DNA of 64,000 nucleotides from Streptomyces zhihengii (lineage in GTDB: Bacteria > Actinomycetota > Actinomycetes > Streptomycetales > Streptomycetaceae). Under the pieces are notes generated by a model, which saw only the letters and a list, made by a program, of their open reading frames with translations, did not search any database and had not been told where the DNA came from. Where the stretch lies: contig NZ_JAFEJA010000003.1 of assembly GCF_016919245.1 (NCBI RefSeq), forward strand, positions 62,001 through 126,000, given 5' to 3'. The position numbers and the translations under genes were made by a program. This document shows, piece by piece, positions 1 to 64,000 of the stretch (positions are counted from its first letter, which is position 1; each line of letters starts with the position of its first letter).

Positions 1-1422
1 GGCGGCGAAGGTTCGGTTGCTCATGGGCAGGCAGCCTTCGCTCTGGCACCAGCCGCGGTAGGCGTCGTAGAGCGTCTTCTGTTCGGTGCGGCAGTCAGGG
101 TTGAGGAGGCAGGCCTCGTCGAAGAAGCGGCCGGTGTGATCCTCGGTCTCGGCATAGGCGTTGGTGGCGATGCGTACTTTGTCCGGGCCGGTGAGGTCCT
201 TCTCGCCGGCGAGGTAGCGACGGGCGCCGTCGATGAGCCAGTTGAGGATGCCGGGGCCTTCCTCGGCGACGAGGAGATCGGTGAGATTGTCGATGCGGCG
301 GTCGTCGGCGACGGTGCGCTCGAAGGGGATCAAACGCATGCGGCGCCAGAAGGCGAATCCGCCGGTGCCGACTTCGGGGCGGTGGTTGCCGAGGAGCCAG
401 AGCTTGTGGGTGGGGTTGAAGGAGAAGAAGTCCTGTCGCATGCGGCGGGCTTTGATGCGGTCCCCGCCGGTGAGGTGCTTGACCCGGGCTTCGTCGAACT
501 TGTCGCCGGGTTTGACTTCGGAGCAGACGACGACGCGGCGGCCGTGGAGTTCGGCGAGGTCGGTGGGGTGGCCTTCGTAGAGGCGGGCCATGAGGAAGCC
601 GGGGGGTGCGGCGTCGGCGTAGTCGCCGAGGAGCTTCATGGAAACGTCGAGGAGGACGGATTTTCCGTTCTTGCCGGCCCCGAAGAGGAAGGGCATGACC
701 TGGCCGCCGACGTCGCCGGTGATGGAGTAGCCGAGGAGCAACTGCAGGAAGTTGATCATCTGCGTGCCGTCGGCGTCGTCGCCGAAGGTGTCGGCGAGGA
801 AGCGCTGGAACCTGGGGATCGGCATGACGGCGGGGCCGACGCTGGTGGAGCGGGAGTGGAAGTCCTTGTTGGGGTCGGGTGTGCGCAGGAGGCCGGTGTG
901 GAGGTCGACGATTCCTGCTGGGGTGCACAGGGCGTAGGGGTCGGCGTCGAGGTGTTCGGCTTTGAGGACCATGCCGGGGGCGGATTTCGCCTGGACGAGC
1001 ATGGCGTTGATGCCGGCGGTGCTGAGAGCTCGGCGACGGTGCTTTCTGAGTGCTTCGACGGCGTGTTCGCCGGTGGGGTCGCTCAGAGCGAGGTGTTCGC
1101 CGATTTCACCGGCGGCCCACAGGACGGAGTCGTCTTCGTCGTATTGCCAGCGGGTGGTGTCCCAGCGGTACCAGCCGAGGCCGGGGACGTGTCGGAAGTC
1201 GGCCTGGTAGAGCTGGACGAACAGTTTGGCGTTGCCGCGGTCGGTGAGTGAGTCGGGTCGCAGGCCGTGTGCGGTGGCGGGCGTCGCAGGCGGTGTCGGC
1301 TCGCTGGCTGTGGCGTGCTGGGCCGGCAGGACGGGAGCGGCCTTGGCCATGATCTGTTCAGCCAGGGCGTGAGGGTCGAAGTCGAAGAGCGTGCTCGGCT
1401 CGCCTCCGGCGGGACTGGTCAT
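1..1422 (-). CDS. P4/D5-type phage/plasmid primase-helicase (3' end outside window)
   Basis: An open frame runs from an ATG at 1422 to the first base of the window without a stop, giving 474 residues; the C-terminus lies outside. A Walker A motif GAGKNGKS sits at about residues 248-255, followed by the D5_N/superfamily-3 helicase pattern (VVVCSEVKPGDKFDEARVKH, then the sensor-like LWLLGNHRPEV). In this family the protein is the replicative helicase of phages, plasmids and integrative elements and works with a primase on the same element. Its start overlaps the stop of the upstream prim-pol gene by 4 bp (ATGA), so the two are translationally coupled. The opposite strand is also open over this stretch, but that reading is a GC-skew shadow with no recognisable domain. 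Confidence 0.9.
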   Translation of the reverse strand, partial: MTSPAGGEPSTLFDFDPHALAEQIMAKAAPVLPAQHATASEPTPPATPATAHGLRPDSLTDRGNAKLFVQLYQADFRHVPGLGWYRWDTTRWQYDEDDSVLWAAGEIGEHLALSDPTGEHAVEALRKHRRRALSTAGINAMLVQAKSAPGMVLKAEHLDADPYALCTPAGIVDLHTGLLRTPDPNKDFHSRSTSVGPAVMPIPRFQRFLADTFGDDADGTQMINFLQLLLGYSITGDVGGQVMPFLFGAGKNGKSVLLDVSMKLLGDYADAAPPGFLMARLYEGHPTDLAELHGRRVVVCSEVKPGDKFDEARVKHLTGGDRIKARRMRQDFFSFNPTHKLWLLGNHRPEVGTGGFAFWRRMRLIPFERTVADDRRIDNLTDLLVAEEGPGILNWLIDGARRYLAGEKDLTGPDKVRIATNAYAETEDHTGRFFDEACLLNPDCRTEQKTLYDAYRGWCQSEGCLPMSNRTFAA

Positions 1423-2528
1423 GGGCGGCTCCCGGGGTTCAGGGGGCGGCGGGCTCCGGCGGTCATGCCACTGCGGATGATTGTTTGCGCGCGGGCTTCC
1501 TGGCCGGGGCGAGTGAGGCGGGCGGTCTCCATGAGTGCGTCTTCGGCGTCCTGGGCGGTCAGGTGTCCTGCTGAGACGAGGCCACCCAGGGTATAGGCGG
1601 CGCGGTTGAGTTTCTCGGAGAAGCCGGTGCCCTCGGTGGAGTGGGCGCAGTCGGCGATTTCGGCGAGGGCGTTGGTGAGGATGGTGATGACGGGGTTGTT
1701 GGTGCCGCGGGCAGCGAGGACGGCTTGGCGTGCGCGGCCGGGGACGGGTCGTGGTGCTGGTACGTGGGGGGCTGGGAGGTGGTGGGTGCGCTGAAGTTCC
1801 TGCGCGAGCCAGGTAGGCAGTGGTGCCGGGGTTCGTGCGGTGCCGAGGGGTGTGTAGGTGCCGGCGTCTGTTGTCGTGCCGGGCGCGATGATGTAGCCGC
1901 CGTCGGCGCGGATGTCGACCTGCCAGGCGAGGGCGCGGGTGGTGCTGGAGCCGGTGGAGCACTGCCAGTGCCGGGCGTCGGTTTGGCGGTACCAGACGTG
2001 TAGTCCTCCGGAGGGGGTGCGGACGCGCAGGGTGCTGGTGTCCTGGGCAGGGCTGGGCTGTCCGCGGAGGGCTGCGAGTACGGCGAGGGTGTGGAAGCCG
2101 GTGGTCATGGCGGACACGTCGATCTCGTCGGCGATGTCGATGCCGGGGAGAAGTCTGTTACGGGTGGGTGGGGTTGCGGGGTGGGCGTCGATGTCGATGA
2201 CGACAAGGTTGGCCGGTCCGCAGGCGATGCCGACTCCCATGCGAGGTCTGGGACCCCACCACTGCTGGATGCGGGTGCTGTCGAGGGTGGCTGCGTGAAA
2301 GCCGTGGCACCAGCGACCTGCAGCGCGGCAGGGGCAGGTGCGGCGGTCGTGTCCGGGCTCTCGGCAGGCGGGGCAGTTGGCGGCGGGTGTCTTCCGGCCT
2401 GGGGCCAGAGGGTGGACCGGCCACCCGTGGCTGGCGCACCAGCGTGCGAGCGCCAGGGCACTGGGCTGAGTGGTGACTGGAGTGCCGTGCTCTGGGTCGC
2501 TGACGGGAAGCCGCAGGTCAGAAGGCAT
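1419..2528 (-). CDS. Bifunctional DNA primase/polymerase (prim-pol), N-terminal type
   Basis: A 369-residue protein from the ATG at 2528, preceded by a purine-rich GGGGGA ribosome binding site; the frame extends to a TTG at 2561, but that would run into the iteron-like repeat at 2543-2558, so I prefer 2528. A possible zinc cluster (CPAC..H..CPC, residues 52-68) is followed by the catalytic pair IDID (residues 111-114) and the PSGGLHVWYR motif (SGGxH) typical of archaeo-eukaryotic prim-pol domains (PF09250). It probably synthesises primers, or extends DNA, for the element whose helicase follows immediately. The repeats directly upstream fit a replication origin next to the initiator genes. Confidence 0.88.
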   Translation of the reverse strand: MPSDLRLPVSDPEHGTPVTTQPSALALARWCASHGWPVHPLAPGRKTPAANCPACREPGHDRRTCPCRAAGRWCHGFHAATLDSTRIQQWWGPRPRMGVGIACGPANLVVIDIDAHPATPPTRNRLLPGIDIADEIDVSAMTTGFHTLAVLAALRGQPSPAQDTSTLRVRTPSGGLHVWYRQTDARHWQCSTGSSTTRALAWQVDIRADGGYIIAPGTTTDAGTYTPLGTARTPAPLPTWLAQELQRTHHLPAPHVPAPRPVPGRARQAVLAARGTNNPVITILTNALAEIADCAHSTEGTGFSEKLNRAAYTLGGLVSAGHLTAQDAEDALMETARLTRPGQEARAQTIIRSGMTAGARRPLNPGSRP

Positions 2529-2542
2529 TGCGATCCCCCGGT

Positions 2543-2911
2543 AGCGACTGAAGCGACTCAACGATGGAGATAGCCTAGCGAAAACGTATGTTCGGGGTGA
2601 CCAGATGGGTCACCGGCGTGGCGGTCTTTCGTTTCGTGAGCGACCGAGCGACTGAAGCGAGCGACTCGGAAGCTCCGTGCGCTCGGTCGCTTGCGGGCAC
2701 AACGTTGCAGGCCAGGCCGCATTCGCAAGCCGAGAAAGCGACTGTAGCGACTGTAGGTGCCTATATATCAGGCGCACACGCGCGATCCCTGCAGCCCATA
2801 TAAGGAACTTGAGTCGCTTCAGTCGCTACCCACCTTGCATCAGGGTTCTGACCAGGGGTTTCTTGGAGCGACTGAAGAGTCGCTGCGTGTGCTGGCTTCA
2901 GTCGCTGTGCC
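2543..2911. repeat. Iteron-like repeats around GCGACTGAAGCGACT (candidate replication origin)
   Basis: A 15-16 bp motif, AGCGACTGAAGCGACT, occurs with small changes in both orientations at 2543-2558, 2646-2669 (with a 4 bp insertion), 2736-2754 (ACTGTAGCGACT variant), 2811-2829 (inverted), 2867-2885 and 2895-2909 (inverted half). They lie directly upstream of the divergently placed prim-pol/helicase operon, in a stretch with the locally AT-rich tract CTATATATCA at 2761. Such clusters next to a prim-pol gene are the usual arrangement of an iteron origin. This is inference from position and repetition; the protein that binds them is not known. Confidence 0.6.
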
Positions 2912-2928
2912 AGTGCTGCGGAGGGTGC

Positions 2929-3252
2929 TTCGAACAAGGACGTCGCGGCCCGGCTCGACTCGACTCCGCATGCGGTGGGCCGCTGGCGGGCGAGGTTCGT
3001 CGAGCACCGGATCGCCGGCCTGGGCGACATGCCCCGCTCGGGCGGTCCCAGGTCGGTCACCGACGAACAGGTAGCCGCGCTCGTCGCCAAGACCCTGGAG
3101 TCCGCCCCGAAGAACGCGACGCACTGGTCGACACGGTCGATGGCGAGGCAGACGGGTCTGTCGCAGTCGACGGTGTCACGGGTCTGGCGGGCGTTCGGCC
3201 TGCAGCCGCACCGCTCGGAGACCTTCAAGCTGTCGACGGATCCGTACTGCTG
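2929..3252 (+). pseudogene. IS630-family transposase, N-terminal remnant
   Basis: Conceptual translation gives an HTH-rich segment with WRARFVEHRIAGLGDMPRSG, ATHWSTRSMARQTGLSQSTV and WRAFGLQPHRSETFKLSTDP, which is the DNA-binding N-terminal part of actinobacterial IS630 transposases. The match ends abruptly after TDP at about 3245, where an intact transposase would enter its DDE domain, so only the N-terminal third remains. No start codon or terminal inverted repeat can be assigned. Confidence 0.75.
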
Positions 3253-3264
3253 GGGTGCGACCAT

Positions 3265-3313
3265 GTTACCTGCGGTAACCGACAATAAGTGTAATAAGTG
3301 TAATTGTTGTCGG
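3265..3313. promoter_or_regulatory. Overlapping inverted and direct repeats upstream of the 3359 gene
   Basis: GTTACC TGC GGTAAC (3265-3279) is a perfect dyad. It abuts a second dyad, CCGACAA ... TTGTCGG (3279-3313), that encloses two tandem copies of TAAGTGTAA (3286-3294 and 3295-3303). The block ends 45 bp before the start codon at 3359. The arrangement looks like an operator, possibly self-regulated by a plasmid-encoded repressor; which protein binds is unknown. Confidence 0.4.
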
Positions 3314-3358
3314 TAATCTGCTGCCACGAGCACCAAGCAGCCATCAGAGGGGGAGCGC

Positions 3359-4060
3359 ATGTCCGCGAACGAGTGGGCCGGTCTGTCGGCCAACCTCAAG
3401 TTCCAGGGTGGATTCGCTGTGTGGGACATCGGGATGCTCGTGCATCTCTATGGAGCGAAGAAGGCCGGTGCGCGCATCATCGAGAGCATCGAACTGAAGC
3501 TGGCCGACAACAAGATCGGGCATCTGCCGACCAAGCTGCCAACCGACGGCACCCGCCGAGTGCTCCTCTATGCGAAGGACCATGTGGGCCTCGGCTACGT
3601 GATCAACCAGATTCACACCCTCGCCATCCAGGCCCCTGAAGCGGGGGAGAATGCCACGGTTTACCAGTTGCAGGGCTTCCTGAACTCCCTCAGCACCTTG
3701 TCGAATCACGCCTACAGGCCGCCGGTCGTGAGCCCGTGGGCCACCCCCGAGGAACACGCCGCAGCAGAGTCTCGGCAGCAGCGCCGACGGACCGCCGAAC
3801 TCGCGTACATCCGCAGCTATTACGGACTGGAGAACCGTCAGGACATCCAGGTGGACCTTGGTGTACGCGTCCGGCTTCGCGGCCATGAGGGCAAGATCGT
3901 CGACACGCAAGGCACCGAGTTCCTGATGGTGCTGTTGGACGGATCTGACAAGCCGTTGCCCCGCCGTGTCTCCCCGGACCTGGAATTCGCGACCCCTGCT
4001 GGATGGGTGACGGTCCCGGAGCCGAACCACCCGATGACCTCCGAGGAGCATGCACGATGA
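3359..4060 (+). CDS. Hypothetical protein with a KOW-like C-terminal segment
   Basis: 233 residues from an ATG preceded by AGAGGGGGA. I do not recognise the family. The N-terminal half (AVWDIGMLVHLYGAKKAGARIIESIELKL, TRRVLLYAKDHVGLGYV) looks globular; the segment VDLGVRVRLRGHEGKIVDTQ near residues 165-185 resembles a small SH3/KOW-type beta barrel, but this is only a pattern impression. The stop codon overlaps the next start by 4 bp (ATGA), so it begins a coupled run that continues into the integrase remnant. A role in the biology of the element is likely but cannot be specified. Confidence 0.75.
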   Translation: MSANEWAGLSANLKFQGGFAVWDIGMLVHLYGAKKAGARIIESIELKLADNKIGHLPTKLPTDGTRRVLLYAKDHVGLGYVINQIHTLAIQAPEAGENATVYQLQGFLNSLSTLSNHAYRPPVVSPWATPEEHAAAESRQQRRRTAELAYIRSYYGLENRQDIQVDLGVRVRLRGHEGKIVDTQGTEFLMVLLDGSDKPLPRRVSPDLEFATPAGWVTVPEPNHPMTSEEHAR

Positions 4061-4323
4061 ACGCCCCGGCGGAGGTTTCCGACGGCACGATGGCGTGCCC
4101 TGTCCCCGCCCCCGAGACCGGGCACCCGTGCACCAAGCGGATCCCGCCCGGCTGGACGGCGGCCGAGGGCCCCGGCGGCGGGCACTTCTGGCAGTCCCCG
4201 AGAGCCGCCGAACTTCAGGCCCGCGGCGCGCACTTCGACGCCGGCCTGCTCCTGTCCGGGCAGCCCACACCGTGGCACCTGCCCGAAGACTGCGCACCCG
4301 GCTGCTGGAAGTGGAGGGGCTGA
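4057..4323 (+). CDS. Small hypothetical protein, Cys-containing
   Basis: 88 residues starting at the ATG that overlaps the previous stop; a longer frame starts at 4003 but that extension lies entirely inside the upstream gene. The sequence contains CPVPAPETGHPCTKRIPPGW, a His-Trp segment and CAPGCWKW near the end, so it has four cysteines in two pairs that could bind a metal. No family is recognised. Its stop overlaps the start of the integrase remnant (TGATG). Confidence 0.65.
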   Translation: MNAPAEVSDGTMACPVPAPETGHPCTKRIPPGWTAAEGPGGGHFWQSPRAAELQARGAHFDAGLLLSGQPTPWHLPEDCAPGCWKWRG

Positions 4324-5474
4324 TGACCCTGCGCGAGACCGACGACCAGGTCGTCGACGCGAGGCTCGTCGACGACGCTGCCGTGGCCCGCGTCGCCTCT
4401 GACGCGCGTCCTGTCGTCGGTCTGCACACCGTGCTGCGCCCGGGCAGCCCATCCCCGCGACGGTGTACCGCGGCCCGCGGTACACCAAGCGGGACATCAC
4501 TCTCACCGACGAGACCGCCCAGGCGCTTGATGACGCGGAGAACGACCGCGAGCCCGGGCGCCGCACGGCGATGCGCGGCTTCAAGGCCTGGTGCGCAGAG
4601 CAGGGCTACGTCGCTGAGCCGTGCACCACCGTGGCGTACACCGAGTACAGCAGGCACCTAATGCAGCGGGGCCTCAAGGTGTCCACGATCAGGAACTACA
4701 TGTCCTTGATCCCCACGTCGATGCCGGCAGGAGAACGCCCCGACTCGAGCCTCTACCAGGTGCTGTTGGCCGACTACCGGAAGAACAACAAGAGGGCCAT
4801 GCGGGTTCGGCGCGCGTTCCCGCTCACCCTGTCCTACCTCGTGCCGATGATGGAGAAGGCAGAAGCGGACGGGTCCGCCATCGGGATCCGGGACGCGGCC
4901 ATGTTCGCCTTCGGGTACCGGTTCTTCGGTCGCAGCGAAGAAGACGTTGGCCTCGATGATCGAGGACCTGACTACGATCCTCGATCACCTAGTGCTGGTG
5001 TGGCTCGCTCAGGACAAGACGCACAAGGGCGAGGCGCAGGAGATCACTCTTCACGAACACCCAGACCTCCAGCTCGTCCCCCGGCTCCGTCGCTGGCTCG
5101 CCTACCTTGCCTCCCACGGCATCACGACGGGGCCCCTGTTCCGGCACGTGCTGAAAAGCGGAGTGCCGGCCTCAGCCGAGACCCGGGCGAAGAAGGCCCC
5201 CGTCCGTGGCGGGTACCTGCGGCCGGCGACTGTCGACGAGCGGGTGAAGCTGTGGTTCGCCAAGGCTGGTCTGGTCACCGACGGCCGTCCCGTCAGCAGC
5301 CACGGACTCCGGGCCGGGGCGGCAACGGGCCTTGCCGAGGCGGAGGCGTCCGTCAGCGACATCCGCGAAGCCGGCCGCTGGGCCGAGGGATCGACTATCC
5401 CCGAGCGCGTGTACGTCCGGCCCGTCAAGGACGCGTCGAAGGACCCGTTCGAGAACGTCAGACGGCCCGCCTGA
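4323..5474 (+). pseudogene. Tyrosine recombinase/integrase with two frameshifts
   Basis: The reading starts at ATG 4323 (MTLRETDDQVVDARLVDD), changes frame near 4440-4460 into a segment with an SAM-like N-terminal core-binding region (RGFKAWCAEQGYV, RHLMQRGLKVSTIRNYMS), and changes back near 4935-4950 into the catalytic domain. The catalytic set is visible across the frames: R in GRSEE, K in QDKTHKG, HGLR (HxxR), W in AGRWAEG and Y in ERVYVRP. The two shifts cancel, so the ends share a frame. As the sequence stands no single protein is made; a sequencing error in one of the two places would not be enough to restore it. Confidence 0.75.
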
Positions 5475-5547
5475 GCACCACTGCAGAAGCCGACTGAACG
5501 AGCTGAGAACGGGCGTGCCTTGAAGTCGGTGGCCAGTCCCGCAAGAC

Positions 5548-5580
5548 GACGAACCCCGCTCTCGGGGAGCGGGGTTCGTC
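5548..5580 (+). terminator. Strong stem-loop terminator after the integrase remnant
   Basis: GACGAACCCCGCTC (5548-5561) pairs perfectly with GAGCGGGGTTCGTC (5567-5580) around a 5-nt loop. It separates the element module from the following regulator gene. Confidence 0.75.
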
Positions 5581-5641
5581 CGTCCCCCACGAAGCCGATC
5601 GCGGGGTACCGTTCTGGTGTCGAAGCAGAACAGGAGTCAGT

Positions 5642-6838
5642 ATGCACGCTCTGCCTGAAGACCACACCGGGGTGCGCATCGCGCGCCTCCGCCGGGAGCG
5701 GCACCTCACCCAGCGAGCACTCTCAGACCTCTCTGGCATCCCCTACAGCACCCTGACGAAGACGGAGCAGGGAGCTCTCCCAGCAACTCCGCACGTCGTC
5801 AATGCGTGCGCTCGGGCCATGCAGGTTGAGACGGCCACCATCGTGGGTCAGCCCTACGCCGGCGATCTGAGAGCCGATGAACTTGACGTCCTGATACGGC
5901 CTATCAGAGAGGCCCTGGACGTCTACGACCTGGGGGCCGACCCGGACGTACAAGCGCGGCCCCTCGTTGACCTCACAGCCGAGGCAGAGGCGTTGTGCGC
6001 TGCTGTTCGCGCGGGAGAGATCAAGCGGGCGGCCACGGACGTGGCCGGCCTCATCGAAGAGACCACCACCGCCGCCCATATCGCGCAGAGCAGGGAAGGG
6101 TGGCTGGCCCTCGCCTCGCTCTACAGGACCGGGTACGACGTTGCTGCGAAGCTCGGGTTCCCGGACCTGGCTCAGCTCGCCCTGGCCCGAATGGACTGGG
6201 CCGCCCAGCGCGGGTCCGATGCCGTCTTCGGCGGCATGTACCAGTACCTGCGGGCCCTCACCTACCTCCGGGCCGGCCAATACCGGACTGGTCAGCGCCT
6301 CGTTGATCTGGGACTGCGCGCTCTCGAGCAGGCTGACCCGTCACGGGAACGCGAGGCCGTCACCGGGCAGATCCACTTGGGCGGTGCCGTGATGGCCGGT
6401 CGCGCCCATGACGAAGCCCTCGCCATGTCCCATCTCCGGGAAGCGGAGCGGTTTGCCGAGTCGACCGGGGAGGCCGTGAAGGTGCACTGGCTCGCCTTCG
6501 GCCCCACCAACGTTCGCGTCCACCGGGTTGCTGTGCTCGCCGAACTCGACAAGTACGGCGAGGCCGTGGAGGCCACGGCCGGACTCAGCATTCCCCGCGA
6601 CTGGCCGAAGTCCCGGACCAGCCACCACTACGCCGAAGTGGCCCGCGCGCAGATGTGGACAGGGAAGCTCGACGCCTCGTTCCAGAACCTGCTCGCGGCG
6701 AGGCGGACAGCACCGCAGCAGGCCAAGTACCACCCGATGGTGCGGGACACCTACGCCGGCCTGGAGGCGGCCCACCGCCGACTGCCGGAGAGCTTCCTGT
6801 CATACGGCTCGTGGCTCAGCTCAGCTCCTTCCGCCTGA
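5642..6838 (+). CDS. XRE-family transcriptional regulator with helical repeat C-terminus
   Basis: 398 residues from ATG 5642. Residues about 10-60 form an XRE-type HTH (VRIARLRRERHLTQRALSDLSGIPYSTLTKTEQG). The rest is alanine- and leucine-rich alpha-helical sequence of the TPR-like kind seen in Streptomyces XRE regulators that accompany HATPase and peptide-modification genes (RTGYDVAAKLGFPDLAQLALARMDWAAQRG; YLRALTYLRAGQYRTGQRLVDLG). It is followed by a terminator-like hairpin and then by the HATPase gene on the same strand. Probably a DNA-binding sensor whose helical domain receives a peptide or protein signal; ligand unknown. Confidence 0.85.
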   Translation: MHALPEDHTGVRIARLRRERHLTQRALSDLSGIPYSTLTKTEQGALPATPHVVNACARAMQVETATIVGQPYAGDLRADELDVLIRPIREALDVYDLGADPDVQARPLVDLTAEAEALCAAVRAGEIKRAATDVAGLIEETTTAAHIAQSREGWLALASLYRTGYDVAAKLGFPDLAQLALARMDWAAQRGSDAVFGGMYQYLRALTYLRAGQYRTGQRLVDLGLRALEQADPSREREAVTGQIHLGGAVMAGRAHDEALAMSHLREAERFAESTGEAVKVHWLAFGPTNVRVHRVAVLAELDKYGEAVEATAGLSIPRDWPKSRTSHHYAEVARAQMWTGKLDASFQNLLAARRTAPQQAKYHPMVRDTYAGLEAAHRRLPESFLSYGSWLSSAPSA

Positions 6839-6860
6839 ATCTTACAGACGGTCAACCCTT

Positions 6861-6896
6861 GGCCCTAGCTATCACCAACTCGTGATAGTTAGGGCC
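6861..6896 (+). terminator. Stem-loop after the XRE gene
   Basis: GGCCCTAGCTATCAC (6861-6875) pairs with GTGATAGTTAGGGCC (6882-6896) with one mismatch, followed by TTGTTGCT. It ends the XRE transcript 50 bp before the HATPase gene. Confidence 0.6.
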
Positions 6897-6946
6897 TTGT
6901 TGCTGCTCCAGCATGTCGTCACTGCCCATTCGACATGGAGCCGACC

Positions 6947-7864
6947 ATGACGACGCACCTTGCGGGCCAGGAGCGCACCTGTCGAAGCGCCCCTGCTTCC
7001 GCCCACGAACCAAGAGACCGCACGCGGGGTCTAGCTGCCCTGGAAGTGTCGCTCGAGCGCCACCCCGATCCCGTCACCGGTGGCATGTCCGAGGCGGACA
7101 GAAGGCGGCCGAGCCAGCTCCGCCGGACGCTTCGCGCAGCTCTCCGCCACTGGGAGAGGCACGAACTCGTCGACGCCGCGGAGCTGCTGCTCACCGAGCT
7201 CGTGACGAACGCCCTCCGGCACGCATCCGCCCCCACGGTGAACGTGCGGGTTGCCCACCTGGACAGCCACCTCAAGATCGAGGTGAACGATGGAACGCCC
7301 CGCGGCCCGCTGGCAGGCTCCTCGAGCCCGGACGCCGAGCACGGCCGCGGCCTGTTCATCGTCGACGCGGTGGCCGATGCCTGGGGCGTCAGCGAAGACC
7401 GAACGACGGTCTGGTGCACCCTCCCCCTGACTGAAGGAACATTCGACATGGCCACCCCGCAGATCGTGCGCGAGCAGATCATGGCCTTCGACGCCAACCC
7501 GAACTCGTCCGGGTCTGCCCGCGTCTGGGCACGATCCGCGCTCACGATCCTGGCCTGGCCCGGCCCCGTCCACGTTGCCACGGACGTGCTGTACGTCCTC
7601 GTCACCAACGCTTTCGAGCACGGGTTACCCGCGGGGAGCGGACGGTCGGTGAGGGTGGCGCTCCGGCTGACGGACCGCGACGAACTGCTCGTCGATGTCG
7701 AGGACCACACCCCCGACTTCCCCGCGTTCGACAAGGCCGTGAGCGGTGAGCTCGGCTGCGGTCTGTGGGGGGCCAGGAGTCACGGCGCCGAAGTGACCTG
7801 GTTCCCCAGTAGCGCCGGCAAGACCGTGCGCGCCATGCTCCAGGCGGGGCCGGTAGACCTGTGA
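6947..7864 (+). CDS. Tandem HATPase_c (anti-sigma/RsbW-like) protein, two domains in one chain
   Basis: 305 residues from ATG 6947, which has GGAG six bases upstream; an ATG at 6935 is an alternative. Domain 1 has the GHKL N-box ELLLTELVTNALRHA (residues 79-93), the G1 box EVNDGTP (112-118) and G2 EHGRGLFIVDAVAD (131-144). Domain 2 repeats the fold with VLYVLVTNAFEHG (215-227), VEDHTPDFPAFD and GCGLWGARSHGAEVTW (270-285), where the G2 loop is weaker. Streptomyces encodes many single-domain homologues; two in one chain is less usual and would give a built-in dimer. The stop overlaps the GTG start of the next gene. Role: kinase or partner-binding regulator of the following cluster, by inference. 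Confidence 0.82.
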   Translation: MTTHLAGQERTCRSAPASAHEPRDRTRGLAALEVSLERHPDPVTGGMSEADRRRPSQLRRTLRAALRHWERHELVDAAELLLTELVTNALRHASAPTVNVRVAHLDSHLKIEVNDGTPRGPLAGSSSPDAEHGRGLFIVDAVADAWGVSEDRTTVWCTLPLTEGTFDMATPQIVREQIMAFDANPNSSGSARVWARSALTILAWPGPVHVATDVLYVLVTNAFEHGLPAGSGRSVRVALRLTDRDELLVDVEDHTPDFPAFDKAVSGELGCGLWGARSHGAEVTWFPSSAGKTVRAMLQAGPVDL

Positions 7865-8403
7865 CCGTCACCGCGACGCCCGACGCCGGGCAGATGATGA
7901 ACAGGCTCGTGCGGGAGGCCCCTGCGAGCCGGCCGCCGACATGGCCGACCTGGCGGATTGCCGAGCTGCTCCGCAATCTCCTGGCAGTCACCAGGCGCGA
8001 GGACACCATCGTGCGCCTGGGCGGCAACCTCTTCGACGTCGTGGTCACCAGCTCGAGCTTCAAAGCCCGCGCCGCTGTCGACGTCATGGACGAGGTCCAG
8101 GGCGGGTGCGGACCGGTCATCGAGGACACCCGAGACGGATCCTTCTACTGGCTGGTCCCGCCGGGCACGGCCGACCGGTGGCCGCAGCACACCCATGCCG
8201 TCTGCCTCGGCGCGCCGTACCGAATCACGCTTCCGTCGCTCGACTCCACGTCATGGCCTTCCGTCCCCGGGCCCTACTGGTACCGGCCGTCCCGGAGCGA
8301 CCGTCTGGTACCCGGCATCCCGCTGTGGAAGACGCTCGCCCTGCACCAGCCGGAGCCGACGCCGCACGCCGCGTTCGAGAAGCGTCTCGGCGGAACCCCC
8401 TAG
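7861..8403 (+). CDS. Hypothetical protein of the HATPase/radical-SAM locus
   Basis: 180 residues from the GTG at 7861, coupled by a GTGA overlap to the HATPase gene. No motif I can name; it is soluble, with RREDTIVRLGGNLFDVVVTSSSFKARAAVDVMDEVQGGCGPVIEDTR followed by a Trp/Pro-rich section (WYRPSRSDRLVPGIPLWKTLALHQ). Its position suggests that it belongs to the regulatory part of the radical SAM locus. Nothing in the sequence supports an enzymatic call. Confidence 0.75.
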   Translation: MTVTATPDAGQMMNRLVREAPASRPPTWPTWRIAELLRNLLAVTRREDTIVRLGGNLFDVVVTSSSFKARAAVDVMDEVQGGCGPVIEDTRDGSFYWLVPPGTADRWPQHTHAVCLGAPYRITLPSLDSTSWPSVPGPYWYRPSRSDRLVPGIPLWKTLALHQPEPTPHAAFEKRLGGTP

Positions 8404-8406
8404 ATC

Positions 8407-8612
8407 CCCGTGTCCGGGCGGCCCCCCCCGTAGCTGCCCGACACGGGCGCACCCCCTGGTGCCGGAGCGGATCCGGCTCCGGCACCAGAGGCCCCACAAC
8501 TCCTGTCCGGTGGCCGGGTCGACGGCCCGTCCCCGGCCGCCGGACAGGCGCCACTCCCGGCGCGGGGCACCACCCGATCGTGTTCCCCCACGGCGACGTT
8601 CCCCGCGCCGGG
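8407..8612. repeat. Four successive stem-loops between the hypothetical gene and the radical SAM gene
   Basis: Arms are 8407-8419 with 8436-8447 (CCCGTGTC family, one bulge), 8456-8468 with 8476-8488 (CTGGTGCCGGAGC, perfect), 8502-8518 with 8532-8548 (17 bp, one mismatch) and 8556-8567 with 8601-8612 (CCCGGCGCGGGG, perfect). No plausible reading frame crosses all of them. They lie immediately upstream of the radical SAM start at 8699 and may control read-through into it. Confidence 0.65.
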
Positions 8613-8698
8613 CGCATCACCCACGACCGATGGGACCGTTCCGCCCACACCTTCCGCCCCGGCCCGGCATCCTGGGCCGGACGAGCAAGGAGCAATCG

Positions 8699-9562
8699 AT
8701 GACCGTGCTGGACATACGCCGCCCCTCCCCCGCCCCGCTCGACGTCCTCTCGCTCGAACTCACCTCCCGGTGCCAGTTCACCTGCCCCAGCCAGTGCTAC
8801 GCCGAGGCGGGCCCGACCCGCGGCCACGGCAGCATGACCGCCGAGGACTGGCACCGGCTCATCGACGAGGCCCACGCCCTCGGGACGCGCAGCGTGCAGT
8901 TCATCGGCGGGGAGCCCACCCTGCACCCGGCCTTCACCGAGCTCGTCGCTCACGCGCTGCGCGTCGGTCTGAATGTCCGGGTGCACTCGAACCTCTACAA
9001 GGTCCGTCCCGAGCACTGGAGCCTCTTCGAGGACCCGCGGGTGCGCGTGGCGACCACCTACCACAGCGATGACGCCGCGCAGCACGATGCGATCACCGGC
9101 CGGGACGGGTCTCACGCGGCCACGCGCGCCGCGATCCGCGAAGCATTCATGCGCGGCGTGAAGCTGCGCGTCGCGATCGTCGACCACGGGAACGGCCAGC
9201 GGGCGGAGCAGGCACGCGCCGAGATGGAGAGCCTCAGGGTCACCGCCACCGTCGACAAGGTCCGCGCGGTCGGGCGCGCCTCCGGCGGCCTCCCGCCGTC
9301 CACGTCGTCGCTGTGCGGGCGGTGCGGCGATCGCAAGGCGGCCGTCCTGCCGAACGGTGAGGTGTCCGTCTGCGAGATCGGCCGCTTCCTGACCGCGGGC
9401 AACGTCCGCGAGACGCCGCTGGCGTCGGTTCTGACCAGCCCCGCGTGGCAGCAGGCCCGCGAAAGCGTCCCGGTCCGGGACTCGGCGGACCCGTGCGGGC
9501 CGGACTGCGGGCCCTCGGACGACAGCTCGTCCGGCGGCGGCTCCTGCGGCCCCATGAGCTGA
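8699..9562 (+). CDS. Radical SAM/SPASM protein with CX3CX3C cluster motif
   Basis: 287 residues from ATG 8699 with an AAGGAG site upstream. The cluster cysteines are C25, C29 and C33 (SRCQFTCPSQCYAEAG), so the motif is CX3CX3C, one residue longer than the canonical CX3CX2C; the SAM-binding GGEP follows at residues 70-73. A SPASM-like C-terminus contributes C206, C209, C225, C266, C270 and C283 (SLCGRCG, EVSVCEIG, PCGPDCGP, GSCGPMS). Family knowledge: radical SAM/SPASM enzymes commonly modify ribosomal peptides. The adjacent methyltransferase gene and the ABC/B2 pair further on support a peptide-modification role, but the substrate is not visible in the window. Confidence 0.85.
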   Translation: MTVLDIRRPSPAPLDVLSLELTSRCQFTCPSQCYAEAGPTRGHGSMTAEDWHRLIDEAHALGTRSVQFIGGEPTLHPAFTELVAHALRVGLNVRVHSNLYKVRPEHWSLFEDPRVRVATTYHSDDAAQHDAITGRDGSHAATRAAIREAFMRGVKLRVAIVDHGNGQRAEQARAEMESLRVTATVDKVRAVGRASGGLPPSTSSLCGRCGDRKAAVLPNGEVSVCEIGRFLTAGNVRETPLASVLTSPAWQQARESVPVRDSADPCGPDCGPSDDSSSGGGSCGPMS

Positions 9563-9588
9563 GAACGGCCAGGAAGAGGAGAAGCAGC

Positions 9589-10731
9589 ATGGACTGGGAG
9601 ACAGACGCCCAGCGCCTGGGCACCAAGGTCGCCCGGCCGGGATCCCCCTGGGAGGCGGCCGTCTCGGAAACCCCCCGGCACGTGTTCGTGCCCCGGTGGT
9701 TCGAACGGGACCAGGAGGCCGGCGGCCGGGTCGTCCGCGACGGTGCGGCCGACCCCGACGCGTGGCTCGCCGCCGCGTACAGCGACACCACGCTGGTCAC
9801 GCGGGTCGGGGCCGTGCACGCGGACCACGCCGAACCCGGCACCGTGGTCACCTCCGGCGTCTCGACGTCGTCCTCGACGGAGCCGGGCCTGATCGTCGAG
9901 ATGTACCGGCAGGCGGACCTCGTCGACGGGTGCCGCACGCTGGTGACCACCGGCACCGGCTACGGCACCGCACTCGCCTGCCACCGACTCGGCGCAGGCA
10001 TGGTGACCAGCGTCGACGTCGACCCATACCTCGTGGAAGCCGCCGCCGACCGGCTCTCCTCCATCGGGCTGCGCCCCGAGACCGCCGTCTGCGACCTCAC
10101 ACAGGGGCCGCTCCCGGGCGAGTACGACCGGATCGTGTCCACCGTGGCCGTGCCGCGCATCCCGGCCGCCTGGCTGGAGGCCCTGCGGCCCTACGGCCGG
10201 CTGGTTACCACGATCACCGGGACGGGGCTGACCCTCTACGCCGACAAGACCCCGGACGGCGGCGCTGTGGGAAGGACCTCGTTCGAGCCGGCCTCCTTCA
10301 TGGCCGCCCGCCAGGGCGACGACTACGAGGAGACCGTCCCGGCGGCCGTCTGGGACGCGGCCGAGCACGGCGGCGGCGACGCGAGCGTGAGCCGTCATCT
10401 GCTCGTGTTCGTGCCCGAGGCATGGAGCATCCGCTCCATGCTCCAGCTCCACACGCCGGGGATCGAGCACCGTCACCGGTGGTACCCGGACCGCAGCCAC
10501 ACGGTCTGGATGGCGCACGCCGACGGCTCGTGGGTCCGTGCACATGCCCCCGGCCCTCGCGAGGTCGCCACCGTCTACCAGGGCGGCCCGCGCCGCCTGT
10601 GGGACCCGCTGGAGGACATCCTCGACCGCCTCAACTGGGTGGGCGAGCTGCCCGTGTACGGCGCCCGCGTCACCATCACGCCCGACGGCGACACCACTCT
10701 CACCCGCGGAAACTGGACGGCCAGGCTGTAG
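9589..10731 (+). CDS. Protein-L-isoaspartate O-methyltransferase-like SAM-dependent methyltransferase
   Basis: 380 residues from ATG 9589 (AGGAAGAGGAG upstream). The N-terminal half has the PCMT layout: VSETPRHVFVPRWF, then the SAM-binding region LVTTGTGYGTALACHRLGAG with the acidic end VTSVDVDP, then EYDRIVSTVAVPRIPAAWLEALRPYGRLVTT. The C-terminal 150 residues are an extension typical of actinobacterial PCMT-like proteins found in RiPP and radical SAM loci. Such enzymes methylate aspartate and can drive imide formation in lanthipeptides and graspetides. Whether this one acts on a peptide is inference from context. Confidence 0.83.
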   Translation: MDWETDAQRLGTKVARPGSPWEAAVSETPRHVFVPRWFERDQEAGGRVVRDGAADPDAWLAAAYSDTTLVTRVGAVHADHAEPGTVVTSGVSTSSSTEPGLIVEMYRQADLVDGCRTLVTTGTGYGTALACHRLGAGMVTSVDVDPYLVEAAADRLSSIGLRPETAVCDLTQGPLPGEYDRIVSTVAVPRIPAAWLEALRPYGRLVTTITGTGLTLYADKTPDGGAVGRTSFEPASFMAARQGDDYEETVPAAVWDAAEHGGGDASVSRHLLVFVPEAWSIRSMLQLHTPGIEHRHRWYPDRSHTVWMAHADGSWVRAHAPGPREVATVYQGGPRRLWDPLEDILDRLNWVGELPVYGARVTITPDGDTTLTRGNWTARL

Positions 10732-10749
10732 CCTCCGGCTCCGCTTCCC

Positions 10750-10783
10750 GCTGCGCCCCCGAGTTCCAGCTCGGGGGCGCAGC
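10750..10783. terminator. Bidirectional terminator between convergent genes
   Basis: GCTGCGCCCCCGAG (10750-10763) and CTCGGGGGCGCAGC (10770-10783) form a perfect 14-bp stem with a 6-nt loop in the 78-bp gap between the methyltransferase and the ABC transporter, which are transcribed toward each other. Confidence 0.7.
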
Positions 10784-10809
10784 CCTGCAAGGCACCAGGC
10801 TGCCCAGGC

Positions 10810-12771
10810 TCAGGCCTCTACCTTCGGCCGCTGAGGCTGCGACTGCTCACCGTAGGTCTGGGCCTGTGTCCGCCACATGGTTGCGTACTCACCGTCCAAG
10901 TCGAGCAGAGACTCGTGGGTGCCGGCCTCAACGAGTCGGCCGCGGTCGAGCACGACGATCCGGTCAGCAGTCCGGGTCGAGCCCAGCCGATGGGTGATGA
11001 GGATGACGGTCCTGCCGGCCCCCAGCGCACGAATCCGTTCGTACATCGCCTCTTCAGCCCGGGGGTCGAGTGCGGAAGTCGGCTCGTCGCAGATCAGCAC
11101 CGGCGCGTCCTCGCGGAAGAAGGCCCTGGCGCCGGCCAGGCGCTGCCACTGACCGCCGGACAGGTCCCGACCGCCCCACTGCGACGGCGCTAGGTTGGTG
11201 TCCAACCCGTCGGCAAGCTGCTCAATCACCGCGTCGGCTCCGGCGAGCTTTGCCGCCTCGAGCACGGCCTGGTCGTCGCCGTCGCCCTGCCCGAGGGTGA
11301 TGTTCTCCCGAGCAGACACGGGCCACCGCGCGATGTCCTGCGGCAGCATCGCCAGCTTCGCCCACACCGTTTCCGGGTCGACGGTCGCCAGGTCGACGCC
11401 TCCCCACTCGACCACTCCCTGAGTCGGCTCGTAGAGGCCTGCCAGCAGCTTGGCGAGCGTCGACTTGCCTGAGCCGTTCGCCCCCACGATTGCCAGCGTT
11501 TCTCCACGCCTTACGGCGACGCTGACCCGGTCCAGGGCAGGGCTGGTGTGCCCGGGATAGTGGAAGGTGAGGTCCCTGGCCCGGATCTCGTCCGGCACCG
11601 CGGGGACCGTGCCGGTGAAGTCCCGGCCCTCCGTCCGCTGTTGTGCGTCCGCAACGAAGTCGGCCCAGTCGCCGAGGTAGAGGCCGGTCTTGTACGTGGT
11701 GTTCATCCCGGTCACGAGTCCGGCGAGCATCATGCGACTGGCCTGCACCGCCACCACCGCCGTGCCAGCCGCTGCCAGTGGCACTCGGCCGGAGATCACC
11801 AGAGCAGCGAGCGCCGCGTACACCAGCATCGCCGCCGCGCCAGCCAGCGCGTCGCCCAGGAGCTGGTAGCGACCGGTCTCCCGTCCTACCCGCGCCGCGT
11901 GCGCCGTCAGCCGCTCGGTGACCTCCGTGAACCGGCTCAGCAGCCAGGGGCGCATCGTCGCGGCGCGGACGTCCAACGCGGTCGGCCGTCCGGCGGTGTT
12001 GTAGATGAGGGTGTGCCGCAGTCGCCGGTCCGCCAGGGTGTGGCGCTCGGCACGGTGCGAGGTGCGGGCCGCCTGTACCGCTGCCGCCCCGCGAGGGAGC
12101 ACGGCCAGGAGCAGCAGCGGAAGCAGAAGCGGGTGGAGGGCGGCGAGGATGCCGGCGGAGGCGAGCAGCCCGATGAGGGCCGTGCTGACGGCGGTGAGCG
12201 CGTCGACCATCAGGTGGGCGTCCTTCGACGCCCGGTTCGCGGCCTCGCTGTGGTCGCACCAGGCGGGATTGTCGTAGGACGCGAGCGGGACGCTGGTGGC
12301 GGCGTGGAGGTAGCGAAGTTCGGCGATGGCGTCGATGCGCGGCCCGATCCGAGCGGTGGTGGCCAGGGTGGCGGCGCCGATCAGGGAGCGTACGGCGGCG
12401 GCCGTCATGATGACGATGATCGCGGGGAGCGCGGCGTGCAGCCGGTCGGCGGCCGGGCCGGAGGCGAACAGCGGGGAGAGCGCCCCCTTGGTGGCGTACA
12501 GGCCGACCGCGGTAACGATGCCGGTGCCGACCTGGAGCAGTGCCGTGAGCAGCAGTGCGGGCCGGTCGGCCTGCCAGGCCAGGCGCAGGACTGTGGCCGA
12601 CAGGGATGGCAGGCGCCGGGCCATGGTGGTGAAGCTGTCGTTGAGGGCGTTGTCGTGGCGTTCGGCGCTGACCGCGTACTGCGGGATGACGTCCGTGACG
12701 GCGGGGCGGGCGCGTCGCCGCCACGGGACTCGGGACGTGGGGGCGGTTTCCTGGCCGTGCGTGGGCTTCAT
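10810..12771 (-). CDS. ABC transporter, fused permease and ATPase (exporter type)
   Basis: 653 residues. After a 60-residue soluble N-terminus come about six hydrophobic segments between residues 70 and 350 (PALLLTALLQVGTGIVTAVGL, PAIIVIMTAAAVRSLIG, ALIGLLASAGILAALH, AAAMLVYAALAALVI). The nucleotide-binding domain has Walker A GANGSGKS (430-437), signature LSGGQ (537-541) and Walker B PVLICDEPTSALDP (557-570). It is an exporter half-transporter acting as a dimer in the membrane. The ATG overlaps the end of the B2-like frame by ATGA, an arrangement known for lasso and related peptide clusters (B2 protease plus D-type transporter). Probable role: export of a processed peptide. Confidence 0.88.
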   Translation of the reverse strand: MKPTHGQETAPTSRVPWRRRARPAVTDVIPQYAVSAERHDNALNDSFTTMARRLPSLSATVLRLAWQADRPALLLTALLQVGTGIVTAVGLYATKGALSPLFASGPAADRLHAALPAIIVIMTAAAVRSLIGAATLATTARIGPRIDAIAELRYLHAATSVPLASYDNPAWCDHSEAANRASKDAHLMVDALTAVSTALIGLLASAGILAALHPLLLPLLLLAVLPRGAAAVQAARTSHRAERHTLADRRLRHTLIYNTAGRPTALDVRAATMRPWLLSRFTEVTERLTAHAARVGRETGRYQLLGDALAGAAAMLVYAALAALVISGRVPLAAAGTAVVAVQASRMMLAGLVTGMNTTYKTGLYLGDWADFVADAQQRTEGRDFTGTVPAVPDEIRARDLTFHYPGHTSPALDRVSVAVRRGETLAIVGANGSGKSTLAKLLAGLYEPTQGVVEWGGVDLATVDPETVWAKLAMLPQDIARWPVSARENITLGQGDGDDQAVLEAAKLAGADAVIEQLADGLDTNLAPSQWGGRDLSGGQWQRLAGARAFFREDAPVLICDEPTSALDPRAEEAMYERIRALGAGRTVILITHRLGSTRTADRIVVLDRGRLVEAGTHESLLDLDGEYATMWRTQAQTYGEQSQPQRPKVEA

Positions 12772-13210
12772 GCAAGGCGCAACGCATCACCCATACGGGT
12801 GGTTGTGGTGGCGAGGGGTGGCGACAGTTCGACGGTTCCACCGTAAGGACAGCCCGGTACGGCCACACCCGGTCGACGGGTTCCTGCCCGTGCACCGCAT
12901 GTGTGGTGGCGATCCAGGCGTGTGCGCCCTGCGGCGCGAACCGGGCGCCCAGCACCCACGCCACCCGGCGTCCGATGAGCGCAGCGGCCAGGTAGGCGGT
13001 TAGCGACTCCTCCAGGCACGCCGCTCTACCGGGCCACCAACCGGCCGCCCGCCGGACCGCCGTGCACACCGCGTCGGCCTCCTCCGGCGAGGCGGCCCGG
13101 CCCGGCAGACGACCCGCGAGCCGGGCGGCGCGTACCACCAGCCGTACGGGCAGACACCGCAGCAGCACCAGAGCGGCCCCCAGACCTATGTGGCCGGCCG
13201 CCCGCATCAT
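12768..13210 (-). pseudogene. Lasso-peptide B2-like (transglutaminase-fold) protease with frameshift
   Basis: Reading from ATG 13210 gives a hydrophobic start (GLGAALVLLRCLPVRLVVRAARLAGRL) and the B2 core with the catalytic cysteine in RAACLEESLTAYLAAALIG and the histidine in GAHAWI, ending VWPYRAVLTVE. Near 12830-12845 the frame must change to reach SPPLATTTTRMGDALRLA and the stop that overlaps the ABC gene start; without the change the frame runs on for hundreds of residues through the ABC gene. The coupling with the ABC gene in the shifted frame argues that the shift is a late mutation or sequence error. The 5' end abuts a phage fragment on the other strand, so the N-terminus may also be truncated. 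Confidence 0.65.
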
Positions 13211-13280
13211 CCCCGGCGGCACCATCAACCGGCGCGGCATCAACGCCTACATGTCGGGCGTCTCCCGGCCCAAGAGCTGA
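13200..13280 (+). pseudogene. Probable C-terminal scrap of a phage head gene (possibly terminase)
   Basis: The last codons of an open frame read RIIPGGTINRRGINAYMSGVSRPKS and stop at 13280, just upstream of two further phage-like genes on the same strand. The segment looks like the tail of a large-terminase-type protein, judged by place and style only. The upstream part of such a gene is absent, replaced by the B2 gene on the opposite strand. Confidence 0.3.
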
Positions 13281-13321
13281 GCACGCGACGCTAACGCCGC
13301 CCACTGTCCATGGTGCGCGGC

Positions 13322-13660
13322 GTGACTACTCAGCAACCCTCCAGGGCCCTGGCCCGCGAAGCCGCCGGACTGCTCATGACCGCAACCGGCGCCTTCGGTG
13401 CCCTCGTGGCGCTGGGCGCACTCCACTGGGCTCTCGGCGCAGCCGCCTTCGGGGCCACCATCACCTTCCTCGGCCTCTCCTACAAGCCGCGCACCGGCGC
13501 TCCTCGCTGGACGCTGCGCCTGCGGGCAGCGGTCGGCGTCGGCTACGGGTTCGTGACCGGAGGCGCCTTCACCATCTCCCCGGCCCTCGGGTGGCTCTCC
13601 ATCGCCGGTGCCGTCGCCGGCGCGGGCTGGTGGCTCGCCACGGGCAGTGAGGGAGCCTGA
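13322..13660 (+). CDS. Small membrane protein of the phage remnant
   Basis: 112 residues from GTG 13322 (an in-frame ATG lies at 13310). Four hydrophobic stretches: LLMTATGAFGALVALGALHW, ALGAAAFGATITFLGLSY, AAVGVGYGFVTGGAFTI and GWLSIAGAVAGAGWWLA, so it is an integral membrane protein. Its stop overlaps the portal gene start by one base. Small membrane proteins of this kind sit between terminase and portal genes in some actinophages; function unknown. Confidence 0.6.
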   Translation: MTTQQPSRALAREAAGLLMTATGAFGALVALGALHWALGAAAFGATITFLGLSYKPRTGAPRWTLRLRAAVGVGYGFVTGGAFTISPALGWLSIAGAVAGAGWWLATGSEGA

Positions 13661-15606
13661 TGCCCCGCCAGTTCCTGCCCGCCCTGCGGGGCCTCCTTGT
13701 GCCCCCTGCACCGGAGCCGGCCGCCGCGCCCGTGGACACGAAGGACCTCCTCGCCGGGGGCGTCTACACCTCCGTCTCCTACGCCGGTGTCACGAACATC
13801 TGGGGCACGCAGGGACGCGCAGACGGATGGGACCTCGAGCGCGTCATCGTCGAGGGCTACGAGCGATCCATCTGGACGTTCAAGGCCGTCGAGGCGATCA
13901 GCAAGCATGCCTCCACCCTCGCCGTGCAGATCGGCCGCGGCGGCGACGAGCGCGAGTTCGACGAGGTCCTCGAGGACCACCCGCTGCTGCGGCTGCTGAA
14001 CAAGCAGGCCAACCCGCTGGAGACCGGCGATGTCTTCAAGAAGCGCGTCAGCGCGCAGCTCCTGCTCAGCAAGAAGGGCGTCTTCATCGAGAAGACGTAC
14101 TCCCGGGGCGGGGTCCTGGTCCGCCTCGACATCCTCCCACCGGACCGCGTCCGCGTGGTCCCCGACGACGTGAACGCCAGCTACATCAAGCACTTCGAGT
14201 TCACTGACAACGCCGGCGTCGTACGCGAGCTCGAGCCCAGGTACGTCATCTGGCTCCGCGACCCGCACCCCACCGATCCGTTCTGCGGCGTCACCCCGCT
14301 CGAGGCGGCCGGCCTATCCGTCGACCTGGACGTGAAGGCCCCCACCTACAACATCAGCTTCATCGACAACGACGGCCGCCCGGGCGGCATCGTCGGCATC
14401 GACCTGGACGGCGTCGACGCCAAGGAAGTCGACCGCATCCAGCGCCGCCTTGCCCCGGGCGCGCACAACGCCGGGCAACTCACCCTCGTCGGCACCGGAC
14501 CGGGCGGCGTCACGTACGTCGATACCTCCGCCCGCCATGCGAGATGGCGTACGAGACCCTCTCCAGCACCGCGAAGAACGAGATCCTGAGCGCGTTCGGC
14601 GTCTACGAGAGCGTGATCGGCAACGCCAGCGAGCGGACGTTCAACAACGCAGACCGCGAAGAGTGGAACTTCTGGGACCACACGGAACTCCCCCACCTCC
14701 GCCTGTTCGCCTCCGCTTTCGACCCGGACCTCTCGGACGACTGGCAGATCCGCTTCAACACCGCCGGCGTGCAGGCGCTCGCGTTCCCCCGCCGCCAGGC
14801 ACGCGAGGAAGCCCGAACCGAGTTCGAGGCCGGCCTGATCACCCTCGACGAGTACCGCAAGGTCGCCGGACGACGGCCCTTCAACACCCCGCAGTCCCGC
14901 GCCCTGTGGATCTCCCCGCAGAAGGCCCCGATCCCGGCCAACGACGCGGACGCAAAGGCCCTCGGCCTCGCGCCGGACCCCGGCGCCGGCAACGGCCTGG
15001 GAGCCGGATCGGACCCCGCTCTCCCCGCGCGCGACGACTCCGCAGCCGCAGCCGCAGCCGTGGCCCAGGCACTCGACGGCGGCCCGACCGCCGCGGATGA
15101 TGTCGCGCTCGCCCGGGGCCAGGCGCCGCTGGAACTGCCGGCCGCCGCCGCACCGTCCTCACCGGCCGCCGCCGACGTCGCCCAAGCTCTCGCACAGAAC
15201 ACCGGCCTCTCCGTTCCGGGGGACGCTGCCGACGACGTCGCCCGGGCCCGGACCGCCTCCGGGGCACCCGGCCGCGGCCCGGCGGCCGACGACGTCGACG
15301 CCGCCCGCACGCGGATCGAGACCAAGGCCCTCACCGCGCCCGCCGAAGGGTTCGAGGTGACCGACGCCGACTTCGACGCCGTCGCCCTGGCCGTCCGGGC
15401 AGCACTCGCCGCACTCCTCGCCAGGCAGGCCGGCGTCATCGTCGCCCGTCTGCGCGCCCCGAAGACGAGGAAGCACACCCGCTTCTGGACACCGGAGAAC
15501 GAGCACGACACCCGCGGTGGTGACGCGGACATCGACGAGGACCGCGTGGTGAGCGCCGCCCGCTGGGAGGAGGAGACGACGACCACCCTCGCCCCGATCA
15601 GCAGCG
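13660..15606 (+). pseudogene. HK97-type phage portal protein, frameshifted and truncated
   Basis: The first frame (13660 to about 14535) reads TFKAVEAISKHASTLAVQIGR, HPLLRLLNKQANPLETGDVFKKR, LDILPPDRVRVVPD and PFCGVTPLEAAGLSVDLD, the portal signature. At about 14530-14545 it must shift to MAYETLSSTAKNEILSAFGVYESVIGNASERTFNNA, the expected continuation. The C-terminal part carries four imperfect repeats of an ADDVALAR-like unit (15100-15310), then a segment with RHTRFWTPENEHDTRGGDADIDEDRVV and a break near 15606, after which the similarity to phage protein stops. The portal forms the DNA entry ring of the capsid; here the gene is dead unless the shift is a sequence error. Confidence 0.78.
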
Positions 15607-16025
15607 GGCGGACATGTCGCCCACGCGCACCCGGAGTTTTGAGGTCGGGCCGACGCGGTTGCAGGCTCAGCAGACAGCCGCGCATGGCTGCGGCCTTCGC
15701 GGCTCGGACGGCTTGGATCTCCGGGCCGCCCGCTTCTGCACCTGGTGAAGGTCAAATGTTCAGAGATTCGGCCTCAAGGGGAGTATGCCTGCATTGCTCG
15801 ATACCCGGTCTTGTTCGGTGACGCACCCGGCGCAATGTCGGAGTTGAACTGGATCGACGGCTGCTGAGGGCACAGCATGCGCGCCGGACCGCACGATGCA
15901 AGTGTGGGGGACGGAGAGAGCGCAGTAACGGCGTGTGCGCCTCCCTGGCATGTGCTGAGGTGACCGTGCCGAATGAGGGGGCGCAGAGCATCGTTCGGGC
16001 CGCGCTGCTGGTGGTACAGGGCTCC

Positions 16026-16079
16026 TGAGGGGGTGTGTCTGTCCAGCCTCTGGAGCGGTTGGACAGACACACCCCCTCA
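16026..16079. repeat. 20-bp perfect inverted repeat (large hairpin)
   Basis: TGAGGGGGTGTGTCTGTCCA (16026-16045) is the exact reverse complement of 16060-16079; the 14-base spacer is GCCTCTGGAGCGGT. There is no T-run, so it is not a classical terminator. It stands 50 bp before the first repeat of the eroded CRISPR array and could be a mobile element end, a protein site or an RNA hairpin. Confidence 0.7.
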
Positions 16080-16128
16080 GGTCGGGCAGGAGATGGTGCA
16101 GCGCTGAGCTGGATCAGCGAGTCGTTCG

Positions 16129-16480
16129 GTGAACCCCTGCACGGGCAGGGAGGACGGCACAAGCCTGGTCGACCTGTTCTCCGGTCTCCGGAGCATTCCC
16201 GCACGGCGGGGAGTACGAGGTTCTTTCGAGGAGGTCGACGGGGCACCCCCGCTGGGCGGGGAAGACGGGGTGAAGGGTCTGCGGCACAGGGCCGCGACTG
16301 GTGCACGCCCGACACTGGCATTGTCGAACGAAGGAGGAGCACCCCCGGCGATGGCGGGGAGGAGTGCGCTCTATGCCGTCCGATGGTCCGGAGTGGGAGC
16401 ACCCCCGGCCCGGCGGGGAGGACGTAGACCATGCGTTGCGCCTAAGTTCCCCGAGGGGCATCCCCGTATTGACGAGGATC
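16129..16480. CRISPR. Eroded type I-E-like CRISPR array A (GGAGCACCCCCG variant)
   Basis: Six diverged units with the plan GAGCACCCCCG...GGCGGGGAGGAC begin near 16131, 16191, 16241, 16337, 16397 and 16456. Successive spacings are 60, 50, 96, 60 and 59 bp, that is a 28-29 bp repeat plus a 31-32 bp spacer with two irregular gaps. The repeat is the reverse complement of a Streptomyces type I-E repeat ending in GGGGGTGCTCC, so the transcribed strand would be minus. The repeats differ from one another at many positions and no cas gene is near; I read this as an abandoned array. Confidence 0.65.
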
Positions 16481-16849
16481 TATTGATTGAGGCCAAACGG
16501 TGGCCTCAATCAGCGTTCTGCCTGGTGGTCGAGGGAGGCAGGGTGGTGCATGGGCAACTGTATCGGGGCGGTCGCGGGTTCGGGGGATGGCCGACGGGAC
16601 TGACTGAATGCACGCTTCAATGTTTTCAATTACATTCTTCCGATATGCCGCATTTATGGCATTGTTAGAGGGTGTCCTGCTTCCCTGATGGGCAGCTCGC
16701 GCAGTCATCTTCGGGCAGGGCACCGGTAAGACCTCGACTGGTCACGCTGCATCCCGGAGCGCGCTCGTGTCGAAAAACCACCACCTGGTGAGTGTCCCCG
16801 AGCGGCTATTCGATGCGATGGGTCATGGGTGGCGTTGACGGTTCGAATT

Positions 16850-18822
16850 GGGGTCTGGCCCAAGTTGTGTGAGGTGACTACTCGTTGTAGTTGTTGATCT
16901 CCGCTTCTGATACTGGAAGGTCGCCCGGATTTCGCTCATCGCATGGCTGGCGTGCTCGACATTCGGTTGCCGTGAGCGAAGATCCTTCCGTGGTGCAAGA
17001 GCTGTTGTTCCCGTCGAACACGATGATCGTGATTACGTCCGCCCAGACGTACGGCGAAGCGATACGCGTCGAGGCACGGTGCACCGCGAGCAGCGCTTGC
17101 TGTCCGGCATGCGGGGACTGGTCGGCTCGGGTTCACGGCTCCTACCAACGGTTTCCCACGGATCTGGCCTGTGGTGGGCGGCCGTGTGTGCTGGTGCTGA
17201 GGGTTCGCCGGTTCGTCTGCGCGGCTCCGGCCTGTTCGCGGCGTACGTTCGTCGAGCAAGTGCCCGGACTGAGGAGGCGACATGGCCGGACCACCGAGCG
17301 TCTGCGGTCCACGATGGGCAAGGTCGGTTTGGCGCTCGCCGGGCGGGCCGGTGCACGGCTCGCCGCGCATCTGGGCATCGTGACCAGCCGCAATACGCTG
17401 TTGCGGCGGGTGATGGACTTGCCCGACCCGGCGCCGACCGAGCCTCGCGCTGTCGGCGTGGACGACTTCGCCCTGCGCCGCGGCCATGTCTACGGGACGG
17501 TCGTGATCGACGCCGAGACCCACCAGGTCCTCGACCTGCTGCCCGAACGCGACGCCGCCACCCTCGCCCCCTGGCTCGCGGCCCGCCCCGGAATCGAAGT
17601 CATCTGCCGCGACCGCGCCGGCGCCTACGCCGAAGCGGCCCACGTTGCCGCGCCCCAGGCCCTCCAGGTCGCCGACCGGTTCCACCTCTGGCAGAACCTC
17701 GCTTCCGCCGTCGAAAAGGCGGTGGCCGCCCATCGCTCCGGCCTGCGTGACCTGCAGTTCCCCGTTCCCGAGCCGGACCCCCTCTGGGAGGACCCGATCG
17801 GGGACGCCACCGGGCGGGATGATGAAACGGACTTTCCGGAGGGCAAGTTCGCCGAGCGGGCCCGGATGCACCATGGTCTGGTCCACGAACTCCTCGCCCA
17901 AGGCATGAGTCTGCGGGCCGTCGCACAGCACTTGGGCTGGGGCCGACACACCGTGCAGCGATACGCCCGCGCAGTGGCCTGGCAAGACATGGTCAAGGGG
18001 CGGAAACGGCAGCTTCCGAGCAAGCTCGATCCGTTCAAGCCCTACCTGGCGGCGCGCTGGGCTGAGACCGGCGGAAGAGTGACCGTCCTGGCTCTCTGCC
18101 GGGAGATCACCGCCCGAGGCTTTCGCGGCCACTACACCATCGTCTGCGACTGGATCCGCCGCGACCTGCCCCAGCGGGAAGGTTTCACGCCCGCTCCGCC
18201 ACCACCATCGGTACGGCAGGTGACCGGCTGGATCACCCGGCACCCGGCAACCCTGACCGAAGCGGAGAAGCTCCACCGCAAGGCAGTCCTCGCCCACATC
18301 CCGGAACTGGCCTCCGCCGCCGAACTGACCAACTCGTTCGCGGAAATGCTCACCACGCTCGACGGCCTGCGTCTGCCCGAATGGATCACCGAAGCAGTGG
18401 CAGCCGGCCTGCCCGGCATCAGCACCTTCGCGGCCGGACTCGAAAGCGACTTCGACGCGGTTACCGCCGGACTCACCACCCACTGGAACTCCGGACCCGT
18501 TGAAGGAACGGTCAACCGGATCAAGATGCTCAAGAGGCAGATGTTCGGCCGCGCTGGCTTCCCGCTCCTCCGGAAACGAGTTCTCCTCGCGTGAAGGTGC
18601 CGGGGTCCAGTGGGGTCTACTCAGGACTCCGATCGCGAGTCACGCGTGCGGCTGCCGCCTGCACCGTCTCTTACTCCCACTGGTTCGACCCTGGGGTCTC
18701 GGGCGCCCCGGCGGCACCTGTTGAAGCGACTCGGCGAGCATTTCACGTCTCGATCAGCAAGGCCAGGGTCGCAGGCGGCCGTCACACACAGTTCACGTTC
18801 CACAAAACTCGGGCCAGACCCC
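16850..18822 (+). mobile_element. ISL3-family insertion sequence
   Basis: The left end GGGGTCTGGCCCAAGTTGTG (from 16850) matches the inverted right end GGGGTCTGGCCCGAGTTTTG (ending at 18822). The transposase gene lies between. I could not find an 8-bp target duplication: the flanks are TTCGAATT and GAATCAGA. The element may therefore be old or have recombined. Confidence 0.75.
16891..18594 (+). CDS. ISL3-family transposase
   Basis: Up to 567 residues; the start is uncertain, and the conserved part begins around VVQELLFPSNTMIVI, so the valine-start at 16972 or later is possible. It has the zinc-binding N-terminus (CCPACGDWSARVHGSYQR, CAAPACSRRTF), the DDE residues in VGVDDFALRRGHVYGTVVID and VICRDRAGAYAEAA, the helix VADRFHLWQNL, and the C-terminal HWNSGPVEGTVNRIKMLKRQMFGRAGF that is diagnostic for ISL3. 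It catalyses cut-and-paste transposition of the element. Reading frame intact; the last residues are short compared with some family members but the stop precedes the right inverted repeat. Confidence 0.9.
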   Translation: MLISASDTGRSPGFRSSHGWRARHSVAVSEDPSVVQELLFPSNTMIVITSAQTYGEAIRVEARCTASSACCPACGDWSARVHGSYQRFPTDLACGGRPCVLVLRVRRFVCAAPACSRRTFVEQVPGLRRRHGRTTERLRSTMGKVGLALAGRAGARLAAHLGIVTSRNTLLRRVMDLPDPAPTEPRAVGVDDFALRRGHVYGTVVIDAETHQVLDLLPERDAATLAPWLAARPGIEVICRDRAGAYAEAAHVAAPQALQVADRFHLWQNLASAVEKAVAAHRSGLRDLQFPVPEPDPLWEDPIGDATGRDDETDFPEGKFAERARMHHGLVHELLAQGMSLRAVAQHLGWGRHTVQRYARAVAWQDMVKGRKRQLPSKLDPFKPYLAARWAETGGRVTVLALCREITARGFRGHYTIVCDWIRRDLPQREGFTPAPPPPSVRQVTGWITRHPATLTEAEKLHRKAVLAHIPELASAAELTNSFAEMLTTLDGLRLPEWITEAVAAGLPGISTFAAGLESDFDAVTAGLTTHWNSGPVEGTVNRIKMLKRQMFGRAGFPLLRKRVLLA

Positions 18823-19608
18823 GAATCAGACCGGCAAAGCCAATGGGGCTGTGCTCTGCCGACATCCCCAAGTGTCGTAATTCCATTGATGTTCGTGTCT
18901 CGGAGCCGGGCACGCTGGCGGTCAGCCACGACCGGAGCGCCGAAGGTCTTGCGCTGTGTGACGGCGTTCCTCCGAGACATCGCGCGCAGCGCCATCGCTC
19001 ACGTAGCTGGAGCGGCGTGCGCCACCCGTCGCCGCAAGCCGACAGCTCGCGGTCGGCGCGCCGCGTTGCTTCCGCTCTTCGTTCTCTCCGCGAACTGTGT
19101 ACGCCTCGGCCGGGCGCGCATGCACCTCTGCTGAAGGCCCGTCTCGGCGCAGGGGAAGGGCCCATCCCCGCATGCGCAGGGAGCCGCGGCTCCAGGCGGA
19201 CGCGACGGATCCAGGTTGGGGCCATCCCCGCAGGCGCGGGGAGCACACTCGGCGCCGTCCTCGGGCACGGTGGGAAGCTGGGCCATCCCGGCCAGCACGC
19301 GGGACAAACGGGCTCAGATGGCAGTATCGACAACGGACGCGCTACCGCACGACGCCCACCCTACTAACCTGGATCACTCGGCAAGCCGGAGAACGGCAGC
19401 CACCGCCAGCGCATACGGCTGCGTCGCGCGCCGGCGCTTCAAGAAGGCAGCTCTGCAGAGTGCTCTGTGCATACGGGCGGATACGACCGTCTGGTCGAGA
19501 CAGTGCTGGCCGCGGATTCCCAAGACCGGGACAGGGCAGCACGAATCGCTCGCTCGAAGGGCGCCCGTCTTGAGGTACTTGGGTGCTGTGCCGTCGTGCC
19601 GGCATCCG
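18823..19608. other. Gene-free region with eroded CRISPR units
   Basis: No gene is supportable in this 786-bp stretch. It contains three recognisable CRISPR repeats at 19157-19312 and weaker look-alikes at about 18869 and 19098. Confidence 0.55.
19157..19312. CRISPR. Eroded type I-E-like CRISPR array B (three units)
   Basis: Repeats with the core CCATCCCCGC...GCGGGGAGC start at 19162, 19222 and 19283, spaced 60 and 61 bp. The second, CCATCCCCGCAGGCGCGGG, is close to the Streptomyces type I-E repeat (reverse complement of ...GCGGGGATGG); the outer two are diverged. Confidence 0.65.
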
Positions 19609-20976
19609 TCATATCGTGGCTCCGGTTGGGCCTTCTGTCTGAGTGCCCCTTTGCCGCAGTGCCATGGTTACCGGGTCAAGCGGAGGGGGCCAGGGCTGGT
19701 CGCCGGGGTATCGGTCATCGTGTGCGGTGACGGTGGGGCGTCCGGAGCTGGCGCTGATGGTCAGCCGGATCGTCGGGGATAGCCAGAGGTCCCACGGACC
19801 CGTCCCGCTGGAACGAAGGACTAGGCGTTCCAGGATCTGCGGTGGGACGGTGAAGCGTTCCTGGGTGATGGAGAGGCCGAATAGAGCCGGGGACAAGCTG
19901 TTTGACTCGCCGCGGCGCGGGGTGCGCTGGCGGGGCCGGCGCACCCCTGGGTACAGGGCCGCGTAGAACTCCTGATAGCTGGTGACGTGCCGGACCCCGG
20001 TCGGAGTGAGATGTAAGGCCTGCAGGTCGCCGAAGGTGCGCCGGACGGCCATCGATGGCGGAAGCTGCTGCAGAGTTTCGGGGCGCGCGACCAGTGGGGC
20101 GGGGACCCATGACGCTCCGGCACGGGGCTCCACCTCATGGAGTGCGACCAGGACCTGCCAGGTGTCGGACGGTTGCGCGCTGCGGTGGAATCCTTCGAGG
20201 AGCCCTGGGATCCGGGCAAGCTCCGCGTGGTAGAGCCCTTCCCACCGCTCGGCCGCCTTCTCCGCTTTGAGCTGGCGAGAGGGTTCGGGATCGAAGTCGG
20301 CGATTACGCGCTCTCGTTCGCGTCGGGCAGCTGTGAGGCGCAGCTCTCCAAGGACTCTTGTGAGTATGCGCCGTATACGTTGCACGGGTCTGCCGTAGAG
20401 CTGGGACAGCCGCTGGACCCCGGGGTCGTCGGGGCTCGGCCCCTTCCAGTGGCCCGGGCGGCGCACGTAGGTGGTGGCGAGTCTTTCGATGATGGCTTCC
20501 GTCTCCTGGCGGCGCACGGCGACGGCCGGGATGTTGTCCATGGCGCTGTCGAGGATTGAGTGCCAGATGCCGAGGGCTTGGACGACGTCGTCGAGGAACC
20601 GGGGTCTGCGCGCCGGGACGATGCCCTGCTGCTCCAGTCTGCGGTAGGACTTTGGGGAGATGCCCAGTTCTGCGCAGAGCTCCTGGGCGGTGCGACCGCT
20701 GGCCCGGCGCCAGTCGGCCACGTTCCAGGTCTGCCAGTTGTCCCGCTTCATCAGGTCAATGGGGCGGATGCTCAGGCGCTCGGCGAGTAGCCGGATTCGT
20801 GCGGGATCGGGTGTGCGGTGGCCGTGCTCGTAGGCAAGGATCTGTGCCTTCGTTGTACCGACGAGTTCTCCGAGGCGTGCGGCGCTCAGCGGTTGCGGGT
20901 TGCCGTCCCGATCGGCGTGGGACTTACGGGCGTTGTAGAGCGCCACTGGGTCAAAGTCCGCAAGTCCGCGGGCCAT
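19609..20976 (-). CDS. Regulator with two XRE-type helix-turn-helix segments
   Basis: 455 residues from ATG 20976, preceded by AGGAGG at ideal spacing. Residues 25-75 form an XRE domain (LSAARLGELVGTTKAQILAYEHGHRTPDPARIRLLAERL) and residues 88-125 a second one (RTAQELCAELGISPKSYRRLEQQG). The remainder is without known motif; it contains an arginine-rich helix (RRILTRVLGELRLTAARRERERVIADF) and a C-terminal beta-rich part ending GPWDLWLSPTIRLTISASSG. The protein stands alone, with 600 bp or more of empty DNA on each side. It could be a plasmid maintenance or transfer regulator; no partner is visible. Confidence 0.82.
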   Translation of the reverse strand: MARGLADFDPVALYNARKSHADRDGNPQPLSAARLGELVGTTKAQILAYEHGHRTPDPARIRLLAERLSIRPIDLMKRDNWQTWNVADWRRASGRTAQELCAELGISPKSYRRLEQQGIVPARRPRFLDDVVQALGIWHSILDSAMDNIPAVAVRRQETEAIIERLATTYVRRPGHWKGPSPDDPGVQRLSQLYGRPVQRIRRILTRVLGELRLTAARRERERVIADFDPEPSRQLKAEKAAERWEGLYHAELARIPGLLEGFHRSAQPSDTWQVLVALHEVEPRAGASWVPAPLVARPETLQQLPPSMAVRRTFGDLQALHLTPTGVRHVTSYQEFYAALYPGVRRPRQRTPRRGESNSLSPALFGLSITQERFTVPPQILERLVLRSSGTGPWDLWLSPTIRLTISASSGRPTVTAHDDRYPGDQPWPPPLDPVTMALRQRGTQTEGPTGATI

Positions 20977-22019
20977 GCACTGCCTCCTAACGGCACTTCA
21001 GAGGACCATTTTAGAGGTACATTCCTGCAGGGCCAACTAGATGCCACGCAGCGTCACAGTCCCCCTTGAACTGCGCTGTTGTGCAGTTAGTCGGCCATAC
21101 ATCTGGATCGCAGGTGCTCAATACGGGAACTTGGGCATCATCGGCGCCACGGTGCAGCTACAACTTCTACGTGTGCGCGTCCAGTGCAAGAAGGTGGCCC
21201 CACCCCCTTGGTTCGCGAAAACCCAGAGCGGGGAATGGGGCCGGCTACGGGAGCTGACAGCTCCGCATACGGGCTTCCTGTGCCACCAGGGGGCCCGTTA
21301 GCCGTTGGGGGAGACTCCCGGAGGTGCGGTGACCCTTTCGGCGAGTGCCTGCGAGATCAACCGTTCGAGAACCTTCTTCGCGAGCTTGCGGTTCGTCGTC
21401 TGCCCTGCCCCGCCTGAGCGAAGCAGGTAGCTGCCATGGCCATCACCTCCCTTCCGGTCCGGTGGGCCCTCCAGGGAGGCCCTCCGGCGTACCGTGCGAC
21501 AAGGCGACATCACAACTTTAGCGGGTGAGTCCATTCGGGCGGAGTGATGGACAGCGCAACGACGTTCGCCTGTTGCGTATCTGATGGCATGGCAGATCCG
21601 GAAGCGATAGCTCCGGCATTTCGTTACCGAGCGGTAGAACTTGGCGGTAGCTATAGAACTGCTGTCACACACATGTCACTTCACCGGAAGACCTTCAGCC
21701 GTCTAGACCAGTATCCGATATTCGAATATCAAGAACCGGTGACGTGTGCGAAATTGACCGAGTCTTGACATTTATGGAAACGCTACGACGTGACGTATCC
21801 CACACTTCGAGGTGCTGCAACTCGTGAACCTCGGCGCTGACGTGCACGACTTCTCCACGCATTCCCCCGCAAGCACCCGCCGCTGCCGCGAGTTCCCGGA
21901 CTGGCGCACCCCGATCGAGGCTCTTCGACGCCAACGCCCCAACTGGCGGTGGACGGCCAGAAGCCGCCATGGCACTTGCATGGGCGACGGCCTCCTGGCC
22001 GCCGGACTCGTGTTTCGCT
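20977..22019. other. Gene-free region upstream of the two-HTH regulator
   Basis: I see no convincing gene in this 1 kb. A minus-strand frame near 21298-21440 (RKLAKKVLERLISQALAERV) looks protein-like but has no good start codon after its GGGAGGTG motif. GATATTCGAATATC at 21717-21730 is a perfect 14-bp palindrome in an AT-rich patch and may be an operator. Confidence 0.4.
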
Positions 22020-25000
22020 TCAGCCGTCTTCGGAGTCCCGCCTACGGCGAAGGGCTCTCGCGAGTGCCGCAGCGGATGGCCATCGACGGTTGAGCGCCAT
22101 GGTGACGGTGCCGAGCTGTTGGGCCCGCTCCTGCGCCCGAAAGACTTGGGCCCGGTGCCGTTCGAAGCGGCGCTGGGCCTCGTTGTACTGGGCCAGCCAT
22201 GCTTCCTGCTGCTCCTCGGAGCCAGGCAGCCAGTCGTTGGTTTCGGGATCGAACCCGTCAGGGAAGATGTGGTTGCCCTCGTCGTCGTAGGAAGCGGACA
22301 TTCCGTACAGTGCCGGATCGAACTCTGCATGCCCGGGGTCGCTGCCGAGGCTCGCGTTCGCCTGCCGGACCGAGAAGGCGAGGCGACGGCGTTCCATGTC
22401 GGCTTCGAGCAGGCTGACGAAAATCTCTTCACCGACCCGTACGATCAATCCCGCGTCGTCCACGTGGTGGTCGGCCAGTTCGGAAATGTGAACGAGGCCC
22501 TCGACGCCGCCGTTCACGCGGACGAAGGCGCCGAAGGGAACGATCTTGGTCACCGTGGCTGGAAGAATTTCTCCAACAGCATGGCTGCGCGCGAAGACGC
22601 TCCACGGGTCATCCGTGGTCTCCTTGAGGGAAAGGGTGACACGCTCCCTTTCCAAATCCACCTCCATGACCCGAACCTCGATCTCCTGGCCGAGTTCCAC
22701 GACGTCGGACGGCTGGTCGACACGTGACCAGGACAGTTCTGAGATGTGTACGAGTCCGTCGAGACCACCGAGGTCGACGAACGCGCCAAAGGGGACGATG
22801 GAGGAGACCGTGCCCCTGCGGACTTCACCGACCCGCAGTGTGTTGAGTAACTCGATGCGCGCTGCAGACTCGGCTTCCTCAAGGAGGGCTCGGCGGGACA
22901 GGACGATGTTCCGGCGGTCCGTGTCGAGTTCGAGGATCTTGGCTTTCAAGGTTAGGCCGAGGTACGGGCGGAAGTTGCGCACGCGCCTCCGCTCGACCAG
23001 GGAGGCCGGCAGAAAGGCCCGGACGCCGATGTCGAGGACAAGGCCGCCCTTGACCACCTCGGTCACCGTCCCCTCGACGGAGCGGTCTTGCTCGTAGTGT
23101 TCACGCAGCGCGTGCCAACGCCGGTGCTCAACTGCCTGCCGGTGCGAGACGAAGCAGCGACCCGTAGGATCTCGGCGTCTGAGGATCAGCACCTCGAGGC
23201 TGTCGCCGACGGCTAGCTGCGCATGTGGTTGTGTCTCCACGGCCGTCAAGATGGCCTCCTCATCACCCAGTCCGATGAGGAAGGAGCCCTCCTGGATGGA
23301 GGCGACGATTCCCTGGACGATGTCTCCCGGCCTGTACCGCGATGTGCGGGGCGCGGCAGGTTCGGGAGCTGGAGGCGGCTGCTGGGTCTGCGCGAGGACT
23401 GCCTGCTCCAGCAGGCGGGCGATGGAGCGGTGCTGGCCGCCGGCTCCGCTGAGAACGGCGACGGCGACTTCCGCGAAGGGCAGGCTGCGAGGATCGAGCG
23501 GTGACGATGCGGGGCGGTCTTCGTTGCCGACGAGTGAGGCAAGAGCGCGGAAGTCCAGGGTGCCGCCGAATGTCGCCGCGACGCGGCGAGACACGTTGGC
23601 GAGTACGTCCTCAAGCACCACCAGGGATTCGCGGCGTGTCAGCTCCGCAAGGAGTTCCTCCCGCACACCCGGGCGGAAGTCGTAGACCACGTCATCCGGG
23701 TCCTGGCCCGATTGTTGCTGTTCACGGCGTTCAATGAGACCCGAGACGAACAGCTGGGCAAGGTCGGTCTGCTCTGAGCGCGGGACGAGTTCACGTTGGA
23801 CAATGCGCATGACGGGCAGGCTCAGCGGCACGGCAGCCAGGTAGCACGCAAGGCGAAACGCCATGGATGTGCTGCCGGCATGGAAGCGTGCCACTCGCTC
23901 TTGCGGAGTGCTGGCGCCACTTTCTTCCTCTGCGGGAGGTCGGGGCACATTGCCGAGGGGAGTGGCGAGCATCGGCACCCAACTGCTGCTGCGGCCTCCC
24001 AAATGCTCGGCCCAGGGGGCAAGCCATGAGCCGTGAACTTCCATGACAGGCAGCCACCGAGTGCACGGCGCCTGCGCATTGCTTGCTCGGGGGGACGTCT
24101 GAAGCGGGGGCGGCAGGTGGCGGGTGCGGAACTGCAGAACGGGCCGGGCAGGGTCGGTGATGCGGGCGTCGACATTCTCTGTCGGCACTGCGGTGCGGTG
24201 CCACAGCCGGCGGGGCAGCACGTGGAGCACTGCGGCAGGGCGTTTCGATGTCTGGCATGCAAGGAAGGCCGGCAGGCTCGGTCCGTACCAGGCCGGTCCG
24301 ACGGCGTCGGTGAGCACCAGAAGCAGGCGGGTGCCGGTCGTGTCCTTCAGGGGGCGATGCCAGTGGGCGGAAGGTTGTGGGGCTGACGGGCTCATGGAGG
24401 GCTTGCGACGGAAGCGGGTCAGCGTGGGTGTCTCGGTATCCGTGTTCATCGCCCATTGCCGGATGCTGTCGAAGGCCCCGTGGCGCTCGAGCAGAGTGCC
24501 GAGTTCACCGGCGAGATGATGCCAAACGGCCATCGTGCTACCCGTGTCGACCACTAGGTCGACACCGAAGCGGGGCTTGGTCGCTGGTCGCCATACGGGG
24601 ATCAGACGGGCTGCTTCGCCGGTTGCCTGCGCCGTCGCCTCTTCGTCGAGGTCCGGTGGTGCTCCGGATGCGGCCACAAGTTGGCGCAGGGGACGTAGGG
24701 CCCGGTTCAGATGCAGCGGGTCGGAGAGGAAGGCGGGCCGACTGACCTGCACCACGTGAGCGGAAACGTGGCCGAAGGCCACGTCGCGTCCTCCGCCGAG
24801 GGTGTGTAGACGCACCGTGGTCGTGTTCACGGCGCACGTTTCGGGTGCGGAAGCATGGAGACGGTCGCCGTTCGATCCCGGAGCGGCTGGGTCGAGCGCG
24901 TCCTTGTGCCCGCCGGGAGAATCGGATTCCGGGACGGAATGGGGCTGCAGGGGTGTGCTGCCTGCCTGAGGCGGGGCGCCGATGATGCGCGAGACCCACA

Positions 25001-25127
25001 GGATGTCGGCCAGGTCTTTGGGGTCGACGCCGCCGCCGTGAGGCAGGTCGGCGTCATCCGTCTGCAGCAGCCCGGCGAGGGCGGCGAGTAGATGCTCGCG
25101 CGGAGAGGACGGGCTAGTCATGGCCAT
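22020..25127 (-). CDS. SAV_2336/vWA-like protein fused to a ribosomal protein S1 (RpsA) copy
   Basis: 1035 residues; start ATG 25127 or the in-frame ATG at 25121. Residues 1-580 match the SAV_2336 N-terminal family: FGVDLVVDTGSTMAVWHHLAGELGTLLERHGAFDSIRQW with a degenerate vWA/MIDAS DxGST at 194-198, LLLVLTDAVGPAW (268-280), then LPRRLWHRT. After a Pro-rich linker (583-597) come four S1 domains at about 600-665, 682-748, 766-836 and 851-922, with EVVKGGLVLDIGVRAFLPASLVE, PFGAFVDLGGLDGLVHISELSW and PFGAFVRVNGGVEGLVHISEL, and then the RpsA tail (EFDPALYGMSASYDDEGN, GFDPETNDWL, residues 935-1000). The order and spacing are those of actinobacterial 30S protein S1. S1 domain 1 is the most diverged. 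Last gene of the conflict operon; its start overlaps the MoxR gene stop. Confidence 0.9.
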   Translation of the reverse strand: MAMTSPSSPREHLLAALAGLLQTDDADLPHGGGVDPKDLADILWVSRIIGAPPQAGSTPLQPHSVPESDSPGGHKDALDPAAPGSNGDRLHASAPETCAVNTTTVRLHTLGGGRDVAFGHVSAHVVQVSRPAFLSDPLHLNRALRPLRQLVAASGAPPDLDEEATAQATGEAARLIPVWRPATKPRFGVDLVVDTGSTMAVWHHLAGELGTLLERHGAFDSIRQWAMNTDTETPTLTRFRRKPSMSPSAPQPSAHWHRPLKDTTGTRLLLVLTDAVGPAWYGPSLPAFLACQTSKRPAAVLHVLPRRLWHRTAVPTENVDARITDPARPVLQFRTRHLPPPLQTSPRASNAQAPCTRWLPVMEVHGSWLAPWAEHLGGRSSSWVPMLATPLGNVPRPPAEEESGASTPQERVARFHAGSTSMAFRLACYLAAVPLSLPVMRIVQRELVPRSEQTDLAQLFVSGLIERREQQQSGQDPDDVVYDFRPGVREELLAELTRRESLVVLEDVLANVSRRVAATFGGTLDFRALASLVGNEDRPASSPLDPRSLPFAEVAVAVLSGAGGQHRSIARLLEQAVLAQTQQPPPAPEPAAPRTSRYRPGDIVQGIVASIQEGSFLIGLGDEEAILTAVETQPHAQLAVGDSLEVLILRRRDPTGRCFVSHRQAVEHRRWHALREHYEQDRSVEGTVTEVVKGGLVLDIGVRAFLPASLVERRRVRNFRPYLGLTLKAKILELDTDRRNIVLSRRALLEEAESAARIELLNTLRVGEVRRGTVSSIVPFGAFVDLGGLDGLVHISELSWSRVDQPSDVVELGQEIEVRVMEVDLERERVTLSLKETTDDPWSVFARSHAVGEILPATVTKIVPFGAFVRVNGGVEGLVHISELADHHVDDAGLIVRVGEEIFVSLLEADMERRRLAFSVRQANASLGSDPGHAEFDPALYGMSASYDDEGNHIFPDGFDPETNDWLPGSEEQQEAWLAQYNEAQRRFERHRAQVFRAQERAQQLGTVTMALNRRWPSAAALARALRRRRDSEDG

Positions 25128-26178
25128 CGCTCAGCGAGCGGAGGAGAACATCTTGGATGATCTTACGGCCTGGGTCGTGACGCCACAGGCCGCGCTCTGC
25201 CATCAGCAGGGCGTTGAGGAGCTGGTCGTTGGCCAAGACTGCCCCTTCCTCACGCTGGCGGCGCAGGAATTCGGCGATCAACTCGGTCCGTGCAGACTCG
25301 GTTTCAATGTTCCCTCCCAGATGGGCAGCAACCATCGCCGCCAGTCGCTTCTCGTCCGGTGGCTGGACCTTGAGCCTGACACACCGGCGCAGGAAGGCGG
25401 TGGGGAACTCGCGTTCCCCGTTGCTGGTGAGGACGACCAGGGGGAACTGGGCACATCCCACTCTGCCGTCCTTGATGATCGCCTTGCCGTCCTGGTCAGA
25501 GGTCATCACCTGCCGGCGCCCTGGTCCCAGCCGAGAGAGTTCGGGAATCGTGTACTCCCCCTCCTCGAAGACGTTGAGAAGGTCGTTCGGCAGGTCGACG
25601 TCGCATTTGTCGATTTCGTCGATTAGCAGGACGCGGGGCCGCCGCCACGGCAGCAGGGCTGTTCCAAGGGGACCGAGCCTCAGATACTTGCCGATCGCCA
25701 GATTGCGCGAAGGTCTCTTGGAGCTCTTGAGGCCTGCGTCATGCAGGCGGCCGATGGCGTCATAGACATAGAGGCCGTCGCGCAGGGTTGACCGGCTGGT
25801 GATCGACCAGCGCAGTACGGGCCCGAGCCCGAGTTCGTGCGCCACGGCGTAGGCAAGCGTGGATTTGCCCACGCCAGGCTTGCCGGTGATGAGGAGGGGT
25901 CTGCGCAGGTGCAGGGCCAGGTTGACGAGTTGGATGTCTTTCACATCTGCTTGGAAGGCTTCCGCTTGTTGGGTGCGCCCCAGCCTTCGGTCTGTGACTG
26001 CTGGAGTGTCCGCGGGGGGCATCAGAAGTTCGTCTTCGTCGAACGTGCCGAAAGCACGCCAGGCGGGTGTGTCGGGCAGATCCTCGATTCCGTCGTGCGG
26101 CATCCGTGAGCCGCGGTAGATCCACCAGTCCTCGCCAGGTAACGCCGACTCCTCGTTGCTGCCCTGCGGGCTGTTCAT
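25114..26178 (-). CDS. MoxR-type AAA+ ATPase of the VMAP system
   Basis: 354 residues from ATG 26178, which overlaps the VMAP stop by ATGA; a longer open frame reaches 26559 but lies inside the VMAP gene. Walker A GKPGVGKS is at residues 99-106, Walker B VLLIDEIDK at 183-191, sensor 1 in VVLTSNGEREFPTAFLRRC (248-266). The N-terminal 60 residues include WWIYRGSRMPHDGIEDLPDTPAWRAF, a conserved leader of MoxR proteins coupled to VMAP. In these systems the ATPase is thought to remodel or load the vWA partner using ATP. Its stop lies inside the start of the SAV_2336-S1 gene, so the two are coupled. Confidence 0.92.
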   Translation of the reverse strand: MNSPQGSNEESALPGEDWWIYRGSRMPHDGIEDLPDTPAWRAFGTFDEDELLMPPADTPAVTDRRLGRTQQAEAFQADVKDIQLVNLALHLRRPLLITGKPGVGKSTLAYAVAHELGLGPVLRWSITSRSTLRDGLYVYDAIGRLHDAGLKSSKRPSRNLAIGKYLRLGPLGTALLPWRRPRVLLIDEIDKCDVDLPNDLLNVFEEGEYTIPELSRLGPGRRQVMTSDQDGKAIIKDGRVGCAQFPLVVLTSNGEREFPTAFLRRCVRLKVQPPDEKRLAAMVAAHLGGNIETESARTELIAEFLRRQREEGAVLANDQLLNALLMAERGLWRHDPGRKIIQDVLLRSLSDGHD

Positions 26179-27692
26179 GACACCATCCCGGTGAATCGGA
26201 GGTCTTGCTTTCGGTCCACGCAGTCGGGGTCTTCCCAGAGCAGCGTGATGTGATTGCGCACGTCGCTGTCCGCAGCCCCGCGCCCCTGGAAGCGGCACTG
26301 ATGAATGATGTCCGGAAGATCCGCCAGGCAGCTCGGCTTGTGGACGCGCAGGGCTTGCATGAGGGTCTCCGGATCGCCAGCGGTGCGGACCCACAGCACG
26401 GCGGGGATTCCGTCGGTGAACATGGCCGCGTTGACCGCTTCTTGCAGCTTTGGATCGAGTTGTTCGTAGGGCTGCCGCAGTCCGAGGCAGGCGAGGGCGG
26501 GCCGCTCCATGATCCAGGATGAGAACTCGCTGTTCTTTCCCGGAGTCATCGCCGGCCATTCGATGAGTTCTAGGACATCCATCTGGCCGTCGCTGCCGCG
26601 TTGGTTCAATCGGCTCCAGCGTCCCTGCCAGGGCTGTCGGCTGATGAAGGTATCGATGTACCGCTCACGGGAACGCACGACTACAGGGTGGTGGTGGCCC
26701 AATGCCTGACCGGTCGGGCCTGTCGCCCACAGTTCGGCCGGGTGACCCAGGAGCCGGGAGGGGAGAACGAACTCGATGCGTGTCGCTGGTGGCGGCACGG
26801 CTTCGAGTTCGTCGGCCAGACCTTCCCACGCGGTCAGGGAGTTGTTGCCGTGCGTCGTGAGCTCACTGGTGCGCAGGGACAGGGGCTGGGTGAGGGATGA
26901 GACTCTGGTGAACGCACCTCCAGCTTGGGGCTGGCGGTAGCACGTGGCGTACAGGCCGTAGCGGGCGTCGTCGATGTGCGGCGCATCTTCAGGCTCAAGG
27001 CGGACCTGGATGATGAGCCGGTACTCTCCCGTGACCTGTACTGCGGACTGGTCCGCTGGCAACTCCAGCCGGTCGAGAATGTCCCTTACGGGCGCCCGGT
27101 TGGCGTGATGTCGACTGGTGGTGTCCCCGGCCAGAGAGCGCAGGAAGCGCGCGAGGAGTGCGGGCCCCTGGTCTCCCCACAGGCTGGCGATGCGGACAAG
27201 GATCTCGGGAAGAGTTTCGTGCCCTTCGAGCGCGGTGAGCCCCTTACCGGCGTTCGCGGCATGGAGTTTGAGTTCGGCGGGCCGGGGCTGTGGATCAAGG
27301 GCGCGCAGCACGCGGATCAGCTGCCCCATCTCGTGCACAGGCAGCGGCTGTTCGTCTACGACGGACCGGACCGCCACCTGCAGCCAGGCGAATGCCCTGT
27401 CATCGTTGGCCATGGCTTCCAGGGCGTCGCAGATCGCCTCAACTGCCCCCATCGGGTCGCGCCACGCGGCGGCGGCGGACAGCATGCTGCGAACGTGGTC
27501 CTTTGCCGTCGCCCCATGTTGCACACTGGCGCCGAATCCTCGGCACCCCGGATTGCGCGACACATGGTCGAGCAGGTCCGCACGGAAATCCGGCCTGTTC
27601 ATGCTGGCGAAGTCGGCGAGGAGGTCGCACAGCAGATTCTGGGCGTCCTGACTCCACGGCTCGGCGTGCGCCGGTTCGCATACCTGCGTCAT
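26175..27692 (-). CDS. VMAP-like protein with N-terminal effector-associated domain
   Basis: 505 residues from ATG 27692, 5 bases after the protease stop. Residues 13-95 form a helical EAD-like domain (LLCDLLADFASMNRPDFRADLLDHVSRN ... WRDPMGAVEAICDALEAMA). The rest resembles the VMAP C-terminal region: YRLIIQVRLEPED, a beta-rich middle, LADELEAVPPPATRIEFVLPSRLLGHPAELW and the late PALACLGLRQPYEQLDPKLQEAVNAAMFTDGIPAVLWVR. Family knowledge: VMAP proteins (vWA-MoxR-associated proteins) are the central scaffold of ternary conflict systems, linking sensor, ATPase and effector through EADs. The assignment to VMAP rests on this pattern and on the neighbours, not on a profile search. Confidence 0.82.
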   Translation of the reverse strand: MTQVCEPAHAEPWSQDAQNLLCDLLADFASMNRPDFRADLLDHVSRNPGCRGFGASVQHGATAKDHVRSMLSAAAAWRDPMGAVEAICDALEAMANDDRAFAWLQVAVRSVVDEQPLPVHEMGQLIRVLRALDPQPRPAELKLHAANAGKGLTALEGHETLPEILVRIASLWGDQGPALLARFLRSLAGDTTSRHHANRAPVRDILDRLELPADQSAVQVTGEYRLIIQVRLEPEDAPHIDDARYGLYATCYRQPQAGGAFTRVSSLTQPLSLRTSELTTHGNNSLTAWEGLADELEAVPPPATRIEFVLPSRLLGHPAELWATGPTGQALGHHHPVVVRSRERYIDTFISRQPWQGRWSRLNQRGSDGQMDVLELIEWPAMTPGKNSEFSSWIMERPALACLGLRQPYEQLDPKLQEAVNAAMFTDGIPAVLWVRTAGDPETLMQALRVHKPSCLADLPDIIHQCRFQGRGAADSDVRNHITLLWEDPDCVDRKQDLRFTGMVS

Positions 27693-27697
27693 CGGCC

Positions 27698-28639
27698 CTA
27701 CGCGCTTTCCCAGCCGCCGATAGCCCGCCCGATGACCTCGCGCAGCCGCTCCAGGGCCTGGTCGTAGGGGGCCAGTTCCTCCATAGCGGTGTACAGCGCT
27801 GTGTACGCGCTCTCCTTGTCGCGGAAGGACTCGATACGGCTCACAATGCGTTGGAGATGAGCACGACGGTCAGGTCGGTCGTCGGCGTCGAACGAATGCG
27901 GCAGCCCGAGGTGGTTGCCCATGATGTCGAGCAGGTCGAAGCGTGCCTCGGGGCGAGCCAGGACAGGAAACGCCAGAAGCGCGTCTACGATCTCAGCCTG
28001 AGACGGCACGGGCTGGCGAACGGGTGCTGCCACCGGCCGCACACCCAGGAAACGGGCCAGTGCCCCGACCGGGACGAACCAGCCGCCCGCGTCAGTCCTG
28101 TAGTTGCGGCTGCCCTTGAGTACGCCGCACACCGTGCCGTCCTGGTTGAGGACCGCGGCGCCACTGTGCCCGGGTCGGACACCGTCACCGAGGAACCTCC
28201 GATACGGCCCAGATACGCCCGCCACGCGCAGCAGAAGTGTCTCGGGTTTGGCCCCGTCGAAACCTGGAACGGTCGAGGAGTAGCCCACGATCGTTACCTC
28301 GCTGCTGACCGGTGCTTCGTCCTGTGCCAGAGGCAGCACAGGGTGATTCGCCAGTGCCGGAACGTGCACGGTCGCAAGGTCGGGGAACGGATAGAACAGT
28401 CCCCCGTCGCTGTTCTTGGGCTCGGCACGCACGTCGTGCGCCTGTACCGGGTAGGCACCGGAAGCATGGTGGATGACGAGGTCGCTGAGCGTGCCGTCGC
28501 CGACTACTACGTGCGCGGCTGTGGTTACGGTTCCCGCACTGGTGAGGAAGCCGCTGCCGCAGAACTCATCCTCGGCGCTGATCCACACAGTGCGCGCCAT
28601 CAGGGCTTCCATGGGTTCCGAGAGTCCGGTCCGGATCAC
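27698..28639 (-). CDS. Trypsin-like serine protease with C-terminal effector-associated domain
   Basis: 313 residues from GTG 28639 (GTGA overlap with the Trypco1-like gene stop). Catalytic triad: H43 in VTTAAHVV, D87 in FPDLATVHV, S159 in RPGHSGAAVLN, so the enzyme should be active; no signal peptide, hence cytoplasmic. Residues 213-305 form a helical EAD-like domain (AEIVDALLAFPVLARPEARFDLLD, then SRIESFRDKESAYTALYTAMEELA) that resembles the N-terminus of the VMAP protein next door, suggesting like-with-like binding. In this class of systems the protease is held by the scaffold and released or activated on infection, to cleave a partner. Confidence 0.88.
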   Translation of the reverse strand: MIRTGLSEPMEALMARTVWISAEDEFCGSGFLTSAGTVTTAAHVVVGDGTLSDLVIHHASGAYPVQAHDVRAEPKNSDGGLFYPFPDLATVHVPALANHPVLPLAQDEAPVSSEVTIVGYSSTVPGFDGAKPETLLLRVAGVSGPYRRFLGDGVRPGHSGAAVLNQDGTVCGVLKGSRNYRTDAGGWFVPVGALARFLGVRPVAAPVRQPVPSQAEIVDALLAFPVLARPEARFDLLDIMGNHLGLPHSFDADDRPDRRAHLQRIVSRIESFRDKESAYTALYTAMEELAPYDQALERLREVIGRAIGGWESA

Positions 28640-29028
28640 GCGGAGGCCGACGGCTGTTCACCCGACGGCTTAAGGTTCCAGGACAGTCGCACGGTCAGGG
28701 CCGCCTCGCTGCCGGCTTCCGCGATGACTCCCAGGAGTTGGCCTGACTTCACCGCTAGCTTGAGACCGAATTCCACCTCGAAGGAGTCCGGGTTCCCGGC
28801 TTCCCCGTCGATGATGGTCTTGGCAGCCCACCGCCCTACGCCCTGGACGGTGGTGCCTACCTGTTCCAGGCTCATCGTCACGGCAGACCCGAGCTTCTCA
28901 GCCGCCTTCTTTCGAAGCGCGGCATCCCCGAACTCTTCACTCTGCTCGAACGGCACGCTGCCGACGACTTCAGCCGCGACCTTCGTACCGTCTCCGAGGT
29001 CGATCATCACTGTCTCAGAAGTGGTCAT
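28636..29028 (-). CDS. Trypco1 / CU044_2847-family protein
   Basis: 130 residues from ATG 29028 behind CGAGGGGGAG. The sequence has the family plan: a first strand with VMIDLGDGTKVAAEVV, a helical middle and the signature SFEVEFGLKLAVKSGQLLGVIAEAGSEAALTVRLSWNLK. Trypco1 (trypsin co-occurring domain 1) proteins are small beta-rich partners encoded next to EAD-linked trypsin-like proteases in conflict systems; the molecular task is not established. First gene of the five-gene operon. No clear promoter is visible, but the empty 500 bp upstream leaves room for one. Confidence 0.85.
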   Translation of the reverse strand: MTTSETVMIDLGDGTKVAAEVVGSVPFEQSEEFGDAALRKKAAEKLGSAVTMSLEQVGTTVQGVGRWAAKTIIDGEAGNPDSFEVEFGLKLAVKSGQLLGVIAEAGSEAALTVRLSWNLKPSGEQPSASA

Positions 29029-29058
29029 AGCTCCCCCTCGATCTCACGGGTCGTCATC

Positions 29059-29472
29059 TTAGGCAATGTTGAGCAAGCCCGTGGCAAAGAACACAAGTTC
29101 AGACGGAAGCAGACGATGCGTCCGTACCTCCCGCCCCTGCGAGGGCGGCTTCCGCCCACCCGCGCACGTGGGGCACTGGCGACCACGGCAGCTCGCTCGC
29201 TCCGCGCGCCACCACACTCCGCGCACACGTAGAGGACCGGCTGACGCCTCGGTCGGGTGTTCTGGCGCCCGCCGGACCAAGGCGCCCGGGCACTTCATTG
29301 CGCTCGTGCCTGCCAGGAGGTTGCCGACAGGCACGAACGTGTCTGACAGGCGGAGGCGTACTTCAAGATCGTTCGGCAGAACCTGCACCCGGAGGAGGTC
29401 GCCGCTGAAGTGAGCGCCCAGTCCGCGTTCCCTGGCCAGGACGACGAGTATCCGGATGTGGTGAAAGTCCAC
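29059..29472 (-). CDS. Possible small hypothetical protein upstream of the conflict operon
   Basis: 137 residues from GTG 29472 (MDFHHIRILVVLARERGLGAHFSGDLLRVQVLPNDLEVRLRLSDTF). The first 70 residues have GC-rich third positions and look protein-like; the later part, with CPTCAGGRKPP, is less convincing. It lies just upstream of the Trypco1-like gene on the same strand and downstream of an IS5-family remnant that could have removed its original start. It may be a decayed first gene of the conflict operon or not a gene at all. Confidence 0.3.
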   Translation of the reverse strand: MDFHHIRILVVLARERGLGAHFSGDLLRVQVLPNDLEVRLRLSDTFVPVGNLLAGTSAMKCPGALVRRAPEHPTEASAGPLRVRGVWWRAERASCRGRQCPTCAGGRKPPSQGREVRTHRLLPSELVFFATGLLNIA

Positions 29473-29560
29473 GTCCGTGAGGCGTTCAGGGTAGTGATGC
29501 AGATTGCTGCCACGGCGCTTGGCCCATGGACACGCACTGGGTGGTCGATCGCTGAGCGTG

Positions 29561-30260
29561 CTATCGCCAGCCCAGACGAGGAATGCCGGCGATGTGGACT
29601 GCGGCCTGGTAAGCGATGGCGACCTTGTCGGTTCGTGGCGCCAGGAGGCGCCTCGGTGTGGAGAGCCGGTGGCCGACCACCACCACGGTCTCGCCGCAGA
29701 CGGTGGCCGATCTGGTCGGGCACTTCAGGGGATGTTCGTGCGGATGCCGCGTCGGATGAGGTGGCTCCGGATTGCGCGGCAAGGGTGTGCTCGGTCGGGC
29801 CGGGTGTCAGATCCTCCTGGTCTCCTTCACGGAAACACGGATGCCGACTATGACACTCTCGAAGGCCGGGGAGCTGCCCGCCTGGCCTGCGGTCATGCGA
29901 CGTGCCACGGGTCGTGCGTGGCGTCGCTGGCACAATGGACCTTCGTGCTCAGGCCGTCTTGGGAGCACCCGCGGGCAGGGCGCCTGGTTCGGTCTGGCCT
30001 GGAGGCCCCTCTCCTGGGTCGGCGGCGTGCTGATGCGCTCAGAACCGAATTCGTCGGGCAGATCTCGCCAGGGCGAGCAGGTGCGGATACTTCCATGTGG
30101 TGGCTTCCAAGGTTCGGCGGTGACCGGCGCGGCCGACCGCGGACCGGATCGGCGGCATCAGCGGCTGGATTCGTCCCACATCGCGTCAGTGGTCACTATT
30201 TGGACGGGCACAAGCGGCAGGGGCCGGGGACGCGTCGTTCTCAATGGTCTTGCGCTACCT
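29561..30260 (-). pseudogene. IS5-family transposase remnant with several frameshifts
   Basis: Reading the minus strand in changing frames gives GCSQDGLSTKVHCASDATHDPWHVA (the DDE region usually LTTKIHLA.D), HPARP...RNPEPPHPTRHPHEHP (usually IRTVIPEP) and the end DKVAIAYQAAVHIAGIPRLGWR. These are the landmarks of IS5 transposases. At least three frame changes and no start make it inactive. It separates the conflict operon from the terpene synthase gene. Confidence 0.65.
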
Positions 30261-30537
30261 GCGTCGCCGTTGACGTTGCCTGGACTCCCAGTAGTTGCCC
30301 AAATGTATCTGAGTTCGACCTTGGTAGTACCGGAGGATAGAGAACCGGTGGCAGGGTGCGCACAACAGGCCGCATGCGCCGATGCGGAATTCGAACCGGA
30401 CAGCGCAGACCCGTGCATCGCAAATAGGTGTGCCCAGCTCACGGAACGACTCCTTTATGAGACCGTCGGCTGATTTCCGTAAGCCGGTTGAACACGCCAC
30501 TTTTGCCAGACACCGGGACTGTGGAAGGGTAGGCTGC

Positions 30538-31458
30538 ATGTTCGATCTAGCTTTCGGGGACCAGGTGCATCTTGATGTTCCCGACCTCAACATCCCTTTC
30601 ACTGCGACCCTTCATCCGGCGGTTGCAGCGGCAGGCGACCACGCAATAACGTGGGCGCGCGAAGCGGGTCTGCTCGAGGGAAAGTCAGCCGAGGAGCGAG
30701 CCCTCCGAGAAGGGCACTTCCGCTTTGCTTCCTGGATGTATCCAACAGCCTCACTGTCGCATCTTGTCCAGCTCACAGCAGTGGACGCCTGGATGTTTCT
30801 GGCCGATGACCACGCCGATGAGCTCCGGACTATCGACGGACTCATCAGCAGTGGTGGAATCCTCGGCGAGGTGCTACAGCGCATCGAAGCGGACATGAGC
30901 CCGCAGTGGTGCACCCGATTCCGTGAGCATCTTGCCGACTGGGTCACGAGCAACGAGCAGGCGGCCACCCGACACCATGCTCAGGAAGTTCCGTCCCTTG
31001 AGGAGTACGTGCCGTGGCGGCGCGTATCAGGAACGCTACTGTGGGGTTTCGACCTGGTTGAGTATGCTACGGAGCGCGAACTGCCTGCCGCCTCTGTATC
31101 TAGTTCTGCGTATGCCGAACTCGTTGAGGCCGCCGCTGACGTTATCTGTTGGACTAACGATCTCTACTCGGCTCCCAAGGAGATCCAGAGAGGGGACCCG
31201 AACAACCTGCTCGTAGTCCTGCAGCACCATTACGGTATGACTCTCCAAGAGGCCGCCGAAGCCACTGTCGAGCGCATAGAAGCCCGAGTTTCCGAGTTCC
31301 ATGCTCTGCTCCCGACTATGCTTGATCAAGCGCCTCCGTCCAGCCTCCATTCAGTCCACCGAGCATGGGCTGACGGGCTCGCTTCATGGATGCGGGGAAA
31401 CCTGGAGTTCTGCCGCGAGTCGCCGAGGTACGCCATGCCGGCCCCTTCAAGCGAGTGA
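30538..31458 (+). CDS. Terpene synthase, class I
   Basis: 306 residues from ATG 30538 (GGAAGGGTAGG upstream); the longer frame from 30382 is low quality. The metal-binding motif DDHAD is at residues 90-94 (AWMFLADDHADE), the second motif NDLYSAPKE (NDxxSxxxE) at 207-215, and the C-terminal RY pair at R297-Y298 (ESPRYAMP). The length matches bacterial sesquiterpene or related cyclases. It ionises a prenyl diphosphate and folds it into a cyclic hydrocarbon or alcohol. No P450 or prenyltransferase is adjacent, so the product is unmodified unless other loci contribute. Third positions are somewhat less GC-rich than in neighbours, hinting at separate acquisition. Confidence 0.92.
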   Translation: MFDLAFGDQVHLDVPDLNIPFTATLHPAVAAAGDHAITWAREAGLLEGKSAEERALREGHFRFASWMYPTASLSHLVQLTAVDAWMFLADDHADELRTIDGLISSGGILGEVLQRIEADMSPQWCTRFREHLADWVTSNEQAATRHHAQEVPSLEEYVPWRRVSGTLLWGFDLVEYATERELPAASVSSSAYAELVEAAADVICWTNDLYSAPKEIQRGDPNNLLVVLQHHYGMTLQEAAEATVERIEARVSEFHALLPTMLDQAPPSSLHSVHRAWADGLASWMRGNLEFCRESPRYAMPAPSSE

Positions 31459-33844
<2,386 letters not shown>

Positions 33845-33859
33845 TACCCGTTGAGCGCT

Positions 33860-33886
33860 CGGCCTCCGTCTGCCGCACGGAGGCCG
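33860..33886 (+). terminator. Stem-loop terminator after dgdA
   Basis: CGGCCTCCGT (33860-33869) pairs with ACGGAGGCCG (33877-33886) around a 7-nt loop, 16 bp after the stop codon. Confidence 0.65.
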
Positions 33887-34118
33887 ACCGCGTGGGTCCA
33901 ACAACGAACCCACTCCTGCGACGCTTTTCCTCTGCTGGGACGGAGCGAGAGGGATCCCCCCGGAGCGGGGTCGTGACTTGGCGTAGTTGAAGCCATGCTG
34001 GCGCCGGTGGAACCATCCCCAGCACTTACGGGGAGCAGCCGGTCGATGCGAGTGAGCTCAGCCAGAGCCATCTCTGCCAGTAGCGGGGACCAAGAGTGCG
34101 GGCGTTGAGCTCGCCGAC

Positions 34119-35350
34119 TCCCGGAACATCCCCGGCGGGGCAGCAGTGCGCCGCATCCGGAAGCTACATGTGGACCATTCCCACCCAAAGTGGAAAGCAA
34201 TCACCCTCGGTGCTACGGAGATTGTTGCCCTCGGGGACATCCCCGCGTGCGCCGGGAGTAGTGACGAAGTCTGCCAGCAGGGGGCGGGCGGAAGCATGCA
34301 AACGCTACGGGTACGCGAACAGGCCGCGTACGCGGGCAGCAGCCAACGCAGGAGGCCCCGGAGCCACTCGCAGCTGCAGCCCTGTATTACTAGGCGCCGG
34401 TCGGATGGCGAACGTGCGCCGCGCAGGCGGGGAGCAGCCCGAGGTCCGCGCAGACAGGGTAAGTCCACGGACCATCCCCGCGATCGGCAGGGAGCAGGTC
34501 GCTCAGGGTCCGTGCGACACGCCAGCCCACGGATCATCCCCGCGTGGCCATGGGGAGCAGTCCTGCTGTAGGCAGTTTCGAGGATCGGGCAGGGACCATC
34601 CCCGCGCAAGGCGGGGGAGCCGTCCGTGTGGGGTTCGACGCCGAAGACCTTGGGATCAGCCCCATGCGGTGGGGAGCAGGTTCGCGACTGTGAGTGTCGC
34701 ACCGACACTAGGCTCTGGCGTGCGGCGTCCACTGGACAGCGGGTGTTCGGGGCAGGCTGCCAGGTGCCACCTTGCGAAGAGACTATGTCGTACGCCGAGT
34801 GCTGTGAGCATGCCACCACTACTTGGCAGCCTCGCGGCGGGTGCGTGGAACAGCTGGGCGTGTAGGGGCTATGCGGAATCAATGACGCGCGATGTGCTCC
34901 CTGGTGTCTTCCCCGAACAGGTTGGGGAGCAGAGATGAGCCGTACTGATCTCGGATTCGAAATGGGGAGCATCCCTGCGCGCAAGGGAGCAGCAGCCGGC
35001 GCCCGTGCCGCTGGTGTCGGGTGCGGGTAGTCATCCCCGCCTATGCGAGGAGCAAGGCGTGCACTTCAAGGCGCAGCCCCTGCCAGGGCCATCCCCGCAT
35101 TTGCGGGAGCAGACGAAGCATATCGAGGGGCGTTCTGCTGAGGATCATCCCCACCTAGGCAGGGAACAGCCGATGAGATGGCTGTCGCGGACCGCGGCTC
35201 CGGGCCGTTCCACAATGTGCGGAGGCTGGTCCCGCCCGCTTAGCATCCTTCCAGGATCAGGCAAGGGCAATCCCCCACCTGCGGGGAGCAGACCAGCTCG
35301 GTCCTGCCGTTGATGATGTCGGGACCATCCCCACGCTGCGGCGCGTTGAC
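34119..35350. CRISPR. Eroded type I-E-like CRISPR array C (about 20 units)
   Basis: The core CATCCCC...GGGGAGCA recurs on the plus strand at about 34127, 34176, 34238, 34473, 34535, 34597, 34657, 34908, 34970, 35032, 35090, 35146, 35206, 35268 and 35326; where neighbours survive the spacing is 56-62 bp. Gaps such as 34238-34473 and 34657-34908 are near multiples of 60 and hold weak relics (for example at about 34293, 34413 and 34827). The best units read GGACCATCCCCGCG...GGGAGCAG, the reverse complement of Streptomyces type I-E repeats, so transcription would be on the minus strand. Repeats are heavily diverged and no cas gene or leader is visible. Confidence 0.75.
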
Positions 35351-35635
35351 TGGCAAGTCTGACCACGTGGAGAGCTCGGGCTAACTGGACTCAACCTCGT
35401 AGCAAGGGGGCCTGCGGCACGCACGGCAGGTGCTGACGACCTGGGGAGACGATGTACCAGTGGCGGTGGTGGAAGGCCGCCGAGCTGGCTGGGCCGGCCG
35501 TCCCTTGCGGCCAAGGGCAGACTGGGCGCAGGCATTCAGGCGCCGCGTGCGTCTCCTGTGGCAGACGGCTCAGGTGTCTCAGCTGGGGGCTACGTGCCGC
35601 AGCGGTCCCGTGGGGAACCCGCTGCGTGTAACGAC
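35351..35635. other. Gap between array C and the membrane protein gene
   Basis: No gene and no CRISPR repeat recognised here. Confidence 0.4.
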
Positions 35636-36247
35636 TCAGATTCTGCCCTCAGGGCTCGACAGGTGTGCGCGCAGCCTCGTCTCGGCATGGTCGGCTTCCA
35701 GGTGCGGGGCGATAGTGATGTACATCTCGGTGGTCCCGTGGGCGGTTACTGATGCCCAGAGCAGTAGCCCCCAGAGCAGGATGGCGACGCCGTCCTGGCG
35801 GCGGATTCCGATGCCGACCGGCACAGCGGCCCCTACGCGTGAGGGCGGAGCGCTGGAGACGTCGGGCGTCGTGTAGGAGGCGTGGTCGTCGCCGGCCAGG
35901 ACCGCTGGCGCTGCCAGGACTTTCACCCATTCCACGGTGACGCCTGGCAAGATCCGCTGCAGCGCGGCTGTTGTCCACACCCGTACGACGGCGGGAGGGT
36001 CGCCGAGCATGTGCAACGGGCAGTCGGGGTCCGCGAGCCGCTCGAAGTCGTCCTGCGGCATGCCGTAGTGCTCGTTCTCGAAGATCTCTCCCGTCTTGCG
36101 GCCTCGATGGTCCACTTTCCAGCCGCGACGGATTGTCTCTTTCGGTGTCCACCCGTCTTCGCCAGCGTATTCCCCGGAGATCTCGTAGATCCAGCTCCCG
36201 CCCTGCTGCGGTTCTGCCTTACGCCTGCGCGATCCGAATAGGCCCAT
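35636..36247 (-). CDS. Hypothetical protein with C-terminal membrane segment, between two CRISPR arrays
   Basis: 203 residues from ATG 36247, which has GGGGG six bases upstream; a longer frame to 36403 runs into spacer DNA. The protein begins MGLFGSRRRKAEPQQGGSWIYEISGEYAG, has a central part with EDDFERLADPDCPLHMLGDPP-like acidic loops, and near residue 165 a hydrophobic stretch, GVAILLWGLLLWASVTAHG, which is a likely membrane anchor. No family recognised and no cas-like motif. It sits between eroded arrays C and D on the strand from which they would be transcribed, perhaps inserted there. Confidence 0.7.
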   Translation of the reverse strand: MGLFGSRRRKAEPQQGGSWIYEISGEYAGEDGWTPKETIRRGWKVDHRGRKTGEIFENEHYGMPQDDFERLADPDCPLHMLGDPPAVVRVWTTAALQRILPGVTVEWVKVLAAPAVLAGDDHASYTTPDVSSAPPSRVGAAVPVGIGIRRQDGVAILLWGLLLWASVTAHGTTEMYITIAPHLEADHAETRLRAHLSSPEGRI

Positions 36248-37845
36248 CCGTTCCCCCATATCCCGTTCAGTGGTCTTCGCCTTGAGAGCTCCGGCGCTGC
36301 CTCCGCCTCGCCCCGTGGCCACCGGAATCTGCCCAGCTAGCCAGCATGGCAGTCGGCGTGCACCACCATGACCGGAACCGACCCACGAGGCTGATCGCCG
36401 CAATACTCGGAGATTGTCCAGCTGGGCTCCTTCCTCTTATGGGGGGGATCCAGGGCCGAGTGCAAGTACGAGTGGAGCCAGAGAGCCAGTTGGGCCATCC
36501 CACCGTTCTCGGGAGCGCTCGACATCGATCGGCATGCGGACCTGCGTGCCGGACGATCCCCGCAAGTCCGGAGAGCAGACCCTCTTGTAGCCCAGTCGGC
36601 ATCAACCCCGCCCAAGCACGGGGGAAGCCGGTGAAGAGAGGCGCGCCGTCCCACTCCGGTCGGGCCATCCCTGCGTGAGCGGGGAGAAGTGCGGCCGCTG
36701 CATCCACGGCGGCCTGTCCAGCCCCGCCCCCGCCCCCGCCCCCGGGAAGCAGACATGATGTCGTTCCAGCATCCCTTGGTGCCTGGACCATTGCGCGCGA
36801 GCGGCATGCGGGGCGGTGTCATCGTGGCCGTTTGGCGTGGCTTTCAGCAATACCGCCAGATCGCGGCAACACCGGCTCCGGTACCGCTTCCTCCCCTGCG
36901 CGGCAAGGAACAGCGCGCAAGGAGCCCAGGGCACGGACGCAGGGGAGATGGCCCGCTCCTGGCGAGTTGCTGGTTGAGCCGTATCCTGCCGCGGACGAAC
37001 GGCCTGGGGTCATCCCCGCACAGTCGGGGAGTATTTTTCAATGGTGCCGGTAAGCGTGGACCATCCCCGCGTGCACAGGGCCCAGTCGACGTTGATCGGT
37101 CCGATCGGCCACCACCGCGTGCCGAGAGCACTGCCGCGACACTAGCGTTTGCAACTCAACTCCGACACCGGTCCCTTGAGTGGAAGGCTCCTCGCCTCCG
37201 GGGGGCGTTGGCACGAGCGCAGAGCCAAGACGGCGTGCCTAACAACCTCCGCAGTATCCCCGCATAGGCGCGGGGAGCAAACCTGTTGCCGCGCGGCAAC
37301 GGCTCAGTCGGGATCAACCCCAGTTGGGCAGGGAGCACAGCGGGAGGAGATGCACGGCGCCCCTTCCGGGGCCTTCCGGTGCATGCTTGCAGGAACTGGG
37401 GAACTCCCGGTGAGTTGCCGGGTTATCCCGCGCCAGCGGGGAACAGGGCGTGTTCAGCCGGAGTGTGTAACTGATGGGGCGGACCATCCCCGCTCATGTG
37501 GGGAGCGACGTGCCTATCCGGGAGTCTCCAACCGCACAAGTCTCTTCGTACATCTATCACCAGGGACGCCGGATCGCGCTACTGCTTCGTCAGATCGTCA
37601 ATGCGGTGCGGAGGAAGCGTCCTCACGAGCTGGCGGACCTCGCCTGCGGCACACGAACGATGACCTGAGCCTCGCTATGCGACGACGGCGCGAACTGGGC
37701 CGCAGGGGCAAAGAGGCGCCGAGCCGGGCAAGTGCGGCCCTTACCGACCCCAGGGTGTCGGTCCGGGTACTTCGGCCTGTCCCGATGGGCACAGATACTG
37801 TCGCGAATGTTCAACTGCGCCACATCGCTGACTTTATCAGCTAGA
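36248..37845. other. Gene-free region occupied by CRISPR array D
   Basis: No gene is supportable. Array D fills 36488-37512; between 37513 and the iron box at 37846 nothing is recognised. Confidence 0.5.
36488..37512. CRISPR. Eroded type I-E-like CRISPR array D (about 16 units)
   Basis: Cores on the plus strand at about 36494, 36553, 36603, 36666, 36720, 36788, 37011, 37062, 37255, 37315, 37424 and 37485; intact neighbours are 50-63 bp apart. The units at 37255 (TATCCCCGCATAGGCGCGG) and 37485 (GGACCATCCCCGCTCATG) are the best preserved. At 36720-36748 the repeat has been replaced by a run of CCCGCC units. Same orientation as array C, and probably part of the same original array. Confidence 0.72.
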
Positions 37846-37864
37846 AAAGGTGAGCCTTACCTAA
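37846..37864 (+). promoter_or_regulatory. DmdR/IdeR-type iron box
   Basis: AAAGGTGAGCCTTACCTAA (37846-37864) fits the actinobacterial iron-box consensus TTAGGTNAGNCTNACCTAA except at the first two bases. It ends 16 bp before the start of the siderophore-binding lipoprotein gene, so the operon should be repressed by Fe(II)-DmdR. Confidence 0.85.
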
Positions 37865-37880
37865 GTTCCTAACGAAAGCG

Positions 37881-38936
37881 ATGCCCCGTCCCATGAGCAC
37901 TCCGCGCCTGCGAGTCTGCGTTGCCGCAGCCACCCTCCTGATCGGTCTGACCGCCTGCGGCGGCGAGAGCGGTGACCACGGCAAGGGCGACGGCACGACC
38001 GACGGCGCCTCACGGCAGTTCCCGATGACGATCGAACACGCGCTTGGCACCACGGAGATTCCTTCCAAGCCTCAGCGTGTCGCCACCGTGAACTGGGCCA
38101 ACGACGAGGTCCCGCTCGCGCTCGGGGTGGTGCCGGTCGGCATGGCCAAGGCCACCTTCGGCGACGACGACAACGACGGCGTACTGCCGTGGACCGAGGA
38201 CCGCCTGAAGGAACTCGGAGCCAAGACCCCGGTCCTGTTCGACGAGACCGACGGAATCGACTTCGAGGCGGTGGCGGACACCAAGCCGGACGTCATCCTG
38301 GCCGCGTACTCCGGACTGACCAAGCAGGACTACGAGACTCTGAGCCAGATCGCTCCCGTCGTCGCCTATCCCGACGCGCCGTGGGCCACCCCGTGGCGCG
38401 ACATCATCCGCCAGAACAGCAAGGCGATCGGCCTCGGAACCGAGGGCGACCAGCTCATCGGCCGCATCGAGGGACAGATCACCGAGACCGCCGCCAAGTA
38501 CCCGCAGCTCAAGGGCAAGTCGGCGATGTTCATGACCCACGTCTCGTCCAAGGACGTGAGCGAGGTCGGCTTCTATAGCGCGCATGACACCCGGACGCAG
38601 TTCTTCACCGACCTCGGCATGAGAATCCCGGACAGCGTCTCTGAAGCCTCCCAGGGCACCAAGAAGTTCGTCCTCAGCAAGAGCGCGGAGCACATCGACG
38701 ACTTCAACGACGTCGACATCGTCACCGGCTACGGCGACAGCAAGAACGAGCTGCTCAACGCCCTGAAGAAGGACCCGCTGACCTCCAAGCTCAAGGCCGT
38801 CCAGCAGGGCTCCGTCTACCTGCTGCCCGACAGCACGCCCCTGGCCACTGCGGCCAACCCGACGCCTCTGTCGATCTCGTACGTCCTTGACGACTACCTC
38901 AAGGAGCTCGCCAAGGCCGCGGAAAAGGCGGAATGA
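37881..38936 (+). CDS. Iron-siderophore ABC transporter, substrate-binding lipoprotein
   Basis: 351 residues from ATG 37881 (ATG 37893 is an alternative). The lipoprotein signal peptide ends in the lipobox LTAC, with the acylated Cys followed by GGESGDHGKG. The mature part is a FecB/FepB-type periplasmic-binding fold: MTIEHALGTTEIPSKPQRVATVNW, LKPDVILAAYSGLTKQDYETLSQIAPVV, WATPWRDIIRQNSKAIG. It captures a ferric siderophore outside the membrane and passes it to the two permeases downstream, to which it is coupled by a 4-bp overlap. Siderophore type is not deducible. Confidence 0.92.
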   Translation: MPRPMSTPRLRVCVAAATLLIGLTACGGESGDHGKGDGTTDGASRQFPMTIEHALGTTEIPSKPQRVATVNWANDEVPLALGVVPVGMAKATFGDDDNDGVLPWTEDRLKELGAKTPVLFDETDGIDFEAVADTKPDVILAAYSGLTKQDYETLSQIAPVVAYPDAPWATPWRDIIRQNSKAIGLGTEGDQLIGRIEGQITETAAKYPQLKGKSAMFMTHVSSKDVSEVGFYSAHDTRTQFFTDLGMRIPDSVSEASQGTKKFVLSKSAEHIDDFNDVDIVTGYGDSKNELLNALKKDPLTSKLKAVQQGSVYLLPDSTPLATAANPTPLSISYVLDDYLKELAKAAEKAE

Positions 38937-39976
38937 CCGTCATCGAGACCCTGAGCCCGCCGGACGCCGCCCCCGCGCGGCGTCCGGCGCGCACGAGGGT
39001 GATCTGGCTGTTCGTGCTCGTCGGCGTCCTGGCGGCGTCCGTCGTCGCCTCGCTCGCCTTCGGCTCGCGCACCGTCGCCTGGTCCGACCTCTGGTCGGCC
39101 CTGGGCGGGGCGGAGGGGACCCTGGAGGAAGCCGCGGTCGCCAAGCGCATCCCCCGCACCCTGCTCGCCACCGTCGCCGGTGCCGCACTGGGCATCGCCG
39201 GGGCGGTCATGCAGGGGGTCACGCGCAACCCGCTGGCCGACCCCGGCATCCTCGGGGTCAACATGGGCGCCTCGCTCGCCGTGGTCACCGCCATCGCCTA
39301 CTTCGGCCTGGCATCGGCATCCGGATACATCTGGGTGGCGATGGCCGGCGCAGCCGTGAGCGCGGTCTTCGTGTACGCCGTCGGTTCGCTGGGGCGCGGC
39401 GGCGCCACGCCACTGAAACTCGCCCTGGCCGGCGCGGCGATCTCCGCCGCGCTCGCCTCACTCGTGAGCGCCGTCGTCCTGCCGCGCACCGACATCGGCG
39501 ACACCTTCCGGCTCTGGCAGGTCGGCACCGTGGGCGGCGCGTCGTACGACCAGCTCCGCACGGTCGCGCCCTACCTCCTCGCCGGCTTCGTCATCTGCCT
39601 CGCCTCGGCACGCTCGCTCAACTCGCTGGCCCTGGGCGACGATCTGGCAGCGGGACTCGGAGAAAGGGTCGCGCTGGTGCGGGCCGGCGCCGCCCTCGGC
39701 GCCGTGATCCTCTGCGGCGCCACGACCGCCGCCGTCGGGCCGATCGGCTTCGTCGGCCTGCTCGTCCCGCACGCCTGCCGACTCCTGATCGGCGTCGACC
39801 ACCGCTGGCTGCTGCCATTCTCCGCGCTCAGCGGCGCCGTCCTGCTGACTGTCGCGGATGTCATCGGACGGGTCGTGGCCAGACCGGCCGAGATCGACGT
39901 GGGCATCGTGACCGCCATCGTCGGCGCCCCCTTCTTCATCCACATCGTCCGCCGACAGAAAGTCACGTCCCTGTGA
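38933..39976 (+). CDS. FecCD-type siderophore permease, first subunit
   Basis: 347 residues with the family's multi-span pattern, starting VIWLFVLVGVLAASVVASLAFG. Conserved motifs: RIPRTLLATVAGAALGIAGAVMQGVTRNPLADPGILGVNMGAS near residue 65-110 and GPIGFVGLLVPHACRLLIG, the ATPase-coupling loop. It forms, with the next gene product, the membrane channel. ATGA overlap on the 5' side and GTGA on the 3' side. Confidence 0.93.
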   Translation: MTVIETLSPPDAAPARRPARTRVIWLFVLVGVLAASVVASLAFGSRTVAWSDLWSALGGAEGTLEEAAVAKRIPRTLLATVAGAALGIAGAVMQGVTRNPLADPGILGVNMGASLAVVTAIAYFGLASASGYIWVAMAGAAVSAVFVYAVGSLGRGGATPLKLALAGAAISAALASLVSAVVLPRTDIGDTFRLWQVGTVGGASYDQLRTVAPYLLAGFVICLASARSLNSLALGDDLAAGLGERVALVRAGAALGAVILCGATTAAVGPIGFVGLLVPHACRLLIGVDHRWLLPFSALSGAVLLTVADVIGRVVARPAEIDVGIVTAIVGAPFFIHIVRRQKVTSL

Positions 39977-41025
39977 GCGCCCCCGCCGCCGGCACCTCCG
40001 CGACGCTGCGGGCGGTCCACCAGGCACGCATCCGCCGCAACAGCCGACGCCGGCTCCTCCTGCTCCTCCTCCTGCTGCTCATCCTGGCCACCTTCGCCAT
40101 CACCCTCATGGCCGGGCACACCTTCTACCCGGCCCGTGACGTGCTCCGCGCCATCATGGGAGAGGACGTGCCCGGCGCCTCCTTCACCGTCGGCCGGCTC
40201 CGCCTGCCCAGAGCGGTGCTGGCCGTGACAGCGGGGTGCAGCTTCGGGGTCGCCGGCGTCACCTTCCAGACCATGCTCCGCAACCCCCTGGCCAGCCCCG
40301 ACATCATCGGTATCAGCGCCGGTGCCAGCGCCGCGGCCGCCGTCGCCATCGTCGCCCTCTCCCTCGGGGGCACCCAGGTGTCGGCCGTCGCGATCGCCGC
40401 CGCACTCGGCGTCGCCCTCCTCGTCTACGTCCTGGCCTTCCGCGACGGAGTCGCCGGCACCCGGCTCATCCTCATCGGCATCGGGATGGCCGCCCTGCTC
40501 GACAGCGTCACCTCCTACGCGCTCTCCCAAGCGGGCGGCTGGGACCTGCAGGAGGCCACGCGCTGGCTCACCGGCAGCCTGAACGGCTCCACCTGGGACG
40601 AGACGGTGCCCACGGTCATCGCCCTGCTCGTCCTCGGACCCGTCCTGCTCCACCAGAGCCGCAACCTGAACACCCTGCGGCTCGGCGACGACACCGCATC
40701 CGCGCTCGGCGTCCGCGTCGAACGCACCCGGCTCGTCGGCATCGTCGCCGCCGTGGGCCTGATCGCCTTCGCGACCGCCGCCGCGGGCCCCATCGCCTTC
40801 GTGGCCTTCCTGTCCGGGCCGATCGCCGCCCGGCTGGTGGGCGGCGGACACTCCCTCCTCCTCCCCGCCGGCCTCGTCGGCGCCCTGCTCGTGATCGTGG
40901 CCGACTTCACGGGCCAGTACGCCTTCGACACCCGCTACCCCGTAGGCATCATCACCGGCGTCCTCGGCGCCCCCTACCTCGTGTATCTCCTCGTACGCAC
41001 CAACCGAGCCGGAGGCTCACTGTGA
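39973..41025 (+). CDS. FecCD-type siderophore permease, second subunit
   Basis: 350 residues from GTG 39973. A basic start (IRRNSRRR) leads into LLLLLLLLLILATFAITLMAG; then RLRLPRAVLAVTAGCSFGVAGVTFQTMLRNPLASPDIIGISAGAS and GPIAFVAFLSGPIAARLVGG, the same landmarks as in the partner subunit. Both have about 9-10 membrane spans. An alternative long frame over this stretch on either strand is a shadow. Confidence 0.93.
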   Translation: MSAPAAGTSATLRAVHQARIRRNSRRRLLLLLLLLLILATFAITLMAGHTFYPARDVLRAIMGEDVPGASFTVGRLRLPRAVLAVTAGCSFGVAGVTFQTMLRNPLASPDIIGISAGASAAAAVAIVALSLGGTQVSAVAIAAALGVALLVYVLAFRDGVAGTRLILIGIGMAALLDSVTSYALSQAGGWDLQEATRWLTGSLNGSTWDETVPTVIALLVLGPVLLHQSRNLNTLRLGDDTASALGVRVERTRLVGIVAAVGLIAFATAAAGPIAFVAFLSGPIAARLVGGGHSLLLPAGLVGALLVIVADFTGQYAFDTRYPVGIITGVLGAPYLVYLLVRTNRAGGSL

Positions 41026-41864
41026 CCGCGTCCCACTCCCTCAGCACCGAGGACCTCACCCTCGGCTACGGCGACCGCGACATCATCCACGGCCTCGACC
41101 TCGCCCTGGAGCCGGGGCGGATCACGGTGATCGTCGGCGCCAACGCCTGCGGCAAGTCGACGCTGCTGCGCTCCATGACACGTCTCCTCCACCCCCGGGC
41201 CGGCCGCGTCCTCCTGGACGGAAAGGAGGTGCACCGACTCCCGGCCAGGGTGCTCGCCAAAAGGATCGGGCTGCTGCCGCAATCACCCGTCACCCCCGAG
41301 GGCATCACCGTGCTCGACCTCGTCGGCCGCGGCCGCCACCCGCACCAGCGGACCTTCTCCGCATGGTCGGCGCAGGACAGTGCCGCGGTGACACAGGCGC
41401 TGGAGGCCACGCATACAGCGGACCTGATCGACCGAGCCGTGGACGAACTTTCCGGCGGCCAGCGGCAGCGCGTCTGGATCGCCATGGCCCTCGCCCAGCA
41501 GACAGACGTGCTCCTCCTCGACGAGCCCACCACCTTCCTCGACATCAGCCACCAGGTCGAAGTCCTCGACCTGCTCACCGACCTCAACCGCACCCGCGGC
41601 ACCACCATCGTGATGACCCTGCACGACCTCAACCTGGCCGCACGGTACGCGGACCGCCTGATCGCCCTGGCCGACGGCCGGCTTCACGCGACCGGCACCA
41701 CCGAGGAGGTCATGACCGAGGACACCGTACGGGCCGTGTACGGCATGGACAGCCGCGTCATCGAGGACCCCGTCTCGGGGAAGCCGCTCGTGCTCCCGAT
41801 CGGCCGCCACAACTCCGCGCCCGCCACCCCGTATCAGCAGGCACGGACGAGCACGACAAACTGA
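41022..41864 (+). CDS. Siderophore ABC transporter ATPase
   Basis: 280 residues from GTG 41022. Walker A GANACGKS (39-46), Q-loop LLPQSPVTPEGITV, signature VDELSGGQRQRVWIAMALAQQ, Walker B VLLLDEPTTFLDISHQ and the switch histidine in VMTLHDLNLAARYADR. It powers ferric-siderophore import through the two preceding permeases. It is the last gene of the operon, which has no reductase or biosynthetic gene. No obvious terminator follows. Confidence 0.94.
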   Translation: MTASHSLSTEDLTLGYGDRDIIHGLDLALEPGRITVIVGANACGKSTLLRSMTRLLHPRAGRVLLDGKEVHRLPARVLAKRIGLLPQSPVTPEGITVLDLVGRGRHPHQRTFSAWSAQDSAAVTQALEATHTADLIDRAVDELSGGQRQRVWIAMALAQQTDVLLLDEPTTFLDISHQVEVLDLLTDLNRTRGTTIVMTLHDLNLAARYADRLIALADGRLHATGTTEEVMTEDTVRAVYGMDSRVIEDPVSGKPLVLPIGRHNSAPATPYQQARTSTTN

Positions 41865-43209
41865 GCGGCTCGGCGATCCTCACGGGGTTGATCCGCATCG
41901 CTCAGATCAGGTCGTCGGCACCGGTAATGCCCTGAGATCATCGATCTGCAGTGGGAGGCCTGCGTTTCCGCAATAGCTGAGGTGGCGTCAGGGCATCTTG
42001 AGGCTCCAGCAGCCGGGAGTTGAGGAATCGGTACTCCCGCCGAGACGCAACGGCTTGTGAAGCGACTGGATCGGTCCACTGATAGGGCTCCAACTCCCGG
42101 TCGGCCGAATTGTGACAGGGCGGGGCTCTTTCGGAGAGCCTCGCTTCGCTCACGGATGCCCGCCTCAATCCGGGTCGCTTCCCGGCTGCCCTCTTGGGGG
42201 CGAGTGCTACACATGCTGATCTGGGGTGGGCGTCAGCGGCTGACATGGGGCAACAGGGCCATTAAGCGGCGTCCTTGATGGCCCTGGGTAAGGCGCGAGT
42301 CTGTTGGTCACGGCATGCCGGCTAGCCGTGCTCGATTCGCAAGGATGTCACGCAACGGCAAGATTGTTGTCAAGACGGCGGTCAAGTGCTTCCAAGCACC
42401 CTTCACGTCCCGCCGCGTCCGAGTCGTCGTCAGGTGCTCCGCCAGCTGGGTCCCGCGTGATGAGGATGCCTGGGCGGTTGGCGAGCCAGAGTTAGCTGCG
42501 GCTGCGGGGCGAGGCAGAGCGCAAGTCCTCACTAGCTTCATGGAGGCGTTCAGCGCGGAAGGGTGGCCATCTGCGCGAGGCCCCGATGTCGAAGCTGCCT
42601 GGGCGAAGTCCACGGACCGGTCGGCACGCGGCGAGCGGTGGGGTGCGCCTGTGTGAGGAGGGCGCGGTCCTCGTTGTCGGTCTCTTCGATGCGGGCGATG
42701 GCAACAATGGAGGCGTCCTCAAGTCGGCGTGCCCAACTGCCGCCGACGGTCTAGCGGTCAAGGGCGGCTGCGGCAAGTCCGGCCTCCGCCAGGTCGTCGC
42801 CGTTACCGAAGATGCACACGACGAAGGCGGGATCCACGACGGCGGTTACGCTTGCCTGGTTGAGGCTGCCGACGCCGTGTGCTGCGATCCCCCTCCGTCA
42901 TATTCCTTGGTTCGACTGAGTCCCAGCTCGTCTGCCGGCCGGCGCCCTCCGCGCGGCTCAGGGCGCCTGCATTCTGACGCCGGACGAGCCGACTCCTACG
43001 GCATCGAAGGGTTTGGCGAACACATTCAGGCGGCCTCAAGTAGACAGCCCACACACTCCGGGCCGGACGGTGGTCGCAGCCACTTGACCGTCCCGCCCGG
43101 CTTTCTTGCCGAGCGGACCGTTTCGACCATGCCGAGGAGCAGCCTGGTGGCTGATGACCGGCGAAGATCCCCATCGAGGGGAATAGTTCGTCACTCGCAC
43201 GGCGCCGGT
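41865..43209. other. Gene-free region after the siderophore operon
   Basis: About 1.3 kb. A minus-strand relic at 42640-42870 reads AVVDPAFVVCIFGNGDDLAEAGLAAAALDR, an in-frame TAG, then WARRLEDASIVAIARIEETD, like a broken small protein (possibly PIN-type); no complete gene is present. Confidence 0.4.
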
Positions 43210-43998
43210 CGGGTCATCCCCGGGGCATACGAGGAGCAGGGAGGACAGAGAACGGCGTCTCCCGGCAACGCAGGGCAACTGCCTCAACCACTACCACCTA
43301 TGGGGCGGTGAGAGTAGACGCGCGAGCCATCCTCACACGAGCGATGCACTCCGGGCAGTGACAGACAGAATTCTTGCACCCTGGATCGTCTTGCCGCCAC
43401 CCGGAAGCCGTTCTCATGCGCCTGTCAATGAACCGGGAGCATCCCCGGGACGCACAGGGAGCAGGCGACGGCAGCCCGATCAACAGCCGCCCACAGGAGC
43501 ATCCCCGGACGAGCAGGGAACAGAGGCAGATCAAGCCGCGCGCCGACCGTGGCTCAGGGCCATCCCCATGCGGGGGCTCACCATCAAGTGCGCACGAAGA
43601 CGCATGGCACCGGAGGGACGATCCCCGCCGGTGGAGGGCAGGGGCATCTGCACGTTCTTCCTTGGCTCAGAACCAGCCCCACACAGCGAGGGGGAGCAGG
43701 CGATCACGACAGGTGGGGTGGCTGCTGGGGGGCCGCCCTGCCCGTGGGGAAACATGGCCACCATGATCAACGCGCTCACTGCCCACGGACCATCCCCGCG
43801 TGTGGTGGGGAACAGGCAGCGGCGAGTTGCAGACGGACTCACGCACCGGATCATCCCCACGCATGCCGGGGAACTTTGCCACGTCGAGGTCTTCCCGTCG
43901 GAAGGGTCAACCCCGCGCGGGGCGGGGAGCAGCACATCGTCGACGACCACGGCTTGGGCGCGGCCGGATCATCCTCACGTATGCCGGAGCATCTCACG
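43210..43998. CRISPR. Eroded type I-E-like CRISPR array E (about 13 units)
   Basis: Cores on the plus strand at about 43215, 43327, 43440, 43500, 43561, 43620, 43674, 43733, 43791, 43852, 43908 and 43970; from 43440 onward the spacing is regular (60, 61, 59, 54, 59, 58, 61, 56, 62). Units such as GGACCATCCCCGCGTGTGG and GGATCATCCCCACGCATG are close to the type I-E consensus. Same orientation as arrays C and D. Confidence 0.75.
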
Positions 43999-44041
43999 CG
44001 TTTGTAAGTGCTTCACCAGAGCAATCCGCTCCCACCAATTA

Positions 44042-44072
44042 TTGCACCTTGAACCATTGGATCAAGGTGCAA
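44042..44072. terminator. Hairpin after array E
   Basis: TTGCACCTTGA (44042-44052) pairs perfectly with TCAAGGTGCAA (44062-44072). It lies 45 bp after the last repeat; it could end a transcript entering from the right or belong to a leader. The 250 bp from here to 44319 hold no gene. Confidence 0.45.
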
Positions 44073-44319
44073 CAAGCTCATCCGACCCGGCAGAACGTGC
44101 GTAGCTGAATGACGTAGGTTGCCTCCAGGCAGCGCACGGTCTGTGCGCGGCGGCCACGCGAGGGGCGCAGTGTTCGCCAGGGCATACAGGCCCCGGGGCG
44201 GCGGGTTTTGCGCATCGGATACTCCCCCACGGAGCGCGCCCTGTCGCGTCCAGGTCACCGTCAGCGAGGCCAAGTTCAGGGCGAGTTGAACCGGTAGACA
44301 CAGACTGCGGCAGGGAGCG

Positions 44320-44946
44320 CTAGTCGAGGCGCTCTCCTGTACCGTACTGCTCGGCCGCCGAGGTCGTGTGGTCACTCTTCCCCTCAACACGGGCAGGCGC
44401 GGTAGCAATCTCGGCGGCAAAAGGTTCAAGGTGGGGCCGCGGGGCTTTGTCTTCCGCTTCGTGTAGTGGGCCGACCGCCGTCAGAACGGGCTGGTGGCGC
44501 TGATCAGCTGCACTGATCCGGGCCTCGAGGTCAGCCCGTCGGTACCAGGTGCGGCCGTGCCGGTGAATGATGGGCAGGTGTCCATCCTTGCCGTAGCCCC
44601 GGACAGTGGAGGCCCGCGTCTCCAGTACAGCTGCGGCCTCCTGGTCTGTGAGCAGATCGTCTGGATGTGTCTCTCCCGGCGGCACCGCAGGGGGCCACAT
44701 GCCGTCGCTGACCGCGTCTGTGTCCGGCTGCGTCCCGTCGTGCCCGGATCCAGGCGGCCGGGGCGAGCCCGCAAGAAATGCGCGAGCCAACTCCTCGTCG
44801 TAGAGGCGCAGACGTCCTCCCTCGTTAACCAGCGGCACCCGGCTGCGCATGTTCGCGCCTTCGTTGCGTTGCCAGGTCTTGAGCACCATCCTCCGCTCAG
44901 CGGCAATGTCAGCTTCGGTCAGGGCGGGTCGACCGCGGGGGATCAC
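44320..44946 (-). CDS. Helix-turn-helix (excisionase/MerR-like) DNA-binding protein
   Basis: 208 residues from GTG 44946; an inner ATG near 44886 is an alternative. N-terminal residues 8-60 contain ALTEADIAAERRMVLKTWQRNEGANMRSRVPLVNEGGRLRLYDEELARAFLAG, a site-specific-looking winged-helix segment. A second winged HTH near residues 97-145 reads LLTDQEAAAVLETRASTVRGYGKDGHLPIIHRHGRTWYRRADLEARI, the pattern of HTH_17/excisionase-like proteins. Probably a small DNA-binding protein of a mobile element or plasmid (for example of a transfer or partition system). No integrase is adjacent. Confidence 0.72.
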   Translation of the reverse strand: MIPRGRPALTEADIAAERRMVLKTWQRNEGANMRSRVPLVNEGGRLRLYDEELARAFLAGSPRPPGSGHDGTQPDTDAVSDGMWPPAVPPGETHPDDLLTDQEAAAVLETRASTVRGYGKDGHLPIIHRHGRTWYRRADLEARISAADQRHQPVLTAVGPLHEAEDKAPRPHLEPFAAEIATAPARVEGKSDHTTSAAEQYGTGERLD

Positions 44947-45350
44947 GACGCGCTCCTCGGGGCGGTGCAGGGTCGCGTGCGGCCCGCGGGGAAGAGTGCA
45001 GAAGACAGACTGCGGGGCATGTCACCCTCCTTGTAGGGAGGTGCGGGCAGGTTGAGGCGATCGAGTTCAGCCGACTTGTTTTGGTGCGGCGAAGCCGTGC
45101 CGTCCGCGGCGGGCCCGCCTCCACCAAGCAGGCGCTTTCGGCGTAGGGCCCGGCGCTTGTGCCTCCGCAAGCTCCGATCGCAGTCGGCTGAGGCGGTTCG
45201 GCTACGGCAACACATGCTGGGCCGAAGCTGCACGAAGTGACGCCCAGCTCGGGGGTTCCAGAGGGCGAGCAAGCTACTTCGCCGTCTGCAGTTGCAAGCA
45301 TGCCCCCATCCCTCGTCTGCGCCTTTGGGAATGAGGCTGGGCGGGTGTCT

Positions 45351-45503
45351 TGATGCACCCCTTCTGCCCGTGCGGGCCCTTCGTGGCGAGGAGCGGGCAC
45401 AACATTTGGGCAGGTGCGATGTCATGGTGTCACGGGGGGCGGCACCCCCGCGTCACGCCCGGTGCACCCGTGTCCTCCCTGTCGCGGCGTACCGGGCGTG
45501 GCA
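45351..45503. repeat. 150-bp hairpin element, copy 1
   Basis: Starts TGATGCACCCC, continues CTGCCCGT...GGCCCT...GGTGCGAT and ends in a hairpin with arms GTCACGCCCGGTGCACC (about 45452-45468) and GGCGTACCGGGCGTGGC (45486-45502). The second copy at 45796 shares the order of these blocks. Confidence 0.55.
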
Positions 45504-45795
45504 TTTTTCGCTCTATGGCTCACAGAGCCCTGACCTGGCTTCTCAGCGTTGGCCTAGGTGCATACTGGCCTGCCCGAGGCCCTGCCCCGTTCCGGGCACA
45601 CTCGGTCCAGTCAGTCGCTGACGCATGCGGCTCGAGTGGCGGCCGCGCTGATGCCACGGACTCCGCGCGGTGTGTTGGCAGGAAGCGCATGAGCGGGAGT
45701 CCTTAGACATTCGCGTGTGGACCCACGGCGTCTCGATGCTGGGTACGTCAGTTGTTCGGGCGGCCCACGGACAGCGGTTCAACAGGGGGTGCGGT

Positions 45796-45948
45796 GATGC
45801 ATCCTCCTTGCCCGTAAGGCCCTGGTTCGGCGCTGAGCACACGCCGCATGTGGCCGGTGCGATTGAGTGGCCTAACGGGGAGCACCACCCCCGCGCCATG
45901 CCCGGCGCACTCCCACCTGCCCTGTCGCGGGTGCGCCGGGCGTGGCCA
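45796..45948. repeat. 150-bp hairpin element, copy 2
   Basis: Starts TGATGCATCCTC and follows copy 1 through GCCCGT, GGCCCT, GGTGCGAT and CACCCCCGCG, ending in arms GCCATGCCCGGCGCAC and GTGCGCCGGGCGTGGC. The changes in the arms are paired (T to C with A to G), so the fold is kept although the sequence differs. Confidence 0.55.
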
Positions 45949-46070
45949 TACTCCGTTCTGCGGGGTTGTGTCGCCACGGGATATTCAGGCATGCAGGAGG
46001 AGCCGCTTCTGTTCCTAGGGATGGATGGCTTCGAGGGCTGGACGCCATCGCGAGGGACAGTGCCGCTTCG

Positions 46071-48767
46071 TCACCGTCGTCCTCGTGGTCGGGTGGCCGG
46101 CGGACTCTCAATCTGCCCCAGGGCTCGGGGAAGTTCCTGCCGACGCGAGATGCCTAGTTTCCGAAAGACAGCGCCGAGGTGGACCTCTACGGTTTTGACT
46201 GTGACATGCAGTTGCTTGGCGATATCGGAGTTACTGCGAAGGGATGCGGCCAGGAGTGCGATCTCGTACTGACGGGGTGTGAGGGGCTGCGTCAGCTTGC
46301 CGACGTTGAGCAGCGGTGTTCGGGCGCCTTCGCAGCGTGCCGCCAATCCGGCAGCACGCTGGGCTGCGGCTGTTGCGAGGCGGTCTTCTCCGGCTTGAGT
46401 CAAGGCTGCGCCTGCGGCGTTTGCCGCTTCCGCGGCCAGCAGGTCGGCGCCCATAGTTTCTAGCTCGTCTGCTGCAGCGAGAAGCTGATCCGGGGAGTTG
46501 CTGGCAAGCGCTGCAGCAAAGGCGGCCCGGGCCGGGGTGAGTGCACCTTCGCTCTGTTCAGCCAGTTCACCAAGCCGAGGCGTTGCCTCGGTGGCGGCGC
46601 CGAGGCGGGCGAGGTCGGTGAGGAGGAGCGCCTCTGCCGGCAAGTTCCCGGCTTCCCGGGCAACCTCTGCGCCCTCAGTAAGAGACTGCCTGGCCTCCGC
46701 CAGTTGTCCTCGGGCTACGAGCAACCAGGCACGTCCAAGCCGGTCCTCACCGTGGAGGTGGGTCATGGGCGCATACGTGGCGGCTTCTGCAAGAGCATCT
46801 TCTGCTGCTTCTTGGTCTCCGAGTAGGGCGGCTGCACAGGCTAGGCCAGACAGCGTTTCAGGAAGCAAGTGATGGAATCGGTACGCGCGGGTCAGCGAGG
46901 CGGCTTCGGCATACCAACTGCGAGCCGCCTTGGGGTGACCTGCCAGTAGTTCGGAACGACCGAGGTATGACGCGATGCCCATCGATGGGAAGGGCGAAGC
47001 ACGAGCATTCGTCAGCTCCGTTAGCGCACCCTCTCCGACGTTGAGGTTCTCCCTGAACCGACCGGCATCGGCGAAAGCTCGGATAGCTGGCACGAGCTGC
47101 GAGGCGGCGGGGACCGAGTGGCTCCGTCCGGCGTTCACATCTCGTGACTGGCCGGTGTAGGCACGCAGAGCCCACTCGGCTCCCTTGAGGCAGCGGCCAA
47201 GCCGCACCAGCGCGATGGTCTTCGTGGTGGCTGCCATGTCCCACGTTCCGGCATCGAGCGAATCTGCTGGATCGTCCTCCAACTCGCTCAGCAGAGGCAT
47301 GCCCGGGGTCGGAACTTCGACGAGATAGCGCACCCACGCGTCGTTCAAGTCAACAACACGTCGTCCGGGAGGACTTGTCACGCGGTCTCGAGCCGCGTCG
47401 ACGACCGCAAACGCTGCGTCCGTGCGCCGTGCAATCCAGAAGAAGTTCCGTACGCGCATCGACATGACGGCGAGACGGTCCTGTTCGTTGTCGGACATGG
47501 CGTCAGCTTGGGCCAGGATGTCCTCAGCTTCCTGCCACCGGCCCAGCAAGGCGAGGGCTTCGCCGTGGAGGAGGAGGGTCGCGGCGGTGCGAGCATCGGA
47601 CGGCATGGCGGACATCAGCGTCAGCACTTGCTGGACATCCGTGGCGTGGCGGGCCAGATTGGCGGCCTTGACCAGCAGGGCGGGGTCCGCGGTTCCCGTT
47701 GCAGCCAGGCGCCGCGTGGCCACCTGAAGGGCATCATCGCGTCGCCGCGGCCCATAGGACTCCACCCGTTCGGCTTGCTCCAGGAGCATTGCCCGGCGGC
47801 GCAAGTGTGGGATCTGCTCACGGAGAACTTCCCCGTACAGCGGATGAGCCAAGTGCATCGTTGTGCGCCGCCATTCGGCGTTGACGCGTACGAGGCCAGC
47901 TTGTTCTAGGTTGATGAGTACCTCGACCGGTGCAAGCGCTTGCGCATCGGACAGGCTGATGGACCCGCACAGTGCCAGGAGTTCCAGGACTGGGCGTGCT
48001 TCCATTTCGGCTACAGCCAAGCGAGCTTCGATAACTTCGATCAGCTTCGATGTGCCTACCGGGCGGTCGCCTGTCAGCTCCCAGATTTCCCCATCGGTGG
48101 TCAAATTTCCCGAAGCCAGTGCGCTGAGTACCAACTCTCGCACGTAGAGGATATTTCCCTCGGAGGCGCTGTAGAGTTCACGGAGGGTTTGTCGCTCGAT
48201 CGGGCCGCCGAGAGCTGTCTGGAGAACTTCCTCAACGCTCTCATGGTCAAAGACCGTGACATCAATTTGCCGTACTACGTCTCGGTAGCACAGCGCTGCG
48301 ACGGCTTCGGAGATTGGTTCGCCGGCACGCACGGTGCAGATGAGACGGATCACACCGGCGTCCAGCAACTGCTGTAGCAGCAGTACAGAGGTTGTATCCA
48401 GCAGATGAATGTCGTCCACCCACAGGGCCCAACGGGTGCGCTGCTGTGGCCCAGCCAGCGAGGCGGCTACCTCCGCGAAGGCCCGCACCGGGTCGGAAAG
48501 ATCTACTCCTGCGGGGATGATGTGCGCGATGGCCCCCAGTGGCACCGTGGCGGCCGCGGCGGTCGCCGTTGCCTGCAAACTCTTCCAGCCACTGGCCGCG
48601 GCTCGGCTGAGGCATTCCTCGGCCAGTCGCGACTTCCCCACCCCTGGCGGTCCGAAGATCCGCACACCTTTGCACCGCTCATCCGCCCAGGCAGCCTCAA
48701 ACGCCTGAATCTCTTGCTCCCGGCCCACGAGTGGCCACTGGGATGCCGCCAGAGCGCGAGCTTCCAT
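46071..48767 (-). CDS. LAL-type LuxR-family ATP-dependent transcriptional activator
   Basis: 898 residues from ATG 48767 (AGGGGGAAG upstream); the frame continues to 49010 without a better start. Walker A GPPGVGKS is at residues 39-46, Walker B ALWVDDIHLLD near 115-125. A long helical repeat region follows, and the C-terminal LuxR HTH is PLTPRQYEIALLAASLRSNSDIAKQLHVTVKTVEVHLGAVFRKLGI. Large ATP-binding LuxR (MalT-like) activators respond to a signal by ATP-driven oligomerisation and control secondary metabolism or sugar uptake. Its neighbours do not show a target; it may act on the terpene synthase or a distant gene cluster. Confidence 0.9.
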   Translation of the reverse strand: MEARALAASQWPLVGREQEIQAFEAAWADERCKGVRIFGPPGVGKSRLAEECLSRAAASGWKSLQATATAAAATVPLGAIAHIIPAGVDLSDPVRAFAEVAASLAGPQQRTRWALWVDDIHLLDTTSVLLLQQLLDAGVIRLICTVRAGEPISEAVAALCYRDVVRQIDVTVFDHESVEEVLQTALGGPIERQTLRELYSASEGNILYVRELVLSALASGNLTTDGEIWELTGDRPVGTSKLIEVIEARLAVAEMEARPVLELLALCGSISLSDAQALAPVEVLINLEQAGLVRVNAEWRRTTMHLAHPLYGEVLREQIPHLRRRAMLLEQAERVESYGPRRRDDALQVATRRLAATGTADPALLVKAANLARHATDVQQVLTLMSAMPSDARTAATLLLHGEALALLGRWQEAEDILAQADAMSDNEQDRLAVMSMRVRNFFWIARRTDAAFAVVDAARDRVTSPPGRRVVDLNDAWVRYLVEVPTPGMPLLSELEDDPADSLDAGTWDMAATTKTIALVRLGRCLKGAEWALRAYTGQSRDVNAGRSHSVPAASQLVPAIRAFADAGRFRENLNVGEGALTELTNARASPFPSMGIASYLGRSELLAGHPKAARSWYAEAASLTRAYRFHHLLPETLSGLACAAALLGDQEAAEDALAEAATYAPMTHLHGEDRLGRAWLLVARGQLAEARQSLTEGAEVAREAGNLPAEALLLTDLARLGAATEATPRLGELAEQSEGALTPARAAFAAALASNSPDQLLAAADELETMGADLLAAEAANAAGAALTQAGEDRLATAAAQRAAGLAARCEGARTPLLNVGKLTQPLTPRQYEIALLAASLRSNSDIAKQLHVTVKTVEVHLGAVFRKLGISRRQELPRALGQIESPPATRPRGRR

Positions 48768-49654
48768 AACTTCTTCCCCCTGCTGTCCAAACGGGCCACA
48801 TAGATCGCCGGGCTGCCTGATTTGCTGACCGTTGCGAGTATTCCGGCAAATTAAATGCCGGTTCTGCGTCACTGCGCACTTGAGCGGAATATCGAGCCGG
48901 ATGTCAGGCCAGGCCGTTCCCGTCAGAGAGCAAGCAGTCGCTCCCGCAGTTCGAGGGAGTTTCTTAAACTCCACCGAAAGCGAGCGAGGTCGAATTTGCA
49001 ACCGGCGCATGCGCGAGGGTCCACGATGTCGGTACAGCCCTCATCGATCATGGCGTCTGTTCGTTCAGTCATGGAGACCTCTTAACCCTGGGCTTTGCCG
49101 TCCGCGTCTTGCGGATGCTCGCTGGCCCCATGAGCCTGATCCTCCGCTCTGTCGCATGGCACGCCCAGCCCAACACGCTACGTGCACGGTGAGTTCTACG
49201 ATTGCGGAGTGTCGCAACTGTCCGCAATCGGTAGATCTGCCGATTTCTGTAGTTTCCCTTATCCTATTGCGTTGCGCCGCAGTACACCAAAGCGCGGCAT
49301 CGTGTCGTCTGAGCCCGGAGCAGGACCTTCCGACCAATGACGAGCCGTAGCATCCTGCTCCCTGAGCAAGCGCGGTACCGTCACAGATAGCTGCCACGTC
49401 AGCCCAGGTCCCCCGCGACTTGAGCGTTTCCCGGCACAGCTGCTCAGCGCGCCTTGCCGCGATGCACAGCACAAGAGCTGGAGGCTGCAGGTTCCACAGT
49501 TCGGCGCTGGCTCTCTGGAGCGCTGGCGCCGCTGAGTACCGAGCGCTCTCGCCGAGGAGACCCCCTGTCGGTCGGAGCCCCACAACCCGCCCGTGTCCCC
49601 TTCGGTTCGCCGGACGCGAAGCCAGTCACGAAGCAGCCGCCGCGCTACCGCCGC

Positions 49655-50225
49655 CTACGCATACGAGTTACCTCAGGCTTTGTGGGCGTTGAGGTTGTCC
49701 CAGAAGAGTACGATCGGGCCACCGAACTGCCGGTGGGCGGCGATCAGCAGATCATGGTAGTCGCGCCAGGAGAAGCTTTTGCGTCCGTCGCGTCGGTCGT
49801 CATCCCGGCGTGGCCGGTAGATCAGCCGGGACTTGTGGCCGGGTTTGTAGCAGGTCAGCGCGGCGATCGATATTCGTCGGCGGGAACGGCCGCGGACCCG
49901 CACTGCCGGTGTCCGGCCGCGCCGTGACCAGGTCCTGGCCTGCGGCGGCGTCATGGAGAATCCGGCTTCGTCCTCGAAGACGAGCCAGGCTCCACTCACC
50001 GCCGCGAGTATTCCGCGCAGGGCCACACCTCCTTGACCCACCCGGCCACCGCCTCGTCGTCCCGCTCCATCGCCCGTCGGGCCGGGCCTGGCAGGACCAG
50101 CCGTTGCGCACCAGCAGCTTGCGCACGCCCTGGACCGTGTAGGCCAGGTGGATGCGCCGGCCGATCACCGTCTTCACGCGGCTCAGGGTCCGGCGTTGAT
50201 CCTCCCAGCCATGTGCGGCCGCATG
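49655..50225 (-). pseudogene. IS630-family transposase remnant
   Basis: Minus-strand translation in two frames gives AAHGWEDQRRTLSRVKTVIGRRIHLAYTVQGVRKLLVRNGWSCQ, then after a frame change WLVFEDEAGFSMTPPQARTWSRRG and FGGPIVLFWDNLNAHKA, where the frame stops. These are the middle and catalytic (DDE) parts of IS630 transposase; the N-terminal HTH part and the C-terminus are missing. It is not from the same copy as the N-terminal relic at 2929-3252, which ends before this part begins. Confidence 0.75.
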
Positions 50226-50382
50226 CCCCGGTGATACCGCACGCGCGACGACCCGCCAGCCCCTACGACATCACGAGTTCAACCTCAGTAGCCATCCGTA
50301 TGCCCATCTCGGTGCGGCCGGAAGGCGCATGGCCAGGCAGTTGCTGCAGAGGCGCGCGTCTGGAGCGTACCCAGCGATGAAG

Positions 50383-50527
50383 CTGGGACCATCCCCACGT
50401 GAGAAGGGAGCACGGTCTCTACATGTGACTGATCCGGACCAACCCCAGGTGCGAGGGGAGCAATGGACAACAGGCCAGAAGGCCACCTGCATGTGTGGGC
50501 CATCCCCGCGTTTGCGCGGGAGTCGAG
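50383..50527. CRISPR. Eroded type I-E-like CRISPR array F (three units, plus one outlier)
   Basis: Cores CCATCCCCAC (50389), CCAACCCCAG (50439) and CCATCCCCGC (50500) are spaced 50 and 61 bp; a further relic, CCATCCCTAGTCAGGAGGCA, lies at 50742. The IS4 element has inserted just right of the last relic. Confidence 0.6.
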
Positions 50528-50775
50528 CCCTTGAGTATGGCACCGCTTGAACCGGGTCACCTCGCAGGAGGCAGACTGCCCTCCTTGGGGCCAATACGCG
50601 ATGCCACGAGTCACGGGCCAGCTTACATATCGGCTATATCGCCATGCCTCAGATCCCGTGGAATCGCATAGAAAGCACCGCCGGCCCGCCAGCGGTCGTG
50701 GAACCGATGTCCGGAGCGAGACGACGGGCATGTGCGCAGACCATCCCTAGTCAGGAGGCACTGGCCACCTATGAC

Positions 50776-52273
50776 CAATGCCGTGTAGTTAGGGCTCTGG
50801 GCTGCTTGTCAAGCAGGCTGATGAAGTGACGGAGCTCCTGCTAGAACCGTGTCGACCAAGATCACTGTTCAGCAGGAGCTCCGTTGGCCGCCAAGTCTGT
50901 CATTTCTCGTGAAGTAGCGGTTGCGGCAGGGGCGTTTGCCCCCGGCCATCTCGGCGAGCTGACACGGATTGTCCCGTTCGAGATGGTCGATGAGGTGTTG
51001 GCAGATACCGGCAGAACCCAGCAGCGGATACGGGACCTTCCCTCGCGCGTGGTGGTGTATCTGCTGCTGGGCGGGGCATTGTTCCCGGGGCTCGGATGGC
51101 AGCAGGTGTGGCAGCGGCTGACGGCCGGCCTGGACGGACTGCCGACGGCGACTCCCACGGCCGGCGCGCTGGCCCAGGCCCGCAAGAGGCTCGGGACCCG
51201 ACCGTTGCGTCACCTGTTCGACTTGCTTCGTGGACCGGCCGCGGGACTCGGGATCGCCGGAACGCGGTGGCACGGACTGCTCGTCTGCGCCATCGACGGC
51301 ACGTTGATGGCAGTGCCGGACAGCCCCGCGAACCAGGCCGAGTTCACCAGGCACCGCTGCAACAATGGCGGCGCGGGATACCCCTCACTGCGGCTTCTGA
51401 TCCTGGTCGCCTGCGGAACCCGAACCGTCATGGACGCGGTATTCGGTCCGGCCACCGACGGTGAGACCACCTACGCTCCACGCCTGGTCCGAAGCCTGCG
51501 GGAAGACATGATCGTCCTGCTGGACCGGAACTTCGCCGTCCAGGCCCTGATCGAAGCAGTCACCTTGAGGAGCGCACACGTCCTGGTCCGGGTGAAGGAG
51601 AACCGCAGACTGCCGGTCCTGCGACGCTTCCCCGACGGCTCCTGGCTCTCCCGGATCGGACCCGTTCCGGTCCGTGTTGTCTGCTGCGAGATCACCATCA
51701 GCACATCACAGGGACGACGCACCGGCGCATACCGGCTGGTCACAACCCTGACCGACCCCTTCACCCACCCCGCCGGCGATCTGATCGGGCTGTATCACGA
51801 GCGGTGGGAAATCGAGACCACCTATCTGGAGATCAAGTCGACGATCCTCGGCGGTCGGGTCCTTCGTGCCCGCACTCCCGCCGGTGTCGCCCAGGAAGTC
51901 TTCGCAGTGCTGGTCACCTACCAGGTCCTGCGGCTGGCGATGGCGGACGCCACCGCCAGCCGGCCCGGGACCGACCCCGACCGGGCGAGTTTCTCCATCG
52001 CCCTGAACACAGCCCGCGATCTGGTCATCCAGGCCGCAGGCGTGTTCAGTGGCGCCGTGATCGACCTCGTCGGCACCATAGGCCGCCGAATCCTGGCCGC
52101 CCTCATGCCCGACCGCCGTGTCCGCACCCGTCCACGCGTCGTGAAACGGGCCATCTCGAGATACAACGCCAGAGGCACCGTCGACCGCACCACCTACAGG
52201 GCCACGATCAGCGTCCACATCCTGACGCCCGCCCCTTGACACCGCCCACGGCACCCCTAACTACACGGCATTG
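50776..52273 (+). mobile_element. IS4-family insertion sequence, copy 1 (complete)
   Basis: Terminal inverted repeats CAATGCCGTGTAGTTAGGG at 50776-50794 and, inverted, at 52255-52273. The 10-bp target duplication CACCTATGAC is intact on both sides (50766-50775 and 52274-52283). Total length 1498 bp. One transposase gene fills it. Confidence 0.95.
50884..52239 (+). CDS. IS4-family transposase (copy 1)
   Basis: 451 residues (start TTG/GTG region at 50884; the reading MAAKSVISREVAVAAGAFAPGHLGEL). DDE residues of IS4 transposases: D in LLVCAIDGTLMAVPD, D in DMIVLLDRNFAVQALI and E in YHERWEIETTYLEIKST, the YREK-like signature. The reading frame is intact and the element is recent, judging from its perfect target duplication and its twin copy at the window end. 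Confidence 0.93.
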   Translation: MAAKSVISREVAVAAGAFAPGHLGELTRIVPFEMVDEVLADTGRTQQRIRDLPSRVVVYLLLGGALFPGLGWQQVWQRLTAGLDGLPTATPTAGALAQARKRLGTRPLRHLFDLLRGPAAGLGIAGTRWHGLLVCAIDGTLMAVPDSPANQAEFTRHRCNNGGAGYPSLRLLILVACGTRTVMDAVFGPATDGETTYAPRLVRSLREDMIVLLDRNFAVQALIEAVTLRSAHVLVRVKENRRLPVLRRFPDGSWLSRIGPVPVRVVCCEITISTSQGRRTGAYRLVTTLTDPFTHPAGDLIGLYHERWEIETTYLEIKSTILGGRVLRARTPAGVAQEVFAVLVTYQVLRLAMADATASRPGTDPDRASFSIALNTARDLVIQAAGVFSGAVIDLVGTIGRRILAALMPDRRVRTRPRVVKRAISRYNARGTVDRTTYRATISVHILTPAP

Positions 52274-52556
52274 CACCTATGACAGCACGACGGCTGGCCC
52301 CCGGCTGTGCCGCGATGACTGCGACGTTGCCGAAACCGGCCGAGAGCATGTCCGTCTGGATGCAACTGCGTTGGGCTTCGTCACCGGTTGCCGCCAGGGT
52401 GAGTGCGCAACGCACCCATGCGGGGGCTGATGCCATCTGCGCTTGCGCAGCGGGCAGCACGCTGTCACATCGGTGGGCGACGGCAGTGCACTCCGGCTAC
52501 TAGAATGACACCACATCAAGAGTCACTCTATTCACGTTCTATGTAACGGGGCCGCT

Positions 52557-53210
52557 GTGCGCATCACCGTCACCATCGATCAGCCGGGTTCCGAGTTCCA
52601 GGAGAAGCTACTCGCGCTGCTCGCTGAGCATGCCGTCCATGTTGAGATGGACGCGATGTGGACTGCTGAGCGGGCTCAGGCGTACTACCGGTCGCTACCT
52701 ACGCGCGCCCGGCGGATCGTTGCAGGCGCCGTGGCCGGTGACGGCTACGTTGCCGCAGAGGATCTACGTGATGACGAGAGCACCAGCCTCCGCGGTCACT
52801 CGGCCGCACTGAAGCGACTCCTCCAGCGGGGCGCTCTGAGGGGAATGTGGCCCGAGGGCATCCAGCCGCCCATTACCCCACAGGGCCCCGGCTTCGGCAA
52901 GGTCGGGGGCTACGCCATGGACGAAGATCTGGTGCCCGTCTTCTTTGCCGCGCTCACGAGTGTGGAGGACGAGCACGAGGAGTGGGTGAGGCGGCGATTG
53001 ACACAGGCGGAAGTCCTGGAGGGCGCGATCCGTGCGAACGAGGCTGGCGCCTGGGACGCCCGGCGAGCCGTGACGACCCTCTCGGCGGCTGGCCATCAGG
53101 TGGCCGCCAGGCGTGCGCGGCAGATCCTACGAGACCTGGAGATGACGGGTTTGCTGAGGAGGTCGGACGCGGCCGGGGACAGCGCCGTCTACGCGGTGAC
53201 CGGAGACTGA
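52557..53210 (+). CDS. Hypothetical protein with C-terminal winged-helix-like segment
   Basis: 217 residues from GTG 52557. No family recognised. The N-terminus (MRITVTIDQPGSEFQEKLLALLAEHAVHVEMDAMW) looks like a small alpha/beta unit; the segment TRARRIVAGAVAGDGYVAAEDLRDDESTSLRGHSAALKRLLQRGALRGMWPEG resembles a helical DNA-binding unit with a small wing, and the end (VLEGAIRANEAGAWDARRAVTTLSAAGHQVAARRARQILRDLEMTGLLRR) resembles another winged helix. The gene lies in the par block, so a role in plasmid maintenance is possible. Confidence 0.7.
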   Translation: MRITVTIDQPGSEFQEKLLALLAEHAVHVEMDAMWTAERAQAYYRSLPTRARRIVAGAVAGDGYVAAEDLRDDESTSLRGHSAALKRLLQRGALRGMWPEGIQPPITPQGPGFGKVGGYAMDEDLVPVFFAALTSVEDEHEEWVRRRLTQAEVLEGAIRANEAGAWDARRAVTTLSAAGHQVAARRARQILRDLEMTGLLRRSDAAGDSAVYAVTGD

Positions 53211-53814
53211 TCGCGCCGCCGCTACAGCCGGCTGGAGAGTCCCTCTGATCCGCCCTCGCCGGTCGTTGCGGCAGTTGTGCAGTGACCATGCATCGCCCCA
53301 CTGAGGCTGGACATTCCGAGACGTGGGAACTCGGAGCAGTTCCCGGCACCGGATGTCTCCCCGTGCCCGCCCACACGTCGGAAGGCTCGACCAGGCCTTG
53401 GAGCGCTGACTCGAAGGCATCGGCCAAGCATCCCTCCACCCTCAAAGTTGCCCACGCCGGCCAGGGCTACGTCGACGAAGTGCTGGACCGGTGCGGGAGG
53501 AGTTCTGTTCTCCACGCTGTTGCGTTGAGGCGAGGATGACACCTACATCCCAAGCAAATGGGTGTGCGTAGCAGTCCTGGCTCCTGGTTCGCGTCTCAAT
53601 GCTGTCCCGCGGGCCGGGAGACATGGTCAGCTGAACTCACCTGCCGATCCGACGGCTCTCTCTGGCTCCGCCAGTCGAGGGACTACCTGCGCCGATGTGC
53701 CGGAGGGCCCGCGCCGTCTGGCGCACGACATGCGCATCAGGCGGCGCGGGCATCCGCTGGCCAGCTCCCCGGGGGCACCTACTCCCGGGGAGCTGGCACA
53801 GAGCCGTACCAGGG
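53211..53814. other. Gene-free gap before the par operon terminator
   Basis: 600 bp without a supportable gene or repeat other than the terminator at its right edge. Confidence 0.45.
53760..53797 (-). terminator. Terminator of the parAB operon
   Basis: GCCAGCTCCCCGGG (53760-53773) pairs perfectly with CCCGGGGAGCTGGC (53784-53797), 18 bp beyond the parB stop. Confidence 0.75.
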
Positions 53815-54987
53815 CTACTCCCCCAGTAGTTCGCTCAACTGCTGGCGGAACTCCCTACTTGTTCCGGCCCTGAGATCCTCCACGAAGGCCTCAGGACCGC
53901 CGACGAGTTCGACATAGCGGGATAGGGCGGCCTGACGCTGACCGCTGCGAGTCAACTTGTCAAAGGCGATCTCCATGGCCGCTCCCCCGTCGTCCCACGG
54001 CATCTTGATCTGAGGCTTGGTCAACGGTTCAGGCCTGGGCTCTGGGACGTGAACCGCCTCCGGTTCGTCCGCCGCTACCGGTGCGGGGGCTGCCTCCTCG
54101 CCAGTGGCTACCTCCGTCATTACGCCGTAATGAACACCGTGACGGGTCGAGGGCGCCGCTTGGCCATCACTCTGTGCCGCTGACGCAGGAGGAGACAGGG
54201 GACCGGGAGGCGTCTCAGCTCCGTTCTGCGCGGTCGGCGCCGGGGCAGAGGGGGCGGCGAGCGGCGGTGCTGCCGCCTTCCGCTGCCTCTCGCTCTTGAG
54301 ACGCTCAAGGTGCGCTTCCTGCTCCTCGGGCTTCTTGTTTCCCACTCGGCGCAGAAGATCCGCAGGCTCCTCTCCAGATGCCAGCTTCTCCTGAAGCTCC
54401 GGAGTCAGGCCGAGGAGGGCAAGACGCTGGGAGACCCACCCCTGCGAGCGGTGCAGACGTGCGGCAAGTGCCTCCTGGGTGCCGTGCACGGACAGGAGTT
54501 GCTGCAGGGCGCGGGCCTCGTCGAGCGGGTCAAGGTCGCGCCGGTGAATGTTGGCAACAAGCGCTGATTCAAGGACTTCGTCGGGATTGCTGCCGAGGTC
54601 TTCGTTGAGGGTGACGTTGATGTCCGCGAGTCCGGCTTCCCGGGCGGCTGCCAGGCGTGAGTTGCCGTCGATGGCAACGTACTTGGTGCCGGCCTCGAGC
54701 TCGTCTTCCTTGCCTGGGTTAGCTTCCAGGTAGGAGAAGCGGGACATGATGCTAATGGCCTGCTTCTGCCCGTGGTCGCGCAGACTGCCTGCCAGCTGAG
54801 ACAAGTCACCCAGCTCAGTGCGGGGGTTGCTTGGGTTGAGACTGATCAGGCTAAGGGGCAGCGTTACCGGCGGCGGGGCGCCGTCGGTGGGGGCGTTTGT
54901 CGCCGCGTTGATGGCCTGGCGCCGGGCGCTGACGGGTTGCGTCTGCGCGAAGGACGCGCCCGTCCCCAGCTTGGATGCCTTACTCAT
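53815..54987 (-). CDS. parB: ParB-family centromere-binding protein
   Basis: 390 residues from ATG 54987, which overlaps the parA stop by ATGA; the longer frame to 55032 lies in parA. N-terminal ParB domain: LPLSLISLNPSNPRTELGDLSQLAGSLRDHGQKQAI, then YVAIDGNSRLAAAREAG and LVANIHRRDLDPLDEARALQQLL, and the HTH TQEALAARLHRSQGWVSQRLALLGLTPELQEKL. A Pro/Ala-rich linker (265-320) leads to a C-terminal helical part (MEIAFDKLTRSGQRQAALSRYVELVGG). It should bind the palindromic sites ATTACGNCGTAAT found here; one of them lies inside this gene. Partner of the upstream ParA. Confidence 0.92.
   Translation of the reverse strand: MSKASKLGTGASFAQTQPVSARRQAINAATNAPTDGAPPPVTLPLSLISLNPSNPRTELGDLSQLAGSLRDHGQKQAISIMSRFSYLEANPGKEDELEAGTKYVAIDGNSRLAAAREAGLADINVTLNEDLGSNPDEVLESALVANIHRRDLDPLDEARALQQLLSVHGTQEALAARLHRSQGWVSQRLALLGLTPELQEKLASGEEPADLLRRVGNKKPEEQEAHLERLKSERQRKAAAPPLAAPSAPAPTAQNGAETPPGPLSPPASAAQSDGQAAPSTRHGVHYGVMTEVATGEEAAPAPVAADEPEAVHVPEPRPEPLTKPQIKMPWDDGGAAMEIAFDKLTRSGQRQAALSRYVELVGGPEAFVEDLRAGTSREFRQQLSELLGE
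54119..54131. promoter_or_regulatory. parS-like palindrome 1 (inside parB)
   Basis: ATTACGCCGTAAT, a perfect 13-bp dyad within the parB coding sequence. The same site recurs five more times in the next 5.4 kb. Confidence 0.7.
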
Positions 54988-56228
54988 ACGATCTCCCGTG
55001 CCAGCGCACGCAGGGCGACTGCTTGTGTGCAACGCGGAGCGTATGCCAGAAGCGGCTGCTTCATACGGACGGCTTCCTTTTGTTCCTTCAAGTCTCCAAT
55101 GAGGCCGACGACGCGTGGGTCCCTTATCGCCATCCAGCTGTCGAGGGATGAGGTGGCGATGTAGCCGCGGCGGGCGTCGTAGTGGTTGACGACGATGCCG
55201 AGGTAGTCGAGCTCGAGGTTCATGTCCGCACGGAGGTCGCTGATCTGTGCGGTGAGGAGACCGTAGGCGTCGGCTGAGCTGTCCTCAGCCTGGACGACAA
55301 CCAGGACGCCGGAGTTCCCCGGACCTTCGCCGTCGCGACGCCGGCCGTAGTAGACGGCCGCGTCCATGCTCAGTCCGAGACTCGGCGGGCAGTCGATGAG
55401 GATGACGTCGTATTCCTCTTCGAGCGGCATCAGCGCCCGTTCGAGAGCGGCTTCACGGGCCCGTACGCCGGACAGCTTGACGTCAAGGAGAAAGGCGTCA
55501 GTGCACGAGGGCAAGAGGTGCAGGCGGTCGCCGAAGCGGTCGTCGTCGACGCAGACGACGAGGTCCTTCAGCTTGCCCTTGGAGTCCCCCGCCATGTGCT
55601 TGGTGAGGCTGTCACCGTCCAGTGGCAGGAGTTCGTGGCCGAGCTGCTTGGTGAGATGGCCCTGCGGGTCGAAGTCGACGAGGAGCACACGCAGGCCAAG
55701 GCCAGGAAGTTGCTCATGCGCGGCATCTTCCCCCGTCGCATCGTGGGTGCCAGCGCGGGCGTGGGCGAAGTGCTTTGACACCCCGACAGCGTGTAGCTGA
55801 TCAGGGTCTTCAGCCAACGCCTGACCGGCGCCAGCGGTGATCGCGGTCTTGCCCACCCCACCCTTTTGGTTGCAGACGATCATCCGCTTAACGACCGAGG
55901 GCCGCTGCACGCCAGGGGCTGGGTTCGTCTCCAGCCACAGGGAGACGGATTGTGCGAGCCCTTGGACGAGGGACAGACCTCGGGCTGCGCAGTCACTGCG
56001 GAAGCCTTCCCATTGCCCGTAAGGCAGCCAGGTCGAGAAGGATTTGGCACCCGTTGTGTCGATGGGAGAGAGATTGGCTCCCAGACCGCGCCACGCGGTG
56101 ATGCCTTCTTCGACGGCGTGCTGGATGTCGATGCCGCGCTGGGCGGTGCGGATCTTGAGTTCTTGCTGAAGGGGGCCGGGCAGTTTGGAGACAACCTTCT
56201 CCCGGTCCCCAGATGTTGGCGACGTCAT
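54984..56228 (-). CDS. parA: ParA-family partition ATPase
   Basis: 414 residues from ATG 56228. After an N-terminal 110-residue region with helical features (QELKIRTAQRGIDIQHAVEEGITAWRGLG) the deviant Walker A KGGVGKT lies at 122-128 (IVCNQKGGVGKTAITAGAGQAL), the next motif at LLVDFDPQGHLTKQLGHELL, and the Walker B-like VILIDCPPSLGLSMDAAVYYG. An insertion (residues about 145-175) with DATGEDAAHEQLPG is absent from small ParAs. It hydrolyses ATP to move ParB-DNA complexes to daughter cells. First gene of the operon; no promoter assigned. Confidence 0.93.
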   Translation of the reverse strand: MTSPTSGDREKVVSKLPGPLQQELKIRTAQRGIDIQHAVEEGITAWRGLGANLSPIDTTGAKSFSTWLPYGQWEGFRSDCAARGLSLVQGLAQSVSLWLETNPAPGVQRPSVVKRMIVCNQKGGVGKTAITAGAGQALAEDPDQLHAVGVSKHFAHARAGTHDATGEDAAHEQLPGLGLRVLLVDFDPQGHLTKQLGHELLPLDGDSLTKHMAGDSKGKLKDLVVCVDDDRFGDRLHLLPSCTDAFLLDVKLSGVRAREAALERALMPLEEEYDVILIDCPPSLGLSMDAAVYYGRRRDGEGPGNSGVLVVVQAEDSSADAYGLLTAQISDLRADMNLELDYLGIVVNHYDARRGYIATSSLDSWMAIRDPRVVGLIGDLKEQKEAVRMKQPLLAYAPRCTQAVALRALAREIV

Positions 56229-56607
56229 GGGGACACCTTACTAACCTCAGAGATCAAAAGCTGCATCGGCGCGTTACCAAGTAGCTAGTGGCGGAGGCTC
56301 AGGGTGCGGTTGACCCCGAAGTACGCAACGAATGCGCTAAGAAGGGCAGCCCCAGGTGGTCTACCTGAACCTCAAGCGCCGTCCCGCTCTCCACGTCCAC
56401 CTGTCGATCACAGCAAGGCGTCGCATGAGGCTGCGCGTTCGGCTGGGGACTCCAGATACGCCTTGGCACGACTGCGCGGCCGCTGCGCCGAAGTGTGCCT
56501 CGGGTGACGAGTGTTCGACATCTTCTACGATTCTCGCTCCTGCCCCTCCTCGCCAAGAGCGGCACCCGGAGCTTAGGCTCCGCAGCCAGCGTCGCGAGAG
56601 GCGCATT

Positions 56608-56620
56608 ATTACGCCGTAAT
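56608..56620. promoter_or_regulatory. parS-like palindrome 2
   Basis: ATTACGCCGTAAT, perfect 13-bp dyad, about 380 bp upstream of parA. Confidence 0.75.
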
Positions 56621-57270
56621 AGTTGGTCCATCTCGGCGAAGCCTGACAACACCGCCCGGCTGCCGACTCCGCCAGCGCCGACGACAGATGTGAGCCCGAT
56701 ACCGGCCGAAAGGATGTGGTTCGACGGGAACTTCGGCTATGGGCGCCCGGTGACCTTATACCGATGCCAGCTGTCAACCGTGATCACCATCGAATGCCTA
56801 CCTCAGCAAGCGAGAGGACCTGGCCTGGGCCGGCCACTTGTCAGCTCTCGCCCTGCATGAAGAGCGGTTGCCTCGACGCGTCTCTGTCCCAAGGAGCGTC
56901 TGCGGGGTCGACCGCTGTATGAGGGCTGAGGAGCTGGCTGCGGTGCGGGGGCGGCTGGAGGAGTTCGTTTCTGAGGTGCGCGCCTCTGACACGGTGGGAC
57001 CAGCGCTTGAAGGGGTGCCTTCACCTGCCCGCCACTACTGTTGGAGGGTCGGCGGAAGTCGACGCAGCCGATCGGCTCGGTGCCGACCATCAGCAGTTGC
57101 AGCAGTTCGTGACGTCCTCGACCTGGCAGGTCATGGACGTCCAGGCGCGGCTGGACTGGTGGGCGGTGGCAGAGGTGCGACCACGGCAATACTCCGGACT
57201 CTGGGGCGGCGACTGCCTGATTGGTGTCAGTGTCCATGCTGCCTCGGACACGGCTTCGTGTCCGCTGTTC

Positions 57271-57315
57271 CGGTGCCTGTTCCTGCCCGCAGTCGTGGGG
57301 CAGGAACAGGCACCG
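57271..57315. repeat. 18-bp perfect hairpin upstream of the IS701 remnant
   Basis: CGGTGCCTGTTCCTGCCC (57271-57288) is the exact reverse complement of 57298-57315, with a 9-base loop. It lies just upstream of the IS701 remnant. Confidence 0.55.
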
Positions 57316-57339
57316 AGACCCGCCGCCGGGCTTGCCGGA

Positions 57340-57925
57340 GACCGGGGCTCACCCAGCCGAGTCCCGGCTTGCTCTCGGCATGCTGAACGAACTGGCCGGC
57401 CACGGGCTGTGGACCGCCGTGCTGGTCCTGAACAGCGGATGCGATGCCAACGCAGACTTCTGCCACGGCCTGGAGGACCGAGGCATGGCCTACGTCCTGC
57501 AGGCCGAGACCGAGATAATCACCCACGGAGAGAAAGCAGCGCCTCATCAGCCTGAATACTCGGGGCTCTCGGCTCCCGCCCGCTGCCCCGCTACCGCACT
57601 CCGCCCGGTCTCCTTACGCGAGCGATCCTCTGCTGGCGGCCGGATGCCACCACCGGCGGACCGTGACCTGCCGCAAGGACTCGAAAGCAGCGATGAGTTC
57701 GCGCTTCGTCCACCTGTGAGTCCGCCTCGCCGGGCGCCATCCGGAACCAGCCGTAGACGGCACGATTGCACTGGTCTGCTGATCGCGCAGTGGCCCGAGG
57801 GCAGAGAGGTACCGGTGACGTACTGGCTCTCGAACCTGCCCGCCGACATCCCGGCGTTCTGGCTCGTCTCGCGAAGGTCTGCTGGAGGATCGAGCATGAC
57901 TACCGAGAGCTGAAAAAGACGTGTC
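57340..57925 (+). pseudogene. IS701-family transposase remnant
   Basis: Pieces in changing frames read LALGMLNELAGHGLWTAVLVLNSG, GLEDRGMAYVLQAETEIITHGEKAAPHQPEYSGL, LLIAQWPEGREVPVTYWLSNLPADI and RLAKVCWRIEHDYRELKK. These are consecutive parts of the C-terminal half of IS701 transposases; the N-terminal half is missing and at least two frame changes are needed. Confidence 0.75.
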
Positions 57926-57944
57926 AGTCAGGACGGCGACGCGT

Positions 57945-57957
57945 ATTACGTCGTAAT
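57945..57957. promoter_or_regulatory. parS-like palindrome 3
   Basis: ATTACGTCGTAAT, differing from the others only at the central base. Confidence 0.7.
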
Positions 57958-58453
57958 GAAACCCGGTGTGCTACTCCGAGCACTGCACCAGCGCTGCGCG
58001 CTGCTGCAGCCTGGGTGTCTGAGGCCGCGGCCGCCTCTGGCGTGTGCGACGCTCTCCCGCAGCGAAGGCCAGCACGGCCGGGAGGTCGAACGTCGGCACA
58101 TCATCACCCATAGCCCATGCCAGCAGTCAGCTACGACCGAGATAGCGATGCTGGGTCTGCAGATGATCGGGCACCTCAGCGATCGTGCCGCTGACCACGA
58201 TGCACCGTCTGACGATTGCGCCTCTCGTCGTGGTGTCCGGAGAACCCAAGGTTGCGAGTCGGCTCAGATGTCGAACGAAGCAGACAGGTGGAGCCTCGTA
58301 TCTGCCCGCAGCTGCCATGAGTGATGGCGCCCTGCAAGTGACTGCCTCTGGAGTACCAGCCTCCTGTGGCCACTCGCTGCCGCAGAGGATTCTTGAGTTG
58401 CTTCACCGAGCGCAGGTCAGCGTGCGCCAGGGCTGGAGGGCGAGCAGGCGACT

Positions 58454-58466
58454 ATTACGCCGTAAT
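58454..58466. promoter_or_regulatory. parS-like palindrome 4
   Basis: ATTACGCCGTAAT, perfect 13-bp dyad extended by T and A (TATTACGCCGTAATA). Confidence 0.75.
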
Positions 58467-58936
58467 ACCAATGCGGTGGGAGCAGCGCTCGTCTGTTGCT
58501 TGGGCTCACCCCCTCCTAACCCCGGTCGTGTCGTCGGACCGGATGGGGAACGGCAGACTGTATGAGCTTCCGAGCATCGACTCCGGCTGGTGGCCTTCAG
58601 GAGCTCGCATCCCTGTGTACAGGGCTCCCTGAGCGCTCGCTAGTAGGGCAGTTCCTGCCAGTGGTCGCCGAGGGGGCCGGCAGGTGCAACTTGTGCAGGT
58701 CCTCGCTTCAATGCGGGCACGCTTGGTGCTGCCTAAGAGCCTCGGGAGTCTTCGCCGAGTCAGAACTCGAAGACTCGTTCGTGGGTCATTCGGCGGCGGT
58801 GGAGGGATGGCGTGGCCACCCATGAGGACGCCATGGCGCGGCAACTCGATGGGCATGGGCAGCCTCACCTGGTGTTAGGGCTGACAGCTCCGCTACGGGA
58901 TCGGCGACAGACCGGGCGGGGCGCGCGCTCCTCCCT

Positions 58937-58949
58937 ATTACGCCGTAAT
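58937..58949. promoter_or_regulatory. parS-like palindrome 5
   Basis: ATTACGCCGTAAT, perfect 13-bp dyad, 483 bp after site 4. Confidence 0.75.
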
Positions 58950-59552
58950 GGAGAGCCACGCCGAGCCGACCAGCTGCGCTCCGCGGTGTGGGATGCATCG
59001 GCTCGAGGAGCATCGCGACACCGGTGAAAGCTGTGTCGGGGCAGACGTATGCGAGCACCTCGTCCTCTTGGCCGCGAGCTCAGGCAGGTTGCAGGATTGG
59101 TAGACGTCGACCAGGTCGACTTGCTCCTCGAATCTGGGAAGCGACCCAACGTCTGCGTGTCGACATGCTGCCGACCATCTCTGCCTCGGCACGAACTCCG
59201 ACCGCAGCCCGCCGCTCGGGACGAGTATCGACATCCGCTCTCGTGGATGCACTAGCCATCACGGGCTTCCCGGCCGGGCCGACTGCTTCCGCACTCTCTG
59301 AGTGGCAAGCCTGCGTCGGAATCTCACTCGATCCCGTGAATGACCACTCCTTCGTTGGTATCACCGCCACGACGGCCATGCCGTCGTGCGTCGCAGCTCG
59401 AAGTCACCCTCTGCCCCTGCCTACGTGCATCATTCGCGAGGAGCTTGACAGCTGGGTGCTTGTCAGGCGGTGCCGATAGCGGACCCGTGCCGTATGAGCA
59501 GTGGGGGTCGGGGATCACCGATCAGCTCCATGTCCTCGCTACGTGAGTGAGT

Positions 59553-59565
59553 ATTACGCCGTAAT
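59553..59565. promoter_or_regulatory. parS-like palindrome 6
   Basis: ATTACGCCGTAAT, perfect 13-bp dyad extended to TATTACGCCGTAATA. Confidence 0.75.
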
Positions 59566-59581
59566 ACGAACCTGACGTCGG

Positions 59582-60007
59582 CTAGCTGGCGCATGTCATG
59601 GTTGCCGGTCGGTGGGGATGAGGGGTAGGTGCGGGAGGTTCTACGTGCAACCTTGACTTGGTGGGCTGCGAGAGCGGAAGTTCCGCTAAGAGGCACTGGT
59701 GCCGGATATCCGAGCCGATGCCTGCCGCTGCGTGCAACCAAGACCAGAGCGTGTCCAACAGTTCGAAGAGAGGCGGCGATACGGCGAGGCCGCAGGACGC
59801 AGTCGTGCCGTGAACCACCTGGGCGCGGCATAATGCCGATGTGCTCACCTGGGCCATGGCTGAGTGCTGGCTGGACGGGTCGTTCTTGTCAGGCACATGC
59901 AGTAGGTCGAGCAATACGACGGCCCTGCAGCGTGCACAGAACCTGAAGTGGGACATGTCTTCAGGTGTGAGTTGATGCCTTGGTTCCGGTAGGTCTCGTA
60001 GTCTCAC
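59582..60007 (-). CDS. Possible small hypothetical protein in the centromere-like region
   Basis: 141 residues from GTG 60007. The first 55 residues (LRDLPEPRHQLTPEDMSHFRFCARCRAVVLLDLLHVPDKNDPSSQHSAMAQVST) look protein-like, with a CxxC pair; the second half is less so. No ribosome binding site stands out. It lies between parS-like site 6 and the 16-bp inverted repeat. Could equally be a chance frame. Confidence 0.3.
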   Translation of the reverse strand: MRLRDLPEPRHQLTPEDMSHFRFCARCRAVVLLDLLHVPDKNDPSSQHSAMAQVSTSALCRAQVVHGTTASCGLAVSPPLFELLDTLWSWLHAAAGIGSDIRHQCLLAELPLSQPTKSRLHVEPPAPTPHPHRPATMTCAS

Positions 60008-60580
60008 AGGGCCCAGCGTGAAGGCGCGGCATGGCGGTAGCCATCCACGCTTCTGACGCGCTGGCGGATGGAGTTAGCGACCTTGCCGAATTCTGCGAGG
60101 TGCTGGTGGGAACCGGCGGTTGAGCAGGTTGACTGGGCGGAGTATGCCCCCTCCCTGGCTGGCCGCCCGGACCTGCGATGAGTCACCACGCATTGACTCG
60201 TAGCCTGACTTACTCGCGTACGAGGCCAGAGCCCGATTGAATGAGAGGCCGTGTTGCGCAGGACGCAGCCCTCCCCTTTCGCGAGTTGTGACCGAACTGA
60301 TGGATAGGCCATCTCTGTCCTTGCGGCGGCGGCTCTCGCTGTCGCTCTTGGTCAGCATTCGCGCAGATTGTCTCCCGTTGGCATTTGGTCCGCTGGTCTC
60401 TGCGATCCGGGATGGACACGCCTACGCGCCTGGCGAGCATCTCAGCGGTGAGAGGACGAGGCATACGCCGCCGTGCGCGATGCGCACCGATGTCCCGTGC
60501 GTCACACACGTGGTGGGTGCCTTCCAGATTGCGTGGTGAGCGCCAGCCGCAAGGCGCCCTGTCAGCCAACAAGCTAGGGG

Positions 60581-60619
60581 TTGGTTGGGTGTCATTACGT
60601 CAAAATGACACCCAACCAA
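60581..60619. repeat. 16-bp inverted repeat with a parS-like half-site at its centre
   Basis: TTGGTTGGGTGTCATT (60581-60596) and its exact reverse complement (60604-60619) flank ACGTCAA. The centre reads ATTACGTCAAAAT, which keeps one arm of the parS-like site only. Confidence 0.55.
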
Positions 60620-60949
60620 GGAACGACAGGTTTGACGGCTGGCGAGCGTAAGCCTGAGTCTGTGTGTTCTAAGAGGATGTACTTCCCCGCAGCCACTCGG
60701 ACAGCGATGTCTTGGTGGCGGCAGGCGCATGGCCGTCGCGCCAGCGGCCACGGAGGGCTTGGCATAGATCGCCCTGACTGATAGGTGGTTGGTCTTGGGG
60801 AGACGCCCGAGGCACTTTGCGCGTTATACAGGCCAAATACGGCTGCAATCGTTAACTATCCGTCGCGCTGGCCCTCTGGGGGAGAGGATCAGGCTGCCGG
60901 GAACCGATATTGGGTTGGGCTCGGACCGACCGAGCCGGAGAGGGCGGCC

Positions 60950-61624
60950 ATGGCCGACGAGAAAGATCCTGACTGGGCCAGCATTTTGCGATTCGATCAA
61001 GAGAGGTGTCTTGAGAACTGCAAGCATGATGCAGGGGCCGCTGAGCGTCGAGGTGATGTGAGTCTCCGAGACCGGCTCCTGCTGCAAGCTGCCCAGTTGG
61101 AGATGTTGCCCAGGCTTTGGGAGTTCGGCGTCCAGCTCACCGAAGACGAATACCAGGATGCTCAGCGTGTGCGCTCCTGGTTGATACATGAGCAAGGCGG
61201 AGGCGCGCACGGAGATGTGTTGCAGCGTCAGCGGTCAGGCTCGGCGTCGGACGTCAGGTACTACTGGTCTACGGACGGCTACATTCTGTACGTGACGACA
61301 GCTCGTCAGGACGGCCGGTACGTAGCCAATCACCGCTTCCTCACACCTGAATGGGCCGAGCTTCTGCGTGAGACCATCCCCGAGCTTGGGAGGCTGGTGA
61401 CACACTACGAGGCGAATCAGGCCGCTGGCAGGGGCCACGAGGGCATCGATGACACGTTCCGCATGCCACTTGACGGAGTGACTCCTCCTGCGCCACTGAG
61501 GCTGTGGTGTGAGCGTGTCAAGCGAGAACTGCAGCGTAGGGCTGAGAGGACTGCGCTCCGCAGCCAAGGCATGAGAGCTGACTCGCCGGCTGGCCCTGAT
61601 GCGGGCTATGCCACTGAAGGTTAG
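60950..61624 (+). CDS. Hypothetical protein in the par/ori block
   Basis: 224 residues from ATG 60950 (GGAGAGGGCGG upstream); the frame is open back to 60785 but the extension is not protein-like. No family recognised. It is a charged soluble protein with PDWASILRFDQERCLENCKHDAGAAERRGDVSLRDRLLLQAAQLEMLPRLWEFGVQLTEDEY in the first 75 residues and a C-terminal basic helix (LRLWCERVKRELQRRAERTALRSQG). It is followed by a terminator and then by the AT-rich iteron island, so a replication or maintenance function is possible. Confidence 0.65.
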   Translation: MADEKDPDWASILRFDQERCLENCKHDAGAAERRGDVSLRDRLLLQAAQLEMLPRLWEFGVQLTEDEYQDAQRVRSWLIHEQGGGAHGDVLQRQRSGSASDVRYYWSTDGYILYVTTARQDGRYVANHRFLTPEWAELLRETIPELGRLVTHYEANQAAGRGHEGIDDTFRMPLDGVTPPAPLRLWCERVKRELQRRAERTALRSQGMRADSPAGPDAGYATEG

Positions 61625-61731
61625 GTCGGGAGATTGCCGTGGATGCGGGCTACGCGCTGGCGTAGGTCTGTCTGAGAAGCGGACATCGGCCGAGTAGATT
61701 TCTATCGGCCTTCCAGGCTGCTCCCCCGGGA

Positions 61732-61757
61732 TCGGCACCACCTGACGGTGGTGCCGA
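61732..61757 (+). terminator. Stem-loop after the 60950 gene
   Basis: TCGGCACCACC (61732-61742) pairs perfectly with GGTGGTGCCGA (61747-61757) around TGAC. Confidence 0.65.
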
Positions 61758-62637
61758 CAATGGCAAGGGCAGCAGGCCCGCTCCTCGCGTATGCGGGGAT
61801 CGCTTTGTACGCGGCGTGCACGTGAGAAGGGCAGCCGCAGCGAGGGCCGGAAACGCATCTCACACCAGCCTTGCCGTTGAGCGTCCGGTGTCTGTGCTCG
61901 TTGGGGCCTGCGGATGCGGCATGTATTAGTTCGCAGGATTCTGTCGATGCTGGCGGCTGTTGCTAGAAGTCGGCAGGCCGGCGCGTGGCGCTCATGCCTG
62001 AGTGGGGCCGTTTCTTCCCGTTACCGTCTGCCAGCGTCACTGCACCACCACGAATTTCGTTGCACGGATCGTTGCACTTTTCGTTGCCTCTCAAGTTCAG
62101 GGAGCCCGGCGCGTCGGCCTGCGTTCCGTGGGTCTCGGGGAGCGGTTCAGGAAGCCCTGGGTGCAACGATGAATGTTGTGTTAGCTGCATCAAATGCCAT
62201 GACGAAGTAAGCATCGAACCATGCACGTACTGATGCAACTAGAAAAACAACTTAATGAGCAACGTCTCGTGCCACGATTCATGTGCTCGTGAAACGAACT
62301 ATAAATAAATCTATGCTTCGAGCGATCTATGATTCTTGGGTTGCGACGTGGGCACTAGCTCGCGGGGGAGCGATCCATCCAGATACGTATGCGACTGTCG
62401 AGCCGTGTGACGCTACAGGTCCGTATGTAGCTACGAATGACACAAACCACATTGCTTTTTCTCTATGGATAGGACTGTGACTCGCTGAAGCGGCTTGGCG
62501 ATCCTTTTCTGCAACTGACGGCCTATCATCGTGTCGTGCCTACTTGGTGACTGTGCATCGGTCAACGTAACCAGTGCTCTAGGGAACGGCTTCACCTATC
62601 AGGCATCGAGCACGCGGACGTGCAGGCGACCTAGCTC
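61758..62637. other. AT-rich island without confident genes
   Basis: Nearly 900 bp; the part from about 62030 to 62480 is clearly richer in A and T than the rest of the window (for example AACTATAAATAAATCTATG). It holds the TCGTTGCAC repeats; a 65-residue frame at 62283-62480 (VKRTINKSMLRAIYDSWVATWALARGG) is possible but weak. Confidence 0.5.
62057..62169. repeat. Iteron-like TCGTTGCAC repeats in an AT-rich island (candidate origin)
   Basis: TCGTTGCAC occurs at 62057-62065 and 62069-62077, with TCGTTGCC at 62081-62088 in exact 12-bp steps, and inverted (GTGCAACGA) at 62161-62169. Helically phased short repeats beside AT-rich DNA and near partition genes are typical of an origin. No replication initiator is recognisable nearby. 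Confidence 0.5.
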
Positions 62638-64000
62638 CAATGCCGTGTAGTTAGGGCTCTGGGCTGCTTGTCAAGCAGGCTGATGAAGTGACGGAGCTCC
62701 TGCTAGAACCGTGTCGACCAAGATCACTGTTCAGCAGGAGCTCCGTTGGCCGCCAAGTCTGTCATTTCTCGTGAAGTAGCGGTTGCGGCAGGGGCGTTTG
62801 CCCCCGGCCATCTCGGCGAGCTGACACGGATTGTCCCGTTCGAGATGGTCGATGAGGTGTTGGCAGATACCGGCAGAACCCAGCAGCGGATACGGGACCT
62901 TCCCTCGCGCGTGGTGGTGTATCTGCTGCTGGGCGGGGCATTGTTCCCGGGGCTCGGATGGCAGCAGGTGTGGCAGCGGCTGACGGCCGGCCTGGACGGA
63001 CTGCCGACGGCGACTCCCACGGCCGGCGCGCTGGCCCAGGCCCGCAAGAGGCTCGGGACCCGACCGTTGCGTCACCTGTTCGACTTGCTTCGTGGACCGG
63101 CCGCGGGACTCGGGATCGCCGGAACGCGGTGGCACGGACTGCTCGTCTGCGCCATCGACGGCACGTTGATGGCAGTGCCGGACAGCCCCGCGAACCAGGC
63201 CGAGTTCACCAGGCACCGCTGCAACAATGGCGGCGCGGGATACCCCTCACTGCGGCTTCTGATCCTGGTCGCCTGCGGAACCCGAACCGTCATGGACGCG
63301 GTATTCGGTCCGGCCACCGACGGTGAGACCACCTACGCTCCACGCCTGGTCCGAAGCCTGCGGGAAGACATGATCGTCCTGCTGGACCGGAACTTCGCCG
63401 TCCAGGCCCTGATCGAAGCAGTCACCTTGAGGAGCGCACACGTCCTGGTCCGGGTGAAGGAGAACCGCAGACTGCCGGTCCTGCGACGCTTCCCCGACGG
63501 CTCCTGGCTCTCCCGGATCGGACCCGTTCCGGTCCGTGTTGTCTGCTGCGAGATCACCATCAGCACATCACAGGGACGACGCACCGGCGCATACCGGCTG
63601 GTCACAACCCTGACCGACCCCTTCACCCACCCCGCCGGCGATCTGATCGGGCTGTATCACGAGCGGTGGGAAATCGAGACCACCTATCTGGAGATCAAGT
63701 CGACGATCCTCGGCGGTCGGGTCCTTCGTGCCCGCACTCCCGCCGGTGTCGCCCAGGAAGTCTTCGCAGTGCTGGTCACCTACCAGGTCCTGCGGCTGGC
63801 GATGGCGGACGCCACCGCCAGCCGGCCCGGGACCGACCCCGACCGGGCGAGTTTCTCCATCGCCCTGAACACCGCCCGCGATCTGGTCATCCAGGCCGCA
63901 GGCGTGTTCAGTGGCGCCGTGATCGACCTCGTCGGCACCATAGGCCGCCGAATCCTGGCCGCCCTCATGCCCGACCGCCGTGTCCGCACCCGTCCACGCG
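62638..64000 (+). mobile_element. IS4-family insertion sequence, copy 2 (cut by window end)
   Basis: From CAATGCCGTGTAGTTAGGG at 62638 the sequence repeats copy 1 base for base to the end of the window, except for one change that I noticed (ACAGCCCG in copy 1 near 52010, ACCGCCCG here near 63872). The right end and target duplication lie outside. Confidence 0.95.
62746..64000 (+). CDS. IS4-family transposase (copy 2, 3' end outside window)
   Basis: Same protein as the transposase at 50884-52239, with the DDE residues in VCAIDGTLMAVPD, VLLDRNFAVQ and HERWEIETTYLE; about 418 of 451 residues are inside the window. The single base difference noticed near 63872 is in a third codon position and is silent. 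Confidence 0.92.
   Translation, partial: MAAKSVISREVAVAAGAFAPGHLGELTRIVPFEMVDEVLADTGRTQQRIRDLPSRVVVYLLLGGALFPGLGWQQVWQRLTAGLDGLPTATPTAGALAQARKRLGTRPLRHLFDLLRGPAAGLGIAGTRWHGLLVCAIDGTLMAVPDSPANQAEFTRHRCNNGGAGYPSLRLLILVACGTRTVMDAVFGPATDGETTYAPRLVRSLREDMIVLLDRNFAVQALIEAVTLRSAHVLVRVKENRRLPVLRRFPDGSWLSRIGPVPVRVVCCEITISTSQGRRTGAYRLVTTLTDPFTHPAGDLIGLYHERWEIETTYLEIKSTILGGRVLRARTPAGVAQEVFAVLVTYQVLRLAMADATASRPGTDPDRASFSIALNTARDLVIQAAGVFSGAVIDLVGTIGRRILAALMPDRRVRTRPR

Follow-up and report, generated by a model that had tools for sequence, protein, structure and literature searches.

A SAV_2336-type vWA protein carrying an RpsA-derived S1 module in a Streptomyces VMAP ternary system: a possible integrated decoy

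Described relatives and the operon

The closest described relatives of the locus are the VMAP ternary systems (MoxR-vWA subsystem 1; Kaur et al. 2020; PMC7159879). According to the text of that study, VMAP senses and a peptidase frees an effector linked to the vWA protein, the variable C-terminal domains being the effectors. "Ribosomal protein S1-like" OB domains are named there in one sentence among these variable C-termini; RNA-binding domains reported at the vWA C-terminal position are S1-like, cold-shock, KH and TGS, and the combination of S1-like and KH is called NusA-related. For vWA sensors diversified by DGR, the text of Dore et al. 2024 (PMC10907252) proposes instead that the vWA arm senses, MoxR relays and the peptidase executes; there a reverse transcriptase diversifies the sensor, which has a C-type lectin fold. 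The MoxR-vWA iSTAND systems, as presented in the text of PMC12839542, have no bearing on the S1 half considered below.

In the window, i.e. the whole 64,000-nucleotide stretch of Streptomyces DNA analysed here, five genes follow one another on the minus strand in the order (5′ to 3′) Trypco1, trypsin-EAD2, VMAP, MoxR and vWA, the last core gene being a fusion (Table 1). The order VMAP, MoxR, vWA is that of the VMAP ternary systems and is also found at a second locus. The likeness to the systems in the text of PMC7159879 extends to the MoxR motifs, the MIDAS aspartates, VMAP-C, the trypsin/EAD/Trypco1 set and a variable vWA C-terminus; the difference is the C-terminal module itself, here an RpsA-derived array of four S1 domains with the RpsA tail. 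In MoxR, WWIYRG and PAWRAF fit the N-terminal motifs WxhapG and PsWRxa, and Walker A and B are present. The N-terminus of VMAP resembles the EAD2 of the trypsin protein, its EAD2 match (E 0.028) lying under the Pfam cut-off. The fusion has a vWA fold with two MIDAS aspartates, and the peptidase, EAD and Trypco accessories of VMAP ternary systems are all present. The printed spacing of the [D/E]xxx[D/E]xxxa motif of the vWA N-terminal extension is absent in four of five fusions, while DxxDxxW is found in all five. The five-gene operon is a VMAP ternary system with a predicted role in defence, and the conflict-system context assigned to the locus by the sequence-only reading holds. Next to the HTH gene, on the side of the fusion, lies a small open frame that is probably not a gene (dN/dS 0.84, different ends).

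Table 1. Coordinates of the fusion gene, its parts and its neighbours in the window.
Feature	Position	Strand	Remarks
SAV_2336-type vWA protein with RpsA-derived four-S1 module	22020..25127	-	1035 aa
SAV_2336 N-terminal region: N-terminal helix, vWA domain, start of helical C-terminal extension	23580..25022	-	residues 36-516
MIDAS first aspartate D194 (DTGSTM)	24546..24548	-	second aspartate D274 (LTDAVGPAW)
S1 domain 1	23124..23333	-	residues 599-668; strongly diverged, docking lysine lost
S1 domain 2	22878..23081	-	residues 683-750
S1 domain 3	22617..22838	-	residues 764-837; presumed RNA-contact residues kept
S1 domain 4	22359..22583	-	residues 849-923; presumed RNA-contact residues kept
RpsA tail EFDPxxYGM...GFDPETNDWL and following helix	22143..22325	-	residues 935-995; best-kept part
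MoxR-family AAA+ ATPase	25114..26178	-	354 aa from ATG at 26178; AAA_5; 94% identical in L028
VMAP: EAD2-like N-terminus and VMAP-C	26175..27692	-	PF20028, E 1.3e-29, 104 bits (cut-off 27)
Trypsin-like peptidase with EAD2	27698..28639	-	candidate triad His, Asp, Ser motifs present
Trypco1 (trypsin-co-occurring domain 1)	28636..29028	-	130 aa; PF19493, E 4.5e-16
HTH protein, possible regulator	19609..20976	-	455 aa; 84% identical, same downstream place in L028

Architecture of the fusion protein

A continuous 1035-residue frame joining a SAV_2336/vWA N-terminus to four S1 domains had been read from the letters, and it was borne out. The frame lies on the minus strand, the plus strand having many stops in the same register at 22020-25127; its start is the ATG at 25127 or that at 25121, the latter being used in the database copy P0006 (1033 aa). 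Residues 36-516 match the NCBIfam model NF041121 (SAV_2336_NTERM) with 332 bits (cut-off 200), and residues 598-1004 the 30S ribosomal protein S1 model NF005911 with 530.6 bits (E 3.5e-159), short of an equivalog cut-off (691 bits) that is also missed in 53 of 60 genomes of the phylum. Pfam finds four S1 stretches. These profile matches are beyond chance and the fusion is real. A frame or assembly artefact is ruled out by the sequenced genome L028, which shares the fusion (with one ambiguous residue) and the operon, and by further fusions in four protein records. The vWA domains of anthrax receptors that head a VIA-align list do so through the shared vWA fold and are uninformative as to function.

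The S1 half shares with actinobacterial RpsA (bS1) its four S1 domains, the class-specific tail and its place among Streptomyces-type RpsA (see below). It is not a "whole RpsA copy", as had been claimed: the docking helix, most of domain 1 (D1) and, in the window's protein, the C-terminal ALASDEALAALREKL motif are lost. RpsA docks on uS2 by an N-terminal helix and a D1 lysine, roles taken from the texts of PMC10123108 and PMC6133939. The helix is missing from the S1 half of the fusion, and the lysine, found in 58 of 58 RpsA, aligns in none of six fusions, where its column adjoins a one-residue gap, so that its partner there is uncertain. Identity of D1 to the host RpsA is 26-32% in the fusions versus at least 86% in 28 rows of the class, OB-type strands still being predicted; for D2 it is 63-71% across the six fusions. 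In D3 and D4 the fusions retain every presumed RNA-contact residue (60/60), which is weak evidence because these residues are near-invariant in the 58 RpsA as well. Among the class invariants, 13-15 of 15 are kept in the tail and 7-8 of 9 in the following helix. The tail had earlier been taken as diagnostic of RpsA. It is characteristic of the RpsA of the class, where 28 rows average 82% identity to the host RpsA, but not of RpsA at large, the average in 25 other rows of the phylum being 14%.

The model of the S1 half matches 4nni, the C-terminal part of Mycobacterium tuberculosis RpsA, at 1.7 A over 156 columns. From D1 to the tail, dN/dS is 0.07-0.31 (dS 0.53-0.91) in the one pair compared, a sign of purifying selection that rules out a dead module decaying at random. 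The S. olivaceoviridis relative bears ten copies of the C-terminal motif of RpsA. A search for this motif in other proteins of the genome gave one weak match, located in a polyketide-synthase region (E 0.41) and put down to chance.

Origin and distribution of the fusion

Clustering of the S1 half with RpsA in a phylogeny had been named beforehand as a test of the idea. The S1 halves of the six distinct fusion sequences found nest with Streptomyces-type RpsA (support 86/97), and the RpsA origin holds. Support for a single origin of the six is not firm (74/83); their branches are long (0.68-0.83 versus about 0.01 for RpsA of the genus) and the tree tool warned that long branches may join falsely. 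The 58 RpsA of this tree are 56 sequences (L009, L030-L084), less the duplicate L032, plus three named Streptomyces rows; they come from the loci of best-scoring matches only and lean to typical RpsA. The vWA halves form one clade (100/100, five tested) in a tree of the window's piece and 47 of 120 listed proteins, from which L028 was left out and in which the letter composition of P0009 and P0010 is unusual. The genome to which the window belongs has an ordinary RpsA (C1:6210075-6211550), which rules out the fusion as the ribosome's own S1.

Homologous fusions recur in other sequenced genomes, as the sequence-only reading demanded. Within the genus, a full-length fusion was found in one of 61 genomes sampled (cut-off 1e-150, at most 13 candidates scored per genome). 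A genome scan with two peptide patterns from three close fusions, blind to fusions like P0009 and P0010, added one confirmed Streptomyces locus. The window's fusion and those of L028, P0007 and P0008 are close kin, so the six fusions amount to few independent points; gene contexts were read at two of the six. A plasmid- or phage-borne fusion was dropped after none of 72,556 plasmid and 50,697 phage records held 80% of the fusion protein in one place. In related vWA proteins TIR, NaeI, WD40, kinase or NTPase parts replace the S1 module. The earlier statement that no described defence system has this fusion stands in part: S1-like OB domains on such vWA proteins are on record in the text of PMC7159879, while no account of RpsA capture by a vWA protein was found in a full-text literature search or in that text, its source data apart.

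Possible roles of the S1 module

The altered RpsA copy on the vWA arm may be a bait (an integrated decoy) for S1-attacking or S1-recruiting proteins of invaders. Effector and decoy had both been offered by the sequence-only reading; we favour the decoy over its main rival, a protease-released effector, but tentatively, giving it a little under an even chance. The S1 module would no longer serve as a ribosomal protein, because poor docking on uS2 is expected, yet would display the surfaces used by S1-directed phage factors. Once an invader factor was bound, the vWA arm would switch state; ATP-driven remodelling by the MoxR ring would pass this on, the EAD2-coupled trypsin would be unleashed, and the infected hyphal compartment would stop growing or die. 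In the integrated decoys of plant NLRs, an immune receptor carries a copy of a host protein that is under attack; the analogy lies in the way of working, the proteins being unrelated. At the level of sequence the fusion fits such a pattern, with a presumably impaired native function and a target surface that is kept. The proposed scheme would follow Dore et al. 2024 rather than Kaur et al. 2020, sharing with the DGR-diversified sensors, as their text describes them, the vWA arm with a C-terminal binding domain, the MoxR relay and the peptidase executor, with a copy of a host housekeeping protein in place of the diversified lectin fold.

Several points qualify the decoy. In E. coli, 30S binding is fully abolished only by joint loss of D1 and D2 (text of PMC3858243), so that of the fusion may be weakened and not lost. 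Tail retention may be structural, since the solved C-terminal structures of M. tuberculosis RpsA include the tail. We know of no invader factor for the S1 module. RIII binds mainly domain 5 of E. coli S1, for which the four-domain RpsA has no one-to-one match. A search with T4 ModB gave 1036 phage records, and the ten commonest of their 27 organism names are all enterobacterial or T4-like. Against the decoy, the RNA-contact residues are kept in full, as would suit an RNA-binding effector or RNA sensor too, and the text of Kaur et al. (PMC7159879) places the C-terminal domains as effectors. A fuller history, in which Streptomyces RpsA was captured once, stripped of its ribosome anchor and set as bait on a MoxR-gated protease relay, the S. 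olivaceoviridis relative being armed with its ten C-terminal motifs, is conceivable if rather doubtful.

If the decoy reading is true, the fusion would be an immune receptor of bacteria whose integrated decoy derives from a core ribosomal protein. Phages of multicellular actinobacteria would attack or recruit S1, which would thereby be a target when actinophages infect; the cases known to us are from T4, lambda and the RNA phages. The fusion would also allow a direct test of whether the variable vWA arm of MoxR/vWA ternary systems senses or kills, for which it is suited because much is known about RpsA, mutation can separate its docking face from its RNA face and a normal copy is in the same cell.

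Release of the S1 module by the trypsin on infection, as a dominant-negative effector, is unlikely, although it is a serious contender. The freed module would bind mRNA, and perhaps tmRNA, but not hand it on to the 30S subunit, and so would shut down translation. This matches the deployment scheme in the text of Kaur et al. (PMC7159879), and the retained D3 and D4 contact residues together with the loss of the docking parts are what an mRNA sponge needs. An interaction of M. tuberculosis RpsA with tmRNA is reported in the text of PMC7239899, candidate catalytic motifs are kept in the trypsin, and the linker that joins the vWA half to the S1 half varies, five of the six fusions having basic residues there (by eye). 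On the other hand, cleavage is putative, the best-kept segment is the tail and not the RNA-binding domains, and a sponge would probably need a high copy number against a presumably abundant host RpsA. An effector mechanism raised from the sequence at the outset, competition with RpsA for the 30S subunit, seems less likely than was then assumed because the docking residues are gone, although some residual binding through D2 is conceivable.

It is improbable that the module is an RNA-sensing arm, binding invader mRNA or unfolded RNA and switching the MoxR/trypsin relay by its occupancy. Every presumed RNA-contact residue is present in D3 and D4, and several RNA-binding domains occupy the same vWA position in the text of Kaur et al. 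(PMC7159879); the tail is nevertheless better kept than these domains, and self-triggering would be likely because S1 domains are expected to tell host from phage RNA poorly. Very improbable is a non-immune, translation- or stress-linked chaperone role in which the MoxR/vWA pair acts through the S1 module to remodel ribosomes or trans-translation complexes: other MoxR/vWA pairs are complex-assembly chaperones, with midasin acting in ribosome assembly (text of PMC7159879), and the bS1 of M. smegmatis is in contact with the hibernating ribosome as well (text of PMC6133939), but the fusion is patchy in the genus sample and the genome scan, the S1 module is replaced in related vWA proteins by the parts listed above, and its docking residues are lost.

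The operon and the recurrence of its fusion protein

The MoxR/vWA/VMAP/trypsin operon has a vWA arm that ends in a copy of ribosomal protein S1 (RpsA) without the ribosome anchor. The continuous frame of 1035 residues proposed by the sequence-only reading at 22020-25127 was confirmed on the minus strand, with a vWA-type N-terminus, four S1 domains (D1 to D4) and the RpsA tail (EFDPxxYGM...GFDPETNDWL, behind D4); the corresponding plus-strand register is interrupted by stops.

Features of the operon, its fusion protein and the adjoining gene
Feature	Position	Strand	Remark
Trypco1	28636-29028	minus	first gene, 5' to 3'
Trypsin-like peptidase with EAD2	27698-28639	minus	second gene
VMAP with VMAP-C	26175-27692	minus	third gene
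MoxR ATPase	25114-26178	minus	fourth gene
vWA-S1 fusion, 1035 residues	22020-25127	minus	fifth gene
SAV_2336_NTERM	fusion residues 36-516		domain match
Four S1 domains and RpsA tail	fusion, from about residue 598 onward		domain match
HTH protein, 455 aa	19609-20976	minus	possible regulator; also adjoins operon in L028 (dN/dS 0.13)

A similarity search with the fusion gave 3337 proteins at E <= 0.001, and among the 120 matches listed five cover both halves (96-100% of the query): the window's own (P0006), P0007, P0008 (Streptomyces sp. HB202), P0009 (Streptomyces sp. NPDC058052) and P0010 (S. olivaceoviridis). A profile of these five scored 7991 proteins, 75 of them at E <= 1e-150, with at least 1767 bits for the five fusions and 749 bits for the next protein. 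Two loci were confirmed from 41 pattern matches of a genome scan: L028, the fusion locus of Streptomyces sp. t39, and a Desulfurellales record matching at 24% identity. The five proteins and L028 make six distinct fusion sequences, four of which are close kin; P0007 and L028 are near-copies (97% over the S1 half). Of 61 genus genomes, the window's own is alone in having a full-length match; in the other 32 with a match at 1e-150 the S1 half alone is covered, as expected of RpsA. The fusion is rare, and the expectation that it is present in other sequenced genomes held (P0007-P0010, L028).

Parts of RpsA lost and kept

Losses were counted on residues invariant in 33 RpsA of the class and genus. 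The six fusions keep 1-2 of 13 in the docking helix, 16-21 of 62 in D1, 40-45 of 57 in D2, 45-55 of 64 in D3, 35-43 of 53 in D4, 13-15 of 15 in the tail and 7-8 of 9 in the helix behind it. The docking parts are gone in all six, and erosion of D3 and D4 varies among them (P0010 identity is still 84% in D3 and 76% in D4). E. coli bS1 is described as anchored on uS2 by its N-terminal helix and a lysine of D1 loop 2 (PMC10123108), and the N-terminal helix of M. smegmatis bS1 as contacting uS2 (PMC6133939). At the D1 loop lysine position, which adjoins a one-residue gap in the alignment, all 58 RpsA have K and every fusion has D or S. OB-type strands are still predicted with good confidence in D1 of the fusion. 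The F/F/H/D/R set, which we take from PNPase S1 to be the RNA-binding residues of S1 domains, is intact in D3 and D4 of all fusions (60/60 cells). Over 156 columns, the S1-half model agrees to 1.7 A with 4nni, the solved C-terminal part of M. tuberculosis RpsA (D4 and tail), and the sequence match to this part extends through fusion residue 996. The actinobacterial RpsA C-terminal motif ASDEALAALREKL, present once at the end of host RpsA, is lost in the window's protein; P0010 carries ten unevenly spaced copies behind its S1 half (residues 1003-1347), all of them with scores higher than the 95% level of maxima from 500 shuffles.

Origin and maintenance of the two halves

The vWA tree (48 SAV_2336-type sequences) unites the five fusions included, by their vWA halves, in a single clade (support 100/100), neighboured by a NaeI fusion (91/91). 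The S1 tree, built on 314 columns from D2 to tail with 58 RpsA of actinobacteria and the six fusions, places the fusions in a 13-row group alongside seven Streptomyces-type RpsA rows, four from the window's genus group and three from named Streptomyces (86/97), in agreement with the earlier claim that this half clusters with RpsA. The six fusions group together there at 74/83, on branches (P0010 0.83, P0009 0.72, stem of the four close fusions 0.68; genus RpsA about 0.01 or less) of a length that, the tool warns, may join falsely. A single RpsA capture is likely, though not firmly shown by the S1 half alone, and is the simplest view because the vWA tree has one fusion clade.

L028 has the same five operon genes and downstream HTH gene; protein identities to the window, from Trypco1 to the fusion and then HTH, are 91.5, 80.5, 84.1, 94.4, 78.2 and 84.2%. 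DNA similarity spans window 19600-21866 and 22045-29139, an extent that indicates the likely unit. Between the two loci, dN/dS for D1 to D4 is 0.31, 0.19, 0.14 and 0.21 in that order; the tail gives 0.15 and 0.07, the vWA part 0.135 and MoxR 0.045. The low values from D1 to tail argue that the S1 module is maintained rather than decaying.

DNA similar to pieces of L028:41-1816, upstream of the operon there, lies far downstream of it in the window (303-2424), so the neighbourhood has been rearranged. An ISL3-family transposase gene (16891-18594, plus strand) lies about 1 kb past the HTH-gene end of the conserved unit, and a terpene synthase family 2 gene (30382-31458, plus strand) near the upstream end of the operon.

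Possible roles of the RpsA copy

The VMAP-type system itself is already known. The claim that no described defence system has this fusion stands for the RpsA origin of the S1 half, which full-text literature searches, covering Kaur et al. in part, did not find in print, and fails for S1-like domains of such systems, named in one sentence of that paper (PMC7159879). The same searches found no account of the ribosome anchor being selectively lost and the rest retained, or of the motif copies of P0010.

On the likeliest reading, the RpsA copy on the vWA arm would act as bait. Known phage factors directed at S1 use S1 parts of the kind kept in the fusion. T4 ModB RNAylates arginines R139 and R142 of S1 D2 (PMC10468400), T4 RIII binds S1, with domain 5 of the E. 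coli protein as its main site (PMC9409239), and the replicases of RNA phages recruit S1 (PMC10931766). On visual matching, R139 and R142 correspond to positions one and four of RRVRD; five fusions have arginine at both, and P0010 has Q and H. For related systems, Dore et al. (2024; PMC10907252) proposed the vWA arm as sensor and the peptidase as actor. Kaur et al. proposed the reverse, the peptidase freeing vWA-linked domains, and also suggested that inactive host-enzyme copies are decoys (PMC7159879). That freeing step makes a released S1 module, mRNA-binding and poorly docking, which would shut translation down, the main rival; the two readings differ in toxicity of the freed module and cleavage of the fusion.

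Several points count against bait. E. coli S1 wholly loses 30S binding only on deletion of both D1 and D2 (PMC3858243), so some docking of the fusion may remain. The kept RNA-contact residues say little alone because they are near-invariant in RpsA generally, and tail retention may be structural in cause. We know of no S1-targeting actinophage factor, and a search of phage records for ModB gave none among the matches listed. Support is also weakened by the close kinship of four of the six fusions.

The window's genome (9.73 Mb, 7 contigs) also encodes an ordinary RpsA (C1:6210075-6211550), up to 99% identical to that of named Streptomyces. It has a second VMAP ternary system (C2:2048500-2060000), whose vWA protein has a C-terminus different from the fusion's and resembling, by eye, a degenerate NTPase. 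Another protein (C2:1697264-1697731; no adjoining VMAP gene found) has an uncharacterised part followed by two C-terminal S1 domains that, judged by eye, look like RpsA D3-D4, apparently a second reuse of RpsA-like domains in this genome.
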